A stretch of DNA of 64,000 bases, from the NCBI GenBank assembly GCA_002838815.1, contig LQGW01000034.1, positions 62,001 to 126,000 of the forward strand, in the 5' to 3' direction. Source of the stretch: Clostridiaceae bacterium JG1575. Its GTDB lineage: Bacteria; Bacillota; Clostridia; Clostridiales; Clostridiaceae. The notes beneath the pieces are model-generated. The model saw only the letters and a program-made list of their open reading frames with translations, did no database searches and was not told the origin of the DNA. The stretch's first letter is position 1; each line of letters begins with the position of its first letter. This document shows, piece after piece, positions 1 to 64,000 of the stretch. Both the position numbers and the translations under genes were made by a program.

Positions 1-741
1 ATCCGCACCCTCTCGGATGATTTATTGGGGGCGCTCTCCAAGATTCATCAGCAGGGGGATCGGTACTTCATCTGCACCGGGCGATCGCACGGCGCCTTGC
101 CCCAAGTAATTCGCGCGTTGGGGGCCGATGGCTATTCTCTTTGCGCCGGCGCCTACGTTATGGTGGAGGGCAAAGAGGTCCGCAATGAATCTTTTCCCAA
201 GCAGACCTTGCGCCTTATGTTGCGCCGTCTGGGCGCTTTGGATACGGTGATGTTCTTGGAGTGTGGGCTGAAGCTTTATACGAATCGCTTCGGCGATCCC
301 CTCATGGAGGGGTATGCGCAGCACTTTGGCATGGATTTGGCACGGATTTTGCCGCTGGATCCCGAGGCGGACCTGAAGGTGAATAAAATTTCTGTGACGT
401 TTTTCCATCGCGAGGATCTGTCGGCCATGGAGGATTTTTCCGATCATGGCATTACTGTTTTGATGCAGCCAGATCCCAACTCCTTTGATTTGACCTTGGC
501 GCACTCCACGAAGCGTGACGGAATCAAAGCGGTGGAGGCCGCCTTGCAGGGGGAGTCCATCGAGGCCATCGTCGCCTTCGGGGACAACTACAACGACATT
601 GAAATGCTGGAGTATGCGGATTTGGGCGTGGCCATGGGCAATGGGCCCGATGAACTTAAAGATGCCGCGGATGCTGTGGCCCGTCCGGTACAGGAGGATG
701 GGGTTTATCATGCGCTTAAGGATTTGAAGCTGCTGCGATGA
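1..741 (+). CDS. HAD-superfamily (Cof-type) phosphatase, 5' partial
   Basis: The frame is open from the first base, so the gene starts outside the window and the N-terminal motif I (DxDxT) is not visible. What remains is the Cof-type HAD hydrolase body: 'ICTGR' (motif II, which positions the phosphate), a C2-type cap region, the conserved lysine segment 'KRDGIKAV', and motif IV 'GDNYNDIEML', which binds Mg2+. Proteins of this family dephosphorylate sugar phosphates, FMN or similar small cytosolic metabolites, and the substrate cannot be predicted from sequence. Its stop overlaps the next start (ATGA), so the two genes are translationally coupled. Confidence 0.85.
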   Translation: MRTLSDDLLGALSKIHQQGDRYFICTGRSHGALPQVIRALGADGYSLCAGAYVMVEGKEVRNESFPKQTLRLMLRRLGALDTVMFLECGLKLYTNRFGDPLMEGYAQHFGMDLARILPLDPEADLKVNKISVTFFHREDLSAMEDFSDHGITVLMQPDPNSFDLTLAHSTKRDGIKAVEAALQGESIEAIVAFGDNYNDIEMLEYADLGVAMGNGPDELKDAADAVARPVQEDGVYHALKDLKLLR

Positions 742-1679
742 ACCGGAGAAAACATTATCGAGGCCTCCCAGAGGCGCTGCAAGAGCGCTTTGGCGAAAAA
801 ATCATGAAAATCAGTCTGGATGCTGGCTTTTCTTGTCCCAATCGCGATGGGACCTTGGGCTTTGGGGGGTGCACCTTTTGCTCGAGCCGTGGCTCAGGCG
901 ATTTTGTGGCGGGGGGCAGTCCCTGCTTGGAGCAACAGTACGCTGCCGGCCGGGCCCTCTTACAAAAAAAGTGGGGGCGCCGTAAAACCATCGCCTATTT
1001 GCAGGCGTTTACCAACACCCACGCGCCCGTAGCGCAACTGAAAGCGGTTTACGATCGCGCCTTGGCCTTGGAGGGAGTGGTGGGCCTCGCCATTGCCACT
1101 CGCCCCGATTGCCTGGGGGAAGAGGTGTTGGATCTTTTGCAACGGGTGAATGAAAAAACGCATCTTTGGGTGGAGCTGGGCCTGCAAACCAGCAATGAGC
1201 AGAGCGCCCAAAGGATTCATCGGGGGTATCCCTTGGCCGTCTACGATGAGGCCATGAAAGCCCTGAAGCTACTGGGCATTGAGACGGTGACCCACGTAAT
1301 CTTCGGGCTGCCCGGTGAAGGGGAAGCACAGATGCTGGCCACGGTGGACCACGTGGTCCGCAGCCAAAGCGACGGCATCAAGCTACAGCTTTTGCACATC
1401 TTAAAGGACACGCCCTTGGCCGAGGAATACGCGCAAGGGACCTTTCGCGCGCTGGCGCTGGAGGAATACGTGCATCTGGTGGTGGAGGCCCTGCGGCGCC
1501 TCCCGCCCCAAATGACGGTGCACCGGCTGACGGGGGATGCGCCACGCGCGGAACTGGTGGCGCCCCTATGGAGCCTTGAAAAATGGAAGGTGCTCAATGC
1601 CATCGATCGAACGCTTGACGTGAAGAACCTGTGGCAAGGAGATCAGAGGATGAACGAAAATGAAGAAACAAACCGTTGA
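738..1679 (+). CDS. Radical SAM protein, YhcC family
   Basis: This 313-residue protein carries the radical SAM cluster cysteines near the N-terminus (C33, C45, C48, in 'GFGGCTFCSS') with the long first gap typical of the YhcC/TIGR01212 family. They would hold a 4Fe-4S cluster that cleaves S-adenosylmethionine. The family is widespread and its reaction is not established. The family signature around 'SLDAGFSCPNRDG' is present. The gene starts inside the end of the HAD gene and ends inside the start of the comB-like gene, so it belongs to a compact operon. It is cytosolic, and its oxygen-labile cluster suits an anaerobe. Confidence 0.88.
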   Translation: MNRRKHYRGLPEALQERFGEKIMKISLDAGFSCPNRDGTLGFGGCTFCSSRGSGDFVAGGSPCLEQQYAAGRALLQKKWGRRKTIAYLQAFTNTHAPVAQLKAVYDRALALEGVVGLAIATRPDCLGEEVLDLLQRVNEKTHLWVELGLQTSNEQSAQRIHRGYPLAVYDEAMKALKLLGIETVTHVIFGLPGEGEAQMLATVDHVVRSQSDGIKLQLLHILKDTPLAEEYAQGTFRALALEEYVHLVVEALRRLPPQMTVHRLTGDAPRAELVAPLWSLEKWKVLNAIDRTLDVKNLWQGDQRMNENEETNR

Positions 1680-2373
1680 TGTATTAACCAGTCGCTTGGC
1701 GGTACAGCCGGGCGCACTGGAAGACAAAGCCGTGGTGGTGATCGACACCCTACGGGCCACCACCGTCATGGTGACGGCTCTCTCGTACGGTGCGAAAAAA
1801 ATAATCCCCGTCGCCGAGGTGGAGGAGGCGTTTTCCCTGCGAGCGCAGGATCCCTCGCTTCTTTTGGGCGGGGAACGCCATGCGCTCTTCATTCCCGGGT
1901 TTGACTTTGGCAATTCGCCCTTGGAGTATACGAAAGTGCGGGTTAAGGATAAGACCCTCATCATGTCCACGTCCAATGGCACGCGGACCCTTTTAAGTGC
2001 TGCAGCTGGAGCACAGGTGTTCCTCGGAGCGCTGCGCAATGGCACCGCCGCCATGGCCAGAGCACTGGACACGGGGCGCGATGTGGTGCTTTTCAACGCC
2101 GGCACGGATGGCGCTCTCTCTTTGGATGACTTCATCACCGCCGGTGCGATGATTGCCGGCGCCCAGGGATCGATACAACTGACCGATGCCGCGCGCTTGG
2201 CCCGGATGCTCTATGAAGCGCACCCTGATTTGCGCTCTGCTCTTCAAGGCACACTGCATTATGAGCGGATGCGCGCCCTCAACTTGGAGGCGGATTTGGA
2301 GTTTTGCTTGCAAAAAGATCAAAGTTCCCTCGTTCCCGCCTTTTGGGGCGGAGAAATTCTCCCCTTACGATAA
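1660..2373 (+). CDS. comB: 2-phosphosulfolactate phosphatase family protein (ComB-like)
   Basis: The 237-residue protein has ComB family signatures: 'IDTLRATT' (28-35), 'GGER' (70-73), 'FDFGNSP' (81-87) and 'STSNGTRT' (103-110). Characterised ComB hydrolyses 2-phosphosulfolactate to sulfolactate, using Mg2+, in coenzyme M synthesis. Bacteria without coenzyme M often carry homologues of unknown physiological substrate, so the enzyme class is sure but the pathway here is not. It overlaps the preceding radical SAM gene by 20 bp and precedes the methyltransferase gene by 12 bp, so it is in the same operon. Confidence 0.8.
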   Translation: MKKQTVDVLTSRLAVQPGALEDKAVVVIDTLRATTVMVTALSYGAKKIIPVAEVEEAFSLRAQDPSLLLGGERHALFIPGFDFGNSPLEYTKVRVKDKTLIMSTSNGTRTLLSAAAGAQVFLGALRNGTAAMARALDTGRDVVLFNAGTDGALSLDDFITAGAMIAGAQGSIQLTDAARLARMLYEAHPDLRSALQGTLHYERMRALNLEADLEFCLQKDQSSLVPAFWGGEILPLR

Positions 2374-2385
2374 AGGAGCTGTTTT

Positions 2386-3567
2386 ATGAATTCTTCTTGT
2401 ACTGTGTATTTAAAACACGGCAACCACGCCGTACAAAAGGGCCATCCGTGGGTTTATACCGATGAGATCGACTCCTTTCAGGGCCATTATGAGAACGGCG
2501 ATGTGGTTTCGGTCTTCACCGCAAAGGGTCAGGCGGTGGGGCAAGCGTTCATCAACGACCAAAGCCGCATCGCCCTGCGCCTTTTGACCCGAGAGTTGAC
2601 GGAAACGGTGGATGAGGCTTTCTTCGCCCGGCGCCTTCGTTTGGCGGCGGCGTATCGGGCAGACGTTATGGCGGGGGAGAGCAGCTACCGCCTCGTGCAT
2701 GGGGAGTCCGACGGATTGCCCGGGCTCACCGTGGATCGCTACGGCCCTTATTTCGTGCTGCAAAGCCTCTGTCTTGGCATGGATCGCTGGAAAAAGACCA
2801 TCGTAGATCTTTTGATCCGAGACCATGGGGCCCTCGGGGTCTTGGAGCGCAGCGATGTGCGCGTGCGAGCCTTGGAGGGCATGGCGCAGACCAAGGGGTT
2901 TTTGAGTGACCCCTTTGATCCCTTAGTGGAGATTGAGGAAAACGGCGTGCGCTATCAGTGCGATCTGCTCGAGGGGCAAAAAACCGGGTTCTTCCTAGAT
3001 CAAAAGGAAAACCGTCGCGCCATTCATCGCATCGTCCGCGGCAAACGGGTCCTCGATTGCTTTACCCACACGGGCTCCTTCGCCTTGAATGCCGCCAAAG
3101 CTGGAGCAGCCTCAGTGCTGGGCATTGATGTCTCAGCTTCGGCCGTGGCGCTTGCTCAAAAAAACGCCGCGCTCAATGGTCTTTCCGATACCGCGCGCTT
3201 TGAGACGCACAATGCCTTTGACGCCCTGACTCAGTGGGCCAAGGAAGGACAAACTTACGAGGTGGTGATTCTTGATCCCCCCGCCTTCACCAAATCCCGT
3301 GCGGCCACCTCAGGCGCCGTGCGCGGCTATCGGGACATCAATCTTCGCGGACTTCGCCTGTTGGCCCCAGGCGGGTATCTTGTCACCTGCTCTTGCTCCC
3401 ACTTTATGAAGGAAGAGCTGTTCCGAAAAACCATCCTGGAGGCGGCTCAAGGCGCCAATCGGTTGTTGCGTCAGGTGGAATTTCGCACCCAGAGCCCGGA
3501 CCACCCTATTTTGATGATGGCCCCGGAAACCTATTACTTGAAATTTTTCATCTTCCAGGTGCTTTAA
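2386..3567 (+). CDS. Class I SAM-dependent rRNA methyltransferase, RlmI-like
   Basis: This 393-residue protein starts with a PUA-type RNA-binding domain (about 1-75, 'KGHPWVY') followed by an RlmI/RlmK-like methyltransferase domain. The SAM-binding loop is 'LDCFTHTGSFALNA' (about 223-236), the catalytic segment is 'LDPPAFTKS' (about 296-304), and a candidate catalytic cysteine lies in 'VTCSCSHFM'. RlmI makes m5C in 23S rRNA, so a cytosolic role in ribosomal RNA methylation is likely, although the exact base is an inference. The start has a good ribosome site (AAGGAG) and the gene closes the run that begins with the HAD hydrolase. Confidence 0.85.
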   Translation: MNSSCTVYLKHGNHAVQKGHPWVYTDEIDSFQGHYENGDVVSVFTAKGQAVGQAFINDQSRIALRLLTRELTETVDEAFFARRLRLAAAYRADVMAGESSYRLVHGESDGLPGLTVDRYGPYFVLQSLCLGMDRWKKTIVDLLIRDHGALGVLERSDVRVRALEGMAQTKGFLSDPFDPLVEIEENGVRYQCDLLEGQKTGFFLDQKENRRAIHRIVRGKRVLDCFTHTGSFALNAAKAGAASVLGIDVSASAVALAQKNAALNGLSDTARFETHNAFDALTQWAKEGQTYEVVILDPPAFTKSRAATSGAVRGYRDINLRGLRLLAPGGYLVTCSCSHFMKEELFRKTILEAAQGANRLLRQVEFRTQSPDHPILMMAPETYYLKFFIFQVL

Positions 3568-3590
3568 TTCTCGGGACAACAGATCATCAC

Positions 3591-3619
3591 GGTCAAAAAC
3601 ACAGATCTTCCCGTATAAT
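3591..3619 (+). promoter_or_regulatory. Candidate promoter for the BFD-like gene
   Basis: A perfect TATAAT lies at 3614-3619. The hexamer 17 bp upstream (GGTCAA, 3591-3596) is a poor -35, so the promoter rests mainly on the -10 box and its position before an isolated gene. Confidence 0.35.
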
Positions 3620-3701
3620 AATCCTAAGATCGCCCAAGGGAAATTCTCTTGGACGGCGGACCCATCAGGAGGGCTTGCCCCTCGCCTAAGGAGGAATGAA
3701 G

Positions 3702-3932
3702 ATGTCTGAATCCACGGGAGTGACCCCCGAGATTTTGGATCAACTAACGAAAACTTGTCTTTGCAAACAAATCAAGCGAGCAAAAATAAAAAAACTCATC
3801 CGCGCCGGCGCCCGCTCCTTTGCGGAAATCCACGAAGCCACAGGGGCCGGCACCGGCGCTTGTCACGGCGCGCGCTGCATTCCCAAGGTGGAAGAGCTCA
3901 TCGAACAATATGAAGAGGGGCTCTGGTCCTAA
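3702..3932 (+). CDS. BFD-like [2Fe-2S]-binding protein
   Basis: This small protein of 76 residues has the bacterioferritin-associated-ferredoxin (BFD-like) cysteine pattern: 'CLC' near residues 18-20 and 'CHGARC' near 55-60, with helical segments between. These four cysteines are expected to bind one 2Fe-2S cluster. Related stand-alone domains transfer electrons or serve as iron-sulfur modules in larger oxidoreductases. An ATG two codons upstream (3696) is possible, but AAGGAGG sits about 7 bases before 3702 and only 1-2 before 3696, so the later start is preferred. The gene is monocistronic, and its partner enzyme is not evident in the window. Confidence 0.75.
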   Translation: MSESTGVTPEILDQLTKTCLCKQIKRAKIKKLIRAGARSFAEIHEATGAGTGACHGARCIPKVEELIEQYEEGLWS

Positions 3933-4513
3933 CCCAGAGGGCTCCACGAAAAAAAGAGAAAGCCCTTCGGGACCCTTTGGGAAGAGGTGCTGTTTCGGAG
4001 GCTGCTTTTATGAGCCTCCGGGGCCTTGGAAGCCTCCCTTGCGTTGCTTCTCTTAGGGATGCTCAGGGTTTTTCTTGGAAGGTCCATCCATCCAGATCTT
4101 ATTCAGCAAACACCCATGCGGGAATGGAAGGACCATAATGGACGGATACGGACCATTGCCCTTTGAAGGATCAGGAGGCACTGGATCCTTCAAAGGGGAT
4201 TTCAGGGCCCCTTTTCTTTTGTCCCAAAGGGAGTTCCAGCCGAAAGGGATGGTACACCAAGGGAATCTGGCATCCAAAAGCACATCGCAAAGCAGGGCCG
4301 TCGTTTCGGCGACAATCCTCCCAATCAAAGCAGAACCCAAACGACGAGCCCACCGGTCAAGGCCAGGTCCAAGCCGTTACAAAGCCCTGACCGAAGGTCT
4401 GGCAGAAGGGGATGTCCTCATCCAGGATGAGCCTGTATTGATTTTGGCTTGGCTAAAAATCCCATTCACTTTAAATTGCAATTTGCAACAAAAACTTAGC
4501 CCAGATGTTTTCA
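3933..4513. other. Gene-free, hairpin-rich intergenic region
   Basis: No convincing gene was found here; the open frames lack ribosome sites and resemble nothing. The region contains two strong inverted repeats. CGGAGGCT at 3996-4003 pairs with 4013-4020 across a 9-base loop. A perfect 14-bp stem pairs 4159-4172 (CCCTTTGAAGGATC) with 4184-4197 across an 11-base loop. Neither is followed by a U-run on the + strand, so they are not ordinary terminators. The remaining sequence is unassigned. Confidence 0.5.
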
Positions 4514-4542
4514 TTGACTTGCGCGGATCTTTTTTGTAGGAT
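4514..4542 (+). promoter_or_regulatory. Promoter of the ileS T-box transcript
   Basis: TTGACT (4514-4519) and TAGGAT (4537-4542) are separated by exactly 17 bp and lie just upstream of the T-box leader. Confidence 0.65.
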
Positions 4543-4547
4543 GAAGG

Positions 4548-4790
4548 CATACGAAACTGGAAAAATATGTAGATCAGGACAAGTAGTTTGCGCAGAGCAT
4601 GTCAGAGAGGGAATGGTGGGTGAAAATTCCCATGCGGCGGCAAATGAATATCACCTGGGAGTAGGGCCCTTGAAACAAGTAGGGGGTCTCGCGATCAACG
4701 GCGTTAACGTGACGGGTATGTTGGTACCTTGGAAAAACAGGTGGTTTACGGAGTGTCTCCGTCCTTTTTTGGACGGGGTTTTTTTATTTT
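4548..4790 (+). promoter_or_regulatory. T-box leader (isoleucine) of ileS
   Basis: The leader has the T-box order of elements. A stem I has an AGAGAG/GGTG region (about 4605-4625) and a specifier loop of the form GAATATCACC, with the isoleucine codon ATC at 4650-4652. An antiterminator core TTGGTACC lies at 4721-4728. An intrinsic terminator follows: CCGTCC at 4759-4764, T6 loop, GGACGG at 4771-4776, then a T-run. Uncharged tRNA-Ile should pair at the specifier and at the UGGN bulge and so prevent termination. The core differs slightly from the usual GTGGTACC, but the Ile codon in front of an ileS gene makes the call firm. Confidence 0.85.
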
Positions 4791-4831
4791 CCCGAAGGGT
4801 TTCGTGCATTAATCGAAGGAAGGTGAATCTT

Positions 4832-7800
4832 ATGTATCAAAAGATCGATCCCAAGCGGTCCTTCACCGAAATGGAAAAGGACATCCGCTCTTTTTGGCGA
4901 GAGAACGGCATTGTGGAGAAAAACCTCAAGATGAATGAAGACGGTCCGGTGTTTTCCTTCTACGACGGCCCCCCGACCGCCAACGGAAAGCCACACGTGG
5001 GCCATGTGTTGACCCGAGTCATTAAGGATATCATTCCGCGCTACAAAAATATGCAAGGCTACCGCGTCCCACGAAAAGCCGGTTGGGACACCCACGGCTT
5101 GCCGGTGGAGCTGGAAGTGGAAAAGCTATTGGGCATTTCGGGAAAAGAGCAGATTGAAGCTTACGGCGTGGACCGCTTCACGGCTCTTTGCAAGGAATCG
5201 GTCTTCAAATACACCGAGATGTGGGAAGAGATGTCCGAGGCCATCGGTTACTGGGTGGATATGGAGCACCCCTACGTGACCTACAACAATTCCTACATCG
5301 AATCCGTCTGGTGGGCTCTAAAGCAGATGTACAATAAGGATCTTTTGTACAAAGGCTTCAAGGTCATGCCTTACTGCCCGCGCTGCGGCACCGGCTTATC
5401 CTCCCACGAAGTGGGGCAAGGCTATAAGGACGTCACCGATCGTACGGTTATCGCTCGCTTTCGAGTGTCGAGGGAAGCCCACCGCTATTTCCTGGCGTGG
5501 ACGACCACCCCTTGGACTCTACCGAGCAACGTAGGCCTGGCCATCAACCGCAGCTACGATTATGCAGAGGTTCAAGTGGGCGAGGACACCTACATCCTCG
5601 CAGAAAGCCTCGTTCATTCGGTGCTGGGCGATACGCCCCATGAGCACCTTAGGACCTTCAAAGGCTCTGAGATCGAAGGGCTGCATTATGAGCAGCTTCT
5701 GCCCTTTGTCGTCCCCGAAGGGGATGCCTTCCGGGTGGTGCACGCCGATTACGTCACCCTTTCAGATGGAACCGGAATCGTCCATACCGCCCCTGCCTAC
5801 GGCGAAGACGATTATCTCACGGCCCAACGCGAGGGACTGCCCATGCTCCACCTGGTGGATGCCCAGGGGCGTTTCGTGGATGAAGTCGTGCCTTTTGCTG
5901 GCCTCGACGTCAAAAAAGCGGACCCTAAAATCATCGACTATCTAAAAGAACACGGCCTGCTGTTCTCCAGCGCCAAATATACGCACGCCTACCCCCACTG
6001 CTGGCGTTGCGACACCCCGCTGCTTTACTACCCCAGAGACTCCTGGTTCATTCGCATGTCCGCCATGCGCGAGCGTCTGGTGGACAACTGCAACGCCACC
6101 TCTTGGTATCCCGACAACGTGCGCACCGGACGCATGGGCAAATTCCTCGAGGGCGTCATCGACTGGGCCCTTTCAAGAGACCGTTATTGGGGCACACCGC
6201 TGCCCATCTGGAACTGCGAGTGCACTCATCAAGAATGCATCGGCTCCATTGCGGAACTGAAGGAAAAGGGCATCGATGTTCCAGAGGACATCGAGCTGCA
6301 CCGCCCCTCCATCGATGCGGTCCGCCTGCGTTGCCCCAAGTGCGGCAAGGAAATGACGCGCACCCAGGAGGTCATTGACGCCTGGTTTGACTCAGGCTCC
6401 ATGCCCTTTGCGCAGCACCACTATCCTTTTGAAAATAAGGAAGCCTTTGAGGCCTCCTTCCCCGCGCAGTTCATCTCCGAAGCCGTAGACCAGACTCGCG
6501 GCTGGTTCTATACCTTATTGGCCATCTCCACGGTGCTCTGGGATCAAAGCCCCTACGAAAACTGCCTGGTCCTAGGACACGTCTTAGATAAAAACGGCAT
6601 CAAAATGTCCAAGCACAAGGGCAATGTGGTGGACCCCATGGGCGTCATCGCGCAAGAAGGGGCCGATGCCGTGCGTTGGCACTTCTACACCGCCTCCGCC
6701 CCTTGGTTGCCCACGCGCTTTAGCCAAGAGCAGGTGGGGGAGACCCAAAGAAAGTTCCTCGGCACCCTTTGGAACGTCTACTCGTTCTACCTGCTTTATG
6801 CAGGAATGGACCAGTACAATCCCTTAACGGATCCCATGGAGCCTTCAGAGAACGTCATGGATCGCTGGATTCTCTCGCGGCTCAACACCTTGATCGGCGC
6901 GGTGGAAGAGGGCCTCGACCACTACGACATCACGGGAGCGGCTGCGGCGATTGAAACCTTCACCGATGAACTTTCCAACTGGTACGTGCGCCGCAACCGT
7001 TCGCGGTTTTGGTCCGATGAATTGACCAAGGACAAGCGCTGGGCCTACCAAACGCTTTACCGAGTGCTGACGACGCTCTCCAGTGTGGCCGCGCCCTTTG
7101 TTCCCTTTATGACCGAAGAGATCTATCAAAACCTCGTGGTCAACTTGGATCCCTCGGCGGTGGAATCGCTGCATTTGACCCAGTGGCCCAAGCAATCGCC
7201 GGAAGCCATTGATGAGGAATTGGAAGAGCGCATGGGCCTTGCCTATCGCATCGTTCGCCTGGGCCGTGCGGCCCGCAATCAGGCCGTGATCAAAAATCGC
7301 CAACCCTTGTCCACCCTGCTCATCTCCGTGAAGGATCTGCCCGAATATTACGGCGAGATCATCAAAGAGGAGCTCAACATCAAGGAGGTCCGCTTGGGCG
7401 CGGATCTGTCCCAATACGTGCTCTTTGAAATCAAGCCCAACCTCCCCGTACTGGGCAAAGCCTACGGTCGGCACATTCCCACCATCCGAAAGGCCATTGC
7501 CGCCGCCAATCAAATGGAGCTGGCTCAGTCGATTCTCTCCGGTCACGAAATGGTGGTTCCCCTGGGCGAAGACTCCTTGTCCCTGACCGGGGAGCATCTT
7601 TTGGTGACCATGCAGGGCAAGGAAGGGTTTGCCTTTGCGGGGGAAGGCGAATGGGGGGTCGTTTTGGACACCACCATCACGCCAGAGCTTAAAGAGGAAG
7701 GCTACGTTCGGGAAGTGCTCTCGAAGATTCAAAACCTACGTAAGGAATCGGGTCTTGAGGTCTTTGACCACATCCGCTTGAACCTGGGCGGCAATGAGAT

Positions 7801-7942
7801 GCTCCAAGCGCTCTTAAGCCGTCATTTGGAGCTGATTCAAAAAGAAACCTTAGCCGATGAGGTGGCTTTTGAGGCCGATGCCAGTGCGCAAGAAGTCTCC
7901 ATCAACGGAGAAAAGATCCGCCTCGCCTTGGAAAAAGCATAA
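4832..7942 (+). CDS. ileS: Isoleucyl-tRNA synthetase
   Basis: IleS charges tRNA-Ile with isoleucine in the cytosol. The 1036-residue product has the class I signatures HVGH (55-58, the HIGH motif) and KMSKH (591-595, a KMSKS variant), the editing domain between them, and '[15 protein letters not shown]' near the N-terminus. Its length and motifs resemble the eukaryote-like (type 2) IleS branch that includes mupirocin-tolerant enzymes; this is an inference from family knowledge. The frame is open upstream to 4505 through the T-box, but ATG 4832 follows GGAAGGTG and matches the family N-terminus. Expression is controlled by the T-box. A strong terminator follows, so the gene is monocistronic. 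Confidence 0.97.
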
Positions 7943-7974
7943 AAAGCCGCCAGGGCTCTAAAAAAACCAGGCGC

Positions 7975-8030
7975 CTCGGGGGCGTAAAGCGTTGGATCCA
8001 TCGCTTTGCGTGCCCGAGTTTTTTGTTTTT
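7975..8030 (+). terminator. Intrinsic terminator of ileS
   Basis: A long imperfect stem (CTCGGG starting at 7975, closing with CCCGAG at 8018) with a 10-base loop is followed by TTTTTTG and a second T-run. Confidence 0.85.
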
Positions 8031-8133
8031 TTCCAGAAAGCGGCCAATGGGCGCCCCCTTTGGCGCGAATGGGCTAGAATAAGAGAAGAGAGGGGGAATG
8101 CGACATGAAACGACGCAACAAGAAGAGGGCATC

Positions 8134-9198
8134 ATGAAGGAGGTTTTGCTGACGCTGATCATCGGGGGGCTGGGCGGAGCCCTCTTTCTTCGCCTGCGCG
8201 CCCCGGCCGGGGCCATGGTGGGGGCGATGCTCTTCACGGCGATTTATTCCGTGGGCTTTGGCCGGGCGGTCATGCCCCTAGAGGTTCGTTTTCTCACCCA
8301 AGTTGCGGCCGGGGCCTTTATCGGGGCCGCCGTGTCCTATCGGGATCTTTTGGCCGTTCGCCGGATTTTAGTGCCCGGCCTTTTGATGGTAACGCTGATG
8401 ATCTCCTTGGACGTGGGCATGGGGTTTTTGATGAGCCGCTGGACGGGCTTGGATCCAGCCACCGCCCTCATGGCTTGCGCCCCCGGCGGCCTCATGGACA
8501 TCTCCCTCATCGCCCAGGATGTGGGGGCGGATGCCTCCAAAGTCGCCCTCTTACAGCTGTTACGCCTCATGACCGTGCTTTCTGTTTTACCGCTGCTTTT
8601 TCAGGGGATCCACCGCCGGCAAAAATCCTCCCAGGGGACTCGGGAGGCCCTGCCCCTGGCACCCACAGAGCAAAAGAAGCTGAAAAACCTCTGGGCCCTC
8701 TCCCATCAGGAAAAAGCAAACACCGGCTGGACCTTATTGACGGCGGTCCTTTTCGGAGCCTTGGGGGCGTATGTGCGCCTCCCCGCCGGCACCTTGACCT
8801 TTGCCATGGCGGGCTGTGCGTTGTTACAGATCACCACGGGGCGAGGGCGCATGCCTTTGCCGCTGCGGCGCCTAGCCCAGATTCTGGCGGGGACCCTCAT
8901 CGGCGTGCGCATGAGCTACAAAGATCTGTTGGCGCTGCGAGAGATCCTCTTGCCCGCCATGATGTTGCTCGTCGGACTGATCCTCATCAACCTCATCGTG
9001 GGGTATTTGCTTTATCGCATCACCTCGTTGGATCTTTTGACCTCGTTGATCTCCAGCGTTCCCGGTGGCGTTTCCGATATGGCGCTCATCGCAGGGGATT
9101 TGGGAGCGGACCCCAATAAGGTGGCCATTTTGCAGCTCTTTCGCTACGTTTTTGTGGTGGGCGCCTATCCGCTGCTCATCGTAGGGCTTTTGGCCTGA
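8134..9198 (+). CDS. AbrB-family membrane protein (duplicated AbrB domain)
   Basis: This very hydrophobic protein of about 354 residues is made of two similar halves. Each has a 'SYRDLL/SYKDLL' segment followed later by 'PGG' in 'ACAPGGLMDISLIAQDVGAD' and 'SSVPGGVSDMALIAGDLGAD'. This internal duplication is the hallmark of the AbrB membrane family (TIGR03082), sometimes labelled putative ammonia monooxygenase, for which no enzymatic activity is proven. About ten membrane segments are visible, and the function is probably transport. ATG 8098 is also in frame, but its G-run is only one base away; 8134 has GAAGAGGG upstream and opens directly into a membrane helix. Confidence 0.8.
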   Translation: MKEVLLTLIIGGLGGALFLRLRAPAGAMVGAMLFTAIYSVGFGRAVMPLEVRFLTQVAAGAFIGAAVSYRDLLAVRRILVPGLLMVTLMISLDVGMGFLMSRWTGLDPATALMACAPGGLMDISLIAQDVGADASKVALLQLLRLMTVLSVLPLLFQGIHRRQKSSQGTREALPLAPTEQKKLKNLWALSHQEKANTGWTLLTAVLFGALGAYVRLPAGTLTFAMAGCALLQITTGRGRMPLPLRRLAQILAGTLIGVRMSYKDLLALREILLPAMMLLVGLILINLIVGYLLYRITSLDLLTSLISSVPGGVSDMALIAGDLGADPNKVAILQLFRYVFVVGAYPLLIVGLLA

Positions 9199-9298
9199 GC
9201 ATTTTTCTGGTATTTTCGCTTCGAGTCTTGTACACTGAGGGGGAAATAGGAAGAAATCGGACCTGCGCCCCTTCCCAAAATCAAAAGGAGAACAAAAA

Positions 9299-10384
9299 AT
9301 GAAGTTTGGAAAACGATGGATGGTTCCTGCCCTTTTATTGGGAAGCCTTCTTTGTGCTTGTACGCCGAATGCCCCCAAGGGAACCACCCCGAAGGAAACG
9401 ACCTCCAGCTCAAAAGAGGCTTCATCCCTTAAAGGCAACCTGGTCATTTATTCGACCCATGCGGAAAAGCTCTTGGAAGCTGTGGCCAAAGGGTTTAACG
9501 AAAAGCACCCGGGCGTCAAGGTGGATTTCATCAATTTAAAGGGCGAGCTGGGCGACCGCGTGCGCTCCGAGGCCGCACATCCTCAATCGGACATCATGTA
9601 CGGCGGGGCATCCTCCCTATTCATTGACCTGGCCGCTCAAAACCTTTTTGCCCCATCGACTCCGGAGTGGGCCGGCTCGCTACGGGCCGATCAAAAGGAC
9701 GAAAAGGGCCTATGGTTTGCCGCAATGCAGACGCCCCTGACGATTTTCTACAACTCGGAAAAACTCAAAAAGGAAGAGGCGCCCAAAAGCTGGGCGGATC
9801 TGACGTCACCAAAGATGCAGGGCAAGATCGTCTCAAGGGATGCGCTCTCATCGTCTCAGCGCGCCATCATCGCAGCCCTATGGCAGATGCAGCAAAAGGC
9901 TGGTGGGGATGAGGCCGCAGTCGCTTTTTTGAAAAAGCTGGATCGCAACACCCTGCATTACTATGGCTCCGGCAGCCTACATTTCCAAGCCGTGGGCAAA
10001 GGGGAGGCCCCCGTCAGCTATGGGGTGCTCAGTGCGGTGCTCGACAACGTGCAGAAAAACAAGATGCCCTTGGAGATCGTCGCGCCCCAAGAAGGCATGA
10101 TCGTTTTGACCGATTGCGTGGCTAAAATCAAGGGCGGCCCCAATCCGGAAAATGCAGAAGCCTTTATGCAGTATGTGGGCTCTTTGGCCGCTCAGACCAT
10201 GCTCGCCAAAACCTTTGATCGCATGCCTACGTCCCAGGAAGCCATCACGGCCTCGGGCAAGAAATGGATGCAAGAGACCATCGAGGCGATGCCGGTGGAT
10301 TGGCCGGCGGTCTCCAAAGAGGAAGACCATTGGCTGAATCGCTGGACCACGGAAATCCGCGATGCGGGCAAGGATAAAAAATAA
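9299..10384 (+). CDS. ABC transporter substrate-binding lipoprotein, Fe(III)/FbpA type
   Basis: This is the extracellular binding component of an ABC importer. The N-terminus is a lipoprotein signal (basic start, hydrophobic stretch, lipobox 'LLCAC' with the acylated cysteine at about residue 21) followed by a low-complexity T/S/K linker. The mature part 'LVIYSTHAEKLLEAVAKGF' and 'SDIMYGGA' matches group 1 binding proteins for ferric iron or 2-aminoethylphosphonate. The ATPase and a double-length permease follow at once, as in fbpABC-type operons. Iron is the likelier substrate given the other iron genes nearby, but the sequence does not settle it. The ribosome site AAAAGGAG is well placed. 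Confidence 0.85.
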   Translation: MKFGKRWMVPALLLGSLLCACTPNAPKGTTPKETTSSSKEASSLKGNLVIYSTHAEKLLEAVAKGFNEKHPGVKVDFINLKGELGDRVRSEAAHPQSDIMYGGASSLFIDLAAQNLFAPSTPEWAGSLRADQKDEKGLWFAAMQTPLTIFYNSEKLKKEEAPKSWADLTSPKMQGKIVSRDALSSSQRAIIAALWQMQQKAGGDEAAVAFLKKLDRNTLHYYGSGSLHFQAVGKGEAPVSYGVLSAVLDNVQKNKMPLEIVAPQEGMIVLTDCVAKIKGGPNPENAEAFMQYVGSLAAQTMLAKTFDRMPTSQEAITASGKKWMQETIEAMPVDWPAVSKEEDHWLNRWTTEIRDAGKDKK

Positions 10385-10459
10385 CCAAAGACCAGGAACA
10401 GATACACCCCGGGGCGCCTTGAAAAGGGCGCCCCTGGTGCAGAAAAAGGAAGAATGCCC

Positions 10460-11182
10460 ATGGAAAAAAACACGGATTCAACCGGGAAGAGCGCCGGATC
10501 AAAAAAAGAACACTCTGGGGGCTTAATGCTTCAAGAGCTTTCAAAAACCTATGGGGCCCGAAGGGTTGTGGACCGGGTGACCCTTACGGTCGAAGCGGGC
10601 TCTTTGCACGCCATTTTAGGCCCCTCGGGCAGCGGAAAATCCACCCTGCTGCGCCTGATCGCCGGCATTGAGTCAACCAGTGGCGGGACGATCCGCCTCT
10701 TTGGCGAAGACATTACACGAAAAGCGGCCCGAGACCGCGGCGTCACCATGGTTTTTCAGCACTACTCCCTTTTCCCCAATTATTCGGTGCAAGAGAACAT
10801 CGGCTACGGTCTGCGGGTGAAAAAGTGGCCCTCCCAAAAGGCCGCCCAAAAGATTGAGGAACTGCTGCACCTGGTGCGCCTGGAGCCCTTGGCCAAAGCT
10901 CGCCCCGATGAGCTCTCCGGCGGAGAAATGCAGCGGGTGGCCATCGCCAGAGCCTTGGCGGTGGATCCGTCGCTTTTGTTGATGGATGAGCCCTTATCCA
11001 ACCTGGATGCGCATCTGCGGGGAGCGCTTCGGGAACAAATCCGCCGCATCCAGCGGGAAACCAACGTCACGGTGCTTCTGGTGACCCACGATCAGGAAGA
11101 AGCCTTGGAGATTGCCGACGCCATCAGCGTCATGAATGAGGGGAAGATTTTGCAAACCGGTGCTCCCGCGACGGTCTATTAA
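10460..11182 (+). CDS. ABC transporter ATP-binding protein, truncated by in-frame stop
   Basis: The ATPase domain is complete: Walker A 'GPSGSGKST', Q-loop, signature 'LSGGEMQRVAIARAL', Walker B 'LLLMDEP' and the H-loop 'VTHDQEEALE'. It should power the adjacent Fe(III)-type importer at the membrane. A TAA at 11180-11182 ends translation at 'TGAPATVY', exactly where family members continue into a C-terminal regulatory TOBE domain; that domain is still encoded in the same frame downstream (11183-11515). A single G-to-T change from GAA would explain it. ATG 10454 is also possible; 10460 has better spacing from AGGAAG. The truncated ATPase may still work without its TOBE domain. Confidence 0.85.
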   Translation: MEKNTDSTGKSAGSKKEHSGGLMLQELSKTYGARRVVDRVTLTVEAGSLHAILGPSGSGKSTLLRLIAGIESTSGGTIRLFGEDITRKAARDRGVTMVFQHYSLFPNYSVQENIGYGLRVKKWPSQKAAQKIEELLHLVRLEPLAKARPDELSGGEMQRVAIARALAVDPSLLLMDEPLSNLDAHLRGALREQIRRIQRETNVTVLLVTHDQEEALEIADAISVMNEGKILQTGAPATVY

Positions 11183-11515
11183 CATCCGGCCAACCGCTTT
11201 GTGGCGAGCTTTATCGGCTCGCACAACGTTTTGGCGGCGCAAGAGGCGCATCGCTTGGGCCGCCCGGTTCCCGAGGGTCAAAGCCTCATATTGCCCCCAG
11301 AGGAGTTTAAACTTGGGGTGCCAGACGCCCTTTCGGGGCGCATCACCCGAGCGGCATTTTTGGGCAGCGTGTATCGCCTAAACGTCGAAGTTCAGGGGGT
11401 ATCCTTGGAAGTTTTGGTGCCCGCCGCCAAAAGCTTACCGGCGCCCCGAGTGAATGAGCGTCTCTTTTTTGCCTTGCCGGACGATCCCTTGGTGGTGCCT
11501 GATGAACCGTTATAA
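11183..11515 (+). pseudogene. TOBE-domain remnant of the ABC ATPase gene
   Basis: Directly after the TAA the same frame continues with 'HPANRFVASFIGSHN' and a TOBE-like domain, ending at TAA 11513-11515, which overlaps the permease start. It has no good independent ribosome site. It is the severed 3' part of the ATPase gene, unless the stop is read through or is a sequencing error. Confidence 0.75.
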
Positions 11516-13181
11516 GAGAACGAAGGGCAAAAAGATCGCGGCGGCTGCTTTTTTGGCCCTTCTTATGATTGGTTTTGTCGCCTACCCGCTGCTTCATTTG
11601 ATTTGGAGCTCCTTTCAAGGGGCTCAGGGCGAGTGGACCCTCAGGAACTATCAAACGATTCTTCGCACCGATTCGACGCGCCGCGCCATAGGGAACACCC
11701 TTTGGCTGGGGGCGCTTTCGGTGCTAGGTACTGTGGCGCTGGGCACCTGGCTTGCCCTGGCCATGAATTACCTAAAATCTACAGGAGAGGGCGTTCGCCG
11801 AGTGCTGCGGGTGCTCTTCATGGCCCCTTTTTTAATCCCTGGGGTAATTCTTGTCCTCTCATTTTTGCAGCTGTTTGGCGAGGTGGGCTTTTTGTCCGCC
11901 TTGATTCGCCGCGCCACCCATGGGCTTTTTTCACCGGTTTTGCAGGGGCTGCCCGGCATCTTGTTCGTGCATGTTTTTACCCAATACGTTTATGCCTACA
12001 TGAACGTCAGTTTGGCCCTGCGTTCCTTAGATGCCGGAGCCGTGGAGGCCGCGAAGAATTTAGGCGCGGGGCGACGAGCGGTGTTTTTCGATGTCCTTTG
12101 GCCCCACATTCGTCCGGCCGTTTTGGCCAGCGCGCTTTTGAGCTTTTTCGCGGCCATCAGTTCTTTTTCCGCTCCGGCGCTTTTGGGGGGATCCTATCGC
12201 GTGATCTCTACTCAGGTGCTGCAATATAAGCTCAATCATAAGTTGCCCCTGGCCACCTCCTTGGTGACCCTGTTGTTGGCCTTGGGTATTTTGGTGATTT
12301 TGAGTCATCAAGCGCTGCAACAGGAGCGGCTCAAGAGCCGCAGCGGTCGCACGACAAGCCTTCAGCGGGTGCCGTTTCAATCCAAGATCGCCCGGCATCT
12401 TCACCGGATTTTGCTCTTTTCGGCGGCGTTTTTCATCGCTTTGCCGGTGATTGCCGTGGGGTATCTTTCTTTTGTGCCGGCCAAGAGCTTGATGATGGAC
12501 CTTTTGCCCCAGGGAGTCACTTGGGCCAATTACCAGGCGGTGTTTTCTGCGCCCCGAGTGCTGGCCCCTTTGAAAAACAGCCTGCAGATGGCCCTTTGGG
12601 CAACGGCCGTGTCCCTTGGACTTGCGGGCAGCGGGGCATACCTTGCGGCCCGCGCGCCCAAAAAAAGCGCCGCCTTTTTCCGCTTTGTCTTTCTTTTGCC
12701 CATGGCCATTCCCGCCAGCACCTTAGGCATCGTCCTCATCACAGCCTTTGCCCAAGGAACCTTGTTCACTTTCGGGCAAAGCCTCTTGGGGACCTGGTTT
12801 TTGCTGCCCATCGCCTACGTCCTCCAAAACATCAGCCTCGTCTACCAAAATGCCTTGACCTCGTTGACGGGCTTCAATCGGGAGCTTTCGTTTGCTTCGG
12901 ACCTTTTGGGCGCGCGTCAGAGAACCACCTTGCTGCGCATCGTGGGGCCCGCAGTGGCGCCAGGATTCCTCTATGGGGGCGTCGTCTGTTTTTTGCGCTC
13001 CTTGGGGGAATATACGGTGTCTTCGCTGCTCTACGGCATTACGAACCGGCCGGTCTCCATCGCCATGGTCAATGCCTTGCATGATTATGACGTGGGCGTG
13101 TCCATGGTGTATGGAAGCATCATTATTTTTTTGGGCGCGGGGGTACTCATCGTATTGGAGGCTCGGGGACGCCTGCCGTAG
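11502..13181 (+). CDS. ABC transporter permease, fused double-domain (FbpB-like)
   Basis: The 559-residue membrane protein contains two tandem binding-protein-dependent permease domains, each with about six membrane helices and an EAA-type loop that contacts the ATPase: 'EAAKNLGAGRRAVFFDVLWP' in the first half and 'FASDLLGARQRTTLLRIVGP' in the second. This two-in-one layout is typical of Fe(III) (FbpB/SfuB) and related importers, so one polypeptide replaces the usual permease dimer. ATG 11502 overlaps the end of the TOBE reading frame by 14 bp. The nonsense mutation upstream removes the coupled translation that would normally reach this start, so its expression may be affected. Confidence 0.88.
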   Translation: MNRYKRTKGKKIAAAAFLALLMIGFVAYPLLHLIWSSFQGAQGEWTLRNYQTILRTDSTRRAIGNTLWLGALSVLGTVALGTWLALAMNYLKSTGEGVRRVLRVLFMAPFLIPGVILVLSFLQLFGEVGFLSALIRRATHGLFSPVLQGLPGILFVHVFTQYVYAYMNVSLALRSLDAGAVEAAKNLGAGRRAVFFDVLWPHIRPAVLASALLSFFAAISSFSAPALLGGSYRVISTQVLQYKLNHKLPLATSLVTLLLALGILVILSHQALQQERLKSRSGRTTSLQRVPFQSKIARHLHRILLFSAAFFIALPVIAVGYLSFVPAKSLMMDLLPQGVTWANYQAVFSAPRVLAPLKNSLQMALWATAVSLGLAGSGAYLAARAPKKSAAFFRFVFLLPMAIPASTLGIVLITAFAQGTLFTFGQSLLGTWFLLPIAYVLQNISLVYQNALTSLTGFNRELSFASDLLGARQRTTLLRIVGPAVAPGFLYGGVVCFLRSLGEYTVSSLLYGITNRPVSIAMVNALHDYDVGVSMVYGSIIIFLGAGVLIVLEARGRLP

Positions 13182-13583
13182 GCTTGAAAACCACAGGGTA
13201 AATGTCCTTGGGCGACGGACTGAATTTGCTATTTATTCACCGATGAGAGAAAACATGGTACAATGATCGAGCAATGGCGTCCATCCAAACGAGGTGTCTC
13301 TCCTAGGCCCAAAGGCCCCTTGTGGGCTTTTTCAACCATGAACCTCGCCAGCCCCATTGCTCCTAGGCCAAGAGGGTTCCTCATTCGCTCACATCCCAAA
13401 GCCTGAAGGCGCTTTCCATAAGCCGCCTCCGGCGAGAAGAGCTTATCTTGGAGGACCTGCGGCAACAAGAGATCCCTCGATGGGTTCGCTCACATCCGAA
13501 GCTCTGGCGTCGTTATTGTTTCAAGACCGGGCGAGAAGAGCGCCGCGAGAATCTTGCGCAAATACAATTAAGAGAGGTCTTCC
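13182..13583. repeat. Intergenic region with short direct repeats
   Basis: There is no clear gene in these 402 bases. A candidate promoter (TTCACC, 17 bp, TACAAT ending at 13263) precedes a terminator. Two motifs occur twice: CTCCTAGGCC near 13300 and again near 13360, and TTCGCTCACATCC near 13383 and again near 13485. One frame over the second copies reads a basic peptide ('RSHPKLWRRYCFKTG'), and the first copy has a TGA in place of the TGG, which suggests a decayed duplicated fragment. A hairpin pairs ATAAGC/GCTTAT around 13417-13446. Confidence 0.4.
13307..13332 (+). terminator. Intrinsic terminator downstream of the ABC importer
   Basis: GCCCA at 13307-13311 pairs with TGGGC at 13323-13327 and is followed by five Ts. 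Confidence 0.55.
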
Positions 13584-14591
13584 ATGATCAGTGGATTGTT
13601 GATTGGCGTTCTCTTTGGCTTTTTGCTCAAACGCAGTCGAATCTGTATTGCAGGCGGCTTAAGAGACGTATATCTAGAAAAAAATAAAAACGGATTGCTG
13701 GTGTTGCTGTTGATGATTTTCACCTGCAGCACCATCTTCTTTGTCTTGGTCCAAACGGGGGTCGTGCCCCCGCCCAAAACCGGAAAGAGCTTTTCCATCG
13801 CCGCGACGGTGGTGGGGTCCTTGCTCTTTGGCTTTGGCGCCATTTTGGCCAGTGGTTGCTCCACCATGATGCTCGTAAAAACCGGCGATGGACGCATCAG
13901 CGGACTCATTGCCCTCTTGTCCTTCTTGATGGTGGTCACCGCCTCGAAAAAAGGACTTTTGAGCGCCTCCATCGAGACGATGCAGTCTTGGACGAAGGTC
14001 AACGATGGATTGGCGGCCGCGATTCCTTCCCCCCTCATCTTGTCGCTGATCCTCCTGGCCGCGGTGCTTTTTTGGGCCTTTGGACGAGGCAAACAGCAAA
14101 AAAATACCTTCAAGATGCCGCAAAGGTACCACGGCCTGCGCCACATTCTTGCGGAAAAGCTTTGGGATAAAAAGAGAACGGCCATTCTCATCGGGGCTTT
14201 AGCCGGTCTTAGCTTTTATCTGAGCGGCCTTACGGGTCGAGTCGGCAGCTGGGGCATCACAACACCCTTGTATTCCTGGGCCAACGCGTTTATGAATGGT
14301 AGCGTCAAGCTCTCCTGGGCCAGCTTTTTTGTCCTGGGGATCCTTGGGGGCTCCTTCCTCACGGCCCTCATCAGCGGGGAATTTCACATTCAGGGCTCCG
14401 ATGGACTCAGCCTTTTAAAGAGCGCTCTAGGCGGCGCCTTTATGGCCTATGGAGCCGTGCTGGCTAAGGGGTGCCTGATCGGTCATGGCATCATCGGAAC
14501 CAGTCAGTACAGCGCTCAGTCGTATTTGGCCCTTTTGTTCATCATTTTAGGGCTCTGGCTGGGGGCGAAGATCTTTTACCAGCGGGCCTAA
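13584..14591 (+). CDS. yedE: YeeE/YedE-family sulfur/selenium transport membrane protein
   Basis: This polytopic membrane protein of 335 residues has two YeeE-like halves. Family motifs are 'RSRICIAGGLRD' near the N-terminus, 'ASGCSTMMLVKTGDGR' in the middle and 'AKGCLIGHGIIG' near the C-terminus. The cysteines in these glycine-rich turns are the residues thought to relay sulfur or selenium through the membrane. The gene is followed by a TusA-like protein, its usual partner; in selenium-using bacteria this pair (yedE with a TusA-like gene) is linked to selenium metabolism. The selD-yedF-selB cluster at 61-64 kb supports that reading, although thiosulfate transport is possible. The start has AGAGAGG upstream. 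Confidence 0.85.
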   Translation: MISGLLIGVLFGFLLKRSRICIAGGLRDVYLEKNKNGLLVLLLMIFTCSTIFFVLVQTGVVPPPKTGKSFSIAATVVGSLLFGFGAILASGCSTMMLVKTGDGRISGLIALLSFLMVVTASKKGLLSASIETMQSWTKVNDGLAAAIPSPLILSLILLAAVLFWAFGRGKQQKNTFKMPQRYHGLRHILAEKLWDKKRTAILIGALAGLSFYLSGLTGRVGSWGITTPLYSWANAFMNGSVKLSWASFFVLGILGGSFLTALISGEFHIQGSDGLSLLKSALGGAFMAYGAVLAKGCLIGHGIIGTSQYSAQSYLALLFIILGLWLGAKIFYQRA

Positions 14592-14642
14592 AAGGACGGC
14601 TCGCCTCAACAACGCAAAAACATCAAAAAAAGGAGTTTTCAA

Positions 14643-14858
14643 ATGAGGATCGATACCAGAGGAAAAGATTGTCCCATTCCGTTGATTGAACTTAAGGCCG
14701 CCATTCAAGCCAGCGCCAAGGGAGAGGTCATCGAAGTGCTGTTCACCTGCCCAGAGGCTGTGGTGAACCTGCCCAACTATTGCCAAGAGAACAACCATAA
14801 AGTTTTGGAATTTGAGCCGCTGGAGAAGAGCGGCTGGCGGATTGTCGTCGAGAACTAG
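14643..14858 (+). CDS. TusA-family sulfurtransferase-like protein
   Basis: This 71-residue protein has the TusA/SirA signature 'DTRGKDCPIPLIELKAAI' with the active cysteine in the 'CPxP' motif (C11). TusA-like proteins carry a persulfide (or possibly selenium) and pass it to partner enzymes in the cytosol. It follows yedE by 51 bp with a strong AAAGGAG ribosome site and is probably co-transcribed with it. It therefore likely accepts the sulfur or selenium species imported by YedE. It is compact and complete, and a terminator follows. Confidence 0.85.
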   Translation: MRIDTRGKDCPIPLIELKAAIQASAKGEVIEVLFTCPEAVVNLPNYCQENNHKVLEFEPLEKSGWRIVVEN

Positions 14859-14878
14859 GAAGCGCTAGCGTCCTGGAG

Positions 14879-14930
14879 ACCCTCGCCTCAAATCGGTACC
14901 CCTGATTTTGAGGCGAGGGTCTGTTTTTTT
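14879..14930 (+). terminator. Intrinsic terminator of yedE-tusA
   Basis: A perfect 14-bp stem (14879-14892 with 14907-14920) is followed by CTG and a seven-T run. Confidence 0.9.
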
Positions 14931-14981
14931 GTGGGCCCAAAGAAGGAGCCCTTACAGCGGGCCGTGAATGTGGGGGCAACG

Positions 14982-15013
14982 CAAAGGACCTCCCCGAGCG
15001 GGGAGGTCCTTTG
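14982..15013 (-). terminator. Terminator of mscL
   Basis: A perfect 14-bp stem (14982-14995 with 15000-15013, loop GAGC) lies just past the mscL stop. The U-tract is short, so efficiency is uncertain. Confidence 0.6.
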
Positions 15014-15033
15014 CCATTCATAGGCAGCAGCCC

Positions 15034-15405
15034 TTACAGCGGTCTTTTTTTGAGCAGATCACGGATCTCCATTAAGAGTTCTTCCTGACTGGGACCAGCG
15101 GGCGCTTCTTCAGGCTTGGGCCTACGGACGAAGCGGTTGATGGCGCGGATCATCAAGAAAAGAACAAAGGCGATGATGAGGAAGGAAATGACGGCGTTTA
15201 AGAACGAACCGATGAGCAGGGGACCGAGCTTGATGTAGGAAAAGTCGGGTTGCCCTGCAATCACGCCAATGAGCGGGGAGATGATGTTGTCCACAAGGGA
15301 TTTGACCAATGCAGAAATGGCGCCGCCTAGGATGATGCCGACGGCCATGTCAAAGACGTTGCCTTTTAAAGCAAATTCCTTGAACTCTTTGATGAAGTTT
15401 TTCAT
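15034..15405 (-). CDS. mscL: Large-conductance mechanosensitive channel MscL
   Basis: MscL forms a homopentameric membrane pore that opens under high membrane tension to release solutes during osmotic downshock. The 123-residue protein starts '[20 protein letters not shown]', the family's N-terminal amphipathic helix. The first membrane helix '[18 protein letters not shown]' is the pore-lining one, a periplasmic-type loop and the second helix follow, and the C-terminal helical bundle is '[13 protein letters not shown]'. An upstream in-frame start adds 20 residues, but TTAGGGAGG is correctly spaced for 15405. The gene is monocistronic, transcribed opposite to its neighbours and flanked by terminators. 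Confidence 0.95.
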
Positions 15406-15581
15406 AAGAATCCTCCCTAAAAAAAATAAAATCCTGCGCGAAAGGCGCCCACAGGTGTCTTTCATGCAAATTTATTGTAACATGGGGCTATCATAAAAAT
15501 ATGAAATAAAATTAAACGAATTGTGACGAAAATTGGGGGCCCTCAAGGCCTTTGAGCGTGTCGCAAAGGGAGGAACCTAGC

Positions 15582-16742
15582 ATGAGGAGCGTCCAACGAC
15601 TAAAGGAAACCTTTTTCACTCTTTTGCCCATTCATTCGCCGTCAGGAAAGGAGGGGGCGCTGACCGCGCATTTGATCGCAGCGTTGGCGGATCGCGGCCT
15701 GACGGTCTTTGCCGACCAGGGTCACCGTTGTTACGGCGGAGAGGGATAAGCCCTCATTGCTAAGCTCCCCGGGTGCAAAATGGCGGATCCGTCTTGCGGC
15801 GCCCTGACCCTCAGCGCTCACAGCGACGTGGTGGAACCTAACGCCAACGTGCGCTGGCGGGTCGAAGACGACGTGGTGTATAGTGCGGGCGAAACGACCT
15901 TGGGCGGCGACGATAAGGGCGGTCTTGCGGTGATTTTGGAAGTCCTCGATTGCTTGCGGGAATCGGAGCGGCCAAGGCCTGACGTTTTTGTCCTCATCAC
16001 CCCGGGGGAGGAGACGGGGCTTTTGGGGGCTCGGCATCTGCAGTGGGACCGCATCCCTCCAAAGCTCGATCCAGCCCGGGACCTTCTGGTTTTGGATGGG
16101 GCAGGGCCCTTAGGCGTCATCGCCCACTCCGCCCCGGCCATTGCCTCCCTCTCCCTCACCTTCTTGGGCCGGGCGGCCCATGCGGGACTGGAACCGGAGA
16201 AGGGGTGTTCCGCCATCGCCCTTATGGCGAAGACGGTGGCGCGCTTTCCGTTGGGGCGCTTAGGTAAGACCGCTTGCGCCAATGTGGGCCTGGTGCAGGG
16301 CGGCGGCCCTACCAACGTCGTTCCCGCCCGCTGTGAGCTGAAGATGGAAGTGCGCAGCCACAGCATGGAGGAATTGACCGAGATGTTGGCGTCGTATCGG
16401 ACCATTGCTCAGGAGGTCTGCACGGAGCAGGGGGGCGACGTCCTTTGGGAGCAGTCCATTCCGTTTGGGCCATTGAAGCCCAAGGACGGCTTGGTTTTCG
16501 CCCGGTCCGTCGCTGCGCAGTATGAAGCCCTGGGAATTCCGGCCTCCTTGGCCGTCATCGGCGGGGGCTCGGATGCCAACGTCTTTTCCGATCATGGGTT
16601 TGAGGCGGTGATCCTTCCCTTAGGCATGTATGAGGCGCATACCACCCGGGAGCGGTTGGACTTGAAGGAAGCCTTGACGACGGTCGAGGCCGTAACGTCT
16701 TTGATTTGGCAGCGAGGCGCGGCAAAGGAAAGTCTGTTATAA
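15582..16742 (+). pseudogene. M20-family (PepT-like) metallopeptidase interrupted by one in-frame TAA
   Basis: Read through a single TAA at 15747-15749, the frame gives one contiguous M20 peptidase: 'RGLTVFADQGHRCYGGEG', stop, then 'ALIAKLPG' and 'LTLSAHSDVVEP'. Zinc-site motifs are 'AHSDVV', 'GGDDKGG' (bridging Asp), 'TPGEETG' (catalytic Glu pair) and a late 'MYEAHTT' histidine; a dimerisation domain lies between. Such enzymes remove N-terminal residues from di- and tripeptides in the cytosol. ATG 15582 has GGGAGG eight bases upstream. The 3' part could be re-initiated at ATG 15780 (320 residues) but would lack the N-terminal segment. The gene is probably inactivated recently, since the rest is intact. 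Confidence 0.8.
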
Positions 16743-16804
16743 GTTTGGCATGCCTTCTTTGAGAAGGGGGCGGCCGGAAGGGGAATAGAACACTCGTGAA
16801 AACC

Positions 16805-16826
16805 TTCCAACTGTTGGATTTTTTCA
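16805..16826 (+). terminator. Weak intrinsic terminator after the M20 peptidase gene
   Basis: A short stem TCCAA/TTGGA with a 3-base loop is followed by TTTTTT. Confidence 0.4.
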
Positions 16827-16867
16827 AAAAAACCAGGTCATTTTTTTGAAAAAAAGGAATGGGCCAC

Positions 16868-16896
16868 TTGTATCATCCTTTCAAAAAAACTATAAT
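16868..16896 (+). promoter_or_regulatory. Promoter of the LacI-family regulator gene
   Basis: TTGTAT (16868-16873) and a perfect TATAAT (16891-16896) are separated by exactly 17 bp, about 90 bp before the start codon. Confidence 0.75.
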
Positions 16897-16987
16897 AAAT
16901 GCAGTAATGTCATCGGGCGGTATTTTAAAAATCCCAAATCTTGCCCCGTGATGCTGAGTATCTATAAAATAACACAGAGGTGAGAGT

Positions 16988-17995
16988 ATGGCTGCTTCCA
17001 TTAAAGATGTTGCCCGCGAAGCCGGTGTCTCCATTGCCACCGTGTCCCGCGTCATTAACAAAGTGGACGTCGTAAATGAAGAAACAAAGAAAAAAGTGAA
17101 GGAAGCCATTGACCGGCTGGGGTACAGCCCCAACATTGTGGCTCAAAGCTTAAAAACCCAACGGTCCCGTTCCATTGGGATCCTGGTTCCGGACATTTCC
17201 TCCCAAGTCTATCCCGAAATCGTGCGTGGAGCCGAAGATGTGGCCAATATGTACGACTACAGCATCATCCTATGCAACTCCGACTTTGATATGGAGAAGG
17301 AGAAAAAGTACATTAAGGTGATGAAGGAAAAGATGGTGGACGGATTGCTTTACACCAGTTCCTCCTTGGAACCGGAAATTCTTGAATACCTGCAGAGCCT
17401 GCAGATGAAGACTATTTTGGTAGAAACGACGGACGAGGCACAGCAGTTCCCCTCCGTAACCATCGACAACCGTAGGGCCGCGAAGGAAGCGGTGACCCGC
17501 CTCATCGAAGACGGACATCGTTCCATTGCGTACATCGGCTCCAAGAAGGCTAAGAGAAACGCATGGGCTAAACGGTTTGAAGGGTATGAGGATGCTCTGA
17601 AAGAAGCGGGAATGCCCGTGGAAGAAGCGATGACCTACTACGGAGACTTGAAGGCTCAGACCGGCTACAATGGCATCACATCCATTATGTCGTCTGGAAA
17701 GCGGCCCGATGCCGTATTCTGTGGCTCCGATGAAATCGCGATGGGGGTCATCAATGCCTTAAGAGATCACGACATCCGCGTTCCGGAAGACGTCAGCGTC
17801 ATGGGCTTCAATGATATTTATGAAGCGTCCATCTTCTATCCGAAGATTTCCACGGTGGCCCAACCCCTTTACGACATGGGTTCCGTAGCCATGAGGCTCC
17901 TAGTGAAGAAACTGAAAAACGAATTGGCCGAAGAGGACCATTACGTGCTCCCTTATCAGCTTGTGGACCGTGATACGGTCAAAAAGCGCAACTGA
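16988..17995 (+). CDS. LacI/GalR-family transcriptional regulator (CcpA-like)
   Basis: The 335-residue protein begins with the LacI helix-turn-helix 'SIKDVAREAGVSIATVSRVI' (4-23) and hinge helix region 'NIVAQSLKT'. A periplasmic-binding-like sensor domain follows ('RSIGILVPDISSQVYPEIVRG' onwards, 'VMGFNDI', 'STVAQPLYDMG'). It should bind a palindromic operator as a dimer and respond to a sugar or to a phosphorylated HPr. The N-terminal half resembles CcpA, the catabolite control protein, but no catabolic operon adjoins it, so a specific regulon cannot be given. It has its own strong promoter and a good ribosome site (AGAGGTGAG). Confidence 0.88.
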   Translation: MAASIKDVAREAGVSIATVSRVINKVDVVNEETKKKVKEAIDRLGYSPNIVAQSLKTQRSRSIGILVPDISSQVYPEIVRGAEDVANMYDYSIILCNSDFDMEKEKKYIKVMKEKMVDGLLYTSSSLEPEILEYLQSLQMKTILVETTDEAQQFPSVTIDNRRAAKEAVTRLIEDGHRSIAYIGSKKAKRNAWAKRFEGYEDALKEAGMPVEEAMTYYGDLKAQTGYNGITSIMSSGKRPDAVFCGSDEIAMGVINALRDHDIRVPEDVSVMGFNDIYEASIFYPKISTVAQPLYDMGSVAMRLLVKKLKNELAEEDHYVLPYQLVDRDTVKKRN

Positions 17996-18024
17996 TCCCT
18001 TATCAACTGAAGAAAAAAGGAGAA

Positions 18025-18044
18025 GACCAGCAGAAATGCTGGTC
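18025..18044 (+). other. Hairpin between the lacI-like and MATE genes
   Basis: GACCAGC (18025-18031) pairs with GCTGGTC (18038-18044) across a 6-base loop. No U-run follows, so it may be a processing or weak termination element. Confidence 0.35.
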
Positions 18045-18067
18045 CTCTCCATTGGAGGATCCTTATC

Positions 18068-19525
18068 TTGACAATGACCGACCGAGAACGCCAGCTTCGG
18101 GAGGAACCTATAGTTCCCCTGTTTTTTAAATTTTCTCTTCCTGCCGTGGTGGGGATGATGGTTCAAGCCCTCTACAATGTCGTGGACCGCTATTACATCA
18201 GCAACATTCCAGGCATTGGCTCCACAGCCATCGGGGGGGTAGGCATCACCTTACCCATTCTCTTTATTTTAATGGGCTTTACCATGCTCTTTGGCATCGG
18301 CGGGGCCGCCAACATTTCGATCCGCATGGGCGAAGGACGAAAGGATCAGGCCGAGCGGATTTTGGGCAACGTCTTTACCATGCTTTTCCTGGTCGCCTTG
18401 GGATTGAACCTCGTGTTCTTACCGAACCTTCAAGGGGCCCTGCGCCTCTTTGGTGCGACGGAAAATAATGTTGAATACGCCATGCGCTACCTTCGCATCA
18501 TCCTTTGGGGGAATTTCATCAACACCTTTGCCTTTGCGATGAACCACACCATCCGCTCTGAAGGCAACCCCCGCTGGAGCATGGTCTCCATGATCATTGG
18601 CGCCGGAACCAACGTGGTTTTGGATCCTATCTTTATTTATGAAACGATTCCTGTGTTGAATATACCGGGCCTCGGACTCGGCGTGGAAGGCGCAGCCTAT
18701 GCTAGTGTCCTCGCTCAAGGGTTATCTTTTCTTTGGGGGGCTTACTATTATTCCAGCGGCAAGAGCCACATCCGCCTGCGCCGGGAAAACCTCCGATTGC
18801 ACTGGCCGACCCTTCGGATGGTGATGGCCATCGGCGTATCGCCCTTTTTCATTCAGGTAGCGGGTTCATTGGTGGGAGCCTTATTCAACAACAACCTCGC
18901 CGCCTACGGCGGAGAACTGGCGCAAGGGTCCTACGCCATCATCAACTCCATTGCCATCTTATTCTACATGCCGATCTTTGGGATGAATCAAGGGCTGCAA
19001 CCCATCATTGGCTACAATTATGGGGCCCAAAATTACGACCGGGTCAAACGGGCTGTGAAGATTGGCATGCTCGTTGCAACCATCGTTACCGGCTTGGGCT
19101 GGGCCTTCATTATGCTGGCGCCACAAATGCTGGTCACCCCCATGGCTCGGGAGGATGCAGCGCTGCGCGCCATGACCACCGACGGACTGTTTAAGGTGGA
19201 AAGTTTGATGATCATCGTGGGGTTCCAAATCATTTCCTCCAACTTTTTTGCCTCCATCGGCAAAGCCAAGCTGAGCTTTTTCCTATCGTTGTCCCGTCAG
19301 ATTTTTTTCCTCATTCCCTTTTTGCTGTTCTTACCGAGGGTTTTCGGATTGGACGGCATCTGGTATGCGGTGCCTTTGTCGGATCTTTTAGCGAGCTTGG
19401 TCACGGTATTTTTTCTCTTGAACGAGTTCCGCCATTTGGATCGAGACCACCGAGCGAAAAAAGAATTGGATGAAGCGGCCCTTCAAGAAGAGTTGAGCTG
19501 TGCCCCAACGTCGCTCATCGAATAA
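18068..19525 (+). CDS. MATE-family multidrug/cation efflux protein
   Basis: The 485-residue membrane protein has about twelve hydrophobic segments in two halves. It shows MATE features: 'PLFFKFSLPAVVGMMVQALY' in helix 1, 'MNHTIRSEGNPRWSM' after the fourth helix and 'PIIGYNYGAQNYDRVK' in the second half. MATE proteins export drugs or metabolites in exchange for Na+ or H+. The predicted start is TTG, eight bases after GGAGGA; an ATG six bases later is less well spaced. It lies 72 bp after the LacI-type regulator on the same strand and could share its transcript. The substrate is not predictable. Confidence 0.9.
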   Translation: MTMTDRERQLREEPIVPLFFKFSLPAVVGMMVQALYNVVDRYYISNIPGIGSTAIGGVGITLPILFILMGFTMLFGIGGAANISIRMGEGRKDQAERILGNVFTMLFLVALGLNLVFLPNLQGALRLFGATENNVEYAMRYLRIILWGNFINTFAFAMNHTIRSEGNPRWSMVSMIIGAGTNVVLDPIFIYETIPVLNIPGLGLGVEGAAYASVLAQGLSFLWGAYYYSSGKSHIRLRRENLRLHWPTLRMVMAIGVSPFFIQVAGSLVGALFNNNLAAYGGELAQGSYAIINSIAILFYMPIFGMNQGLQPIIGYNYGAQNYDRVKRAVKIGMLVATIVTGLGWAFIMLAPQMLVTPMAREDAALRAMTTDGLFKVESLMIIVGFQIISSNFFASIGKAKLSFFLSLSRQIFFLIPFLLFLPRVFGLDGIWYAVPLSDLLASLVTVFFLLNEFRHLDRDHRAKKELDEAALQEELSCAPTSLIE

Positions 19526-19528
19526 AAG

Positions 19529-19549
19529 GAGCCCTGCGGGGCTCTTTTT
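19529..19549 (+). terminator. Intrinsic terminator of the MATE gene
   Basis: GAGCCC (19529-19534) pairs with GGGCTC (19539-19544) and is followed by TTTTT. Confidence 0.8.
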
Positions 19550-19673
19550 AACGCCTTGTCACCCAACTGTAACCACCAAAACCGAGAGAAGATTTATAGT
19601 ACTTTTTGTAGCGATTCGACTCACCCCGTCGACTCATCCAATGCATTCTGGGGAGATTTTAAAAGGAGAAAAA

Positions 19674-20675
19674 ATGAAGCGAAGAATTCAACACATTGCC
19701 GCCGCCATGCTTTTGAGCGCCATCGTGGTGACGGGTTGCGGGCAAAAGCCCACGCCCACCACAAAGGCAAGCGAGCCAGGAACAACCACCAGCAATGGGA
19801 CCTTGCCCAAGGAAACGGGCTCCGGCCTTGCCTACACGGTGCCTGGAGCGACCCAACCTGGGAAACCCAAGGCCACAGCGGTCTTGACCAAGCCCTCGGG
19901 CAAAACATCCGATGGATCTGCAGCCAGCAAGCCCGGCGAGAAAGAACCCGATCTGAGCGAAATTAAAACGGGGGACGCCTACGATACCGCCACGGTGCGC
20001 CGCTGGATGTGGGACACCACCGCTAAAAACTACCCCAAGCAAAAATTGGTCTTTTTGACTTTTGATGATGGTCCTTCTTGGAACAACACCCCGAAGGTGT
20101 TGGATGTCTTAAAAGCCAACAACATTCACGGGACGTTCTTTTATTTAACCTCCGGCGGTTTTGAAGACAACGCAGACATCGTCCGGCGTACCGCCGCTGA
20201 GGGCCACCGCATCGCCATTCACTCCAACAGCCATGAGTACGACTATCTGTACCCCCATGGCATTGCGGATCCGGAGATCGTCGTGGATGATGCCATGAAG
20301 ACCGTGGCGAAGATTAAAAAGATTCTGGGCAACGACTGGACCACCAGCGCCTATCGCTTCCCGGGCGGCTCCATGTCTTGGGTGGACAATGCCGAAGCCA
20401 AGGCAGCCATGAAAAAAACCATTCAAGGACTGGCCGATCATGGCCTTCAGTACATGGACTGGAACACCATGACGGGCGATGCAGACCTCAACAACAAGGA
20501 CAAATCCCCTGAAGGCTTGGTCTCTTTCTTGAAAAAGCAGACCGAAAGCGCGGAAGGACACGTGATGGTGGTGTTGATGCACGATGCCGCCCACGTCAAC
20601 AACACCCCCAAAGCGCTGCAGGGAGTCATCGACTACTTCAAGGGCATGGGATATGAATTTGCCACGCTGAAATAA
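19674..20675 (+). CDS. Polysaccharide deacetylase lipoprotein (NodB domain)
   Basis: This is a secreted, lipid-anchored enzyme. It has a signal peptide with lipobox 'VVTGC' (Cys at about 20), a Thr/Ser/Pro/Lys-rich spacer to about residue 100, then a NodB carbohydrate esterase 4 domain. The metal and catalytic motifs are 'TFDDGPS' (MT1, Asp base and metal Asp), 'IHSNSHEYDY' (MT2, two metal histidines) and 'YRFPGGS' (MT3). It probably removes acetyl groups from peptidoglycan N-acetylglucosamine, which protects against lysozyme. The frame is open upstream, but ATG 19674 follows AAAAGGAG and begins the signal peptide. Confidence 0.9.
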   Translation: MKRRIQHIAAAMLLSAIVVTGCGQKPTPTTKASEPGTTTSNGTLPKETGSGLAYTVPGATQPGKPKATAVLTKPSGKTSDGSAASKPGEKEPDLSEIKTGDAYDTATVRRWMWDTTAKNYPKQKLVFLTFDDGPSWNNTPKVLDVLKANNIHGTFFYLTSGGFEDNADIVRRTAAEGHRIAIHSNSHEYDYLYPHGIADPEIVVDDAMKTVAKIKKILGNDWTTSAYRFPGGSMSWVDNAEAKAAMKKTIQGLADHGLQYMDWNTMTGDADLNNKDKSPEGLVSFLKKQTESAEGHVMVVLMHDAAHVNNTPKALQGVIDYFKGMGYEFATLK

Positions 20676-20703
20676 GCCCGCCGCGAGCGCCAATGCGCTC
20701 CTA

Positions 20704-20743
20704 GAAAAAAGCCGGATCCCTTGGCAGGGAGCCGGCTTTTTTT
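20704..20743 (+). terminator. Intrinsic terminator of the deacetylase gene
   Basis: GCCGG with an inner TCCCT/AGGGA pairing folds on GCCGGC, flanked by an A-run and a T-run of seven, so it may work in both directions. Confidence 0.85.
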
Positions 20744-20839
20744 CTAAGGGCTTCTTTTTTAGTTTTTTTGGAAAGGGCGTATTAAAGGTCTCGGCCCCCG
20801 GGTTATGGCAAGACGCCGGGCCCAAGGGATTGAAACGGA

Positions 20840-20865
20840 ATAAAGCCCCCGTATGGGGGCTTTAT
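20840..20865 (-). terminator. Terminator of the small zinc protein gene
   Basis: AAAGCCCCC (20842-20850) pairs perfectly with GGGGGCTTT (20855-20863) around a 4-base loop. It lies about 90 bp past the stop of the minus-strand gene. Confidence 0.6.
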
Positions 20866-20954
20866 CAATCAATAAGCGGTCGGAGGATTCCGTCCGGTCG
20901 GGAGCGAAATCAGAAAAAGCCGACATTACCGATTCCTCCTTATTTCCGGGAGAA

Positions 20955-21194
20955 TCAGTTGAGTTGGATGGACGTTGAAGGATCCATGCTGCTGATTTGC
21001 GGGGCACGGAACGAAAAATCCTTTCGACTGCCGCATCGCTCACAGTAACAACTGGTTACATTCATCGCAGCGTGATCTGCGACATGGAACCCGGAGGACT
21101 CAGTGATGTAATGACCGCCACAGACGGAGCACGGAGTGCTGTTGATGATGATAAACTCACTCTCGATGAACCGCATTGCATCCATAACATTCAC
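20955..21194 (-). CDS. Small conserved zinc-ribbon-like protein of unknown function
   Basis: This 79-residue protein has two cysteine pairs, 'CSVCGGHY' and 'CYCERCG', arranged like a zinc ribbon, with histidines between them ('GFHVADHAAMN'). Function is unknown; similar short proteins are metal-binding or nucleic-acid-associated. GTG at 21203 would overlap its own ribosome site, whereas GTG 21194 has AGGAGG eight bases upstream, so the shorter start is chosen. It lies alone between two genes on the other strand with its own terminator. No close neighbour suggests a pathway. Confidence 0.65.
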   Translation of the reverse strand: MNVMDAMRFIESEFIIINSTPCSVCGGHYITESSGFHVADHAAMNVTSCYCERCGSRKDFSFRAPQISSMDPSTSIQLN

Positions 21195-21331
21195 AAGCTT
21201 CACCTCCTAGTTATTTGGTTTGAAGCTAATCCTAACACCCCATAGGAGGGAATGCAAGCGTTCTTTTTGTCTTTTTAAGACAAAAAAAGAGCCTATGCCG
21301 GGAAGGGGACGTTTCCAAAGAGAGTTTTTGT

Positions 21332-21337
21332 TATAAT
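21332..21337 (+). promoter_or_regulatory. Candidate -10 element for the HNH gene
   Basis: A perfect TATAAT sits 31 bp before the chosen start, but no good -35 is found at the right distance. Confidence 0.35.
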
Positions 21338-21368
21338 GAGACCAGGTAGAAAGGGGGCCTTTGAAGCT

Positions 21369-22130
21369 ATGCCGGAATTCATCAAAAGCGAGAACACTTC
21401 CTGGGAGGTCCTCAGCGATCGGGTGGCTATTAAAGCTACGGACTTATCGTCCTTAAAGTACAATGAAATCAGAATCACCAACGAGGTGAAGGACTTTTTT
21501 AGCTTGGAGCACATGGCCCGCCATGAGCGCCGGGAAGTCTTCCTGCACTTTCAAGGCACGCCCTACCCCTGCGCGGTTTATTTGGATTCTTTTGAAAAAG
21601 GGCGGGGCAAAATGCGCTGGGGCAAAAAGTTCCGCTCGGTATTCTCCGGTATGGTTTCAGGATATTTCTTCGACGGCAGCGACAGCCCCAGCGTTCCCCT
21701 TCTGCGTTTTTACAAGTGGGATGCCTTGAACTATGAGATTAGCTTGATCTTCGTGCGGGAAATCATTGATCACACCGTGGAAGTCGACGATCGCACCCTA
21801 GCTCCTTGGGAGCACTATCGCCTCATTGAGGAAAACTTCATGTGGCGTATTGAGGCGATGAAGCACCACGGGACGGCCTGCGCCATCTGCGGCTTTGATT
21901 ATTCGAAAACCTATGGGGATGCGGGCAAGGGACGTATGAAGATTCATCTGAAACGGGCCATGAGCGACAAGGACTTCTTGCCGGATCCCGAGAAGGATCT
22001 TCTTCCGGTATGCGCCAACTGCCACGAGCTTTTGCATGAAGGGCTGGAGGAGCAAGAACTGCGCTCCATTGTGCAAATGCATCGGGAAATGCAAAAAGGG
22101 CGCATGCCCCGGGGGTCAAGGAACGATTGA
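21369..22130 (+). CDS. HNH endonuclease domain protein
   Basis: This protein of about 253 residues has an unassigned N-terminal domain (about 1-165) and a C-terminal HNH-like module: 'CAICGFDYSKTYGDAGKG', 'MKIHLKRAMSD', then 'LLPVCANCHELLH'. The two CxxC pairs would bind a structural zinc, and the HNH residues would hold the catalytic metal. The middle motif has a single histidine where many members have HH, so activity is not certain. Such genes are often defence or homing nucleases, but no methyltransferase or mobile-element partner is adjacent. Start 21369 is preferred over 21336 because AGAAAGGGGG lies at usable distance. Confidence 0.75.
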   Translation: MPEFIKSENTSWEVLSDRVAIKATDLSSLKYNEIRITNEVKDFFSLEHMARHERREVFLHFQGTPYPCAVYLDSFEKGRGKMRWGKKFRSVFSGMVSGYFFDGSDSPSVPLLRFYKWDALNYEISLIFVREIIDHTVEVDDRTLAPWEHYRLIEENFMWRIEAMKHHGTACAICGFDYSKTYGDAGKGRMKIHLKRAMSDKDFLPDPEKDLLPVCANCHELLHEGLEEQELRSIVQMHREMQKGRMPRGSRND

Positions 22131-22260
22131 AAATCTTTTTTTGACTCGAGGGATGCATGGGGGACTGGGCAAGAGGCTCCCCGGGCGGATTTTCTTTGCT
22201 GGAGAAGGAAATCCGCCTTTTGTGCTTTAATTCACAAGAACATTTTTTCTAAATAAACCA

Positions 22261-22289
22261 TTGACACATTTTTCGGAGATGGCTAAACT
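22261..22289 (+). promoter_or_regulatory. Promoter of the feo operon
   Basis: A perfect TTGACA (22261-22266) is followed after exactly 17 bp by TAAACT (22284-22289). Confidence 0.8.
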
Positions 22290-22293
22290 AGGG

Positions 22294-22315
22294 TTGTTAG
22301 GGAAGACTAACTAAA
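22294..22315 (+). promoter_or_regulatory. Candidate DtxR-family operator at the feo transcription start
   Basis: The inverted repeat GTTAG (22296-22300), 6-base spacer, CTAAC (22307-22311) lies on the expected +1 region. Its half-sites resemble the TTAG/CTAA core of DtxR/IdeR boxes. A DtxR-type regulator is encoded 3.8 kb downstream. The assignment is an inference. Confidence 0.45.
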
Positions 22316-22337
22316 CGATTGGCGCGTCGGGGAATTC

Positions 22338-22592
22338 TTGATAAAAACAGGGGCCCCAACGGAAAGGATGGAACCCGTGGTTCCTTTGATTTTTTCAACC
22401 CCCGGACAGGAAGTGATGATCGGCCGGGTGGGCGGGACCCAGGAAGTCAAAAAGCATTTGGAACACCTGGGATTTGTTCCGGGACAGGCGGTAACCGTGG
22501 TTTCAATGAACGCAGGCAATCTCATTGTCAAGGTTCATGAGAGCCGCATCGCCATCAGCCGGGAAATGGCGCAAAAGATTCTGGTGGGCTAA
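22338..22592 (+). CDS. feoA: FeoA-family protein (first copy)
   Basis: FeoA is a small SH3-like cytosolic protein that assists the ferrous-iron transporter FeoB. The sequence shows the FeoA pattern 'GQEVMIGRVGG', 'HLEHLGFVPGQAVTVVS', 'NLIVKVHESRIAISREMAQKILV'. Two starts are possible: TTG 22338 with GGGGA upstream, or ATG 22368, whose GGAAAGG is too close; the longer form has 84 residues and the shorter 74, nearer the family norm. It is the first gene behind a strong promoter with a candidate iron-regulator operator, and a second feoA follows, as is common in Bacillota feo operons. Confidence 0.88.
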   Translation: MIKTGAPTERMEPVVPLIFSTPGQEVMIGRVGGTQEVKKHLEHLGFVPGQAVTVVSMNAGNLIVKVHESRIAISREMAQKILVG

Positions 22593-22683
22593 GGCCTGCT
22601 TTGAATCGGCTCCGGGTCCAAAAGGTGGAGTGCCAGATGGCTCGGAGAAAGGGCAAAGGCATTTGCCAAAGGAGGAGTGTAAG

Positions 22684-22905
22684 ATGAAGGCATTGGACAA
22701 GACGCCCATCGGCACCAAAGTTACCGTGGTCAAGCTTCACGGTCAGGGAGCGGTTCGGCGTCGGATTATGGACATGGGCATCACCAAGGGAGTGGACGTT
22801 TTTGTGCGTAAGGTAGCGCCCCTGGGCGATCCCATGGAAATTACGGTGAGAGGCTACGAGCTTTCCATTCGTAAATCAGAGGCGGAATTGATCGAGGTGG
22901 AGTAG
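22684..22905 (+). CDS. feoA: FeoA-family protein (second copy)
   Basis: This 73-residue FeoA-like protein has the family's SH3-type strands: 'IGTKVTVVKLHGQGAVRRRI', 'DMGITKGVDVFVRKVAPLGD' and 'ITVRGYELSIRKSEAELIEV'. Its longer loop 'APLGDPMEI' distinguishes it from the first copy. Paired FeoA proteins are thought to contact the FeoB G domain together, or one may serve another role. The frame is open upstream to 22525, but ATG 22684 with AAAGGAGG eight bases before it is the real start. It lies 91 bp after the first feoA and is followed by a structured leader before feoB. Confidence 0.9.
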   Translation: MKALDKTPIGTKVTVVKLHGQGAVRRRIMDMGITKGVDVFVRKVAPLGDPMEITVRGYELSIRKSEAELIEVE

Positions 22906-23053
22906 GCAAAGGACTCTGAAGGGACCTTCAGAGCTGGGACAACAGGGAGACAGCAGCAGCCCAGCGACGAGCCGCGCATGGATATGCCGAAGCGGTTCGT
23001 TTTTTAACGCATCTGGGTTAGCTCTGGCTAATAGATTCGATCATAGAGGAGAG
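22906..23053 (+). promoter_or_regulatory. Structured RNA leader with terminator upstream of feoB
   Basis: Three structures are visible. CTCTGAAG pairs with CTTCAGAG at about 22916-22935. GCTGGG (about 22933) pairs with CCCAGC (22959-22965), closing a domain that holds GACAACAGGGAGACAGC. An 8-bp stem pairs 22968-22975 with 22992-22999 and is followed by six Ts, i.e. an intrinsic terminator in front of feoB. A CTGGG at about 23012 could compete for CCCAG as an antiterminator. It looks like a metal- or metabolite-sensing attenuator, but I could not match it confidently to a known riboswitch. Confidence 0.45.
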
Positions 23054-23059
23054 ATGATT

Positions 23060-25474
23060 ATGAGCATTACCATCGCACTGGCGGGGAATCCTAACAGTGG
23101 GAAGACGACCCTTTTCAACGGGTTGACCGGCGCCAACCAGTTTGTCGGAAACTGGCCGGGCGTCACTGTAGAGAAAAAAGAAGGCCGCCTCAAAAGAAAC
23201 AAGGAGGTTGTAATTGTAGACCTTCCGGGGATATATTCCCTGTCCCCCTACACCTTAGAGGAGGTAGTAGCCCGAAACTATCTTCTCGACGAATCCCCCG
23301 ATGCCATCATCAACATCGTGGATGGCACCAACCTCGAACGCAATCTCTACCTTACGACGCAACTTTTGGAGCTGGGGATTCCCACGGTTCTTGCCGTCAA
23401 CATGATGGATGTGGTGAAGAAAAACCAGGATCACCTGGACCCCAAGGCGCTTGAAGAACAATTGGGCTGTCCCGTGGTGGAAATCTCGGCGTTGAAGGAA
23501 GAAAAAATCTTCGACGCTGCGAATGCCGCCATTGAGGCCGCCAAAGGACCAAGGCATGAGCCGTATCACCGTTTCGGAGGGCCACTTGAGCATGTCCTGG
23601 CTCATATTGAGGAGGCGGCGCTCCATGAGATGAGCGATTCGGCCCAGCGCTTTTACGCCATCAAGATCTTTGAGCGGGATGAAAAAATTCGGGAAAAGCT
23701 CCAGCTCGATGCGGCCGTCCTAGAGCATATTGAAGGCGACATCCGGGCGGCAGAGGCCGAATGCGATGACGATGCGGAATCCATCATCACCAATGAGCGC
23801 TATCAGTTCATCGCCAAGGTCATGGAAAAAAGCTATCGCCGGGGCCGTTCCGAGCAACTTTCCCCCTCCGATCGCATCGATCGGGTGGTGACCCATCGGG
23901 TGTTTGCTCTGCCGATTTTTGCTTTGGTGATGTTTTTGGTTTATTTCATTTCCATCACAAGCGTCGGAAAAGTCGCTACGGATTGGGCCAACGAAGGCGT
24001 CTTTGGAGATGGCTGGCATCTTTTCGGCATTGGTTCCAAAGCCTATACCGAAGCAAAGGACGCCTACGCAATGCCCGAGGCCAAAATCGCGGCTTTTGAA
24101 AAGGCGGCGGAGGCGGCGAAGCTTGAGCCCGAAGAGGCGAAATCAGTCACAGCGGTAGCTCGGGTTTATGATGAAGAAGGATCGTTGAAACAGGAAGCTA
24201 AGGTAGATTATCAGGGCTATCTTGCAGCGAAAACCGTGGAGGAGCCAGATCCTGCCGCCTTCGGCACCTGGATTCCTGGCATTCCGCCCTTGGCCGAAAA
24301 AGGACTGGATCGCCTTCATACGGCCCCTTGGCTGAAGAGTTTGATTTTGGAAGGTATCATCGGCGGTGTGGGTGCTGTCTTAGGGTTTGTGCCCCAGATG
24401 CTGATCCTCTTTTTCTTCCTCGCCTTCCTCGAGGCTTGCGGCTACATGGCCCGCATCGCCTTTGTCATGGATCGGATCTTCCGAAAGTTTGGGCTCTCGG
24501 GCAAATCCTTTATCCCGATGCTCATCGGAACGGGGTGCAGCGTGCCGGGCATCATGGCGTCCCGAACCATTGAAAATGAGCGGGACCGCCGCATGACCAT
24601 CATCACCACGTCGTTTATGCCCTGCTCTGCGAAGATTCCCATCATCGCGCTCATTGCCGGTGCCTTATTTGGCGGCGCTGCCTGGGTCGCACCCAGTGCC
24701 TATTTTATTGGCGTTGCCGCCATCATCATTTCGGGCATCATCTTGAAGAAAACGAAACTCTTTGCCGGGGATCCGGCCCCCTTTGTCATGGAGTTGCCGG
24801 CGTATCGCTGGCCGACCTTGAAAAACCTTCTGCGATCCATGTGGGAGCGAGCCTCTTCCTTTATTAAGAAAGCGGGAACGGTCATCCTTTTGTCGGCCAT
24901 TGTTTTGTGGTTCCTCATGAAGTTTGGCGTGGAGAATGGATCCTTTGGCATGGTGGAAGACCTCAACCAATCGATCCTTGCCGTCATCGGCAACGGCATT
25001 GCCTGGCTCTTTGTCCCCTTGGGCTGGGGAACCTGGCAGGGGGCGGTGGCCACCATCACAGGACTCATTGCCAAGGAAAACGTCGTGGGAACCTTCGGAG
25101 TTCTTTTCGCCGGCATGAGCGAAGTGGCGGAAAACGGCTGGCAGATTTGGGCGAATATGCGGGCGGCCTTCACGCCGCTGGCCGCCTTCAGCTTCTTGAT
25201 TTTCAACCTGCTTTGCGCGCCTTGCTTTGCGGCGGTGGGCGCCATCAAACGGGAGATGAATAGCGGACGCTGGACGCTTTTTGCGGTAGCCTATCAATGC
25301 ATGTTTGCTTACATTGTGGCGTTCATCGTCTATCAATTCGGACTTCTTTTCACCGGAGCCTCCTTCGGGCTCAATAGCGCTGCGGCCTTGGTGGTGTTCC
25401 TCATCATGGGATACCTGCTGTTCCGTCGGCCTAGGACTCAACCTTCAGGGGACGGACCGCGCGCCGTTCGTTAG
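23060..25474 (+). CDS. feoB: Ferrous iron transport protein B
   Basis: FeoB is the membrane Fe(II) importer with an N-terminal GTPase. G-domain motifs are G1 'GNPNSGKT' (9-16), 'GNWPGVTVEK', G3 'DLPG' (54-57) and G4 'NMMD' (114-117). The membrane part includes 'GTGCSVPGIMASRTIENERD' and 'MPCSAKIPIIALIAG', with conserved cysteines on the iron path. An unusual hydrophilic, Ala/Glu-rich insert of about 85 residues (about 325-410) follows the first membrane helix. ATG 23054 is also possible, but AGGAG spacing favours 23060. The 804-residue product belongs to the feoA-feoA-feoB operon; the leader before it may attenuate it separately. Confidence 0.96.
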   Translation: MSITIALAGNPNSGKTTLFNGLTGANQFVGNWPGVTVEKKEGRLKRNKEVVIVDLPGIYSLSPYTLEEVVARNYLLDESPDAIINIVDGTNLERNLYLTTQLLELGIPTVLAVNMMDVVKKNQDHLDPKALEEQLGCPVVEISALKEEKIFDAANAAIEAAKGPRHEPYHRFGGPLEHVLAHIEEAALHEMSDSAQRFYAIKIFERDEKIREKLQLDAAVLEHIEGDIRAAEAECDDDAESIITNERYQFIAKVMEKSYRRGRSEQLSPSDRIDRVVTHRVFALPIFALVMFLVYFISITSVGKVATDWANEGVFGDGWHLFGIGSKAYTEAKDAYAMPEAKIAAFEKAAEAAKLEPEEAKSVTAVARVYDEEGSLKQEAKVDYQGYLAAKTVEEPDPAAFGTWIPGIPPLAEKGLDRLHTAPWLKSLILEGIIGGVGAVLGFVPQMLILFFFLAFLEACGYMARIAFVMDRIFRKFGLSGKSFIPMLIGTGCSVPGIMASRTIENERDRRMTIITTSFMPCSAKIPIIALIAGALFGGAAWVAPSAYFIGVAAIIISGIILKKTKLFAGDPAPFVMELPAYRWPTLKNLLRSMWERASSFIKKAGTVILLSAIVLWFLMKFGVENGSFGMVEDLNQSILAVIGNGIAWLFVPLGWGTWQGAVATITGLIAKENVVGTFGVLFAGMSEVAENGWQIWANMRAAFTPLAAFSFLIFNLLCAPCFAAVGAIKREMNSGRWTLFAVAYQCMFAYIVAFIVYQFGLLFTGASFGLNSAAALVVFLIMGYLLFRRPRTQPSGDGPRAVR

Positions 25475-25601
25475 AGGCCCTCGAACCAAAACCTGGAGAC
25501 GGCCTGAATGAAAAACCCCCCTCGCCCCATAATGCTAAAGAGGCGGGGGAGGCCGGGGGCCCCTCCATGGGCATTCCATTAGAGCAAAGGAGGCAGTGCG
25601 T

Positions 25602-25871
25602 ATGCAATGGATTCAAGAACAAGGAGGCACGCTTCTTGTGGGACTGATGTTACTCTTGGTGGTGGGGCTCATCCTTCGAAGCCTCATTAAGAAACGCCGC
25701 CGGGGCCGCGCGGGCTGCGGCTGCTCGTGTGAAGGTTGCGCCATGGGCGACGCCTGCCATCCGGTGGCGCCCGTCCAAGGGGTGCACACCCTAGAGGAGC
25801 TCTCCGCCCACGAAGCGGCCCCATCCAAAAACAGCAAGAAAGACCCACCCTCGGCGAAGCATTCCGAATAA
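25602..25871 (+). CDS. FeoB-associated Cys-rich membrane protein
   Basis: This 89-residue protein has one membrane helix ('LLVGLMLLLVVGLILRSLI', about 11-29), a basic stop-transfer stretch, then the cluster 'CGCSCEGCAMGDACH', followed by a hydrophilic tail. It matches the FeoB-associated Cys-rich family (PF12669), small proteins encoded next to feoB and presumed to bind or hand over iron at the inner face. The ATG at 25602 has GGAGG eight bases upstream; a GTG two codons earlier is too close. It lies 127 bp after feoB and completes the operon. Confidence 0.85.
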   Translation: MQWIQEQGGTLLVGLMLLLVVGLILRSLIKKRRRGRAGCGCSCEGCAMGDACHPVAPVQGVHTLEELSAHEAAPSKNSKKDPPSAKHSE

Positions 25872-26000
25872 GGGCCCGTTGGCCCAGAAGACCGCCCTTG
25901 GTTCCCCCCCCGGAAGAAGCCCCCCCATTGTAGCGAAAGGACCTGGGGATGGGGAAAGAGCGTGTCCGGATCAAAAATCAAATTTATGACTTGCCCCAAT

Positions 26001-26046
26001 ATAAAAAGACACCCGGGCCCTGCGAATAACGTGGGGACCCGGGTGT
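26001..26046 (-). terminator. Intrinsic terminator of the DtxR-type regulator gene
   Basis: ACACCCGGG (26009-26017) pairs with CCCGGGTGT (26038-26046). On the minus strand the stem is followed by CTTTTTAT. Confidence 0.8.
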
Positions 26047-26111
26047 GCCTTCCCTTGCGAAGGCTGTGGGGCGGTTCGTATGTTTTTTTAGGCGCTCGAG
26101 GCGCGCGAAGA

Positions 26112-26492
26112 CTAGGGCAGGTCCTCTTCTTCGGGGTAGAGATGCCCGCGGATGACATGGACCGTCTCGTCGCTGATGTCGTGCTCCATTTTGCAGGCGT
26201 CCTTGGCCGCCGTCTCGGGACTGACGCCCAAATGAATCAAAAACTCGGTTAAGAGTCGATGACGATCGTAGATTTTTTGCGCCGTCGTCAAGCCCGAGGC
26301 AGTGAGGTGGAGAAAGCCGTGTTCATCGGTCTCCACAAAACCGGACTCCTTTAAGAGGCCAATCGCCCGGCTGACGCTGGGTTTCGTGACTCCCATGGAT
26401 TCGCTGACGTCTACACTACGAACCTCTGAACGTTTTTGGGAGAGAACGAGGATGGTTTCCAGATACATTTCTCCCGATTCCGCTAGGATCAT
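26112..26492 (-). CDS. DtxR/MntR-family metal-dependent transcriptional regulator
   Basis: The 126-residue protein has an N-terminal winged helix ('VRSVDVSESMGVTKPSVSRA', 'GLLKESGFVE') and a C-terminal dimerisation/metal domain, without the SH3 tail of full DtxR. Metal ligands in the DtxR arrangement are visible: an N-terminal Glu cluster, H78, C100, E103 and H104 ('DACKMEHDIS'). A cysteine at that first position is typical of iron-sensing DtxR/IdeR, whereas manganese-sensing MntR has Glu, so Fe(II) sensing is inferred. It likely represses feo and other uptake genes when metal is plentiful. AAAGGAGG eight bases upstream fixes the start at 26492 rather than 26519. Confidence 0.88.
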   Translation of the reverse strand: MILAESGEMYLETILVLSQKRSEVRSVDVSESMGVTKPSVSRAIGLLKESGFVETDEHGFLHLTASGLTTAQKIYDRHRLLTEFLIHLGVSPETAAKDACKMEHDISDETVHVIRGHLYPEEEDLP

Positions 26493-26534
26493 AGGGATGA
26501 CCTCCTTTTGTTCATTCAAAGGGGGAAAGCCTCT

Positions 26535-26563
26535 TGCCTAATAGGCAGAAGGGATCCCTTTTT
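26535..26563 (-). promoter_or_regulatory. Promoter and palindromic operator of the DtxR-type gene
   Basis: On the minus strand TTGAAA, 17 bp and TATTAG form a promoter. The -10 overlaps a 13-bp palindrome, TGCCTA-A-TAGGCA (26535-26547), consistent with autoregulation. Confidence 0.45.
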
Positions 26564-26676
26564 CAAGCGTACCATACTTTATGCATCCCTTCAATTGAGG
26601 GGAGCCCCTTGCCTTGTTCCCGTCCTTGAAGCAGGGAAGGGGGATTTTACAGTTTATTTTAGGAGGAGTTAAATCC

Positions 26677-28455
26677 ATGATGATCAATCGACGGCTTTTG
26701 GGCTTGGTGCCTGAAGCCAAACGACCTGTGGCGGCCTGCGTCGTCTGGCGGTGGCTGGCCCTTTTGTGCCAGATCGGGCTGTATGCCTTGATTTGCCTAT
26801 TTTTGCAAGGGCTCTACGAGGGCAAATTAACCCCGGCCTTTTATCAAAAGGCACTTCCCTTGGCGGCGTTGGCCTTAGCGCTTCGCGCCCTGGCCAACCG
26901 CCGGGCGATTTTGGCGAGTCATCGCGCATCGGCCCCGGTGAAAAAGACCATCCGCCATCTGTTGGCCCAACGCCTGCTTTTGCCCGGAGATATTGATCCC
27001 CAGCAAAAGGAAGCGGCCGGGGCGGTGCAGGTGATGGTGGAAGGAGCCGATCAGCTGGATGCTTATTTCGGGGCCTACTTGCCGCAGTTTTTTTACAGCC
27101 TTTTGGCGCCCTTGACGCTCTTTGCTGTCCTCGCTTGGGTCCATTGGCCGTCGGCATTGCTGCTTTTGTTGTGCGTTCCCTTAATTCCCTTTTCCATTGC
27201 CATGGTTATGAAACGGGCCAAGAAGACCCTCTCCCGTTATTGGGGACAGTACAATCGGTTGGGTCACCGCTTTTTGGAAAACCTTGAGGGGCTGACGACG
27301 TTGAAGCTTTTTCAGGCGGATGAACGAAGAGCTCAAGCCATGGATGAAGAAGCCGAATCCTTCCGCGTCATGACGATGAAGGTGCTGGCCATGCAGCTGC
27401 AGTCCATCACAATTATGGATGGAGTCGCCTATGGTGGTGCCGCCCTTGGAACGGGTGCGGCGCTCTTTGCCCTGAGCCGGGGCGCTCTGACGTTGGGCGG
27501 CGCTCTTTTCATCATCCTCTTGTCGGCCGAATTTTTCATACCTTTGCGCCTTTTGGGCAGCTATTTCCACATGGCTATGAACGGTCTGGCGGCGGCCGAC
27601 CGTATGTTTGAACTTCTGGATCGGCCGGTGAATGCCGTTGTGGGCCGCAAGCCCTATCCTAAGGACGCCGATCTTCTTGTGCGTGGCTTGACCTTCGCCT
27701 ATGACGGCGGTTCCCCCGTCTTGCAGGATGTGACGGCCACGTTCCCCCGCGGCGCCTTCACGGCTTTGGTAGGGGAATCGGGCAGTGGGAAATCCACCCT
27801 GGCTGCGCTTCTTTGCGGCCGCCAGCGCGCCGCCAAGGAGGCGGTTTTCGTCGGAGACGTTCCCCTCTCGGCCCTCGATCCCGAATCGCTTTCTCGAGAA
27901 ATGACGTTGGTCGGCTACGACAACCATGTCTTCAAAGGGACGGTGCGTGAGAATTTGGCCATGGGCAATCCCAAGGCTTCGGATTCGGCGCTTTGGGGCG
28001 TTCTCCAGCGGGTATGCCTGAGCGAGCTTTTTGAAGGGCGCGGCGGCCTCGACGCGCAGATTGAGGAGCGGGCCACAAACCTTTCAGGAGGCCAAAAGCA
28101 GCGATTGACCTTGGCGCGAGCCCTTTTGCACGACACCCCCGGATACATCTTCGATGAAGTCACGGCGAATATCGATGTGGAGAGTGAAGAAGTGATTCTT
28201 CGCACCATTCGCTCGCTGGCCCGCAGCCGGACGGTGCTCTTTATCACACACCGCCTGGCCAACGTTACTTCAGCCGACGTCATTCACGTGCTGGATCAGG
28301 GGCGTTTGGTGGAATCGGGGACCCATCGGGCCCTTTTGGCCAAGGACGGCGTTTATGCCGCCTTATGGAAACAGCAGGATGAACTGGAGTCCATCCGCCG
28401 GGAAGGAGAAGAAAAATGGAACAAACCCATGCAATCCATGTCAGTCGCCGACTAA
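26677..28455 (+). CDS. cydD: ABC exporter half-transporter, CydD-like
   Basis: This 592-residue half-transporter has six membrane helices in its N-terminal half, with the CydD-like segment 'VEGADQLDAYFGAYLPQFFY'. The C-terminal ATPase has Walker A 'GESGSGKST', signature 'NLSGGQKQRLTLARAL', a Walker B with Asp-Glu ('YIFDEV') and H-loop 'FITHRLAN'. CydDC exports cysteine or glutathione and is needed for cytochrome bd assembly; no cydAB is present here, so another thiol or peptide may be the cargo. ATG 26677 follows AGGAGGAG. The 40-bp overlap with the next gene points to a CydD/CydC heterodimer. Confidence 0.82.
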   Translation: MMINRRLLGLVPEAKRPVAACVVWRWLALLCQIGLYALICLFLQGLYEGKLTPAFYQKALPLAALALALRALANRRAILASHRASAPVKKTIRHLLAQRLLLPGDIDPQQKEAAGAVQVMVEGADQLDAYFGAYLPQFFYSLLAPLTLFAVLAWVHWPSALLLLLCVPLIPFSIAMVMKRAKKTLSRYWGQYNRLGHRFLENLEGLTTLKLFQADERRAQAMDEEAESFRVMTMKVLAMQLQSITIMDGVAYGGAALGTGAALFALSRGALTLGGALFIILLSAEFFIPLRLLGSYFHMAMNGLAAADRMFELLDRPVNAVVGRKPYPKDADLLVRGLTFAYDGGSPVLQDVTATFPRGAFTALVGESGSGKSTLAALLCGRQRAAKEAVFVGDVPLSALDPESLSREMTLVGYDNHVFKGTVRENLAMGNPKASDSALWGVLQRVCLSELFEGRGGLDAQIEERATNLSGGQKQRLTLARALLHDTPGYIFDEVTANIDVESEEVILRTIRSLARSRTVLFITHRLANVTSADVIHVLDQGRLVESGTHRALLAKDGVYAALWKQQDELESIRREGEEKWNKPMQSMSVAD

Positions 28456-30107
28456 TCGCCTTGGTTCGCCCCTTGGCGGGTCATATGACCGGAGCAGTGC
28501 TTTTGGGAACTCTTGGACACGTGGCCGCGGCATCCATCCCTGTGTTGGGGGGCGTGGCAATCTTAAGCGCACTGGGATTCCCCATGGGCATCTCCTGGGG
28601 AGGAGCCCTGATTCTTTTGATCGTTGCGGCCGTCCTTCGGGGCCCCCTTCGCTACGGCGAGCAGTTTTTGAATCATCACATCGCCTTCCGACTATTGGCG
28701 CTGATCCGCTCCAAGGTCTTTGCGCAAATGCGGCGTTTGGCGCCGGCACGCCTTGAAGGCCGCGACCGAGGCAACCTCATCGCCCTCATCACTTCGGATG
28801 TGGAGCTTTTGGAGGTCTTTTATGCCCACACCATCTCCCCGAGCCTGATCGCTCTTCTCATGACCTTGCTGTTATCGATCCTCGTGTCGCTTTTGCATCC
28901 GGCCTTTTTAGGGGTGGTGCTTTTGGCCCATGGGACCTTGGGGGTATGGCTGCCCCTTTGGGCCGGCCGGAGTCTGGCATCCTCCGGGGACCGCCTGAGG
29001 GCAACCTCGGGGCGGCTTTCAAGCTACATCCTTGACACCCTGCGGGGCCGCCGGGACGTGTTGCAGTATCAGATGGAAAAAGCCCGGATTCAGACCATGG
29101 ATGAGCTGGGGAGCGGACTGGTCTTAGAAGAAGCGCGCCAGAAAAAAATCAACGCCGCCATTATGGCCCGCACGAACGTTCTCGTGCTGTTTTTCGATGG
29201 GCTCATGCTGGGGGTGGGCGTTGCCCTCTATCAGGCCGGACAAATCGGCTTCCCAGCGGTGGTGCTTTCCTTCTTGCTTCTAGCGTCCTGCTTCGGTCCT
29301 GTGCTGGCACTCTCAGCCCTTGGAGGCACGCTACAAGGACCCTTTGCCGCCGCCCGAAGAATTTTAGCGCTCCTGGATGAAGCGCCCGAGGTTTTGGATG
29401 TTTCAGGACACAAGCCCGTGGCTTTCACAGGGGCCGCTGCAGAGCATCTTCACTTTAGCTACGGGGACCAGCCGGTTTTAAAAGACGTCAGCCTTAGGTT
29501 GACGCCTGGAAAGGTCCTGGGCATTATGGGCCCCTCGGGCAGCGGGAAATCCACCCTTTTGAAGCTCTTTTTGCGCTATTTCGAAGCCCCTCCAAAATCC
29601 CTGACCCTCAGCGGACGCTCCTTATCGGCCATCAACACGGACAATCTTCGCAACATGGAGTCTGTGATGACTCAAGAGACGCATCTTTTCGAAGACACGC
29701 TTTGGGACAATCTGATTCTGGCCAATCCCGCAGCTATGCGGGAAGAAGTTCTGGCGGCCTGCGAGGCGGCGTCTTTGACAGAGGTGGTGGCGCGTCTCCC
29801 TGAAGGCCTAAAGACCCCCATGGGCCCGCAGGGCAGTCGTTTATCCGCTGGAGAGCGTCAGCGGGTGGGCCTCGCCCGAGCGTTGCTGCATCCGGCGCCA
29901 TTCTTATTACTGGATGAACCCACAAGCAATTTGGACAGCCTCAATGAGGCCGTGATTCTTCGGTCTTTGAAAGCCCAGCGAGGTCGGCGGGCGATTCTCC
30001 TAGTCTCCCATCGAAGCTCCGTCATGGGTTTGGCCGACGAGGTCTTATTCATGGAAGAAGGCTGCCTTCAAGGAACCCCGCACCCCTTTGCCCCATCTGC
30101 TGGATAG
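28416..30107 (+). CDS. cydC: ABC exporter half-transporter, CydC-like
   Basis: The 563-residue partner of the CydD-like protein has six membrane helices, then an ATPase with Walker A 'GPSGSGKST', signature 'LSAGERQRVGLARAL', Walker B 'FLLLDEPTSNLD' and H-loop 'VSHRSS'. The membrane half has the CydC-like 'GPLRYGEQFLNHHIAFRLLA'. The signature glycine is replaced ('LSAGE' instead of 'LSGGQ'), which could make the dimer's two ATP sites unequal. It starts inside the cydD-like gene with GGAAGGAG upstream, so the two are translated together. It precedes a DUF454 gene by 12 bp in the same operon. Confidence 0.82.
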   Translation: MEQTHAIHVSRRLIALVRPLAGHMTGAVLLGTLGHVAAASIPVLGGVAILSALGFPMGISWGGALILLIVAAVLRGPLRYGEQFLNHHIAFRLLALIRSKVFAQMRRLAPARLEGRDRGNLIALITSDVELLEVFYAHTISPSLIALLMTLLLSILVSLLHPAFLGVVLLAHGTLGVWLPLWAGRSLASSGDRLRATSGRLSSYILDTLRGRRDVLQYQMEKARIQTMDELGSGLVLEEARQKKINAAIMARTNVLVLFFDGLMLGVGVALYQAGQIGFPAVVLSFLLLASCFGPVLALSALGGTLQGPFAAARRILALLDEAPEVLDVSGHKPVAFTGAAAEHLHFSYGDQPVLKDVSLRLTPGKVLGIMGPSGSGKSTLLKLFLRYFEAPPKSLTLSGRSLSAINTDNLRNMESVMTQETHLFEDTLWDNLILANPAAMREEVLAACEAASLTEVVARLPEGLKTPMGPQGSRLSAGERQRVGLARALLHPAPFLLLDEPTSNLDSLNEAVILRSLKAQRGRRAILLVSHRSSVMGLADEVLFMEEGCLQGTPHPFAPSAG

Positions 30108-30119
30108 GAGGAACCATCC

Positions 30120-30551
30120 ATGAAGCGATTGATCTACTTGATATTGGGCCTGGTGGGCCTGGGCCTTGGAGCTTTGGGCGCCGCCCTGCCCCTTTTGCCG
30201 GCGTTTCCCTTTCTTCTTTTGGCGGCCATCTGCTTCGGCAAAAGCTCCGAACGCCTCAACCGCTGGTTTTTGGGCACGAAGCTCTATAAGAACAACCTCG
30301 AGAGCTTCCATAAGGGCAAGGGCATGACCAAGGCCGCCAAGCGGCGAATTATGCTTTTTGTGACCCTCACCATGGGTTTCGGCTTCCTCATGATGCGCCG
30401 CCTTTTTTGGGGGCGTGTGATCCTGGCCGTGGTTTGGGTCGCTCATCTGATGTACTTCCGCTATGGCATTGAAACCATTCCGGATGCGGTACCAGACGGC
30501 AAACCCGTCGCAAAGCCCCTCAAAAAAATAAACCTTGAGACGGCGGACTAA
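30120..30551 (+). CDS. DUF454/YbaN-family membrane protein
   Basis: The 143-residue protein matches the YbaN (DUF454) family: an N-terminal pair of hydrophobic helices with 'GLGALGAALPLLPAFPFLLL', then the characteristic 'CFGKSSERLNRWFLGTKLYK' and 'FHKGKGMTKAAKRRIM', and two further membrane helices. The family's function is unknown. It is often found near transporters or heme/iron genes; here it is the last gene of the CydDC-like operon, so a role connected with that exporter is possible. AGGAGG precedes the ATG and a strong terminator follows. Confidence 0.85.
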   Translation: MKRLIYLILGLVGLGLGALGAALPLLPAFPFLLLAAICFGKSSERLNRWFLGTKLYKNNLESFHKGKGMTKAAKRRIMLFVTLTMGFGFLMMRRLFWGRVILAVVWVAHLMYFRYGIETIPDAVPDGKPVAKPLKKINLETAD

Positions 30552-30573
30552 TGGTCCGCAGACGCCCTTTTGG

Positions 30574-30618
30574 ACCCCCAAAGCTTCTTCTTATCCAGGC
30601 GCTTTGGGGGTCTTTTTT
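30574..30618 (+). terminator. Intrinsic terminator of the CydDC-like operon
   Basis: ACCCCCAAAGC (30574-30584) pairs with GCTTTGGGGGT (30601-30611), followed by C and six Ts. Confidence 0.9.
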
Positions 30619-30884
30619 GGCTCCTTCTCCTGGAAAAATAAGGGGCGGGGGCGGCGAGGGAGGGGGAGGATAAAAAAACAAAGAGGCCGGGAGGGTTTGG
30701 GCGCAAGAGGAAAAACGCCTGGATTTTCAAACGACCGACTTTAAGGAAAGCCTTCTCTCAAAGAGCTCAAAGAGGGAGGGGGTTTATTGGCATTTTGGCA
30801 CCGCAAAAAAATCGGGGAAATACATGTGAACTCTGTAAGAAAACAGGGGCTACGTCTTTTTTTTGGCAAATATGAAAAGAGCGG
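30619..30884. other. Intergenic spacer, purine-rich, no gene seen
   Basis: The first half is strongly G/A-rich on the + strand. I see no gene, tRNA or recognisable riboswitch. Confidence 0.4.
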
Positions 30885-30913
30885 TCGATAAAAACCATTT
30901 CATGGATTATAAT
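30885..30913 (+). promoter_or_regulatory. Promoter of the kbl-tdh-ACT operon
   Basis: TCGATA (30885-30890), 17 bp and a perfect TATAAT (30908-30913). Confidence 0.6.
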
Positions 30914-30977
30914 AAGGGTGACCAGAAGAACAAAAAACCATTTTTGTAATTCGATGAAGAACATGGGAGGAATCACA

Positions 30978-32186
30978 TTGAGTAAAGCATTGGATCAGTT
31001 TCTAAAAGAAAATCTGGATGACCTCAAACAAAAAGGTCTCTACAACGAGATCAATATCCTGGACGGAGCCAACGGCCCCAAGATCACCATCGGGGGGAAA
31101 GAGCTCATCAACCTCTCGTCCAACAACTATTTGGGATTTGCGACGCACCCGCGCCTCATTGAAGCCACCAAAAAGGCTACGGAAAAATACGGCGCCGGAG
31201 CTGGGGCCGTGCGCACCATCAACGGAACTTTGGAAATTCACCGGGAGCTGGAAGAAATACTCGCCAAGTTTAAGCATACGGAGGCCGCCATCGCCTTCCA
31301 ATCGGGCTTTAATTGCAACATGGGCGCCATTTCCGCCGTCATGGATAAAAACGACGCCATCCTCTCCGATGAGCTCAACCATGCCTCCATCATCGACGGC
31401 TGCCGCCTCTCCAAGGCCAAAATCATCCGCGTCAAGCACTCGGATATGGAGGATTTGAGAAAGCAGGCGAAAGCCGCACGGGAATCGGGTCTGTACAAAA
31501 AGATCATGTTCATCACCGACGGCGTGTTTTCTATGGACGGCGATGTGGCCAAACTCCCGGAAATTGTGGAAATCGCGAAAGAATTCGACCTCATCACTTA
31601 TGTGGACGATGCGCACGGATCGGGCGTCATGGGCAAAGGAGCCGGAACCGTCAAGCATTTTGGGCTCTCCAAGGACATTGACATGCAAATGGGAACCCTC
31701 TCCAAGGCCATCGGCGTCGTGGGCGGCTATGTGGCCGGATCCAAGGACCTCATCGACTGGTTGAAGGTTCGCGCAAGACCCTTCCTGTTCTCCACCTCGT
31801 TAACGCCGGGCGCCGCCGCGGCCGCCAAGGAATCCATCGAAATGCTTATGGAATCCGACGAATACCATACGAAGCTTTGGGAAAACGGCAACTACCTGAA
31901 GGCTGGGCTCAAGAAGCTGGGCTACAACATCGGACAGTCCGAAACGCCCATCACCCCCTGCATCATCGGAGATGAGAAACTGACCCAAGAATTCTCCCGC
32001 AGGCTCTTTGAAGAAGGCGTCTACGCCAAATCCATCGTCTACCCCACGGTTCCCCTCGGTACCGGACGCGTGCGCAACATGCCCACTGCGGCCCATACGA
32101 AGGAAATGCTCGACGAAGCGCTGGCCATCTATGAGAAGGTCGGCAAGGAACTGAACATCATCGCTGCGCAGGAGAAGGAACAATAA
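30978..32186 (+). CDS. kbl: Glycine C-acetyltransferase (2-amino-3-ketobutyrate CoA ligase)
   Basis: Kbl is a PLP enzyme of the alpha-oxoamine synthase family. It cleaves 2-amino-3-ketobutyrate with CoA to glycine and acetyl-CoA, the second step of threonine breakdown. Motifs are '[10 protein letters not shown]', '[20 protein letters not shown]', '[10 protein letters not shown]' and the PLP lysine K243 in 'TLSKAIG'. The next gene encodes the threonine dehydrogenase that makes its substrate. The start is TTG 30978, seven bases after GGGAGG; an open frame from 30918 lacks a ribosome site. The 402-residue length fits the family. The pair supports amino-acid fermentation. Confidence 0.93.
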
Positions 32187-32187
32187 G

Positions 32188-33147
32188 ATGAAGAAAATTT
32201 TACTCACAGGCTCCCTGGGACAGATCGGCTCTGAGCTTGTGCTCCGTTTAAGAGAAGAATACGGCAACGACAACGTCATCGCAACGGACATCCGTCGGGA
32301 TGAAAACAACAAAGCCTGCACCGACGGCCCCTTTGAGCTTTTGGATGTCACCAAGGGCGAAGATATGGCGGCCCTTGTACAAAAGCACCGCCCCGATACG
32401 ATGATTCATTTGGCGGCGCTGCTCTCGGCGGTTTGCGAAGCTAAGCCACAACTGGCCTGGGCCATCAACATGGGCGGTCTGGTGAACGCGCTGGAGCTTG
32501 CTCGGGAGTATCAGCTGCAGTTCTTCACCCCCTCTTCCATCGGTGCCTTCGGCCCGTCCACGCCCAAGGATTTGACCCCTCAGGTGACGATCCAGCGGCC
32601 CAACACCATGTACGGCGTCACCAAGGTCTCGGGAGAGCTTTTGTGCGACTACTACTTTAAGAAGTTTGGCGTGGATACTCGAGGCGTCCGCTTCCCGGGC
32701 CTCATCTCCTATGTGGCGCCTCCCGGAGGCGGCACCACGGATTACGCTGTGGACATCTATTATGAGGCGCTCTTAAAGGGTGAATACACAAGCTTCATCA
32801 AAGAAGGCACGAAGATGGACATGATGTACATGCCCGATGCCCTCAACGCCGTCATTCAACTTATGGAAGCGGATCCGGCGAAATTGAAGAACCGCAACGC
32901 CTTCAACATTTCGGGCATGAGCTTTGCCCCGGAAGAAATCGCTCAGGAAATCAAAAAGCACCTGCCCTCGTTCCAGATGAAGTACGATGTGGATCCCATC
33001 CGCCAGGGCATTGCCGATTCATGGCCCAATTCCATTGACGTTCAGTGCGCCAAGGATGAATGGGGCTTCCGGGCTCAGTACGATCTGGCCGCCATGACGA
33101 AGGATATGCTGGACAAACTAAGGATCAAGCTCAACATTCAGGGATAG
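32188..33147 (+). CDS. tdh: L-threonine 3-dehydrogenase, SDR/epimerase-type
   Basis: This is a short-chain-dehydrogenase-like enzyme of 319 residues, NAD-dependent, converting L-threonine to 2-amino-3-ketobutyrate. It has the nucleotide-binding 'GSLGQIG' (8-14), the catalytic tyrosine-lysine pair Y142/K146 in 'YGVTK', and family segments 'HLAALLSAVCE' and 'RFPGLISYVAPPGGGTTDYA' typical of epimerase-like TDH rather than zinc-dependent TDH. It follows kbl with one base between, so both are translated from one mRNA and the unstable intermediate can pass directly to Kbl. Confidence 0.92.
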   Translation: MKKILLTGSLGQIGSELVLRLREEYGNDNVIATDIRRDENNKACTDGPFELLDVTKGEDMAALVQKHRPDTMIHLAALLSAVCEAKPQLAWAINMGGLVNALELAREYQLQFFTPSSIGAFGPSTPKDLTPQVTIQRPNTMYGVTKVSGELLCDYYFKKFGVDTRGVRFPGLISYVAPPGGGTTDYAVDIYYEALLKGEYTSFIKEGTKMDMMYMPDALNAVIQLMEADPAKLKNRNAFNISGMSFAPEEIAQEIKKHLPSFQMKYDVDPIRQGIADSWPNSIDVQCAKDEWGFRAQYDLAAMTKDMLDKLRIKLNIQG

Positions 33148-33151
33148 CGCG

Positions 33152-33589
33152 ATGAAAGATCAGTTTTTCATCGTCAACGGCACTGTTTTGCCGGAGATCT
33201 TCGGGAAGATCATCGAGGTGAAGACCTTATTGGCCACCAAAAAGGTCAAGGACATCACCGAAGGGGTGAAACGCGTCGGGATCTCCCGCAGCGTGTTCTA
33301 TAAGTATAAGGACAACGTGTTTCTCCTCTCGGAAATGAGCAAAGGGCGCAAAGCGTCCCTCACGGTCCTCGTGGATCATAAACCAGGAGCGCTCTCCAGC
33401 GTCCTTGATATGATGGCGGCGAACCACGCCAACATCCTGACCATCAACCAGGGGGTCCCCATCAACGATGCGGCCTTTGTAACCCTTACGGTGGATATCT
33501 CTGAGATGCCCATGGACATCAAGGATCTGATCCGGGACATGCTGGAAAAGGAATATATTCTGCGCGCTGAAATTTTGGCCATGGAATAA
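33152..33589 (+). CDS. ACT-domain protein, UPF0735/PheB-like
   Basis: The 145-residue protein has an N-terminal helical part ('TKKVKDITEGVKRVGISRSV', which resembles a helix-turn-helix) and a C-terminal ACT domain ('VLVDHKPGALSSVLDMMAAN'). ACT domains bind amino acids, and this UPF0735 family is found near amino-acid genes. Its position four bases after tdh suggests that it senses threonine, glycine or another amino acid and regulates the operon or its enzymes; this is inference. A very strong terminator follows. Confidence 0.85.
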   Translation: MKDQFFIVNGTVLPEIFGKIIEVKTLLATKKVKDITEGVKRVGISRSVFYKYKDNVFLLSEMSKGRKASLTVLVDHKPGALSSVLDMMAANHANILTINQGVPINDAAFVTLTVDISEMPMDIKDLIRDMLEKEYILRAEILAME

Positions 33590-33649
33590 AACGCCTCCGA
33601 AGCGTTTGCTCGAGCGGACCCCAAAGGGAATGACGAATGTAATAGAAAC

Positions 33650-33720
33650 AAAAAAGCATCGGCCCTCGCCGCGCGTCGCCCCTTTTGGGGGAGCGTTGCG
33701 GCGAGGGCCGATGCTTTTTT
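33650..33720. terminator. Very strong bidirectional terminator
   Basis: A perfect stem of about 22 bp (AAAAAGCATCGG to GCCGC, paired with 33698-33720) flanks a 25-base apex that can itself pair CGCCCC with GGGGGAGCG. A-runs and T-runs at both ends serve the convergent ACT and SIS genes. Confidence 0.92.
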
Positions 33721-34729
33721 AGTAGGGTAGGCGTCGGTAATACCGACGGATGTCCATGGGGTGGCGGAATTCTCTTTCCAGATGAACATCGATGCGGTTG
33801 TTGACGGCCCGTAGGATGTGGTGGGAGAGGCTTGCCCGATAGTCCGAGGGGATGCCGGGGAGCGGGTAATCCTTAGTGTCAATGATGGTTAAATGGCGAG
33901 TGATTTTAGGGAGGAAGGCAGCCGCTCGAAGGGATAGGGGGCGGGATTCGTCCTCGCCAATGAATACCGTCACGGGCGTATCGGCGTCCACGATCTCCAA
34001 GGCTCCGTGGAAGAATTCCGAACTGTGCAGGCATCGGGCCCGCAGCCAGTGCTGTTCTTCAAAATAGCACATGGCGTAGGAGTAGGCTGCGCCAAAGTGG
34101 GTTCCAGCGGCGATGAAGTAATGCGGCATCTCCGGGTGCTTCAGGGAATGGGCGTATTTGTCCGCCGCGAAGCGCTGGGCAAAGGGATCGGCCCGCTCTT
34201 CCACAGCCAGAAGATCCCGAGCCAAAAACTCCTCCAAGACCGCGTTGTAGTGCTCGTAGTCGGGAAAGGCCCCTTCAAGGAATAAAAAGCGGTTCGCAAC
34301 CATAAAAAGCTTTAGCTGTTCATTTTTGGGATAAGAAATGCAGTTGGTGCAATAGGGGGCCAAGGGGGAGTCGGGCACGTCGACAAAGCCGAACAATCGG
34401 CAGCCCAACGCCTTTAGACGCTGGCAAGCCGCCACCATCTCCTCGGTGGTGCCGGTCACGGAGGAAAACAGTACGACGGAGTCCTTTGTGATCCGAAGAG
34501 TTCCGTGGGTGCAGTATTCAGCGGCATGCGCAACAATGACGGGCAATTTCGTTTTGCCCCGCAAATAGACTTCCGTTTGCAGCGCCGAGGCATAGGTGCC
34601 GCCGATGCCCAGGAGGACCAGGGCATCCAAGCCTTCCTCATAAAAAGCGTCCACAACGTCTTCCACTTGACGGCGCAGAGCCAGGGCGCCCTGAAGGTTT
34701 GCCCAGGGCTGGCTTTCGTCTCGTTCCAT
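33719..34729 (-). CDS. frlB: SIS-domain sugar-phosphate deglycase, FrlB-like
   Basis: The 336-residue protein has two SIS domains: 'LGIGGTYASALQTEVYL' with the phosphate-binding 'SSVTGTTEEMVAAC', and a second with 'IAAGTHFGAAYSYAMCYFEE' and the catalytic-region 'HSSEFFHGALEIV'. FrlB-type enzymes split fructoselysine 6-phosphate into lysine and glucose 6-phosphate. The gene upstream encodes a matching kinase, and the two overlap by TAATG, which supports a fructosamine degradation pair. The sequence could also fit another amino-sugar deglycase. Start 34729 follows AAAGGAG; no uptake system is beside it. Confidence 0.8.
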   Translation of the reverse strand: MERDESQPWANLQGALALRRQVEDVVDAFYEEGLDALVLLGIGGTYASALQTEVYLRGKTKLPVIVAHAAEYCTHGTLRITKDSVVLFSSVTGTTEEMVAACQRLKALGCRLFGFVDVPDSPLAPYCTNCISYPKNEQLKLFMVANRFLFLEGAFPDYEHYNAVLEEFLARDLLAVEERADPFAQRFAADKYAHSLKHPEMPHYFIAAGTHFGAAYSYAMCYFEEQHWLRARCLHSSEFFHGALEIVDADTPVTVFIGEDESRPLSLRAAAFLPKITRHLTIIDTKDYPLPGIPSDYRASLSHHILRAVNNRIDVHLEREFRHPMDIRRYYRRLPY

Positions 34730-35553
34730 TATAGCATCTCCTTTGGCGCAAGGGAGTTGAAGCGAGGGACCCAGGCCCCTAGATGGCCTAGGCACTCCTC
34801 GGCTAAGGCGGATCCCAACGCCAGGGCGCTGGGAATGTCACTGCCGTTTAAATAAGAAAAGAGGAATCCGGCAATGAAGGCATCGCCAGCACCTAAGCTA
34901 TCCAAGGCGGGGAGGGGGTCCGGGAGGTGCTCATGAAAGAAGGCACCATCAAAGCAAAGGCTGCCTCGCTCGCCCCGCAAAGCCACGATGAGTTCGGGGC
35001 CTTTGACCCAGAGCGTAAATAGGAGGCCGCGTAAGACTTCATCGTCGGTCTCCTCCGTGGAGAAAAAAAGGAGGGTGAGCGAGGGAAGAAGCGCTTCCAT
35101 GGAGTCCCCCAAGGGCTCGGTGGCGGCATCGTAGGCGATGGGGAGGCCCTTTTCATGAAAAAAAGCCAGTTCGTGATTCACACCGCCCCAGCGCCCGCAA
35201 AGGAGCAAATCAAAGGAGAGAATCGCCTCGCGGTCCTCTGGCGTTAATTGGAAGTGGCGGTGAACGCCGGGATCGTAGTCCGAAAAATGGCGCTCCCCTT
35301 GTTGTAGCGTAATGGTGGTGCGGGCGGTAGCGCCGGGCAGAGTTTTCAAAAAATCAACCCCCACGCCTTCGGCCCGAAGCTGCTCTTTCAAAAGCGTCCC
35401 CGCTTCATCGTCGCCCACAACGCCAAAATAAGTGGCCTCTGCGCCCAAACGGCGAAATCCAACGGCGGCATTCACCGCATTGCCTCCAGGAAAGCACCCC
35501 TCTTTGGCTCCATAATCGTCGATGCAGTTGTCCCCGACAAAAGCAACCTTCAT
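34729..35553 (-). CDS. frlD: PfkB-family sugar kinase, fructoselysine 6-kinase-like
   Basis: The 274-residue ribokinase-family kinase has the N-terminal 'GDNCIDDY' and 'FPGGNAVNAAVGFRRLG' signatures and the catalytic 'LDSLGAGDAFIAGFL', where the Asp is the base that activates the sugar hydroxyl. FrlD phosphorylates fructoselysine, an Amadori product, at C6. Its start is preceded by AAAGGGAGG. It is the first gene of a two-gene unit with the FrlB-like deglycase, and its stop and the next start overlap. The substrate is inferred from the pairing, since PfkB kinases are promiscuous in sequence. Confidence 0.8.
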   Translation of the reverse strand: MKVAFVGDNCIDDYGAKEGCFPGGNAVNAAVGFRRLGAEATYFGVVGDDEAGTLLKEQLRAEGVGVDFLKTLPGATARTTITLQQGERHFSDYDPGVHRHFQLTPEDREAILSFDLLLCGRWGGVNHELAFFHEKGLPIAYDAATEPLGDSMEALLPSLTLLFFSTEETDDEVLRGLLFTLWVKGPELIVALRGERGSLCFDGAFFHEHLPDPLPALDSLGAGDAFIAGFLFSYLNGSDIPSALALGSALAEECLGHLGAWVPRFNSLAPKEML

Positions 35554-35611
35554 AGCTCATCCTCCCTTTGCTCAGCCTTGGTCCCAGTGGGCCAGTCTAG
35601 ATCCATCATAA

Positions 35612-35646
35612 CAAAAAAAGACCCGAAGCCAAAAAGAAGCTTCGGG
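35612..35646 (-). terminator. Terminator of the DUF937 gene
   Basis: CCCGAAGC (35622-35629) pairs with GCTTCGGG (35639-35646). On the minus strand it is followed by TCTTTTTTTG. Confidence 0.85.
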
Positions 35647-35698
35647 CCAAAAGTAAGGGAGGGGGCAGAACGTTCCAAGCCCCTACGAGGGGGCGGTG

Positions 35699-36334
35699 TT
35701 ATTTTCCGAAAAGTCCACCGAGAATGGAATTCAAGAGCCCTTGCGACCCTTGTGGCGCGGATTCTTCCAAGGAGGATCGCTGTCGAAGGGCATCATAGAG
35801 GGTTCCCTTGGTCTCTTGGGCGGCCTTTTGCGTAAACTCCTGAAGGGACTCGGGATTCATCTGGGTGTTTCGGCGTTTGTTGGCCAGCCAGGCCAGAGCT
35901 AGGGGGGCGAGAAGAGACAGCGCTGAAAGCGCCTGGTTTTGGTCTATGCCAGCCCGCGCTCCGAGTTCTGAAGAGAGGGTCTTGGACTGATCCGGACCGA
36001 ACAGATGGCCCAGGATGCTCAAGCCATCCTCGGCATCAATGGCGCCGGCATCGTGGTAAGTTCGTCTCGCATGATCGTCCAAAGCCCGAGAGAGTGAAGA
36101 CACACCTTCTTCACTTTGGCTGTTTTCGCCAAGTTGCCGTAAAATCAGGGGCATGCCTATGGATAGAAGTTCCTGCATTTTGCCGGGGGAAAGGTTGGCG
36201 CGCTGCGCCAAGGCATTGGCGTCTCCGTCAAAGATTGCAAGCTCGGGAGCGGGAACGGTTTCGTCAGGGGGGGTCGATCTTGGAGGGGCGGCAGCGTTGC
36301 CGAATCCCTTCAATAAGCTTTGCAGCAGTTCCAT
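35699..36334 (-). CDS. DUF937-family protein
   Basis: This helical protein of 211 residues has the DUF937 features: 'MQELLSIGMPLILRQLGENS' and the 'DAEDGLSILGHLFGPDQSKT' segment, followed by 'LSALSLLAPLALAWLANKRR' and a C-terminal Gly/Leu-rich tail 'LLNSILGGLFGK'. The family has no established function. A candidate start ribosome site is present (AGGAGG), and the gene is monocistronic with its own terminator. It is unrelated in strand use to the peptidase gene that diverges from it. Confidence 0.75.
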   Translation of the reverse strand: MELLQSLLKGFGNAAAPPRSTPPDETVPAPELAIFDGDANALAQRANLSPGKMQELLSIGMPLILRQLGENSQSEEGVSSLSRALDDHARRTYHDAGAIDAEDGLSILGHLFGPDQSKTLSSELGARAGIDQNQALSALSLLAPLALAWLANKRRNTQMNPESLQEFTQKAAQETKGTLYDALRQRSSLEESAPQGSQGLLNSILGGLFGK

Positions 36335-36545
36335 GAGATCCTCCTAGGGGTCGTAAAAAAGGGGAGCCATCAAAGGCTTTTCTAAGTTCAGTGTACGTTT
36401 TTTAAAAAGATCTTGGGCTTTTTTGCCAGGGATTTTAAAAAAATTCAGGGATTGGCTATCAAAATAGTTGGGATTTTTCCCCGAAGATGTGGCAGGAGGG
36501 TGGGGGAGTGATAGAATGAAGGTATTGAAACGGAGGTAGCAACAC

Positions 36546-37793
36546 ATGACCAAAGATTTTTACAGTCACAATCGCGAAAAACTTCGGGCTCAACTCGAAC
36601 CTGGTTCAGCTGTCGTTGTCCTTTGCGGGCACCCCCTCAAAAAAACTGCGGATGAAAAATTCCGTCTGGCCCCCAATCGCAATTTCCTGTATCTTGCGGG
36701 GGTTCCTGAGGAGAATGTCCTTCTTTATATGGAACAAGAGGGCGAAGAGATCCTCTTCATCGAGCGCTTTGACGAAGTGAAGGCCAAATGGATGGGGGCC
36801 ACCATCTCGCCAGAGGATGCCTCCAAGGTTTCTGGCGTGAAGAACATCCGCATGCGGGATGAGTTTGACGCCTTCTTGCATCGAAAGATCGCTTCGGGAA
36901 CACTTCGAAAGCTGTACTTCGACATGGAAAAAGACAGCGCAGATGCGGCGTATCCGCCAGGGGGACAAATGGCCTTAACCATCGCCCAAAAATATCCCCA
37001 CCAGGCGCTGGGGGATGTCTTCCCGCTCATCGCGCAGATGCGAGTGTTTAAAGAACCTGAAGAAATCGAAGAAATCCGCAAAGCCATTGAAATTACCAAG
37101 GAAGGCATCCTGAACGTTTGGAAAAACCGCCGCCATGGGGTCAAGGAATATGAGATGGAAGCGGAATTTGACTATATTTTGAAAAAGCGGGGCGTCGTGG
37201 ACATTGCTTTTCGCACGATTTGTGCGGCGGGCAAAAATGCCGCAGTACTCCACTACGTGGACAACAATCAGGAAATCCAACAAGGGGATCTGCTGCTTTT
37301 GGATTTGGGCGCGCAATGGAATTACTACAGCGCGGACATTTCCAGAACCTTCCCCATCAGCGGGACCTTCAGCCCTCGTCAAAAAGAGCTTTATGGGATT
37401 GTGCGGTTGGCCATGCAGCGGGTGTTTGACGCCATCCGTCCCGGCGTGCCTTTTCTGCGGCTCAATGAGATTGTTCGAGAAACGTATGCCCAGGAGCTTC
37501 AGCGCATCGGGTTGATTGCAGGTCCACAGGAGGTTTCGAAATACTACTTCCACGGCGTCAGCCATTACATGGGGCTGGACACCCACGATGTGGGTTCCAG
37601 GGATCAGGAGTTAGCCCCGGGAATGGTGCTGACGGTGGAACCGGGCCTCTACCTTCCTGAAGAGGGTATCGGCATTCGCATCGAGGATGATGTGTTGGTC
37701 ACCGAAGGCGGCATGGAGATTCTCTCAGAGGACATTCCAAGGGATCTTGAGGCCATTGAAGCGTTCTTGGCCGAGCCTGTGCCGGGGAAGTAA
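36546..37793 (+). CDS. pepP: Xaa-Pro aminopeptidase (M24B metallopeptidase)
   Basis: This 415-residue cytosolic peptidase should remove an N-terminal residue next to proline. It has the creatinase-like N-terminal domain and the pita-bread catalytic domain. Metal ligands appear in order: Asp in 'LLLLDLGAQ', Asp in 'YYSADISRTFP', His in 'HGVSHYMGLDTHD', Glu in 'VLTVEPGLY' and Glu in 'GIRIEDDVL'. The second domain is complete. Two bases of spacing aside, GGAGGTAGCAACAC places a proper ribosome site. It is monocistronic and lies before the metG T-box. Confidence 0.92.
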   Translation: MTKDFYSHNREKLRAQLEPGSAVVVLCGHPLKKTADEKFRLAPNRNFLYLAGVPEENVLLYMEQEGEEILFIERFDEVKAKWMGATISPEDASKVSGVKNIRMRDEFDAFLHRKIASGTLRKLYFDMEKDSADAAYPPGGQMALTIAQKYPHQALGDVFPLIAQMRVFKEPEEIEEIRKAIEITKEGILNVWKNRRHGVKEYEMEAEFDYILKKRGVVDIAFRTICAAGKNAAVLHYVDNNQEIQQGDLLLLDLGAQWNYYSADISRTFPISGTFSPRQKELYGIVRLAMQRVFDAIRPGVPFLRLNEIVRETYAQELQRIGLIAGPQEVSKYYFHGVSHYMGLDTHDVGSRDQELAPGMVLTVEPGLYLPEEGIGIRIEDDVLVTEGGMEILSEDIPRDLEAIEAFLAEPVPGK

Positions 37794-37857
37794 TCGCTTA
37801 TTTTGGGAAGCCGTTGAACTCTCTTTGGGCTTTTGCTATGATGGTAACAGCATAAAG

Positions 37858-38101
37858 ATGGGAAGAGTACGCGCGAAGGATCCTTCCAAAGAGAGGCAGT
37901 CTGTGGCTGAAAGCTGCCGAAGGAGAACGCGCAGGAAGATGGCCCCGGAGTGCGGCCTTTTGAAAGCAAAGTAGGAAGGCTCGGTAGTGTCCCGTTATCG
38001 ACGCGAAATGAGGCAAAAGGCGCGCTTTTTGCAAATCGGAGTGGTACCACGAATTGATCGTCTCCGAGATCCCTGGAACGGGGGTCTCGGAGGCTTTTTT
38101 A
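37858..38101 (+). promoter_or_regulatory. T-box leader (methionine) of metG
   Basis: The leader has all T-box parts: the AGAGAGGCAG/GGCTGAAAGCTGCC region near 37890-37920, a specifier loop GGAAGATGGCC with the Met codon ATG at 37939-37941, the canonical T-box sequence GGAGTGGTACCACG (38038-38051), and a terminator pairing TCTCCGAGATCCC with GGGGGTCTCGGAGG, followed by TTTTTT (38060-38100). Uncharged tRNA-Met favours the antiterminator and expression of metG and the GNAT gene. Confidence 0.93.
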
Positions 38102-38137
38102 TCTCCAGAGCCACGACCCATCGAAAGGAAAAGAACC

Positions 38138-40081
38138 ATGAAAAAAACACCCTATTACATCACCACCCCCATTTATTACCCGTCCGCCAACCTGCACATC
38201 GGCAACGCCTATACCACCGTTGCAGCAGATGCCTTGGCGCGTTATGCTCGCCTGCAGGGCAAAGAGGTGCTCTTTTTAACCGGCACCGACGAGCACGGCC
38301 AAAAGATCCAGCGTATTGCCCAGGAGAAGGGGGTAACTCCCAAGGCGTATGTGGATGAGATCGTCGCCGGCATCAAGGATCTTTGGCAGCTACTGAACAT
38401 TTCCTACGATCGATTCATCCGTACAACGGATGACTATCATAAGGAATCCGTGCAAAAGATTTTCAAGCGGCTCTACGATCAAGGGGATATTTATAAATCC
38501 GAATACGAAGGATGGTACTGCACCCCTTGTGAGGCTTTTTGGACCGAGTCCCAGGCGGGACCGGAGCATACCTGCCCCGATTGTGGTCGCCCCTTGGAGC
38601 GAGCCAAGGAAGAATCCTACTTTTTCCGCATGAGCAAATACGCCGATCGCCTGATCGAGTACATTGAAGCGCATCCGGACTTCATCCAGCCCGAGTCGCG
38701 CAAAAACGAAATGCTCAACAATTTCTTAAAGCCAGGCCTCCAGGATTTGGCGGTTTCTCGCACGAGCTTTGACTGGGGCATCAAGGTGCCCTTTGATGAA
38801 CGACACGTCATTTACGTCTGGATTGATGCCTTGTCCAATTACCTCAGTGCCCTAGGGTATGAGAACGAAGCGTACAGTGATTTTAAGACTTTTTGGCCGG
38901 CAGACCTGCACCTAGTGGGTAAAGACATCATCCGCTTCCACACCATTTACTGGCCCATAATGCTCATGGCGCTGGATCTTCCTTTGCCGGAGCATATCTA
39001 TGGACACGGCTGGCTGATGTTCAACAATGAAAAGATGAGTAAATCCAAAGGAAACATCGTGGATCCCGTGGTGTTGGCGGAGCATTTTGGCGTGGACCCC
39101 ATCCGCTACTTCCTGTTGCGCGAGATTCCCTTTGGATCCGATGGTAATTTCAATAATGAGGCCTTCATCCGTAAGATCAATACGGATCTGGCCAACGACC
39201 TCGGGAATTTATTGTCGCGCAGCGTGACCATGGTGGAAAAATATTTTGATTCTGTTATTCCAGAGCCTAAAGTCCCAGGCACCTTTGATGAGGAACTGGA
39301 GAGCATCCTTCGTGAGGCACCGCAAAAAGTAGATGAGGCCATGGAGCATTTGAAGATTCCAGAAGCTTTGGCCCAGATTTGGAACATCATTGACCGAGCG
39401 AATAAGTACATCGACGAAACGATGCCTTGGGCGTTGGCGAAGGACCCAGAGCAAAAAGATCGGTTGGGGACGGTGCTGAATCATCTACTGGAGTCGTTGC
39501 GATATGTGGCAACGCTTTTGCAGCCATTTTTGCCTGAGACCGCCCAGAAACTGTTTGATCAGCTAGGCATTGCCCCTTGCGGGTTCGATTCTTTGAACAC
39601 TTTGCGCGGCATGACTCCAGGCGATCGAGTGCGTAAGGGAGCGGTTATTTATCCGCGCATTGACCTTGAGAAAAAGTTGAGCGAATTGGAGGCGTTAGCC
39701 GTTCAAGATGAAGGTGCTCAAAAGCCCACAGCAAAGCTTGCGCCGTTGAAGCCCGAGATTTCCATTGAAGATTTTGAAAAAATCGATTTTCGGGTGGCGA
39801 AGGTGTTGGCCTGTGAGCCGATGAAGGGAGCGAAAAAGCTCCTGTTGCTTACGGTGGATTTGGGCAATGAACAAAGACAGGTGGTCTCAGGAATTGCGGC
39901 CCATTATCGACCCGAAGAGCTTGTGGGTCGATCTGTCGTGCTCGTAGCCAATTTAAAACCCGCCAAACTACGGGGAACGCTCTCCGAGGGAATGGTCTTG
40001 GCGGCCTCGGATGAGGGGGATGAACACCTGTTTTTGGTCGGGCCTCAAGGCGAATTGCCCCCAGGGAGCTGCGTGCGCTGA
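38138..40081 (+). CDS. metG: Methionyl-tRNA synthetase
   Basis: MetG charges tRNA-Met. Class I motifs are HIGN (20-23) and KMSKS (299-303). A zinc knuckle region has 'CTPCEAFW' and 'CPDCGRPL'. At the C-terminus a fused EMAP/Trbp111-like tRNA-binding domain ('FEKIDFRVAKVLACEPMKGA') is present, as in many Bacillota enzymes that dimerise. The product has 647 residues. The frame is open upstream into the T-box terminator, but ATG 38138 follows AAAGGAAAAG and matches the family start. The stop overlaps the next gene's ATG (TGATG). Confidence 0.97.
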   Translation: MKKTPYYITTPIYYPSANLHIGNAYTTVAADALARYARLQGKEVLFLTGTDEHGQKIQRIAQEKGVTPKAYVDEIVAGIKDLWQLLNISYDRFIRTTDDYHKESVQKIFKRLYDQGDIYKSEYEGWYCTPCEAFWTESQAGPEHTCPDCGRPLERAKEESYFFRMSKYADRLIEYIEAHPDFIQPESRKNEMLNNFLKPGLQDLAVSRTSFDWGIKVPFDERHVIYVWIDALSNYLSALGYENEAYSDFKTFWPADLHLVGKDIIRFHTIYWPIMLMALDLPLPEHIYGHGWLMFNNEKMSKSKGNIVDPVVLAEHFGVDPIRYFLLREIPFGSDGNFNNEAFIRKINTDLANDLGNLLSRSVTMVEKYFDSVIPEPKVPGTFDEELESILREAPQKVDEAMEHLKIPEALAQIWNIIDRANKYIDETMPWALAKDPEQKDRLGTVLNHLLESLRYVATLLQPFLPETAQKLFDQLGIAPCGFDSLNTLRGMTPGDRVRKGAVIYPRIDLEKKLSELEALAVQDEGAQKPTAKLAPLKPEISIEDFEKIDFRVAKVLACEPMKGAKKLLLLTVDLGNEQRQVVSGIAAHYRPEELVGRSVVLVANLKPAKLRGTLSEGMVLAASDEGDEHLFLVGPQGELPPGSCVR

Positions 40082-40647
40082 TGGAACGGGATCCAAGGCC
40101 TCGTTTGGCGATTCGTAAGGCGAAGGCGGAAGACCTGGTCGCCATAGAACGTCTTTATGAAAATGCCAGAGCTTTTATGCGGGTCATGGGCAATCCTCAG
40201 CAGTGGGGCACCACCTATCCGCCCAAGGAAAAGATTGAAGAAGATCTTGCCCTGGATCGACTCTACGTGGGGGCGGCCAAAGATCAGCCTCCCGTCTTAG
40301 TCTTTTCCTTCTATGTGGGGCATGAAGCAGAATATGAGCAGGTTTATGGAGGCGCTTGGAGCCATAAAGAGCCTTATGGGGTGCTCCACCGGGTAGCGGC
40401 CGAATCAGGCCACGGCGCAGGGAAAAAAATGCTGGATTGGGCCAAAGGGCAGATGGATCATTTGCGCATCGATACGCATGGGGACAACCTCCCCATGCAG
40501 CATCTTCTCTTGCGGGAGGGCTTTCGCCGAGTAGGCATCATCCATTTAGCTTCTGGGGATGAGCGCATTGCCTTCGAGTTCATTAATAATCTATATTTCA
40601 CTCCACGCACCCACGTGGAGTGCGACAAATTGAACGGGTTGAACTGA
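40081..40647 (+). CDS. GNAT-family N-acetyltransferase, 3' end formed by a CRISPR repeat
   Basis: The protein starts with 'LAIRKAKAEDLVAIERLYEN', the GNAT first strand and helix. The acetyl-CoA-binding turn is a degenerate 'ESGHGAGKKMLDWA', and the last strands are 'HGDNLPMQHLLLREGFRR' and 'DERIAFEFI'. It would transfer an acetyl group from acetyl-CoA to an unknown small molecule or protein. It is translationally coupled to metG. The last 17 or so residues, from about 'FTPRTHVECD', are encoded by the first CRISPR repeat and its spacer, so the native end was probably replaced when the array grew here or was formed beside it. Confidence 0.8.
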   Translation: MERDPRPRLAIRKAKAEDLVAIERLYENARAFMRVMGNPQQWGTTYPPKEKIEEDLALDRLYVGAAKDQPPVLVFSFYVGHEAEYEQVYGGAWSHKEPYGVLHRVAAESGHGAGKKMLDWAKGQMDHLRIDTHGDNLPMQHLLLREGFRRVGIIHLASGDERIAFEFINNLYFTPRTHVECDKLNGLN

Positions 40648-42502
40648 TTATCATGATTTCAATCCACGCACCACGTGGGGTGCGACTAAAGGCGGGGCGG
40701 GTCACCATGGAGGAATTGATTTCAATCCACGCACCCACGTGGGGTGCGACTCCAGTTTTGCCATGCCCTCACCTCCTTTTCCCAATTTCAATCCACGCAC
40801 CCACGTGGGGTGCGACCGGAAAGATCGGCCCCGGTAAGATCGGCCCCATATTTCAATCCACGCACCCACGTGGGGTGCGACTAAGGAATCTTGAAATGCG
40901 ATTGAGGGTACTGATTTCAATCCACGCACCCACGTGGGGTGCGACCCCCTGAGATAGGCCCCCCTGAGATCGGCCCCGATTTCAATCCACGCACCCACGT
41001 GGGGTGCGACCCATGGTCTTTCTCGGAATGTAGTTTTGTAGCTTATTTCAATCCACGCACCCACGTGGGGTGCGACCTTGCGCTTGTCATAGTCGACGCT
41101 CGCCTCGATATTTCAATCCACGCACCCACGTGGGGTGCGACCATGGTATCTAATGGACTTTTCTGCCTGTTTTCATTTCAATCCACGCACCCACGTGGGG
41201 TGCGACAGTGGAAGAGGCAAGAAAGCGGTATCAATCGTCTATTTCAATCCACGCACCCACGTGGGGTGCGACGCGTAAGGTTGCAGCTTGCCTTTGTTAT
41301 CTCGATTTCAATCCACGCACCCACGTGGGGTGCGACATATGACTTCCGCTGACTTTTTCAAGGTAGTGATTTCAATCCACGCACCCACGTGGGGTGCGAC
41401 CTTGATCGTTCTCAATTCTTGATCGGCAATCCATTTCAATCCACGCACCCACGTGGGGTGCGACTACATTAACAAAGTGACCAGGTTTCAAAAAAGCATT
41501 TCAATCCACGCACCCACGTGGGGTGCGACGCAACTACCATTCGTGGCTAGAAATTCTATTGAAATTTCAATCCACGCACCCACGTGGGGTGCGACGACGA
41601 TCACCCGCTACGAGTCAGGTGATATCGAATTTCAATCCACGCACCCACGTGGGGTGCGACAAAAAAAGCCAATGTGCTTCCTGTTTGTCGGTATTTCAAT
41701 CCACGCACCCACGTGGGGTGCGACGGCGGGCACACGCATGGAGACGCCCAGCGCCCGATTTCAATCCACGCACCCACGTGGGGTGCGACCAAATTGTTTC
41801 TCAACGATAGCCGCCCTTACCTTATTTCAATCCACGCACCCACGTGGGGTGCGACTAATCACTTATTCACCCCCTTTCCTGCTCTTGAATTTCAATCCAC
41901 GCACCCACGTGGGGTGCGACAGGAGATCGAAAAATGAAAAAGATATTTAACGATTTCAATCCACGCACCCACGTGGGGTGCGACCATCTGTCAGTGATCT
42001 GCTGGAGTATAAGTCGATTTCAATCCACGCACCCACGTGGGGTGCGACCATCGTTAAGAAGGCCACATACGATGAGTTAGAAATTTCAATCCACGCACCC
42101 ACGTGGGGTGCGACCAAAAAGATTTGATGAGCAACTGACACAACTTAACATTTCAATCCACGCACCCACGTGGGGTGCGACTGTTCCCGCCTCTTGGAAG
42201 CATACTCCAACTCATTTCAATCCACGCACCCACGTGGGGTGCGACTTTGCAATTTACCGACTGAAAATGCCGGAAGAATTTCAATCCACGCACCCACGTG
42301 GGGTGCGACTTTCCATAGTTTTTATCTCCTTTTTATCGAGCATTTCAATCCACGCACCCACGTGGGGTGCGACCATCTCATAGCGGATGTTTCTCCCGCC
42401 AGAAACATTTCAATCCACGCACCCACGTGGGGTGCGACATTTCCCAAATTTCCAGTTTGTCTCCGTCTCGATTTCAATCCACGCACCCACGTGGGGTGCG
42501 AC
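40595..42502 (-). CRISPR. Type I-C CRISPR array, 30 repeats and 29 spacers
   Basis: The repeat is 32 nt, running in + orientation from ATTTCAATCCACGC to GGGGTGCGAC. In crRNA sense (minus strand) it begins GTCGCACCCC and ends GTGGATTGAAAT, the classic I-C form with a central palindrome. I counted repeats from 40595 to 42471 (start positions); spacers are 29-35 nt, mostly 32-34. The leader lies at the high-coordinate end beside cas2, so the newest spacers are near 42470 and the oldest near 40600. At the old end repeat 1 has two substitutions and repeat 2 (40656-40686) lacks one base. Open frames inside the array are not genes. Confidence 0.98.
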
Positions 42503-42650
42503 AGCCTGGGCTGAAAATGTAATATTCAGCCCATTTCGAGGGGTGAAAAGCGCGAACCTAGAGCTGAGGGGACAGATAAGTTCTTTTTAAGGCATAAAAG
42601 AGTAGATTTTAAGGGTGAAACCCTATGTGCACTTAGGGTTCGCACATGCA
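42503..42650 (-). promoter_or_regulatory. CRISPR leader
   Basis: The AT-rich, gene-free stretch between cas2 and the first repeat has leader-type motifs (on the minus strand TGTGCGAACCCTAAGTGCAC, about 42630-42655). An inverted repeat (GGGCTGAA 42508-42515, TTCAGCCC 42525-42532) sits directly against the newest repeat. It should hold the array promoter and the integration signal for Cas1-Cas2. Confidence 0.7.
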
Positions 42651-42941
42651 TTAAAGGATTAGTGGGGCTTCTAAATTTGGAGTGACTTTGGTTCCGTAGT
42701 GTTCAACTTTTCTCTTCCAGTTGTCACCAAGATGGTAGATTCGCAAGCTATCTTCAGAATGGTTCAAGATGGTAACAAGCTTAAACCGAAGCTCTTCAAA
42801 TTTTGCGGAATCGACCAGGCATTCGAATACTGAATTTTGAACTCTCACCCCGTAATTCAGGCATATTTTTGAAACACGTTGAAGTCTATTCCTTCCGGCC
42901 AAATCCATAGTTGAAACATCGTATGATACTAAGATCAGCAT
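42651..42941 (-). CDS. cas2: CRISPR-associated endoribonuclease Cas2
   Basis: This 96-residue protein has the ferredoxin-like Cas2 fold signature: N-terminal 'MLILVSYDVST' with the conserved Asp after the first strand, 'RLQRVSKICLNYGVRVQNSV' and 'DSLRIYHLG'. Cas2 bridges two Cas1 dimers in the spacer-integration complex. It is the last gene of the cas operon, 7 bp after cas1, and adjoins the leader, as usual in type I-C. Confidence 0.95.
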   Translation of the reverse strand: MLILVSYDVSTMDLAGRNRLQRVSKICLNYGVRVQNSVFECLVDSAKFEELRFKLVTILNHSEDSLRIYHLGDNWKRKVEHYGTKVTPNLEAPLIL

Positions 42942-42948
42942 ATCATAA

Positions 42949-43977
42949 TTACCTCAAAAAGAACGGGGGATATTGATCCAAGTCACCGCGAATGAAACGT
43001 GCCATTAAAAGTGCTTGAGTATAGGGTAAAAGACCGAGTTCAATTTTTTCATCTAGGAATGGGTGAGTGAATAATTCTTGTTTACGTTGTTGCCATGCGG
43101 CAAGGGCTGTTTTCTTAGCCTCCTCTGTCAGGATGATAGCACTGTCTTCCATTCGTATAAATTCTTTGGGGGTCAGTACACGATTATTGATCAGAGTCAG
43201 TACGAAACGATCCACTAGGTAGGATCTCATCTCTTCCATTAAATCCAATGCAAGGGAATATCTACCAGGGCGATCCTTATGATAAAAGCCAACCTGAGGA
43301 TCAAGACCAACCGTCTCAAGGGCAGCCTTGCAATCATGACTTAACAGAACGTAAAAGAATGAAAGGAGCGCATTAACTTCATCCTTGGGAGGTCTTTTAC
43401 TTCGGCCACCAAAGGAGAAATCAGGGGAGAAAATCAGATGATTAAAGACTGAAAAATAGGCTTTTGCAGCATCGCCTTCGATCCCCAGTAGCATCTGGTC
43501 GTTGGAAGCCTTGCACACTGAATCGGCAGATGATTTCATCTGAATTATGGTGTTTTGAAGCTCGGAAAAACTAGTTATTTTATCTGAGTGGTCTCTTTTA
43601 AACCGTAGAAGATTTTGTCGCGCGTTAAGTATTTTTGCAAGGATTAGATTCTTTGCCACACCCAAAGAATCTTGGGCGGATGCAGACAGATTATATTGCG
43701 CTCGTCGCAGTCGCACGTTTCCATGAATGGGATTTTGGATCGCTACTAAAAATTCTCCTGTGTGCGATAAAAAAGAAGCAGAAATTTGATGCTCAGAAAA
43801 CATTTTTAGAAGCTGTGGGGTTATGGTTGTGGTATTGAAAAAGACAATGGATTCGAAATTATGGACAGGGTATTGCGCAATTTTTACTCCTTCTTCCTCT
43901 ATTCTTATCGTTTCCCCGTCCTTCGAAAAAAACAGCTTTTCCTTTGTAACATATAGGGTATTAAGTAGTTTTCTCAT
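42949..43977 (-). CDS. cas1: CRISPR-associated endonuclease/integrase Cas1
   Basis: This 342-residue integrase joins new spacers into the array. The catalytic metal residues are seen as Glu in 'MLLGIEGDAAKAYFSVF' and the His/Asp region 'GLDPQVGFYHKDRPGRYSLALDLMEE'. The N-terminal beta domain is 'LLNTLYVTKEKLFFSKDG'. Cas1 acts as dimers with Cas2, and in I-C with Cas4, which trims and orients prespacers next to a TTC PAM. It overlaps cas4 by 17 bp. Confidence 0.95.
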   Translation of the reverse strand: MRKLLNTLYVTKEKLFFSKDGETIRIEEEGVKIAQYPVHNFESIVFFNTTTITPQLLKMFSEHQISASFLSHTGEFLVAIQNPIHGNVRLRRAQYNLSASAQDSLGVAKNLILAKILNARQNLLRFKRDHSDKITSFSELQNTIIQMKSSADSVCKASNDQMLLGIEGDAAKAYFSVFNHLIFSPDFSFGGRSKRPPKDEVNALLSFFYVLLSHDCKAALETVGLDPQVGFYHKDRPGRYSLALDLMEEMRSYLVDRFVLTLINNRVLTPKEFIRMEDSAIILTEEAKKTALAAWQQRKQELFTHPFLDEKIELGLLPYTQALLMARFIRGDLDQYPPFFLR

Positions 43978-44629
43978 GGATCATCCTTTGAATATAGGAG
44001 TTCACGGAGCGATTTTTGGAAAGCGCTTTTGGGAGGCAATCATTATGTAGGGAACATTGAAGGCACTTCTTTTCAAAAATTGGTTCAATAGTTTCTCCAG
44101 TTTTCATAAGGTGATGCATTTTTAGGGCTGCTTTTATGGTGAGTTCTCGAAGTTCTTCAGTCATTTCTACAGTCGATCTTCTTTTTATACCATTGTAGAA
44201 AAGAGAAGCAGTTGGAATATTACAGCCCATCATCTCTTCGAGGCATAATACCTGCAGACAAAGCTGAGCTTCATCACAACGATCTTTCTTGGGTTTTCCA
44301 AGTTTGTATTCCACGGGATAAGGTTGATAAGTTCCGCGATGCCCGCTGATGGGGATACCCATTGGATCGGGGATCAGTTCTATGGCGTCTGAGACGCCAT
44401 AGAACTGTAGCTTATTTGAAATCAAAGGAACACTTCTTAGAGTTATTCGGCCGTTTCTTAACTCACGAAACATTCGGTCATCAACATTTTTATGAACATT
44501 GGTACCCCTAACAGTGAGTATATTTTCAGACCAAATACCTTCGGAATGGATCAAACACCATTGCCGTTCACAAAAAAGAAAGTGTTGGATCCCTGAGATC
44601 ATCAAATAGTCAGAATCCCAATCCATCAA
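43961..44629 (-). CDS. cas4: CRISPR-associated exonuclease Cas4
   Basis: The 222-residue RecB-like nuclease has an iron-sulfur cluster site made by a cysteine in 'FLFCERQWCLIH' and three in 'CLQCSLHNDCLP'. The nuclease residues are Asp in 'FYGVSDAIELIP' and Glu-x-Lys in 'PVEYKLGK'. In type I-C it processes prespacers so that their PAM end is correctly set before Cas1-Cas2 integrates them. Overlaps of 4 bp with cas7 and 17 bp with cas1 show a compact operon. Confidence 0.94.
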   Translation of the reverse strand: MMDWDSDYLMISGIQHFLFCERQWCLIHSEGIWSENILTVRGTNVHKNVDDRMFRELRNGRITLRSVPLISNKLQFYGVSDAIELIPDPMGIPISGHRGTYQPYPVEYKLGKPKKDRCDEAQLCLQVLCLEEMMGCNIPTASLFYNGIKRRSTVEMTEELRELTIKAALKMHHLMKTGETIEPIFEKKCLQCSLHNDCLPKALSKNRSVNSYIQRMIHEKTT

Positions 44630-45462
44630 CGCCCCTCAAGAACCTCAGGAACTAATCCATCAAGATCCGTCTGGGAAATAACAAAATCATCCACATCTTT
44701 TGGAATTGAGACATCCTTCTTCATCTCAATATTGATTGTGTTATGTACTTTTGCTGCGGAATATTGTCCGTGCGGGTTGGCGTGTTCCCACCAATAAACT
44801 TTTAGGACTTCCATACTTCCGTCTGGGCGAGCAGAGGAAGCATCTCCCTCAAAAAGCTCGACCAAAGCTTTTTTGATTTCTTCGGCATCTTCTTTTGAGA
44901 AACCTGTCTTTTCCGCAAGTTGAGGGCTAATGCTACCTGAGAAGGAATAAAGACCGAAGTCCACACGATGCTTCATCCCCATTGTGTCCGAAGATTTTTT
45001 TTCATCGGTTACACTGTTTACACTTTTGGTAATCTGCATTGAATTAACTGTTACTGGATGAGCGCTGACTGCACTTTGTACGGACACGGGTCCTCTTACA
45101 GCAAAACTTACTTTCGATCCTTTAAAGGCAAATACCTGACCAAAGGAACGCACATCCAACCATTGTTTACAAACTGCAACTCGCCGTTTTTCAGCATCGG
45201 TTGCCGAGTCTTTTCCTAAGATTCCTTCTTCCCGATCCTTTAACGATCTGTATTCATCAACTTTATTGTCATCTGATTGAACAAAAATGTTGCATCCGTT
45301 TGCTAAAAGACGATTTCGAATTTTTCTCTTAATACAAACATCTGAGATTTCGCCAAAGCCATCATAATTGACTCTAGGCCGATTTTCGTTAAGAGGGTCG
45401 CCGTTGGGATTGGCTTTTTTTACACTTAAGATCACTTTGAAATCAATTTTATTCATCATCAT
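44626..45462 (-). CDS. cas7: Type I-C Cascade backbone protein Cas7 (Csd2)
   Basis: This 278-residue Csd2-family protein has the signature 'SVKKANPNGDPLNENRPR' followed by 'GEISDVCIKRKIRNRL'. Several copies polymerise along the crRNA spacer to form the Cascade backbone, kinking every sixth base. It lies between cas8c and cas4 with 1-4 bp overlaps. It shares the motif with the second Cas7 at 57.9 kb, but the two differ in most other positions. Confidence 0.95.
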   Translation of the reverse strand: MMMNKIDFKVILSVKKANPNGDPLNENRPRVNYDGFGEISDVCIKRKIRNRLLANGCNIFVQSDDNKVDEYRSLKDREEGILGKDSATDAEKRRVAVCKQWLDVRSFGQVFAFKGSKVSFAVRGPVSVQSAVSAHPVTVNSMQITKSVNSVTDEKKSSDTMGMKHRVDFGLYSFSGSISPQLAEKTGFSKEDAEEIKKALVELFEGDASSARPDGSMEVLKVYWWEHANPHGQYSAAKVHNTINIEMKKDVSIPKDVDDFVISQTDLDGLVPEVLEGR

Positions 45463-47354
45463 TATTCCTCCGATTGTTGATCAATTTTATTATTGTCAAG
45501 ATCTTTTTTAGCTTTACTCTTTTCTTCTACGCGTTTTTGAAGTTCCATCAACTGGCAATGGTATGCCAATAGAAATTCCGGTTCTAGTGGAGTGTTCAGA
45601 GTAAAATCTTCCGAATCAAACAAACTCATCACTTCGTTAATCTGTCCCTGATGCCAACTGGCCTTTCCTTTTAACCGATCTAAGTAAGGTCTTAAAGAAA
45701 GTTCGATAGTTTTCCAAGTGGTGTAGGGATGGACCGAGAATTCATGGAGGTAGCGTTCAGCATTGGTAAGCCGATCCTCCTTAGCCTCAAACAAGGCCCA
45801 GCTTTCGATGTTTTGTGCCAGCGCTAAAAGTCGTCCATAAAGGTAACTCCTCGTGCTGCGATTAACATCCAGTCCCATTTCAAAATCCTCCTTATGATAG
45901 TCTTTGTAATATTTACGAATCAGTGAGCAACTGATTGTAAGGGCACGACTAAACTGGTTTGCTGTGAGTCCTGATCGATTTTTGGCACGGTTAAAGCAAG
46001 AAAACATTAAATCCACAGGGAGCGGGGTTCCATCTACAATGCAACGAACGATTCGGTTGAGATTGTGATACTTTAGTGAATCACTGATGTTTTTACCGAA
46101 TCCCAACGAACATTCAATGATATCGTAGGGAGAAGGGGGCCCATAAAATGGATTTATAACATATTTATCCCCTTGTTTTTTCCAAAGGTAACTATGCAAC
46201 CAGCTGGTTTCATTTTGCCATTTGTTGACTCGATCAATGTATTCTCCTGTGGGGAGCTCCTGGAAGTACGTAATGGATAAACGGCCAGGAGTTGCATTTT
46301 CAAGGGACATGATGACGACCTGATCGTCTGAGCTAATATTGGCCTTATACCCTAAGATGGCATTCGTTAGTTCCTTGGCCATTGCCTGGCCGGTATCATG
46401 AATTGCCTCGGATTCGATGAAGCCAAATGCAGTCTCAAACAATACGGGGATCGGATTGTCATCAATGGACCAGCAAAGATATACGGAAGAACCACTAACT
46501 AATCCTTGACGTTGAATCAGCCATTTCAAGGCGGCGTGCACTTTTTGTGAGGCTTCATAGCTGATTCCATAAGCCTCTTTTGCAGAAATAAAACGCCCTC
46601 GGTAGGTAAAGTTTGTATTGTCATTGGAACTGATGAGTTTTGCGTTGGCTTGATTTCGATTGATGCTTTTTGGGTGAATGCGAGATAGACTTGCCTTTTT
46701 GCCCGTCACCTGACAAAGTCCATCTTGAGGCATTGAACTGACGTAAAAAGAAATCCAGGAGCGATACAGTGTTTCGTCCAACCAAGTCTTGACATTAGGA
46801 TTTCCCGGCAATTCAACTTTCCAACGGACAAAACCAGAGATTGGAGAGGTTGTAGATTTAGTGCCTGCCCATTTTGGGGAAATAGATCCATCGTCTTCAA
46901 TCAGAAAAATAGTTCCTGCAGAGACTAAATCATGAAGAGTTGTATTTTTCTTTGTGTAGTTTAAGATGGAGCGAAGTGAGGGATGACCAGAGGCGCCTAC
47001 CCAATTTTCTAGAGTTTCTAGGTATTTGGCTCGAAGCGCTACCTTATTATCGTGGTCCGTATCTTTTGATGGCTTGTAAAAATCTAGGAAGTCCCCAGCG
47101 ATATACTGCAATTTATCGACTAAAGGATGCGGCAAAGGACGTGTACCAGAGCGACCCGCGGATTCCTCTGTGCAGGGAATAATCGTGAGCTCATCCTCCT
47201 GTGGTACGCGATCTGCCTCTAAAAAGTTCCCATATTGATCTAGAGTAATCTCAATTTGAACTTTCTGTTGCATGTGGCAAATGGGAGTCAGCTCAGACGT
47301 CTTGTCGGATTCATTCCGGTCGTATGTTTTTAATAAGCTATTGATCCAGCTCAT
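45462..47354 (-). CDS. cas8c: Type I-C Cascade large subunit Cas8c (Csd1)
   Basis: The protein starts 'MSWINSLLKTYDRNE', the usual Csd1 N-terminus, and has the C-terminal 'YLYGRLLALAQNIESWA' motif and 'EFLLAYHCQLMELQKR'. It has 630 residues, close to the family norm. Cas8c recognises the PAM and recruits Cas3; in I-C an internal start within cas8 often yields a separate Cas11-like small subunit, which could also occur here but was not confirmed. An earlier in-frame ATG (47384) lies inside cas5; GGAGGAGAG supports 47354. Confidence 0.93.
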   Translation of the reverse strand: MSWINSLLKTYDRNESDKTSELTPICHMQQKVQIEITLDQYGNFLEADRVPQEDELTIIPCTEESAGRSGTRPLPHPLVDKLQYIAGDFLDFYKPSKDTDHDNKVALRAKYLETLENWVGASGHPSLRSILNYTKKNTTLHDLVSAGTIFLIEDDGSISPKWAGTKSTTSPISGFVRWKVELPGNPNVKTWLDETLYRSWISFYVSSMPQDGLCQVTGKKASLSRIHPKSINRNQANAKLISSNDNTNFTYRGRFISAKEAYGISYEASQKVHAALKWLIQRQGLVSGSSVYLCWSIDDNPIPVLFETAFGFIESEAIHDTGQAMAKELTNAILGYKANISSDDQVVIMSLENATPGRLSITYFQELPTGEYIDRVNKWQNETSWLHSYLWKKQGDKYVINPFYGPPSPYDIIECSLGFGKNISDSLKYHNLNRIVRCIVDGTPLPVDLMFSCFNRAKNRSGLTANQFSRALTISCSLIRKYYKDYHKEDFEMGLDVNRSTRSYLYGRLLALAQNIESWALFEAKEDRLTNAERYLHEFSVHPYTTWKTIELSLRPYLDRLKGKASWHQGQINEVMSLFDSEDFTLNTPLEPEFLLAYHCQLMELQKRVEEKSKAKKDLDNNKIDQQSEE

Positions 47355-48066
47355 TGCTCTCCTCCATTCTAATGAGCTCCTCATAAGTTGAATCTTTAAA
47401 ATTTACTTGAGGCAAGGAGTACTCTGTTTCACGAATGAGTCTCGACGGCAAGTCCCCCAGTGAAGCATCAAAAATAATCTCTCCATGATTCATCGTGGGT
47501 TTCCAAAAGTAGGCCATGAACTTTTTGTTTTTAGGATTGGGGTAAGTGAATCGATAAAACATCAAATCGAAAGGGATTATCCCCTTGTCATCGTAGTATC
47601 CCTTCTTCGCCCCATAGGTTACGGGTTCAACATAGGCTTGACACTCTCGAGTGCCTAAAAAGATGTCCCGTCGGCCACCCTTGTTTACCATGCGAAGAGC
47701 GATTTGATGGTGCTTATGTTCATTTCGATCCGAGGCAAGATCATCTCTACTCAAGTCCCATTCAAAATGAGCATTGACCTCATATTCGACATCGCTCAAA
47801 TAGGTATAGATACTTAAATCATTGGCTTTGGTACCGGCGTAAAAAATAGGGCGAACGCCTTGGCTTTGCATTCGGATGGGGTTCATGATTCGGACTGAAT
47901 CTACAACCCATTGGAATGTAGGTTTCCAGTAAATGGACTCACATATCCCTTTTAGTGCTTCGTAGGTTGGAATTTGATAGGAAAATTTTTCTCCTCCAAC
48001 ACGAGTGATCGGATCACTAAATAGAGCGTAGCGACCATGAACTTTGAAAGAAATACTGTTTCTCAT
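47338..48066 (-). CDS. cas5c: Type I-C Cas5 (pre-crRNA processing endoribonuclease)
   Basis: In type I-C, Cas5 replaces Cas6: it cuts each repeat and holds the 11-nt 5' handle of the crRNA in Cascade. The 242-residue protein keeps the catalytic set known from B. halodurans Cas5d: Y46 in 'ESIYWKPT' and the Lys-His pair K118/H119 in 'NEHKHHQIALRM'. 'GVRPIFYAG' and 'FLGTRECQAYV' are also family-typical. It should therefore process the adjacent array. It lies between cas3 and cas8c and overlaps the latter by 17 bp. Confidence 0.94.
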   Translation of the reverse strand: MRNSISFKVHGRYALFSDPITRVGGEKFSYQIPTYEALKGICESIYWKPTFQWVVDSVRIMNPIRMQSQGVRPIFYAGTKANDLSIYTYLSDVEYEVNAHFEWDLSRDDLASDRNEHKHHQIALRMVNKGGRRDIFLGTRECQAYVEPVTYGAKKGYYDDKGIIPFDLMFYRFTYPNPKNKKFMAYFWKPTMNHGEIIFDASLGDLPSRLIRETEYSLPQVNFKDSTYEELIRMEESNELDQ

Positions 48067-48079
48067 GCATCCTCCTTGA

Positions 48080-50467
48080 TCACAATGCGGTAAGTGTTAA
48101 GTTGTAGGATTTAGGATCAAATCCCGTAGTCTCGTGATAGTAGCCCTCATTAATGATGTGAATCGTAGGGCCAGCCTTAGTTTGAATATCGTAAATCACT
48201 CCCTTCTTTATAAGATCATCCAATTGATTGTCAAATAGATTCACGGAATACCGTTGCGCCTCATTCAATAAATTTTTCAGGTTGCTTTGATCTGCAGCCA
48301 TCAGTTCAGCAATGATCTGGGTTCCTCTTCCATAAGGTGCGATAGCTCCCAAGGTATTATTTTCAAGCACACGATAATGATCTCCTGCAGTCTTAAAGCC
48401 ATACCATAGCTTGATCTTTGGAGTCCCCTTCGGCTTTAAAGATCCCAGTGCCGCCGTATTAATTGAAAGCAGGTCGATCATAGTCGTAGTGAGCGCAGGT
48501 AAATAAACGAGGTAGGGCATTTTCTTCTGCTCATCTTTGTCGTGATATTTAAATAAATAGTATTTGTCCATGCTCTTTTGTGAAAGAAGAGAATGATCAA
48601 AGGCCTCAGGGTTTTTGTCAAATTCCCTTAGGATCCTCCGTGTGATCGTTGCATCGTTTTTTATAGCGGTAAGCTTATCGAGCCTTTCAAAGTCAGGATT
48701 GATCAATAACACATCGCCAAGATTTGATCGATTTCCATGTCGGTTGCAGCGTCCTGCCGCTTGAACAATGGAATCCAAACCGCTTAGGGATCGGATGACT
48801 GTATTGAAGTCTACATCCACGCCCGCTTCAATAAGCTGTGTGCTTACAAGGCAAACAGGAAGGTTTCGTTCTAATTCTTCAATAACCTTCTTTAGAATTT
48901 TCTTTCGATGTTCTGGGCACATGGAAGTGCTTAAATGGTAGGTATGAGGAAGAGCCGCAAGGTGTGAATAAACAGCTTTAGCCGCACTTTTCGTATTGAA
49001 AACACTTAAAACACTTTTCCCTTGTAATTGAATCTGACGAATTAGTTCGGCCGTTTCTTCCTCTGACCATTGCTCTATTTTTTGTTCATTCTTTACGCGA
49101 ACACGAGTCAGTTTTTGTTCGTAATATTCTGGTTGCTTCACGATTTCGTTTTGGGGTGGGATTACTAGGGAATATTCTTCTTGTTCTAGTCCATTTAGAA
49201 GAGGCTGTGTAGCAGTGCATAGGATAACGCTGCTGTTGCATAAAGAGGTTAAAAATTGAGTCAACCGGTTAAAAAGATAGATTTGCTTTACCTCAAGAGC
49301 TTGTACCTCATCAAATATGATTAGAGAATTTGAAAGCTGGTGGAATCGACGCTCAGATTGTGTACTCGATGAATAGGCAGATTCCAGCAGTTGAACCATT
49401 GTTGTAAAAACAATCGGAGCATCCCAATTCTCGGCGAGGACCCGCATTTTCAGTGTGTCATTTTCAGGCAGGAGGTTGCTGTGGTGCTCTAAAACATAGT
49501 CCGAATAAGCAGAACCAAGAATTTCTCGAGTCACTTGAGCGTTTTGATCCGAAATCGTTGTAAAGGGCAATACATAGATCACTCGGTCAAAATCATGTTT
49601 TTTGCAATGGTGTAGGCCAAATCGTAGACTGGATAAAGTTTTTCCACCCCCAGTCGGAACTCGCAGAGTAAAAATACCCGGCGGGAGGCTGGCAGAGTTC
49701 AAGCAATCTTTAGAGATTTGAGATCTCAGTTGATTGATTGGCGTATCACTTTTAAATTTCAGGATCGATTGTTCATATTGATCGATTAATTCGCTCCAAC
49801 TGGGATATTCAACATTCCGGAGCGTTTTGACCTCAACGTTTGAAAAGTCAATGGTGTCTGTACGATCCGCATCAATAAGGCAACTATAGAGAGCTCTGAT
49901 AAGAAGCCCAAGAAAAAAAATTCTGGCTTCTTTACTGCTGATAGCTAATGGAACAGTCAGTATTCTTTTTACGGCAAGGTCAAATTCATTGGCCATTGCT
50001 TCATAGTTGAGGGTAGATTCCAGGGAAGAATTTTGAAAAATTGAGAGAACCTCTTGGTAGTGAGGCAGAGGTTTATTCATTCGATTTAAAAAATCAGACG
50101 AACCATCGTAGTATATGAAATCCCTAAGACCACCGTGATGGCCAATTACAGTCATCGCCATGGCTTCGCGAAGAAGTGGATCTTTTATATTAGGATTATT
50201 ATAGAGGAATTGCGCTCCTGCTGTAGAGTGATCCACTTTCCCCGGATCCATATGGCCTTCGGATAAACCGGTTCGCTGACGAATCATCGCTTGAAAATCA
50301 GAGGAGTATTTCCCCAAATCATGAACCAAACCGATCGCATACGCAATATTCGGAAGACCGAGCTTTTTACCTCGGATCCTCGCTAATTCTGCAGTATATT
50401 TCAAATGGTCTGAAACGGTCTGGATTTGACCATCAAATTCTCGATAGTGAGCGATATAACTCTTCAT
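48080..50467 (-). CDS. cas3: Type I-C Cas3 helicase-nuclease
   Basis: The 795-residue effector nuclease degrades DNA after Cascade binds. The HD nuclease domain has 'GLVHDLGKYSSDFQAMI' (His49-Asp50) and 'VIGHHGGLRDF'. The helicase has Walker A 'VPTGGGKT' (near 270), 'IIFDEVQAL' (DEAH-type box), 'LCTATQPLL' (motif III) and 'QAAGRCNRHG' (motif VI). It is the first gene of the cas operon and is complete. GGAGG is correctly placed. Its promoter region (50.58-50.61 kb) is the apparent target of the crRNA-like RNA encoded divergently. Confidence 0.95.
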   Translation of the reverse strand: MKSYIAHYREFDGQIQTVSDHLKYTAELARIRGKKLGLPNIAYAIGLVHDLGKYSSDFQAMIRQRTGLSEGHMDPGKVDHSTAGAQFLYNNPNIKDPLLREAMAMTVIGHHGGLRDFIYYDGSSDFLNRMNKPLPHYQEVLSIFQNSSLESTLNYEAMANEFDLAVKRILTVPLAISSKEARIFFLGLLIRALYSCLIDADRTDTIDFSNVEVKTLRNVEYPSWSELIDQYEQSILKFKSDTPINQLRSQISKDCLNSASLPPGIFTLRVPTGGGKTLSSLRFGLHHCKKHDFDRVIYVLPFTTISDQNAQVTREILGSAYSDYVLEHHSNLLPENDTLKMRVLAENWDAPIVFTTMVQLLESAYSSSTQSERRFHQLSNSLIIFDEVQALEVKQIYLFNRLTQFLTSLCNSSVILCTATQPLLNGLEQEEYSLVIPPQNEIVKQPEYYEQKLTRVRVKNEQKIEQWSEEETAELIRQIQLQGKSVLSVFNTKSAAKAVYSHLAALPHTYHLSTSMCPEHRKKILKKVIEELERNLPVCLVSTQLIEAGVDVDFNTVIRSLSGLDSIVQAAGRCNRHGNRSNLGDVLLINPDFERLDKLTAIKNDATITRRILREFDKNPEAFDHSLLSQKSMDKYYLFKYHDKDEQKKMPYLVYLPALTTTMIDLLSINTAALGSLKPKGTPKIKLWYGFKTAGDHYRVLENNTLGAIAPYGRGTQIIAELMAADQSNLKNLLNEAQRYSVNLFDNQLDDLIKKGVIYDIQTKAGPTIHIINEGYYHETTGFDPKSYNLTLTAL

Positions 50468-50576
50468 GATTATCCTCCTGTTTTTCTCGAATAACTTTAG
50501 GCCATTCTTATAGGAACTACTTTAGGTAAAGTATATCCAACCAAAGGGACAAAATTCGTTTTCATCGTTTAATGAG

Positions 50577-50605
50577 AGTATAATCCCGAGAAAAAAATAA
50601 TTCAA
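50577..50605 (-). promoter_or_regulatory. Promoter of the type I-C cas operon
   Basis: On the minus strand TTGAAT (50605-50600), 17 bp and TATACT (50582-50577). The -35 overlaps a TTC PAM (50601-50603, + strand) and the start of the match to the divergent crRNA-like RNA. Confidence 0.65.
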
Positions 50606-50621
50606 TATGTTTTGAGATATT
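50601..50621 (+). promoter_or_regulatory. Candidate Cascade operator (TTC PAM plus partial protospacer)
   Basis: TTC at 50601-50603 is directly followed by AATATGTTTTGAGATATT (50604-50621). This equals the first 18 nt of the spacer-like segment at 50672 except for position 6, the base that Cascade flips out. It overlaps the -35 boxes of both the cas promoter and the RNA's own promoter. Confidence 0.7.
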
Positions 50622-50639
50622 TTTATATAGTGATAAAAT
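50612..50639 (+). promoter_or_regulatory. Promoter of the crRNA-like RNA
   Basis: TTGAGA (50612-50617), 16 bp and TAAAAT (50634-50639). The expected start at about 50646 is the first base of the repeat-like sequence. Confidence 0.6.
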
Positions 50640-50645
50640 GGGGGT

Positions 50646-50735
50646 GTCGGGGGAGCCCCGTGGATTGAAAGAATATTTTTTGAGATATTAAGCCCGAAGA
50701 AAAGTTGGTTGTGCCAATTTTTCTTCGGGCTTAAT
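50646..50735 (+). ncRNA. CreR/CreA-type crRNA-like regulatory RNA of the I-C system
   Basis: A shortened I-C repeat (50646-50671) keeps the crRNA-sense ends, 5' GTCG and 3' GTGGATTGAAA, around a replaced stem GGGG/CCCC. The 11-nt handle that Cas5 and Cascade hold is conserved apart from its last base. A spacer-like segment follows from 50672; its first 18 nt match the PAM-flanked site at 50604-50621 in 17 positions. A 14-bp hairpin (AAGCCCGAAGAAAA at about 50690, with 50720-50733) ends the unit and also serves lplA. Partial complementarity should allow Cascade binding without Cas3 cleavage, repressing cas transcription. This function is inferred from architecture. Confidence 0.75.
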
Positions 50736-50787
50736 TCTCTTTATTCAGGAGGATCAGAATCTGGTTCGAATAAACGGAACAAAAAGA

Positions 50788-51774
50788 TCAGTTCAACAAA
50801 AAGGAGCACCATTCTTCTTGGGTCATGCCCTTAAAATAATCCTCCAGATCCAAAGAAGATAAGTGGGTCATAAGATCTTGGCGCTCATATTTAGAGCCTT
50901 TTAATGCATTCTCAAGACCAGAAATGCCTTCTTTTACAAAAAAATCCCCATAAATTTTGATGTCCTCAAGTGCCCCTTTTTTGATGTTCATCCGCACATC
51001 CACAATACCAAAGGGAAATTTTGCAACTTTTTGCAGGGTGAAAAGGGGAGTTCGGCCGTAGTTCCAGTCCCAACTCATAAACTTTTTCTCTGTAAGTTCC
51101 TTGTGAATGGCTTTTTCTTTCGAGGAGAGCTCGTATTCTTCTAAGGGATACATCTCACCGATGGTTTCTAGTAAAAGTCCTTGAAAGGCTTCGATGGTCA
51201 AGGTTTGATCTGGTAAGTACTCCATGATATTCGTCACGCGGGAGCGTACCGATTTGACCCCTTTGCTTTGAATCTTAAGATCTTTCACTTTAAGGGATTT
51301 ACTGAGTTCGGACATATCGGAATTGAATAAAATGGTCCCATGCTGCAGCAGACGCCCGTTGCTGAAATACTGAGCGTTGCCTGAGAATTTCTTCCCATCG
51401 ATGAGTAGGTCGTTGCGGCCCGAGAGTTCTGCGGCAATGCCCAGCTTTTCCAATGTTCTTAGCACGGGGCGAGTTAACACATCAAATTTATTCACGTCCT
51501 CTCGGCTGCCCCGCACCACAAAGGAGAAATTGAGGTTGCCGTGGTCATGGTAGACGGCTCCACCGCCGGAGAGACGGCGCTGCACATGAATGCCTGCGCG
51601 TTTCACGTAGTCTTCATTGATTTCCTCCAAGGTGTTTTGATGTTGCCCCACAATGATGGAAGGGTCATGGATGTAAAAAGTGAGGTAGTCATCCGAAGGT
51701 AGATGGTTGATGATGAGATCTTCCATGGCCATGTTGTATGCCGGGATGGGCCAATGCGTTTTTATGTATTTCAT
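50788..51774 (-). CDS. lplA: Lipoate-protein ligase A
   Basis: LplA attaches lipoate, via lipoyl-AMP, to lysines of E2 or glycine-cleavage H proteins in the cytosol. The 328-residue enzyme has the family signatures 'QRRLSGGGAVYHDHGNLNFS' (binding loop), 'GRNDLLIDGKKFSGNAQY' with the conserved lysine, and 'HGTILFNSDM', followed by the C-terminal accessory domain. It is monocistronic and ends against the terminator hairpin shared with the crRNA-like RNA. Lipoylation suits a glycine/threonine-degrading anaerobe, since glycine cleavage needs a lipoylated H protein. Confidence 0.95.
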   Translation of the reverse strand: MKYIKTHWPIPAYNMAMEDLIINHLPSDDYLTFYIHDPSIIVGQHQNTLEEINEDYVKRAGIHVQRRLSGGGAVYHDHGNLNFSFVVRGSREDVNKFDVLTRPVLRTLEKLGIAAELSGRNDLLIDGKKFSGNAQYFSNGRLLQHGTILFNSDMSELSKSLKVKDLKIQSKGVKSVRSRVTNIMEYLPDQTLTIEAFQGLLLETIGEMYPLEEYELSSKEKAIHKELTEKKFMSWDWNYGRTPLFTLQKVAKFPFGIVDVRMNIKKGALEDIKIYGDFFVKEGISGLENALKGSKYERQDLMTHLSSLDLEDYFKGMTQEEWCSFLLN

Positions 51775-52005
51775 GAGGTGCTCCTAACTTTCTTAAGATG
51801 CTTTTAGTTTACCATATTCCTCGGAATTAGATAAAAGGAGATCTCAAGGGGGATTAATTATCAATTCGTGGATGGCTCGTAGATGGGTTGTTTTGGTAAT
51901 GTAAAAGTACAACTTTTGGAAACTATAAATACAAACGAGTAATTGCCAGTCCCAACGGTACAAATGATCCTAGAAGATGAGAAATGCCGTTAGGGAGGAA
52001 AGACG

Positions 52006-52164
52006 GTGCTAACAGTAACTCCCGTTGATAAGATCCGGGATTTATGGTTCTCAAAAGAAAAAACCTTTTCGAAAATGCCCCGAATTACCGGAAGAAAGCA
52101 TGTCATCCCAGAGGAATTTAAGGAGTCCACCCACTACGTCCGCCGGCTGAATCTAGTAACTTAA
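52006..52164 (+). pseudogene. IS21 IstA-like N-terminal fragment (52 residues)
   Basis: A GTG-initiated frame with GGGAGG seven bases upstream encodes 'VDKIRDLWFSKEKTFSKMPR', then 'ITGRKHV'. It resembles the N-terminal helix-turn-helix of IS21-family IstA transposases ('KIRDLYF...SISxIAxxTGxDRKTVRKY'), but the second helix is altered and the frame stops after 52 codons. It is most likely a remnant of an IS21 element; a small functional DNA-binding protein is possible. Confidence 0.35.
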
Positions 52165-52306
52165 GTGTTACCTAATATACCAGTTTCAAAGGTACATACA
52201 AATAAGGACTTGACGGGAGTGGCGTATTTCAACTCCACCTGGTAGGATTCTTAACCGCTACAGTGGATGGTTTCTATATTGCCATAAACATCCCAAGTGA
52301 AAAGAA

Positions 52307-52341
52307 GGCAGCCAGGGAACAATTCAAGTTCCTTGGCTGCC
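52307..52341. terminator. Terminator of the HxlR-type gene
   Basis: A perfect GGCAGCC and GGAAC stem (52307-52320 with 52328-52341, one G-T pair) has T-rich flanks on the minus strand, downstream of the HxlR gene. Confidence 0.75.
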
Positions 52342-52352
52342 TTTAAGGGGCA

Positions 52353-52664
52353 TCATTCCAGCCATTCTTTCGCATAGGCTTCCATGCTCTCGAGGATGGG
52401 AGCCAGAGCCTGACCTTTTACGGTGAGTTGATAGCGCACTTTAATGGGATATTCACGGATCACTTCCCGGTGCACGATACCTAACTCCTCCATCTCCTTG
52501 AGTCGTTCCGTAAGCAGACGTGAAGAAAGGTGGGGCACGCAGATCAGGATTTCATTGAACCGGCAGTCGCCCTCGAGGAGAACCCGGAGGATGAGTCCTG
52601 TCCACCGCTTTCCGAGAAAGACGGTCAATTTTTCATATTTTGGGCAGAGCTGAAAATCCGGCAT
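52353..52664 (-). CDS. HxlR-family winged-helix transcriptional regulator
   Basis: This 103-residue protein has the HxlR layout: 'LGKRWTGLILRVLLEGDCRF', recognition region 'VPHLSSRLLTERLKEMEELG' and wing 'VHREVIREYPIKVRYQLTVK', with a cysteine near the N-terminus ('FQLCPKYEK') as in redox- or aldehyde-sensing members. It binds DNA as a dimer and often controls a divergent gene; here the divergent neighbour is the membrane MutS-like ATPase, although a link is not shown. AAGGGACGCTCC precedes the ATG. Confidence 0.88.
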   Translation of the reverse strand: MPDFQLCPKYEKLTVFLGKRWTGLILRVLLEGDCRFNEILICVPHLSSRLLTERLKEMEELGIVHREVIREYPIKVRYQLTVKGQALAPILESMEAYAKEWLE

Positions 52665-52785
52665 GGAGCGTCCCTTCTTTCAATAATTACATTTCATAAC
52701 CTGTATATAAAGTAGCACATTGCCTCCTTCATTTCAATTTAATAAAGATTGCCTAAAATGGACGGAGCATATTAAGGAGGCAGCG

Positions 52786-54444
52786 ATGAACAAATATAGT
52801 TTTTTCAACCGTGCCGTGCGGATTTGGCCCCAGCATCCCCATGACTACCAGCATCATGACCGCAATGCGGAATTTTTAAAAGAGTTTGGTCAAAAGGGCT
52901 CAAGATATCTTGACGATATTACGGTGAATGATCTGGGGCTGGAGAAGGTTTATGCTGAAATAGACCGGACCTATACCGCTCCAGGCTCCAATGTGCTTTG
53001 GAACATCCTTCGAGATCCCCTAACGGATGAGTTGGATCTTGAGCAACGAAGTCGGCACATTGAGGCGTTTCGCAAAAACCGGGATCTGCGAGAGCGTGCT
53101 CAGGGAATTCTTTGCACTTGCGGTTATGAGGTACTCAGTGATTACCGCCTCCCTTTGTTGAGCCAATACTCCATATCCCCCAAAAGCATTGCATTGATGT
53201 CCTTATTGGGGCTTCTTTTGACGGCGGCCATCCTCTACAGCATTGCCACAAGAAGTATTGAAAACGCCCTTTATACCGTGCTGCCCCTACTGCTCATCAA
53301 TGGGTTATACGGCGGCATTGTGGAACGGCGTGAGGATCAGGCCGAGCTTCGTAAGATCAAAGGCCTACGAACGAAGGGTGGGATCGCGTTTCATATGGCA
53401 TCCTTGATGAACCTCATGGGCGTCTTACAGGCGGGGGTCGCCATCGCCAAAGATCCCGAGCTCTCGGACGTCTCTTTGGGCGTACGAGAACACCTTTCAG
53501 CCGCTCGCCCGCTCCATGATTCCTTCCGGATCTTTTCATGGCTGGAGCGAATCAATTTTTTAGATTATTTGGCTCAGCTTTTTCTGCTCAAACACATCCT
53601 CTACTATAAAACCCAAGCCAAGCTGCAAAAAGACAATGGCAAGCTACGTCAGTTCGTTTGGGCCGTGGGGTATCTGGACGCCCTCGTTTCTGTGGCGGCG
53701 TATCAAGATCATTTGGCGGAGGAGGGACAGATCTTTTGCGCTCCAAAGTTCATTCAAGGAGACGCCTCCCTCTCCATAAAAGATGGGGTCCACCCCTTGG
53801 TGGACGGCTGCGTGCCCAATTCTATTGAATTGCATCGAGAAGGCCTTATTCTAACCGGCAGCAACATGAGCGGGAAATCCACCTTCATGAGAGTTTTGGG
53901 CATCAACGCCTGCCTTGCGCAGACGCTTTGCCTGGCTCGCTGTAGAAAATACGAAGGATCGCTTTTTCGCATCCTAAGTTCCATCGATCCTGAGGATGAC
54001 ACGATCTCCGGGAAAAGCTATTTCATGGCGGAGGCCCAGGCGGTGCTGCGCATCGTGAAGGTCTTGGAGGATGGAGTGCCCACGCTCTGTATTTTGGACG
54101 AAATGTTCCGGGGAACGAACCCCTTGGAGCGCATCAGCGCTTCGGTGGCGATCCTGGACTTCATTCAGCGGCAAAACTGCATCCTTGTGCTTGCCACTCA
54201 CGATCGGGACATCATTGGTTTGGTCAAAAATCCCTTTCAACTGGGGTACTTTACGGAAACCGTGGACAGCGACGGCTTGACCTTTGATTACCGGCTGCGA
54301 TCGGGCATCAATGAAACCTCCAACGCCATCCGTATTCTGGACGTCATCGGCTATCCCAAAAGCATCACGGATCAGGCCAAAGCCTTGATTCGATCCGATC
54401 AAACCCTAGTAGACTATACCTTTCAAAAACCCCATACGCATTAA
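52786..54444 (+). CDS. Membrane-associated MutS-family ATPase
   Basis: The C-terminal third is a MutS domain V ATPase: Walker A 'TGSNMSGKST' (358-366), 'GKSYFMAEAQAV', Walker B 'LCILDEMFRGTNPLERISAS' (near 437) and 'VLATHDRD'. The mismatch-recognition domains of MutS are absent. Instead there are two probable membrane helices (about 135-154 and 161-176) and a coiled lever-like middle region. It is therefore unlikely to act in classical mismatch repair; such MutS-like membrane proteins of Bacillota have no known role. The frame is open to 52720, but AAGGAGG supports ATG 52786 (552 residues). It is monocistronic. Confidence 0.85.
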   Translation: MNKYSFFNRAVRIWPQHPHDYQHHDRNAEFLKEFGQKGSRYLDDITVNDLGLEKVYAEIDRTYTAPGSNVLWNILRDPLTDELDLEQRSRHIEAFRKNRDLRERAQGILCTCGYEVLSDYRLPLLSQYSISPKSIALMSLLGLLLTAAILYSIATRSIENALYTVLPLLLINGLYGGIVERREDQAELRKIKGLRTKGGIAFHMASLMNLMGVLQAGVAIAKDPELSDVSLGVREHLSAARPLHDSFRIFSWLERINFLDYLAQLFLLKHILYYKTQAKLQKDNGKLRQFVWAVGYLDALVSVAAYQDHLAEEGQIFCAPKFIQGDASLSIKDGVHPLVDGCVPNSIELHREGLILTGSNMSGKSTFMRVLGINACLAQTLCLARCRKYEGSLFRILSSIDPEDDTISGKSYFMAEAQAVLRIVKVLEDGVPTLCILDEMFRGTNPLERISASVAILDFIQRQNCILVLATHDRDIIGLVKNPFQLGYFTETVDSDGLTFDYRLRSGINETSNAIRILDVIGYPKSITDQAKALIRSDQTLVDYTFQKPHTH

Positions 54445-54497
54445 TCTGCAAACAAATCCCTACTTTAAGAGGGTGTCTTAGGGATTAAGTAGTCCAG

Positions 54498-54546
54498 AAA
54501 AAATGGACATAGCTTGGTATAAGTGTACCGGCTATGTCCATTTTTA
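54498..54546 (+). terminator. Terminator after the MutS-like gene
   Basis: ATGGACATAGC (54503-54513) pairs perfectly with GCTATGTCCAT (54531-54541), with an inner GGTA/TACC, an A-run before and a T-run after; possibly bidirectional. Confidence 0.75.
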
Positions 54547-54559
54547 TTCCTCCATGATG

Positions 54560-54905
54560 TGGTGGCTGGTGATGTGAATTCACTTATCATCTCCATTGTG
54601 AACTCCTGAATATCCGTAGACTTGCGGCTCATTGAGAGTTAATGCTCAAACTTAGAATACACTTTCGTGCTCAGCATACATAGTGCATTGTGATTCTGTC
54701 AGACGATTCTCAAGTGTGTACTCTTCGGTTTCTCAGTTGGAGGTCATCTTGCTAAAGCGTTCGTCAGAAATCTTTCCCTAGAGGCTATGCTCAAAAATTC
54801 GTTGGATGACATCGTCAAGCTTTGCAATACACGCCTTTGACTGCTCTCACCTTCACCTGGTCTAGGATCGGCAGAGAGTGAATTCGCACCTGATGCACAA
54901 AAAAC
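54560..54905 (-). pseudogene. Decayed large serine recombinase (C-terminal part)
   Basis: The minus strand encodes, in shifted frames with stops, segments typical of the C-terminal region of TnpX/Tn916-type large serine recombinases: 'AKLDDVIQRIFEHS' (54800-54840), 'GKISDERFSKM', and 'RKSTDIQEFTMEMISEF' (about 54575-54625), matching the family's 'RKYTDIQELT' segment. The catalytic N-terminus is missing. Its position immediately before the second cas operon suggests that this DNA arrived on a conjugative or transposable element that has since decayed. Confidence 0.6.
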
Positions 54906-55125
54906 TGTTGCCTTAAAAAACCAGAAGCAGTAGATTTTTCCGAATATTCGTGATGTAATTAATTACAATGGTCTTGAGAATAAGGTGTGAGTCGGTTTCA
55001 AGAACAAAACCTGATTGCCGCTGGAGTACATCCCAAACAAATGAGCAGCAATTACTCACTAAAATGGTCACTTAATTCTAAGTAAAGAAAAGGGTTTTAT
55101 ATCCATCCAGTGAAAGGAGGAAACA
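54906..55125. other. Upstream region of the second cas operon
   Basis: AT-rich, with no intact gene and no CRISPR repeat or repeat-like GTGGATTGAAA sequence on either strand. Part may be further recombinase remnant. No clear promoter was identified. Confidence 0.4.
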
Positions 55126-55791
55126 ATGGTAAACACATCGTACCCTATTATGATGGAGATTGCTGGCAATACGGCGTTATGGACAAGACCTGATACCGGG
55201 GATTCTCCGTGCAGCTATCCAGCACCGACATACTCAGCTGTGCGCGGACTGTTTGAGAGTGTATTGTGGGGGCCTGCCGTTCTTGTGATCCCGAGACGAG
55301 TTGAGCTTTGCAGCATACCGCAGTACCACTCCTATGCAATGAACTATGGTGGGCCGTTGCGAAGCACCACGTCGATCAGGAATGGGAATAATTATCAGCT
55401 ATTTGCAACGGTGCTGACAGACGTGTGCTATCGGCTCTATGCGGATGTGGTTCCTAATCCAAAGAAAGAGATTTTGCCTGAAAGTGCGGCAGCATGGGAC
55501 AGGCGGACGACATCGCCCGGGCATGCCTATCAGGAAATATTTAATCGCCGATTGAAATGTGGTCAATCCTATGCGACCCTGTCGTTAGGCTGGGCCGAGT
55601 TTACAGCATCTTACTTCGGTCCGTTTCGGGGAACGACAAAGATATGCTCGGAACTGCCGGATATTCAGATCCCTTCTATGTTGCGTGGTGTTTTTCAAAA
55701 TGGGTATCAATCTGAATATAACGCAGTTTACGATGTTGATGTACTTGTCCACGAAGGAGTTCTTGTGTATCCGAAAAGAGGCGATTGGTGA
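55126..55791 (+). CDS. cas5: Cas5, I-C-like, lacking the processing residues
   Basis: This 221-residue protein aligns with I-C Cas5 in 'YPAPTYSAVRGLFESVLWGP' and 'EIFNRRLKCGQ'. The tyrosine of the catalytic triad (Y46 of the Cas5 at 47.3 kb) is replaced by L47 ('ESVLW'), and the Lys-His pair is missing: the aligned region reads 'SPGHAYQEIF' (130-139). It probably still caps the crRNA 5' end in a Cascade-like complex but should not cut repeats. It is the first gene of a four-gene operon with AAGGAGG upstream, and its stop overlaps the cas8 start (TGATG). Confidence 0.85.
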   Translation: MVNTSYPIMMEIAGNTALWTRPDTGDSPCSYPAPTYSAVRGLFESVLWGPAVLVIPRRVELCSIPQYHSYAMNYGGPLRSTTSIRNGNNYQLFATVLTDVCYRLYADVVPNPKKEILPESAAAWDRRTTSPGHAYQEIFNRRLKCGQSYATLSLGWAEFTASYFGPFRGTTKICSELPDIQIPSMLRGVFQNGYQSEYNAVYDVDVLVHEGVLVYPKRGDW

Positions 55792-57878
55792 TGATCAACG
55801 AATTAAGACAACTTAGTCAAGCAATGGAGGAATCAAACATAAATGGGGAAATCTGGCACCAGAAATACAAACCGATTCCGAACATCAGAGCTAACGCACC
55901 GTGCGTTCGTATTTTGATCGATGACGGTAAAGTGATCGAACTTTCGTCTGTAGATCAAAACAAAGGGTCGTGCTTACGAAAATTCGGGACAAACCAAGGC
56001 TCATACCCATGCATGAATTTAGCGCCACTTTATCGGATTACTGATAGCGAAGTAAAGAAGAAGCTGTCGTCTTTGCGACCTGAAGACCTGGATGAAGATC
56101 GGATCGATAGGATAAGGAACTGGTGCACAGATAGCAATTGGGGAAGTAAGTTTCAAGGAAAATATAAGGTTTCCATGAAAAATACGACAACCGAACTGGC
56201 TTCCCTTGTCCCGGATTTTAAATCCATACAGATATTGATAGGCCAGAGTAATTATTTTCTTGACTCTGCCAAACTTCATCAGGAAATGGAAAATGTGGCT
56301 TTTGAAATGCTCTCGAGCAAACATGAAGTTTCATTGGCGCTGAGTGTCCTATTTCACTATGGCAATCCCGATAAAAATGCAGTAGATGATTATGGCTCTA
56401 TCTCAGTTGCGTTCGATTCTCCCAAATTGATCATGGGCATGTCGGTGGTGAGCAATAAATTTACTGCGAGCTTTAACGCTTGTTTGTTGTCAGCGGAATC
56501 GACGCGGCTGAAAAAAAACGATGTACCCGGTATCGACGCCTCCTACATTGTCGACGCCTTCGGCATTAAGTTCGATCCGTTAGAACAACCCATGCCGGAA
56601 GTGAAGCTTGCAGGAGGATTTGATGTGAAGCTTCGCACGATGTTTAAAGAACAGCACTGCCAAACAAGATACCGTAAAATCGAAAACGCAAGCTACCCAA
56701 TATCTCCACTGATGCGAGAAAAACTTCAGGCATCACTTAACTGGTCTGGGAGGAAAGATAAAGAAAATATCATATGGATTAATACGGATAGAAACGAAAT
56801 TTTGTTCGCATACCCGGTTGATTTGATTCATGAGGATGTCTCGTATACAAGGATGTTCAAACGAGCGCAGAAAAACGAGAATGCCGTGGAAAAAGAGATT
56901 GCCTTTGAAGAACAGGCAAAAAGATTTATCACCGAAATACGCTCGGCTAAAAAACCGGGGGCGGATTCAAATGCTGAGAAAATCGAACTGTTTATTTTGA
57001 GAAAGATTGATAAAGCTCGTACAAAGGTTGTTTATACACGCCAGACTGATCCGTATGAGCTTGAAAAACAAAGTGAAGCATGGACAGCGGGATGCCGGAA
57101 TCTCCCGACTTTTACTTTCGGCCTACCAAGCATCCCATTTCCCTTGGATATGGCCGATATTTTGAACTGTTTTTGGAATCAGAAGGGCGAATTGATAACA
57201 GACAAGTTTAAACCAGTACCAAAGTATCATGGGATTGAGCTGTTGATGGACAGCCAGTTCCCAGTGACTGCCGACCTCCATTGCCTGGTTGAAAAAGCAA
57301 TGACTATAAGCGTATTTCTCAGGAATAGACTTGCTACAGGGAACTTGAATCATCACAAAAGGGGTAAATTTAAAGATATGTTGGCATTGATTGGGCTTAT
57401 GCTCTATCGCAAAGGCATAGGAAAGGATGAGTATATGGAAAGCTTACCCTATCTCTACGGACAGCTACTCAAGGTATCGGACGAGCTTCACGCGCTATAT
57501 TGTAAAGTGGTGCGTGATAATGAGTTGCCGACGAAGTTGGCTGGCGGAAGCCTGTATCAGGCTGCGGCCGAAGCCCCAATTCGGACACTGAACCTTTTGG
57601 GGCAGCGGATGAACCCGTATATTCTATGGGCAAAAAACTATCGAACAAAAAAAATAACCGAAAAAGGGAAAGAGAGCTGGAAAGCGGGATGGTTCATTTC
57701 GTTGTATGAAAATATAGCCACAGAACTCCTTACTGCATGGAGCACCCAAACCAGATTCAATGATGAGGAAAAAGCACTGCTGTTCCTCGGATATCTTGCG
57801 AACTTTCCAAAGAAAGAACAGACTGCAGATGGAACGGAAGAATTAAATAAAACTGAGGAGGTAACTGACCATGAGTGA
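55791..57878 (+). CDS. cas8: Cas8c-like large subunit (divergent Csd1)
   Basis: The 695-residue protein occupies the Csd1 position between cas5 and cas7. The C-terminal 'SLPYLYGQLLKVSDELHALY' corresponds to the Csd1 'YLYGRLL' motif of the first system, and 'FNDEEKALLFLGYLANFPKK' to its C-terminal 'EFLLAYH' segment. The N-terminus has no 'MSWxNSLLKTYD' start, so it is a distant member. It would recognise PAM and recruit Cas3; its PAM may differ from TTC. Internal initiation for a small subunit could not be judged. The start at 55791 overlaps the cas5 stop. Confidence 0.75.
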   Translation: MINELRQLSQAMEESNINGEIWHQKYKPIPNIRANAPCVRILIDDGKVIELSSVDQNKGSCLRKFGTNQGSYPCMNLAPLYRITDSEVKKKLSSLRPEDLDEDRIDRIRNWCTDSNWGSKFQGKYKVSMKNTTTELASLVPDFKSIQILIGQSNYFLDSAKLHQEMENVAFEMLSSKHEVSLALSVLFHYGNPDKNAVDDYGSISVAFDSPKLIMGMSVVSNKFTASFNACLLSAESTRLKKNDVPGIDASYIVDAFGIKFDPLEQPMPEVKLAGGFDVKLRTMFKEQHCQTRYRKIENASYPISPLMREKLQASLNWSGRKDKENIIWINTDRNEILFAYPVDLIHEDVSYTRMFKRAQKNENAVEKEIAFEEQAKRFITEIRSAKKPGADSNAEKIELFILRKIDKARTKVVYTRQTDPYELEKQSEAWTAGCRNLPTFTFGLPSIPFPLDMADILNCFWNQKGELITDKFKPVPKYHGIELLMDSQFPVTADLHCLVEKAMTISVFLRNRLATGNLNHHKRGKFKDMLALIGLMLYRKGIGKDEYMESLPYLYGQLLKVSDELHALYCKVVRDNELPTKLAGGSLYQAAAEAPIRTLNLLGQRMNPYILWAKNYRTKKITEKGKESWKAGWFISLYENIATELLTAWSTQTRFNDEEKALLFLGYLANFPKKEQTADGTEELNKTEEVTDHE

Positions 57879-58740
57879 AATGTTCAAACGCGCAACAGGT
57901 CTTTTAATAATTGAAGTCGTCAATTCCAACCCTAACGGTGACCCTGATCGCGAAAGCGATCCGCGTCAGCGACCCAATGGCTGCGGGGAGATCTCGCCAG
58001 TCTCATACAAGCGAAAAATCCGTGACTTGCTCGATGATCACGACGCTGCATTTTTCAAAGCACTACCTGAAAAATATAGCCTGAATCCCCAGAACTATAA
58101 CATTTTAGAGCATCGCGGACGCGATAGGAAATCCATTATAGCTGAGATGGGCAATGACCCTTCAAAGTTCGGGGAAAGCGAATTTGTACACAAATACTGG
58201 GATGCCCGTGTCTTTGGCAACACATTTTTACAAGACGGCGGCGACAAAGCATTTATTAAAACAGGTGTTGTACAGTTCGGCATGGGCGTTTCGATTGCTC
58301 CCATTGTTATTCTCCGTCAGACCAACACAAATAAGGCTGGTGTGCAGGAAGGGAAGAGTGCCGGTATGGCGCCTCTTGCTTATCGCATCGTCGAACACGG
58401 CGTGTATTGTATGCCCTTCTTTGTAAATCCGAACTACGCCCACAAGAGTGGTTGCACCGCTAATGATATCGAGCTTTTGAAGTTGCTGATCCCCTACGCC
58501 TATGAGATGAACCGTTCCGCCATTCGTCCTGATGTCCGCCTGCGCCACGCCTGGTACATCGAGCATAAAAACATGTTGGGAAGCTGCCCGGAACATCTAC
58601 TCTTTGAAGCGCTGACGCCGGAAAAGCTGGGCAACAAAACCGATCCATCTACAAGCTGGAGTGATTATCAGGATAAGACTGGGCTTCCAGAAGAGCTTTT
58701 TTCTCGTGTGGAGAGCTTCATCGATCTAGTCAATGCGTAA
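57871..58740 (+). CDS. cas7: Cas7 backbone protein, Csd2-like
   Basis: The 289-residue protein has the Csd2 hallmark 'VVNSNPNGDPDRESDPRQRP' and 'GEISPVSYKRKIRDLL', corresponding to the same segment in the first Cas7. 'YWDARVFGNTF' and 'HGVYCMPFFVNPNYAHKSG' are also family-like. It should polymerise on a crRNA. It overlaps cas8 by 8 bp with GGAGGT placed for its ATG, and ends in TAATG with cas3. Sequence divergence from the first Cas7 shows it is not a recent duplicate. Confidence 0.88.
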   Translation: MSEMFKRATGLLIIEVVNSNPNGDPDRESDPRQRPNGCGEISPVSYKRKIRDLLDDHDAAFFKALPEKYSLNPQNYNILEHRGRDRKSIIAEMGNDPSKFGESEFVHKYWDARVFGNTFLQDGGDKAFIKTGVVQFGMGVSIAPIVILRQTNTNKAGVQEGKSAGMAPLAYRIVEHGVYCMPFFVNPNYAHKSGCTANDIELLKLLIPYAYEMNRSAIRPDVRLRHAWYIEHKNMLGSCPEHLLFEALTPEKLGNKTDPSTSWSDYQDKTGLPEELFSRVESFIDLVNA

Positions 58741-60929
58741 TGGAGTATCTTGCACACAGCGCAAAGGCAGACAGCATTGCACAGACCTATTCCGACCATG
58801 TGGCTGGCGTCTGCCACAGAGCTGAATGGTATGCCAACGAAGCGGAACGGTATTCGCCAATTTGCGAGGGGCAACTGAAAGAAATAGTGCGGCGCAGCGC
58901 GCTCTGGCATGATTTGGGTAAGTTGGACGACGACAATCAAGCTGTATTGCATGATCCCTCGTATAAGCAACGCCACCTACCATGGAACCATACTGATGCT
59001 GGTAGCGCTGCTCTGAAAGCATCCGACAGCCTCTACTCCGCACTTATCGTTTATTCCCATCACATTGGCCTGCCTGATATGGAGTCAGAAGGTGCGAGAG
59101 GCAAGAATTTTTTTCGCGATGACAGGTATTCCGTAAGAAATCATTTCGATTTCGAATTAACGAAGTTATTGCGGCGGCATACGGAAATTCTCTCGATGGA
59201 TGGACGTGGCGTGGAGGAACCGACCAGAGCAGATTTGCCTCTCTTTTTCCGAATGGCGCTTTCCTGCCTTGCGGATGCTGACCATACGGATACTGCCGTC
59301 GCGTATAGGCAGGTACCGGAGTGTGAAAACCTGCCGCAGCTTTGTGCAGAGAAACGACTGAAAAAATTGAACAAGTATGTGTCGGAGCTTAGTAGCGATG
59401 ATGAACGCAGCCATCTGCGCAGCGAAATGTATTTCGCCTGCCGTGACGCGACGGTGACCGGCGGATTTACCGCATGTGACAGTCCTGTAGGCTCAGGAAA
59501 AACGACGGCTGTGATGGCGCATTTGCTTAAGCAGGCGATGGAACGTAACGCAAGGAGGGTTTTTGTTGTTTTACCTTATACCAATATCATAAAACAATCG
59601 GTAGATATTTATCGAAAATCATTGGTTCTGCCGGGTGAGAATCCGGAAGAAGTTGTAGCAGAACTTCACTGTCGTGCGGATTTTCAAGACAAAGATACGC
59701 GTTACTTGACATCGCGCTGGCGCGCGCCAATTATTGTAACAACTGCTGTCGCGTTCTTTGAGACTCTGGCTTCCAATAGGCCATCTGCTCTAAGGAGGCT
59801 CCATGCGCTGCCAGGAAGCGTTGTTTTTGTTGACGAGGCACACAACGCGTTGCCTCTTAAGCTCCTCCCATTGGCATGGAGGTGGATGTATAAGCTTGCC
59901 GAGGAGTGGAGCTGCTATTGGGTACTGGCTTCAGGCTCTCTAGTGCGTTATTGGATGCTTGACAGCTTGAAGCCGGTTGAAATGTTGCAACCCATTGTTA
60001 ACGAACTGATCAATGAAAAACTGCGTGAACAACTTATGCGGTATGAACGGCATAGGGTTACTTTTAGATGGAGACCCGAGGCTATAAGCCGTAAGGAATT
60101 GATGGATTGGGTTCAAAGTATGCCCGGCCCGCGACTGCTGATCGTTAACACGGTACAAAGTGCCGCGGCAATCGCTAACGATTTTTGTAGCACATATGGG
60201 AGATATAGTGTCGAGCATTTGTCTACGGCATTAACAGCAGAAGACAGGAGTAGCACGATAGAGCGGGTAAAAGTACGCCTTAAAGATGAACGCGAAACGG
60301 ACTGGACGCTTGTCGCAACATCCTGTGTTGAGGCCGGAGTAGACTTTTCTTTTCGGAGCGGCTTTCGCGAACTATCGTCTTTGCTTTCCCTCCTTCAAGC
60401 TTCCGGTAGAGTGAATCGTAGCGGTTTGTATCCGGGCTCGGTTATGTGGAGTTTTACTTTGCAGGACGATTCCATATTGAAAAAAAACCCTGCCTTAGAG
60501 ACTTCTCGCGAGGTACTGAGAAGTTATTTTGCAAAAAATGCAGAAATTGCGCCGGTATTAAGCACAAAGTCAATGAATGATGAAATTATTCAAGACGACA
60601 GCTGCCTAAAAACGATTAAGCGACTGAATGCTCTGGAAAATTTGAATCAGTTTGATACTGTCTGTAATGAGTTTGCGGTGATCGAATCCAATACAGTGCC
60701 AGTCGTTATAGATGACGACCTTGTAAAGTCGATCGAGTACGGCCTTGGCGATTGGCAGCTGCTTCAAAAAAAGTCCGTCTCCATTCGCCGTGAGAACATT
60801 AAGGCGTGGAATGTGAAGGAGCTTGCAAACGGCGTATTTCACTGGACGCTAGAGTATGATTCCTTTCTCGGCTATATGCGCGGCGTGCTGGATATTCAGA
60901 AAAGTAAGAACGATATGCTGATGGATTAA
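58740..60929 (+). CDS. cas3: Cas3 helicase-nuclease of the second system
   Basis: This 729-residue protein keeps intact nuclease and helicase sites. HD domain: 'ALWHDLGKLDDDNQAVL' (His57-Asp58), 'VYSHHIGLPD' (about 104-113) and 'ADADHTDTA'. Helicase: Walker A 'DSPVGSGKTTAV' (247-258), 'VFVDEAHNAL' (DEAH 365-368), motif III 'LASGSLV' (SGS instead of SAT) and motif VI 'QASGRVNRSG'. It should thus be an active DNA-degrading effector. Unlike in typical I-C loci it is the last gene, and the operon contains no adaptation genes. It is coupled to cas7 through TAATG. Confidence 0.9.
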   Translation: MEYLAHSAKADSIAQTYSDHVAGVCHRAEWYANEAERYSPICEGQLKEIVRRSALWHDLGKLDDDNQAVLHDPSYKQRHLPWNHTDAGSAALKASDSLYSALIVYSHHIGLPDMESEGARGKNFFRDDRYSVRNHFDFELTKLLRRHTEILSMDGRGVEEPTRADLPLFFRMALSCLADADHTDTAVAYRQVPECENLPQLCAEKRLKKLNKYVSELSSDDERSHLRSEMYFACRDATVTGGFTACDSPVGSGKTTAVMAHLLKQAMERNARRVFVVLPYTNIIKQSVDIYRKSLVLPGENPEEVVAELHCRADFQDKDTRYLTSRWRAPIIVTTAVAFFETLASNRPSALRRLHALPGSVVFVDEAHNALPLKLLPLAWRWMYKLAEEWSCYWVLASGSLVRYWMLDSLKPVEMLQPIVNELINEKLREQLMRYERHRVTFRWRPEAISRKELMDWVQSMPGPRLLIVNTVQSAAAIANDFCSTYGRYSVEHLSTALTAEDRSSTIERVKVRLKDERETDWTLVATSCVEAGVDFSFRSGFRELSSLLSLLQASGRVNRSGLYPGSVMWSFTLQDDSILKKNPALETSREVLRSYFAKNAEIAPVLSTKSMNDEIIQDDSCLKTIKRLNALENLNQFDTVCNEFAVIESNTVPVVIDDDLVKSIEYGLGDWQLLQKKSVSIRRENIKAWNVKELANGVFHWTLEYDSFLGYMRGVLDIQKSKNDMLMD

Positions 60930-61241
60930 AGCAGATCCTATTCACTACATAATATGGGTGTATTACATTTTATGTGGGAATGAATAATGGTGAGCGAAAG
61001 CAGTTTTCTTTTGATGCTATCTGACTTTTATCATCATCTCCGATACAACTAAAAGACTACACCAAAGGGTTTATCCTTAGGTGTGGTCTTTACTGTCTTT
61101 GCTCCACCTGAAGAGTTTCCGTCAAAAATACTTCTTAAGTATAATTCCTTCGACGAACGGCCTTTAAGGGCATCTCTTTTGCGAATCCTTTACTTAGGGA
61201 GGTTCTGGACGTTGAAAGTGTTAAATTGTATGGGGCAATGC
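60930..61241. other. Region between the second cas operon and selD
   Basis: No CRISPR repeat or intact gene is present. It holds the terminator at 61052-61091. An open frame over 61083-61313 overlaps the selD promoter and looks spurious. Confidence 0.5.
61052..61091 (+). terminator. Terminator of the second cas operon
   Basis: AAGACTACACC pairs with GGTGTGGTCTT (one G-T pair), and the loop holds an inner AAGG/CCTT pairing. The T-tract is short. Confidence 0.65.
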
Positions 61242-61247
61242 TATAAT
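61220..61247 (+). promoter_or_regulatory. Promoter of the selD operon
   Basis: A perfect TATAAT (61242-61247) has GTTAAA 16 bp upstream (61220-61225). Confidence 0.55.
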
Positions 61248-61266
61248 GGAGGGGATCAGAAGAAAT

Positions 61267-61317
61267 ATGAAAATGATCGAAAATTCGAATATGAAGAGAT
61301 GGATCCCCTATGAATAA
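61267..61317 (+). CDS. Possible 16-codon leader peptide overlapping selD
   Basis: An ATG-started frame with GGAGGGG about 11 bases upstream encodes 'MKMIENSNMKRWIPYE' and stops at TAA 61315-61317, eight bases inside selD. The selD start itself has no good ribosome site, so translation of this short frame could deliver ribosomes to selD. It may also be chance. Confidence 0.35.
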   Translation: MKMIENSNMKRWIPYE

Positions 61318-62347
61318 ATCCAAACTGAAAAACCTGCCCATTTGCGGTGGGTGAGACTCGAAAATCGGAGCAGGTGCTCTTACAAAACTCGTTGAAAATT
61401 TGCCCGTGCTGAAGGATCCTAATTTATTAGTGGGCTATGATTCCAGTGATGATGCTGCGGTGTACCGCCTATCGGAGAGCCAGGCCATCATTCAGACCCT
61501 GGACTTTTTTCCACCCATGGTGGAAGATCCCTATCTCTTTGGCCAGATTGCGGCCACCAACGCCTTGTCCGACGTTTGGGCCATGGGCGGCGAGGTGTTG
61601 ACCGCCATGAATATTGTGGCTTACCCCGATCGTCAGGACCTCTCGGCCTTGGGAGAAATCCTGAGGGGGGGCGCGGAAAAGGTCCAGGAGGCGGGGGGGA
61701 TTCTTTGCGGCGGCCACTCCATCCATGATCCCATTCCCAAATACGGTCTTTCTGTGACGGGGCTCGTGCATCCCGACCGAATCTTTACCAATAATGCGGT
61801 GGAGGCCGGAGATGTGTTGATGCTGACCAAGCCTTTAGGCAGCGGCATCATCAGCACCGCCTATTCCGCAGGGGAAACCACCGAGGAGGCGTTTTTGCAG
61901 GCGGTCCGATCCATGACGACCCTCAACAAATACGCATCGGATCTCTTTCGGACGGCCACCGTCCACGCTTGTACGGACATCACAGGCTTTGGGCTGGCCG
62001 GGCATCTTTTGGAGATGCTGGGCGAACGCTTTGGCGCGGTGCTTGAAAAGCGGCGCCTGCCCATCCTGCCGGAGGCCCGGCGCTGTGCGCAGGAATTTCT
62101 TGTCACGGCCGGCGGTCAAAAAAACCGCAACGTTTTTTCCGGCCACATCACCTTTGCTCCGAAAGACTTTGTCATAGAGGAGCTGATGTTTGACCCCCAA
62201 ACCTCCGGCGGCTTGCTTTATGCGATGCCCGAGGATGCTTGGCGCTCCATTGAGGCTCAAGCGGTCCATTTGCCATTTGTGCCAGCGCTTATTGGCCGAG
62301 TGGTGGAACAGTTTTCACAGGAGGCCTCACGCATCGTCGTGATTTAA
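61310..62347 (+). CDS. selD: Selenophosphate synthetase, selenocysteine-containing
   Basis: SelD makes selenophosphate from selenide and ATP for Sec-tRNA and selenouridine synthesis. The gene starts at ATG 61310 and reads through TGA at 61352-61354 as selenocysteine: 'NLPICGG', Sec15, 'DSKIGAG'. Sec15 and K18 keep the spacing of the E. coli catalytic Cys17 and Lys20, and no other upstream frame supplies this N-terminus. The body has 'GYDSSDDAAVYRL', 'GGHSIHDPIPKYGLSVTGLV', 'DITGFGLAGHLLEML' and 'FDPQTSGGLLYAM', all SelD motifs. The total is 345 residues, the normal length. Conventional translation would start too late and miss the active site. It heads selD-yedF-DUF3343-selB. Confidence 0.95.
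61352..61380 (+). promoter_or_regulatory. Selenocysteine UGA and bacterial SECIS-like hairpin in selD
   Basis: Thirteen bases after the UGA a perfect stem GAGC (61368-61371) and GCUC (61376-61379), extendable by a G-U pair, closes an AGGU apical loop. A GGU-containing loop at this distance fits the bacterial SECIS element that SelB binds. Confidence 0.75.
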
Positions 62348-62380
62348 TCGACAGACCATAACCAATTAAGGGAGGAACCC

Positions 62381-62974
62381 ATGAAAGAATTAGATTGCCG
62401 AGGGCTCGTTTGTCCTCAACCTGTTATTGAAACGAAAAAAGCATTGAAAAGCCCCGAAGGAGTCGAAGGCGTCACGGTACGCGTTGATAACCTCATCACC
62501 ACTCAAAATCTGGCCAAAATGGCGCAACAGATGAACCTACCCTGCGAAGTGGAAAGCCAAAGCGAGACGGACTACAGCGTGCGCATCGGAACGGGAGAGG
62601 TGACGGGCTCTTTGGCTGCCGAAACGGTGCCTTCTTCGGGGAGCGGATACGTTGTGGCCATCAGCGGGCCCACCATGGGCGACGGCGCTGAAGAGCTCGG
62701 CAAGAAGCTTTTGGGCAGCTTTCTCTATAGCCTCTCTGAGCAGGATGAACTGCCTCGGGCTATCGTCTTCTACAACGGCGGCGTGGCTGCTACTCTTGAA
62801 GGATCTCCCGCGTTGGAAGATTTGAAGCTTCTTTCGGAGAAAGGGGTGGAGATTCTCTCGTGCGGTCTTTGCCTCAATTATTACGGTTGGACGGAACAGC
62901 TTGCCGTGGGTGAAGTCACCAACATGTACCGCATCACGGAGCTTCTGCGCACTCACGCGGTGGTCCGTCCATGA
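62381..62974 (+). CDS. yedF: YedF, TusA-like/DsrE-like selenium metabolism protein
   Basis: The 197-residue protein joins an N-terminal TusA-like domain ('MKELDCRGLVCPQPVIETKK', active Cys in CPQP) to a C-terminal DsrE-like domain ('IVFYNGGVAATLEG', 'VEILSCGLCLNYYG'). This fusion is the selenium-linked YedF family, found next to selD and thought to handle a reactive selenium or sulfur species for SelD; the exact reaction is unknown. It follows selD by 33 bp with GGGAGGAA upstream and overlaps the next gene by 4 bp (ATGA). Confidence 0.92.
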   Translation: MKELDCRGLVCPQPVIETKKALKSPEGVEGVTVRVDNLITTQNLAKMAQQMNLPCEVESQSETDYSVRIGTGEVTGSLAAETVPSSGSGYVVAISGPTMGDGAEELGKKLLGSFLYSLSEQDELPRAIVFYNGGVAATLEGSPALEDLKLLSEKGVEILSCGLCLNYYGWTEQLAVGEVTNMYRITELLRTHAVVRP

Positions 62975-63237
62975 GTTCAACCACTTTTTCCATCGTTGCC
63001 TTCACGTCCACCCACGATGCCATCCGCTCGGAAACAGAAATCAAGCGGGAAGGCATTGCCTGCCGTCTGATTCCGACGCCTCCTGAAGTCTCCGCCGGGT
63101 GCGGCTTAGCGCTTCGCATTGCCCCCGAGGATGAGGAAGCCGTGCGACAGATTTTGGCTCGCTGTGAGGTGGCGGGGGCCTATTATTCCCTCACCCGGGA
63201 CGGATCGGAACGTCGGGTGGAAAGGAGAGATTGCTAG
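62971..63237 (+). CDS. DUF3343 protein, putative selenium carrier
   Basis: This 88-residue protein of the DUF3343 family has 'FTSTHDAIRSETEIKREGIA' and 'LIPTPPEVSAGCGLALRIAP', in which the lone glycine-flanked cysteine is the likely carrier residue. DUF3343 genes co-occur with selenium use and adjoin yedF or selenoprotein genes, so a role in selenium transfer is inferred. Translation is coupled on both sides: ATGA with yedF and a one-base overlap with the selB GTG. Confidence 0.85.
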   Translation: MSSTTFSIVAFTSTHDAIRSETEIKREGIACRLIPTPPEVSAGCGLALRIAPEDEEAVRQILARCEVAGAYYSLTRDGSERRVERRDC

Positions 63238-64000
63238 TGGCGAACATCATCATTGGAACCGCCGGGCACATTGACCACGGCAAAAGCACCCTCATTAAGG
63301 CCCTTACGGGGATTTCCACCGACACCACGGAAGAAGAAGTCGAGCGCGGCATGTCCATCAACTTGGGCTTCGCCTACTTTGATCTTCCCTCGGGTCGTCG
63401 GGTGGGCATCATTGATGTGCCCGGTCACGAGCGCTTCATCAAAAACATGCTGGCGGGCGCCCAGGGCATCAACATGATTTTATTGGTCATCGATGCCAAT
63501 GAAGGCGTTATGCCCCAGACAAAGGAGCACGCCAACATCCTAACCCTTCTGGGGGTGGAGGATTACCTCGTAGTGCTCACCAAGGCGGACTTGGTGGACG
63601 ATGAGCTGTTGGACCTCCTAGAAGAGGACATCCGGGACGAATTCCGCGGCACGCCCATTGAAAAAGCCTCCATCATCCGTGTGGATTCCCTCTCGGGACG
63701 GGGGCTCCCCGAATTAATCAACAACATCGATCGACTGGCCGATCGGGTCAAGCCCATGAACCTCACCGCTGAGCCGCGCCTCAACGTGGATCGAGTCTTT
63801 ACCGTAAAGGGGTTTGGAACCGTGGTGACGGGAACTCTATTGGAAGGCACCTTGCAAAAAGATCAGGACCTGATTCTTTATCCGCAGAAGTTGCCGGTGA
63901 AAATCCGCAGCATCCAGGTGCATGAAAAACCCGTGGACCGGGCTTATGCCGGACAACGAACGGCCTTGAACCTTTCAGGAGTTAAGGTCACGGACGTTCG
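63237..64000 (+). CDS. selB: Selenocysteine-specific elongation factor SelB, 3' partial
   Basis: SelB is the GTPase that brings Sec-tRNA to ribosomes paused at UGA by binding a SECIS hairpin. The window holds the first 254 residues. G1 is 'GTAGHIDHGKST', G2 'EERGMSINLGFAYF', G3 'DVPGHERFIKNMLAGA' and G4 'LTKADL'. The EF-Tu-like domain II begins with 'VDRVFTVKGFGTVVTGTLLE'. The C-terminal winged helices that bind SECIS lie beyond the window. It starts at GTG, one base into the DUF3343 stop, with AAAGGAGAG upstream. Its presence supports the in-frame UGA in selD. Confidence 0.96.
   Translation, partial: MANIIIGTAGHIDHGKSTLIKALTGISTDTTEEEVERGMSINLGFAYFDLPSGRRVGIIDVPGHERFIKNMLAGAQGINMILLVIDANEGVMPQTKEHANILTLLGVEDYLVVLTKADLVDDELLDLLEEDIRDEFRGTPIEKASIIRVDSLSGRGLPELINNIDRLADRVKPMNLTAEPRLNVDRVFTVKGFGTVVTGTLLEGTLQKDQDLILYPQKLPVKIRSIQVHEKPVDRAYAGQRTALNLSGVKVTDV

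Follow-up and report, generated by a model that had tools for sequence, protein, structure and literature searches.

The 320-bp gap between the type I-C cas3 gene and a lipoate-ligase-like gene of Clostridiaceae bacterium JG1575 houses, as read from the sequence, a compact plus-strand unit made up of predicted promoter, repeat, guide and terminator. We propose, with a probability of about 0.86, that this unit is a type I-C CreR, an RNA that would let Cascade repress its own cas operon. The anatomy and uniqueness of the unit can be read directly from the DNA, as can, in comparison with other loci, the fact that guide, target, PAM, phase and handle are under selection. The window referred to throughout is the whole stretch of 64,000 nucleotides that was analyzed, and coordinates are positions within it (Table 1).

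Anatomy of the intergenic unit and its target

The operon next to the unit encodes a complete type I-C set (Cas3, Cas5c, Cas8c, Cas7, Cas4, Cas1 and Cas2). A script located 28 identical minus-strand copies of the array repeat (40719-42502), whose crRNA-sense form is GTCGCACCCCACGTGGGTGCGTGGATTGAAAT. Read in crRNA sense, the array closes with two degenerate repeats (40595-40690), one that has a changed stem and ends in GTGGAGTGAAAT, followed by one that is a base short.

Table 1. Features of the cas locus and of the adjacent intergenic unit
Feature	Position	Strand	Basis or remark
Type I-C CRISPR array	40595-42502	-	source of canonical crRNAs
cas4, cas1, cas2	42651-44629	-	family models (cas4, cas1); position and size alone (cas2)
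cas7 (csd2)	44626-45462	-	TIGR02589
cas8c	45462-47384	-	TIGR01863 and further family-model search
cas5c	47338-48066	-	TIGR01876, 226 bits
cas3 (type I-C), first gene of operon	48080-50467	-	family models
cas3 promoter, predicted, TTGAAT-17-TATACT	50605-50577	-	9/12 consensus
PAM TTC	50601-50603	+	direct reading and script
Target (protospacer-like) AATATGTTTTGAGATATT	50604-50621	+	one mismatch to guide, at position 6
Small-RNA promoter, predicted, TTGAGA-16-TAAAAT	50612-50639	+	10/12 consensus, with TG
Degenerate type I-C repeat GTCGGGGGAGCCCCGTGGATTGAAAG	50646-50671	+	26 nt; direct reading and script
Repeat stem CGGGG/CCCCG, 5 bp	50648-50660	+	sequence and RNA folding
Handle TGGATTGAAAG, 11 nt	50661-50671	+	sequence, compared with array repeat
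Guide AATATTTTTTGAGATATT, 18 nt	50672-50689	+	direct reading and script
Intrinsic terminator hairpin, 20 pairs, closing the RNA	50689-50733	+	terminator scan and folding
Lipoate-ligase-like gene	50788-51774	-	named by eye

A first-pass annotation, made from the letters alone, had noted a lone repeat-like sequence outside the array, with a new stem and a terminator hairpin closing the unit. Direct reading and a script place the repeat where that annotation had put it, 179 bp from cas3, folding from 50646 reproduces the 5-bp stem, and the 20-pair hairpin is present. The handle is identical to the local array repeat at 10 of 10 fixed bases. Outside the array, the array-repeat end GTGGATTGAAA occurs once in the window (at 50660, by script), and the draft genome contains 32 copies, comprising 29 in the array, one in the unit and two others; the latter (C34:24987 and C44:23664) have no repeat-like stem ahead of them, as judged by eye. 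The unit consists of one repeat followed by a terminator, not of the two repeats of a mini-CRISPR.

The spacing of the predicted promoter suggests that the small RNA starts where the repeat does, close to 50646. With this start, the folded RNA reaches -42.1 kcal/mol (z -7.1) and forms a small stem with a 3-base loop, followed by the terminator; the 5-bp stem ends exactly where the 11-nt handle UGGAUUGAAAG starts, 11 nt being the handle length given for type I-C crRNAs (PMC5965380). The start site matters, since folding from 50640 instead yields a different stem.

When up to four mismatches are allowed, the guide AATATTTTTTGAGATATT has a single other match in the whole window, AATATGTTTTGAGATATT, with agreement at 17 of 18 positions and homology ending after position 18. 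A script thus verified the earlier observation that the guide recurs behind TTC with its only mismatch at position 6. TTC is the PAM of one studied type I-C system (PMC8406640), and the combination of TTC and the seed, TTCAATATNTTTTG, occurs once in the entire 2.38-Mb assembly. When 300 nt of intergenic sequence were dinucleotide-shuffled 3000 times, the longest chance match, with positions 6, 12 and 18 ignored, was 13, versus the 17 observed.

The target had also been said to cover the -35 elements of the divergent cas3 promoter and of the RNA's own promoter, and it does overlap both, as predicted by scan: the small RNA's -35 (50612-50617) is spanned completely, and the overlap with the cas3 -35 (50605-50600) is confined to the PAM and the opening bases of the target. 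Both promoters are consensus matches in AT-rich DNA, and the scan returned 3 such sites against 1.7 ± 1.3 in shuffled sequence, so they are plausible but not proven.

Guide-target pairs in other type I-C loci

Type I-C-like loci were gathered by means of Cas5c from the window's order, class and phylum and from named genomes. The phylum search contributed 78 places among the matches listed, and the search of named-genome contigs with a two-sequence Cas5c alignment found 241, of which 80 were kept; a Cas3 query against the named-genome contigs and a search of viral contigs returned no relatives. Relatives obtained by cas3 were mostly distant or carried a cas3 apparently of another subtype. The locus set numbered 236. 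A cas3 frame was missing from 12, and 16 of the other 224 had less than 150 nt upstream and were dropped; once loci duplicated over the first 300 nt of cas3 had been collapsed, there were 197 unique cas3 upstream regions, the window's among them. These regions held 197 handle sites, and removal of 58 array members gave 139 stand-alone handle-like sites, for each of which we determined the best local match to the bases following the handle.

With guide positions 6, 12 and 18 ignored, 23 of the 139 sites match over at least 11 bases, as opposed to 7 when nothing is ignored, 7-9 for each of the five other six-base phases, and 0-2 per set (mean 0.35) in 20 sets of shuffled guides. A first scan had given 26 sites matching at least 10 bases versus 3 with reversed guides. 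The flank is TTC (11), CTC (7) or TTT (4) in 22 of the 24 sites that match at least 10 bases. A match alone is insufficient, since 1390 decoys (GAAA-ending but not handle-like) gave 20 matches of at least 11, with mixed flanks; handle, PAM and phase are needed jointly. Five matches of at least 9 bases lacking a TTC, CTC or TTT flank (L288, L278, L297, L221 and the second L238 site) were deemed due to chance.

A region was counted as containing a unit if a stand-alone handle was accompanied by a local match to the guide and a TTC, CTC or TTT flank; by this rule 22 of the 197 cas3 upstream regions, window included, contain a unit, and most of the regions contain none. The units come from about twelve lineages at the genus level, among them Lactonifactor, Hominifimenecus and three Bifidobacterium genomes, and guide and target mismatch across them at positions 6 and 12. 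Targets lie upstream of cas3, except at L118, where the target falls inside the called cas3 frame; L118 and L238, with a target some 790 bp upstream, are the weak members of the set.

The mismatch at position 6 had been interpreted as a base free of pairing, an interpretation borne out by the six-base phase (23 vs 7-9) across the 197 regions. Type I-E Cascade flips crRNA bases 6, 12 and 18 (PMC5965380), and the positions ignored here were taken from that system; PMC11417383 does not contain the base-flipping terms searched for. Since no text found states flipping for type I-C, the phase seen in the survey is itself evidence for it there, and the comparative data amount to natural evidence for unpaired guide bases 6 and 12 in this subtype.

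Six related units, five from one genus and one from a second genus of the same family, allow guide and target to be compared as both diverge. Their guides TTTAGAAATTATTATGT, TTTAAAAATTATTATAT, TTTAAATGTTATTTTAT and TTTAAAAATTATTGCAT face targets TTTAGAAATTAATATGT, TTTAATAATTAATATAT, TTTAATTGTTAATTTAT and TTTAATAATTATTGTAT, respectively; guide and target change together at positions 5, 7, 8, 14 and 16, positions 6 and 12 vary freely, and the last pair, from L214, has an additional mismatch at position 15. For the units of Bifidobacterium bohemicum and B. commune, covariation is seen at positions 2, 4 and 5, and in three units of another genus guide and target differ within positions 1-17 solely at position 12. 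Together, covariation and the six-base phase point to a guide-target pairing held by selection in other type I-C loci. No close relative carrying the window's own guide/target pair was found: two other genomes of its genus gave no cas3 match, and the best Cas3 relative in the cas3 search (Cas3 41% and Cas5c 58% identical to the window's) has a different upstream region without a unit.

The remaining parts of the unit recur as well. A stem of at least 5 pairs ending exactly at the handle is present in 18 of the 22 units, window included; random positions show one in 9.6% of cases, and handle-like sites that lack a target in 18 of 112. A terminator-like hairpin lies downstream in 15 of the 22, where random stretches give 86 of 985. 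In the mini-CRISPR form, represented by L210, L212, L213, L204 and L214 among these 15, it is a second repeat-like hairpin 21-24 nt past the handle; the other 17 units show no clear second repeat by eye. At the 16 of 22 loci where the array could be read, the handle type always follows the local array (six units with handle TGAGTTGAAA and arrays ending in TGAGTTGAAA; ten with TGGATTGAAA and TGGATTGAAA arrays, the L197 handle being one base off), and at none of the 16 is the unit repeat identical to that of the array. The CreR-like reading first put forward for this unit has hence withstood comparison, on the strength of PAM-flanked guide/target pairs elsewhere, six-base phase, covariation and handles that track the array.

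Overlap with a promoter did not emerge as a general rule. In a crude scan, 8 of the 22 targets overlap a predicted cas-direction promoter, where random placement gives 27%; because this is hardly above chance, the cas promoter is a plausible target for the present unit but not established as one in general. At seven loci (L210, L213, L212, L204, L214, L187 and L097) the target lies 3-41 bp before the called cas3 start. The same crude scan finds overlap with the RNA's own promoter in 2 of the 22 units, window included.

Several sites were seen that fall outside the 22. The L090 site has a TTC flank and mismatches at positions 6 and 10. In one genome (G053; L066/L078), the first 15 guide bases are identical to those of L087, and by coordinates the unit (L078:5732, plus strand) sits between cas3 and cas5, its target just before cas5; the L161 site, with a TTT flank and about 310 bp before cas5, resembles this arrangement. 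Related regulators may thus guard different promoters of the operon. Upstream of cas3 at L236, L244, L145, L232 and L282 there are stand-alone handles matching at 10 of 10 bases, with stems of 5-7 pairs and, by the same rule, no nearby target; their guides may act at other sites, or they may be units in decay or repeats of the Racr kind.

Proposed mechanism and alternative readings

From this organization we infer transcription, processing, binding, repression and sensing by the RNA along the following lines. A short crRNA-like RNA would start at the degenerate repeat, and Cas5c would cut it at the base of the small stem, or bind it uncut, leaving the handle; cleavage by Cas5c at the 3′ end of the stem has been reported (PMC6546361). 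The RNA would load into a Cas5c-Cas7-Cas8c Cascade, for which a second repeat may be dispensable, since Cascade of type I-C lacks a 3′ Cas6 cap (PMC7684278). The 18-nt guide would lead this Cascade to TTC and AATATGTTTTGAGATATT, the odd position 6 being a flipped-out base. Pairing over 17 bases would suffice for binding but be too short for a full R-loop, so cutting by Cas3 is not expected; in type I-E the R-loop is locked, and Cas3 recruited, when pairing is complete (PMC6546361), which we assume to apply to type I-C. Bound Cascade would overlap the -35 boxes of the cas operon and of the small RNA, establishing a negative feedback that would relax when array crRNAs use up Cascade, or when Cascade is blocked, whereupon production would climb again. 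Array crRNAs vie with the RNA for these proteins, so repression should fall with Cascade scarce or blocked; by analogy with published CreRs, the RNA could in this way sense free Cascade or anti-CRISPRs.

A broader form of the proposal, toward which we lean only slightly, is that autoregulatory guides, most of them with one repeat, recur in a minority of the type I-C systems of Bacillota and Bifidobacterium (at least 22 of the 197 regions, window included), that their pairing over some 12-19 nt is selected except at the flipped positions 6 and 12, and that here one Cascade binding event silences two divergent promoters, making the unit a self-limiting sensor of free Cascade.

The complete coverage of the RNA's own -35, next to the marginal contact with that of cas3, would also suit an RNA whose main client is its own promoter, limiting its own amount or serving as a decoy that occupies Cascade, with a minor effect on cas3. 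We regard this as improbable: the factor common to the units is a target upstream of cas3, and because only 2 of 22 show the own-promoter overlap, such control is not what selection kept across lineages. Still less probable is a CreA-type antitoxin of a CreTA module, in which the repressed transcript would hold a toxic small RNA or peptide and loss of Cascade would be harmful. A 22-codon ATG frame (50497-50565, minus strand) does lie between the cas promoter and cas3, in the predicted leader, possibly by chance or as a leader peptide, but it has no tandem rare arginine codons, which are a feature of CreT, shows no ribosome-binding site by eye, and is preceded by a promoter that runs straight into cas3. 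Across the intergenic region the next gene is the lipoate-ligase-like one, whose minus-strand frame ends at 50788, and the region itself shows short frames alone, none recognizable as a toxin. What favors a CreA is its like build, with one or two degenerate ectopic repeats (PMC9458426).

It is just as unlikely that the unit is a relic without present function, either the eroded end of an old array or an anti-CRISPR repeat (Racr, or solitary repeat unit) left by a mobile element. Solitary repeat units likewise consist of a lone degenerate repeat after a promoter, and inhibition of a type I-C system by a Racr of the same subtype has been demonstrated (PMC10651486). Neither origin requires a guide, however, and here the guide has one genomic target, with a PAM and the position-6 phase, in a design that recurs elsewhere with different guide/target pairs. 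Racrs are virus- or plasmid-borne and located away from cas genes, whereas this unit adjoins cas3, and a blastn search against 50,697 phage and 72,556 plasmid records returned no similar DNA.

Relation to known systems and neighboring elements

CreRs were reportedly described by Liu et al. in 2023 as cas-regulating RNAs of types I-B, I-E and V-A; a two-repeat mini-CRISPR is usual for them, but not universal. The unit shares with them a predicted crRNA-like RNA from an ectopic repeat with partial complementarity to a cas promoter: its degenerate repeat stands outside the array near the cas genes, its handle is compatible with the effector, and its limited, PAM-flanked complementarity is to a predicted promoter. 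It differs in belonging to type I-C, with Cas5c in place of Cas6 as the expected processor, in ending with an intrinsic terminator after one repeat, and in a target that also spans the RNA's own predicted promoter. Standalone-repeat regulatory elements are also said to have been predicted across types I and V-A by Shmakov et al. in 2023; these would resemble the unit as mini-arrays or standalone repeats with a spacer partly matching cas promoters, and differ from it in often being two-repeat mini-arrays. In type II-A, Workman et al. are said to have found in 2021 that a long-form tracrRNA acts as a natural guide turning the effector on the cas promoter, although that system reportedly uses Cas9 and a tracrRNA, with no repeat-derived crRNA.

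The CreA of type I-B CreTA resembles the unit in its one or two degenerate repeats and in Cascade-guided promoter repression (PMC9458426), but its client is a toxin gene, and none was recognized here. RacrIC1, a phage RNA anti-CRISPR of type I-C, is likewise a solitary I-C repeat, but it is an inhibitor encoded by a prophage, where it shares an operon with an acr gene (PMC10651486), and would presumably need no host target. CreR is listed for types I-B, I-E and V-A, or for "Type I and Type V-A" (PMC12737573, PMC13131331), and its logic is that of effector autorepression, proposed to respond to crRNA supply or anti-CRISPRs (PMC12737573, PMC13131331, PMC12948488). Among the titles and opening lines of abstracts covered by our literature search, no type I-C CreR was noticed, and the 2023 predictions of Shmakov et al. 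may well include some. The unit is thus very probably a CreR, a kind already published for types I-B, I-E and V-A, and what is new is this member, with its single repeat and two-promoter target.

Type I-C is among the most prevalent subtypes (PMC7684278, PMC6546361). If our reading is right, RNA-guided self-repression is built into many type I-C systems, beyond types I-B, I-E and V-A, which would explain the low expression of such systems and a possible response to anti-CRISPRs. The survey also supplies guide/target pairs for finding the shortest match that binds without cutting.

The window further contains a second, divergent type I-C-like effector operon at 55126-60929 on the plus strand, encoding Cas5c-like, Cas8c, Cas7 and Cas3 proteins, its Cas8c matching a different model (PDLC01562). 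Neither cas1, cas2 nor cas4 was recognized among its frames, its upstream region shows no stand-alone handle and no guide match, and the searched part of the window holds no second array; this operon may borrow crRNAs from the main array. Searched with Rfam at the gathering threshold, the whole window shows nothing beyond two T-box leaders (RF00230) on the plus strand, at 4561-4769 and at 37844-38068, the latter at the start of a gene, named by eye as methionyl-tRNA-synthetase-like, at 38054-40081.
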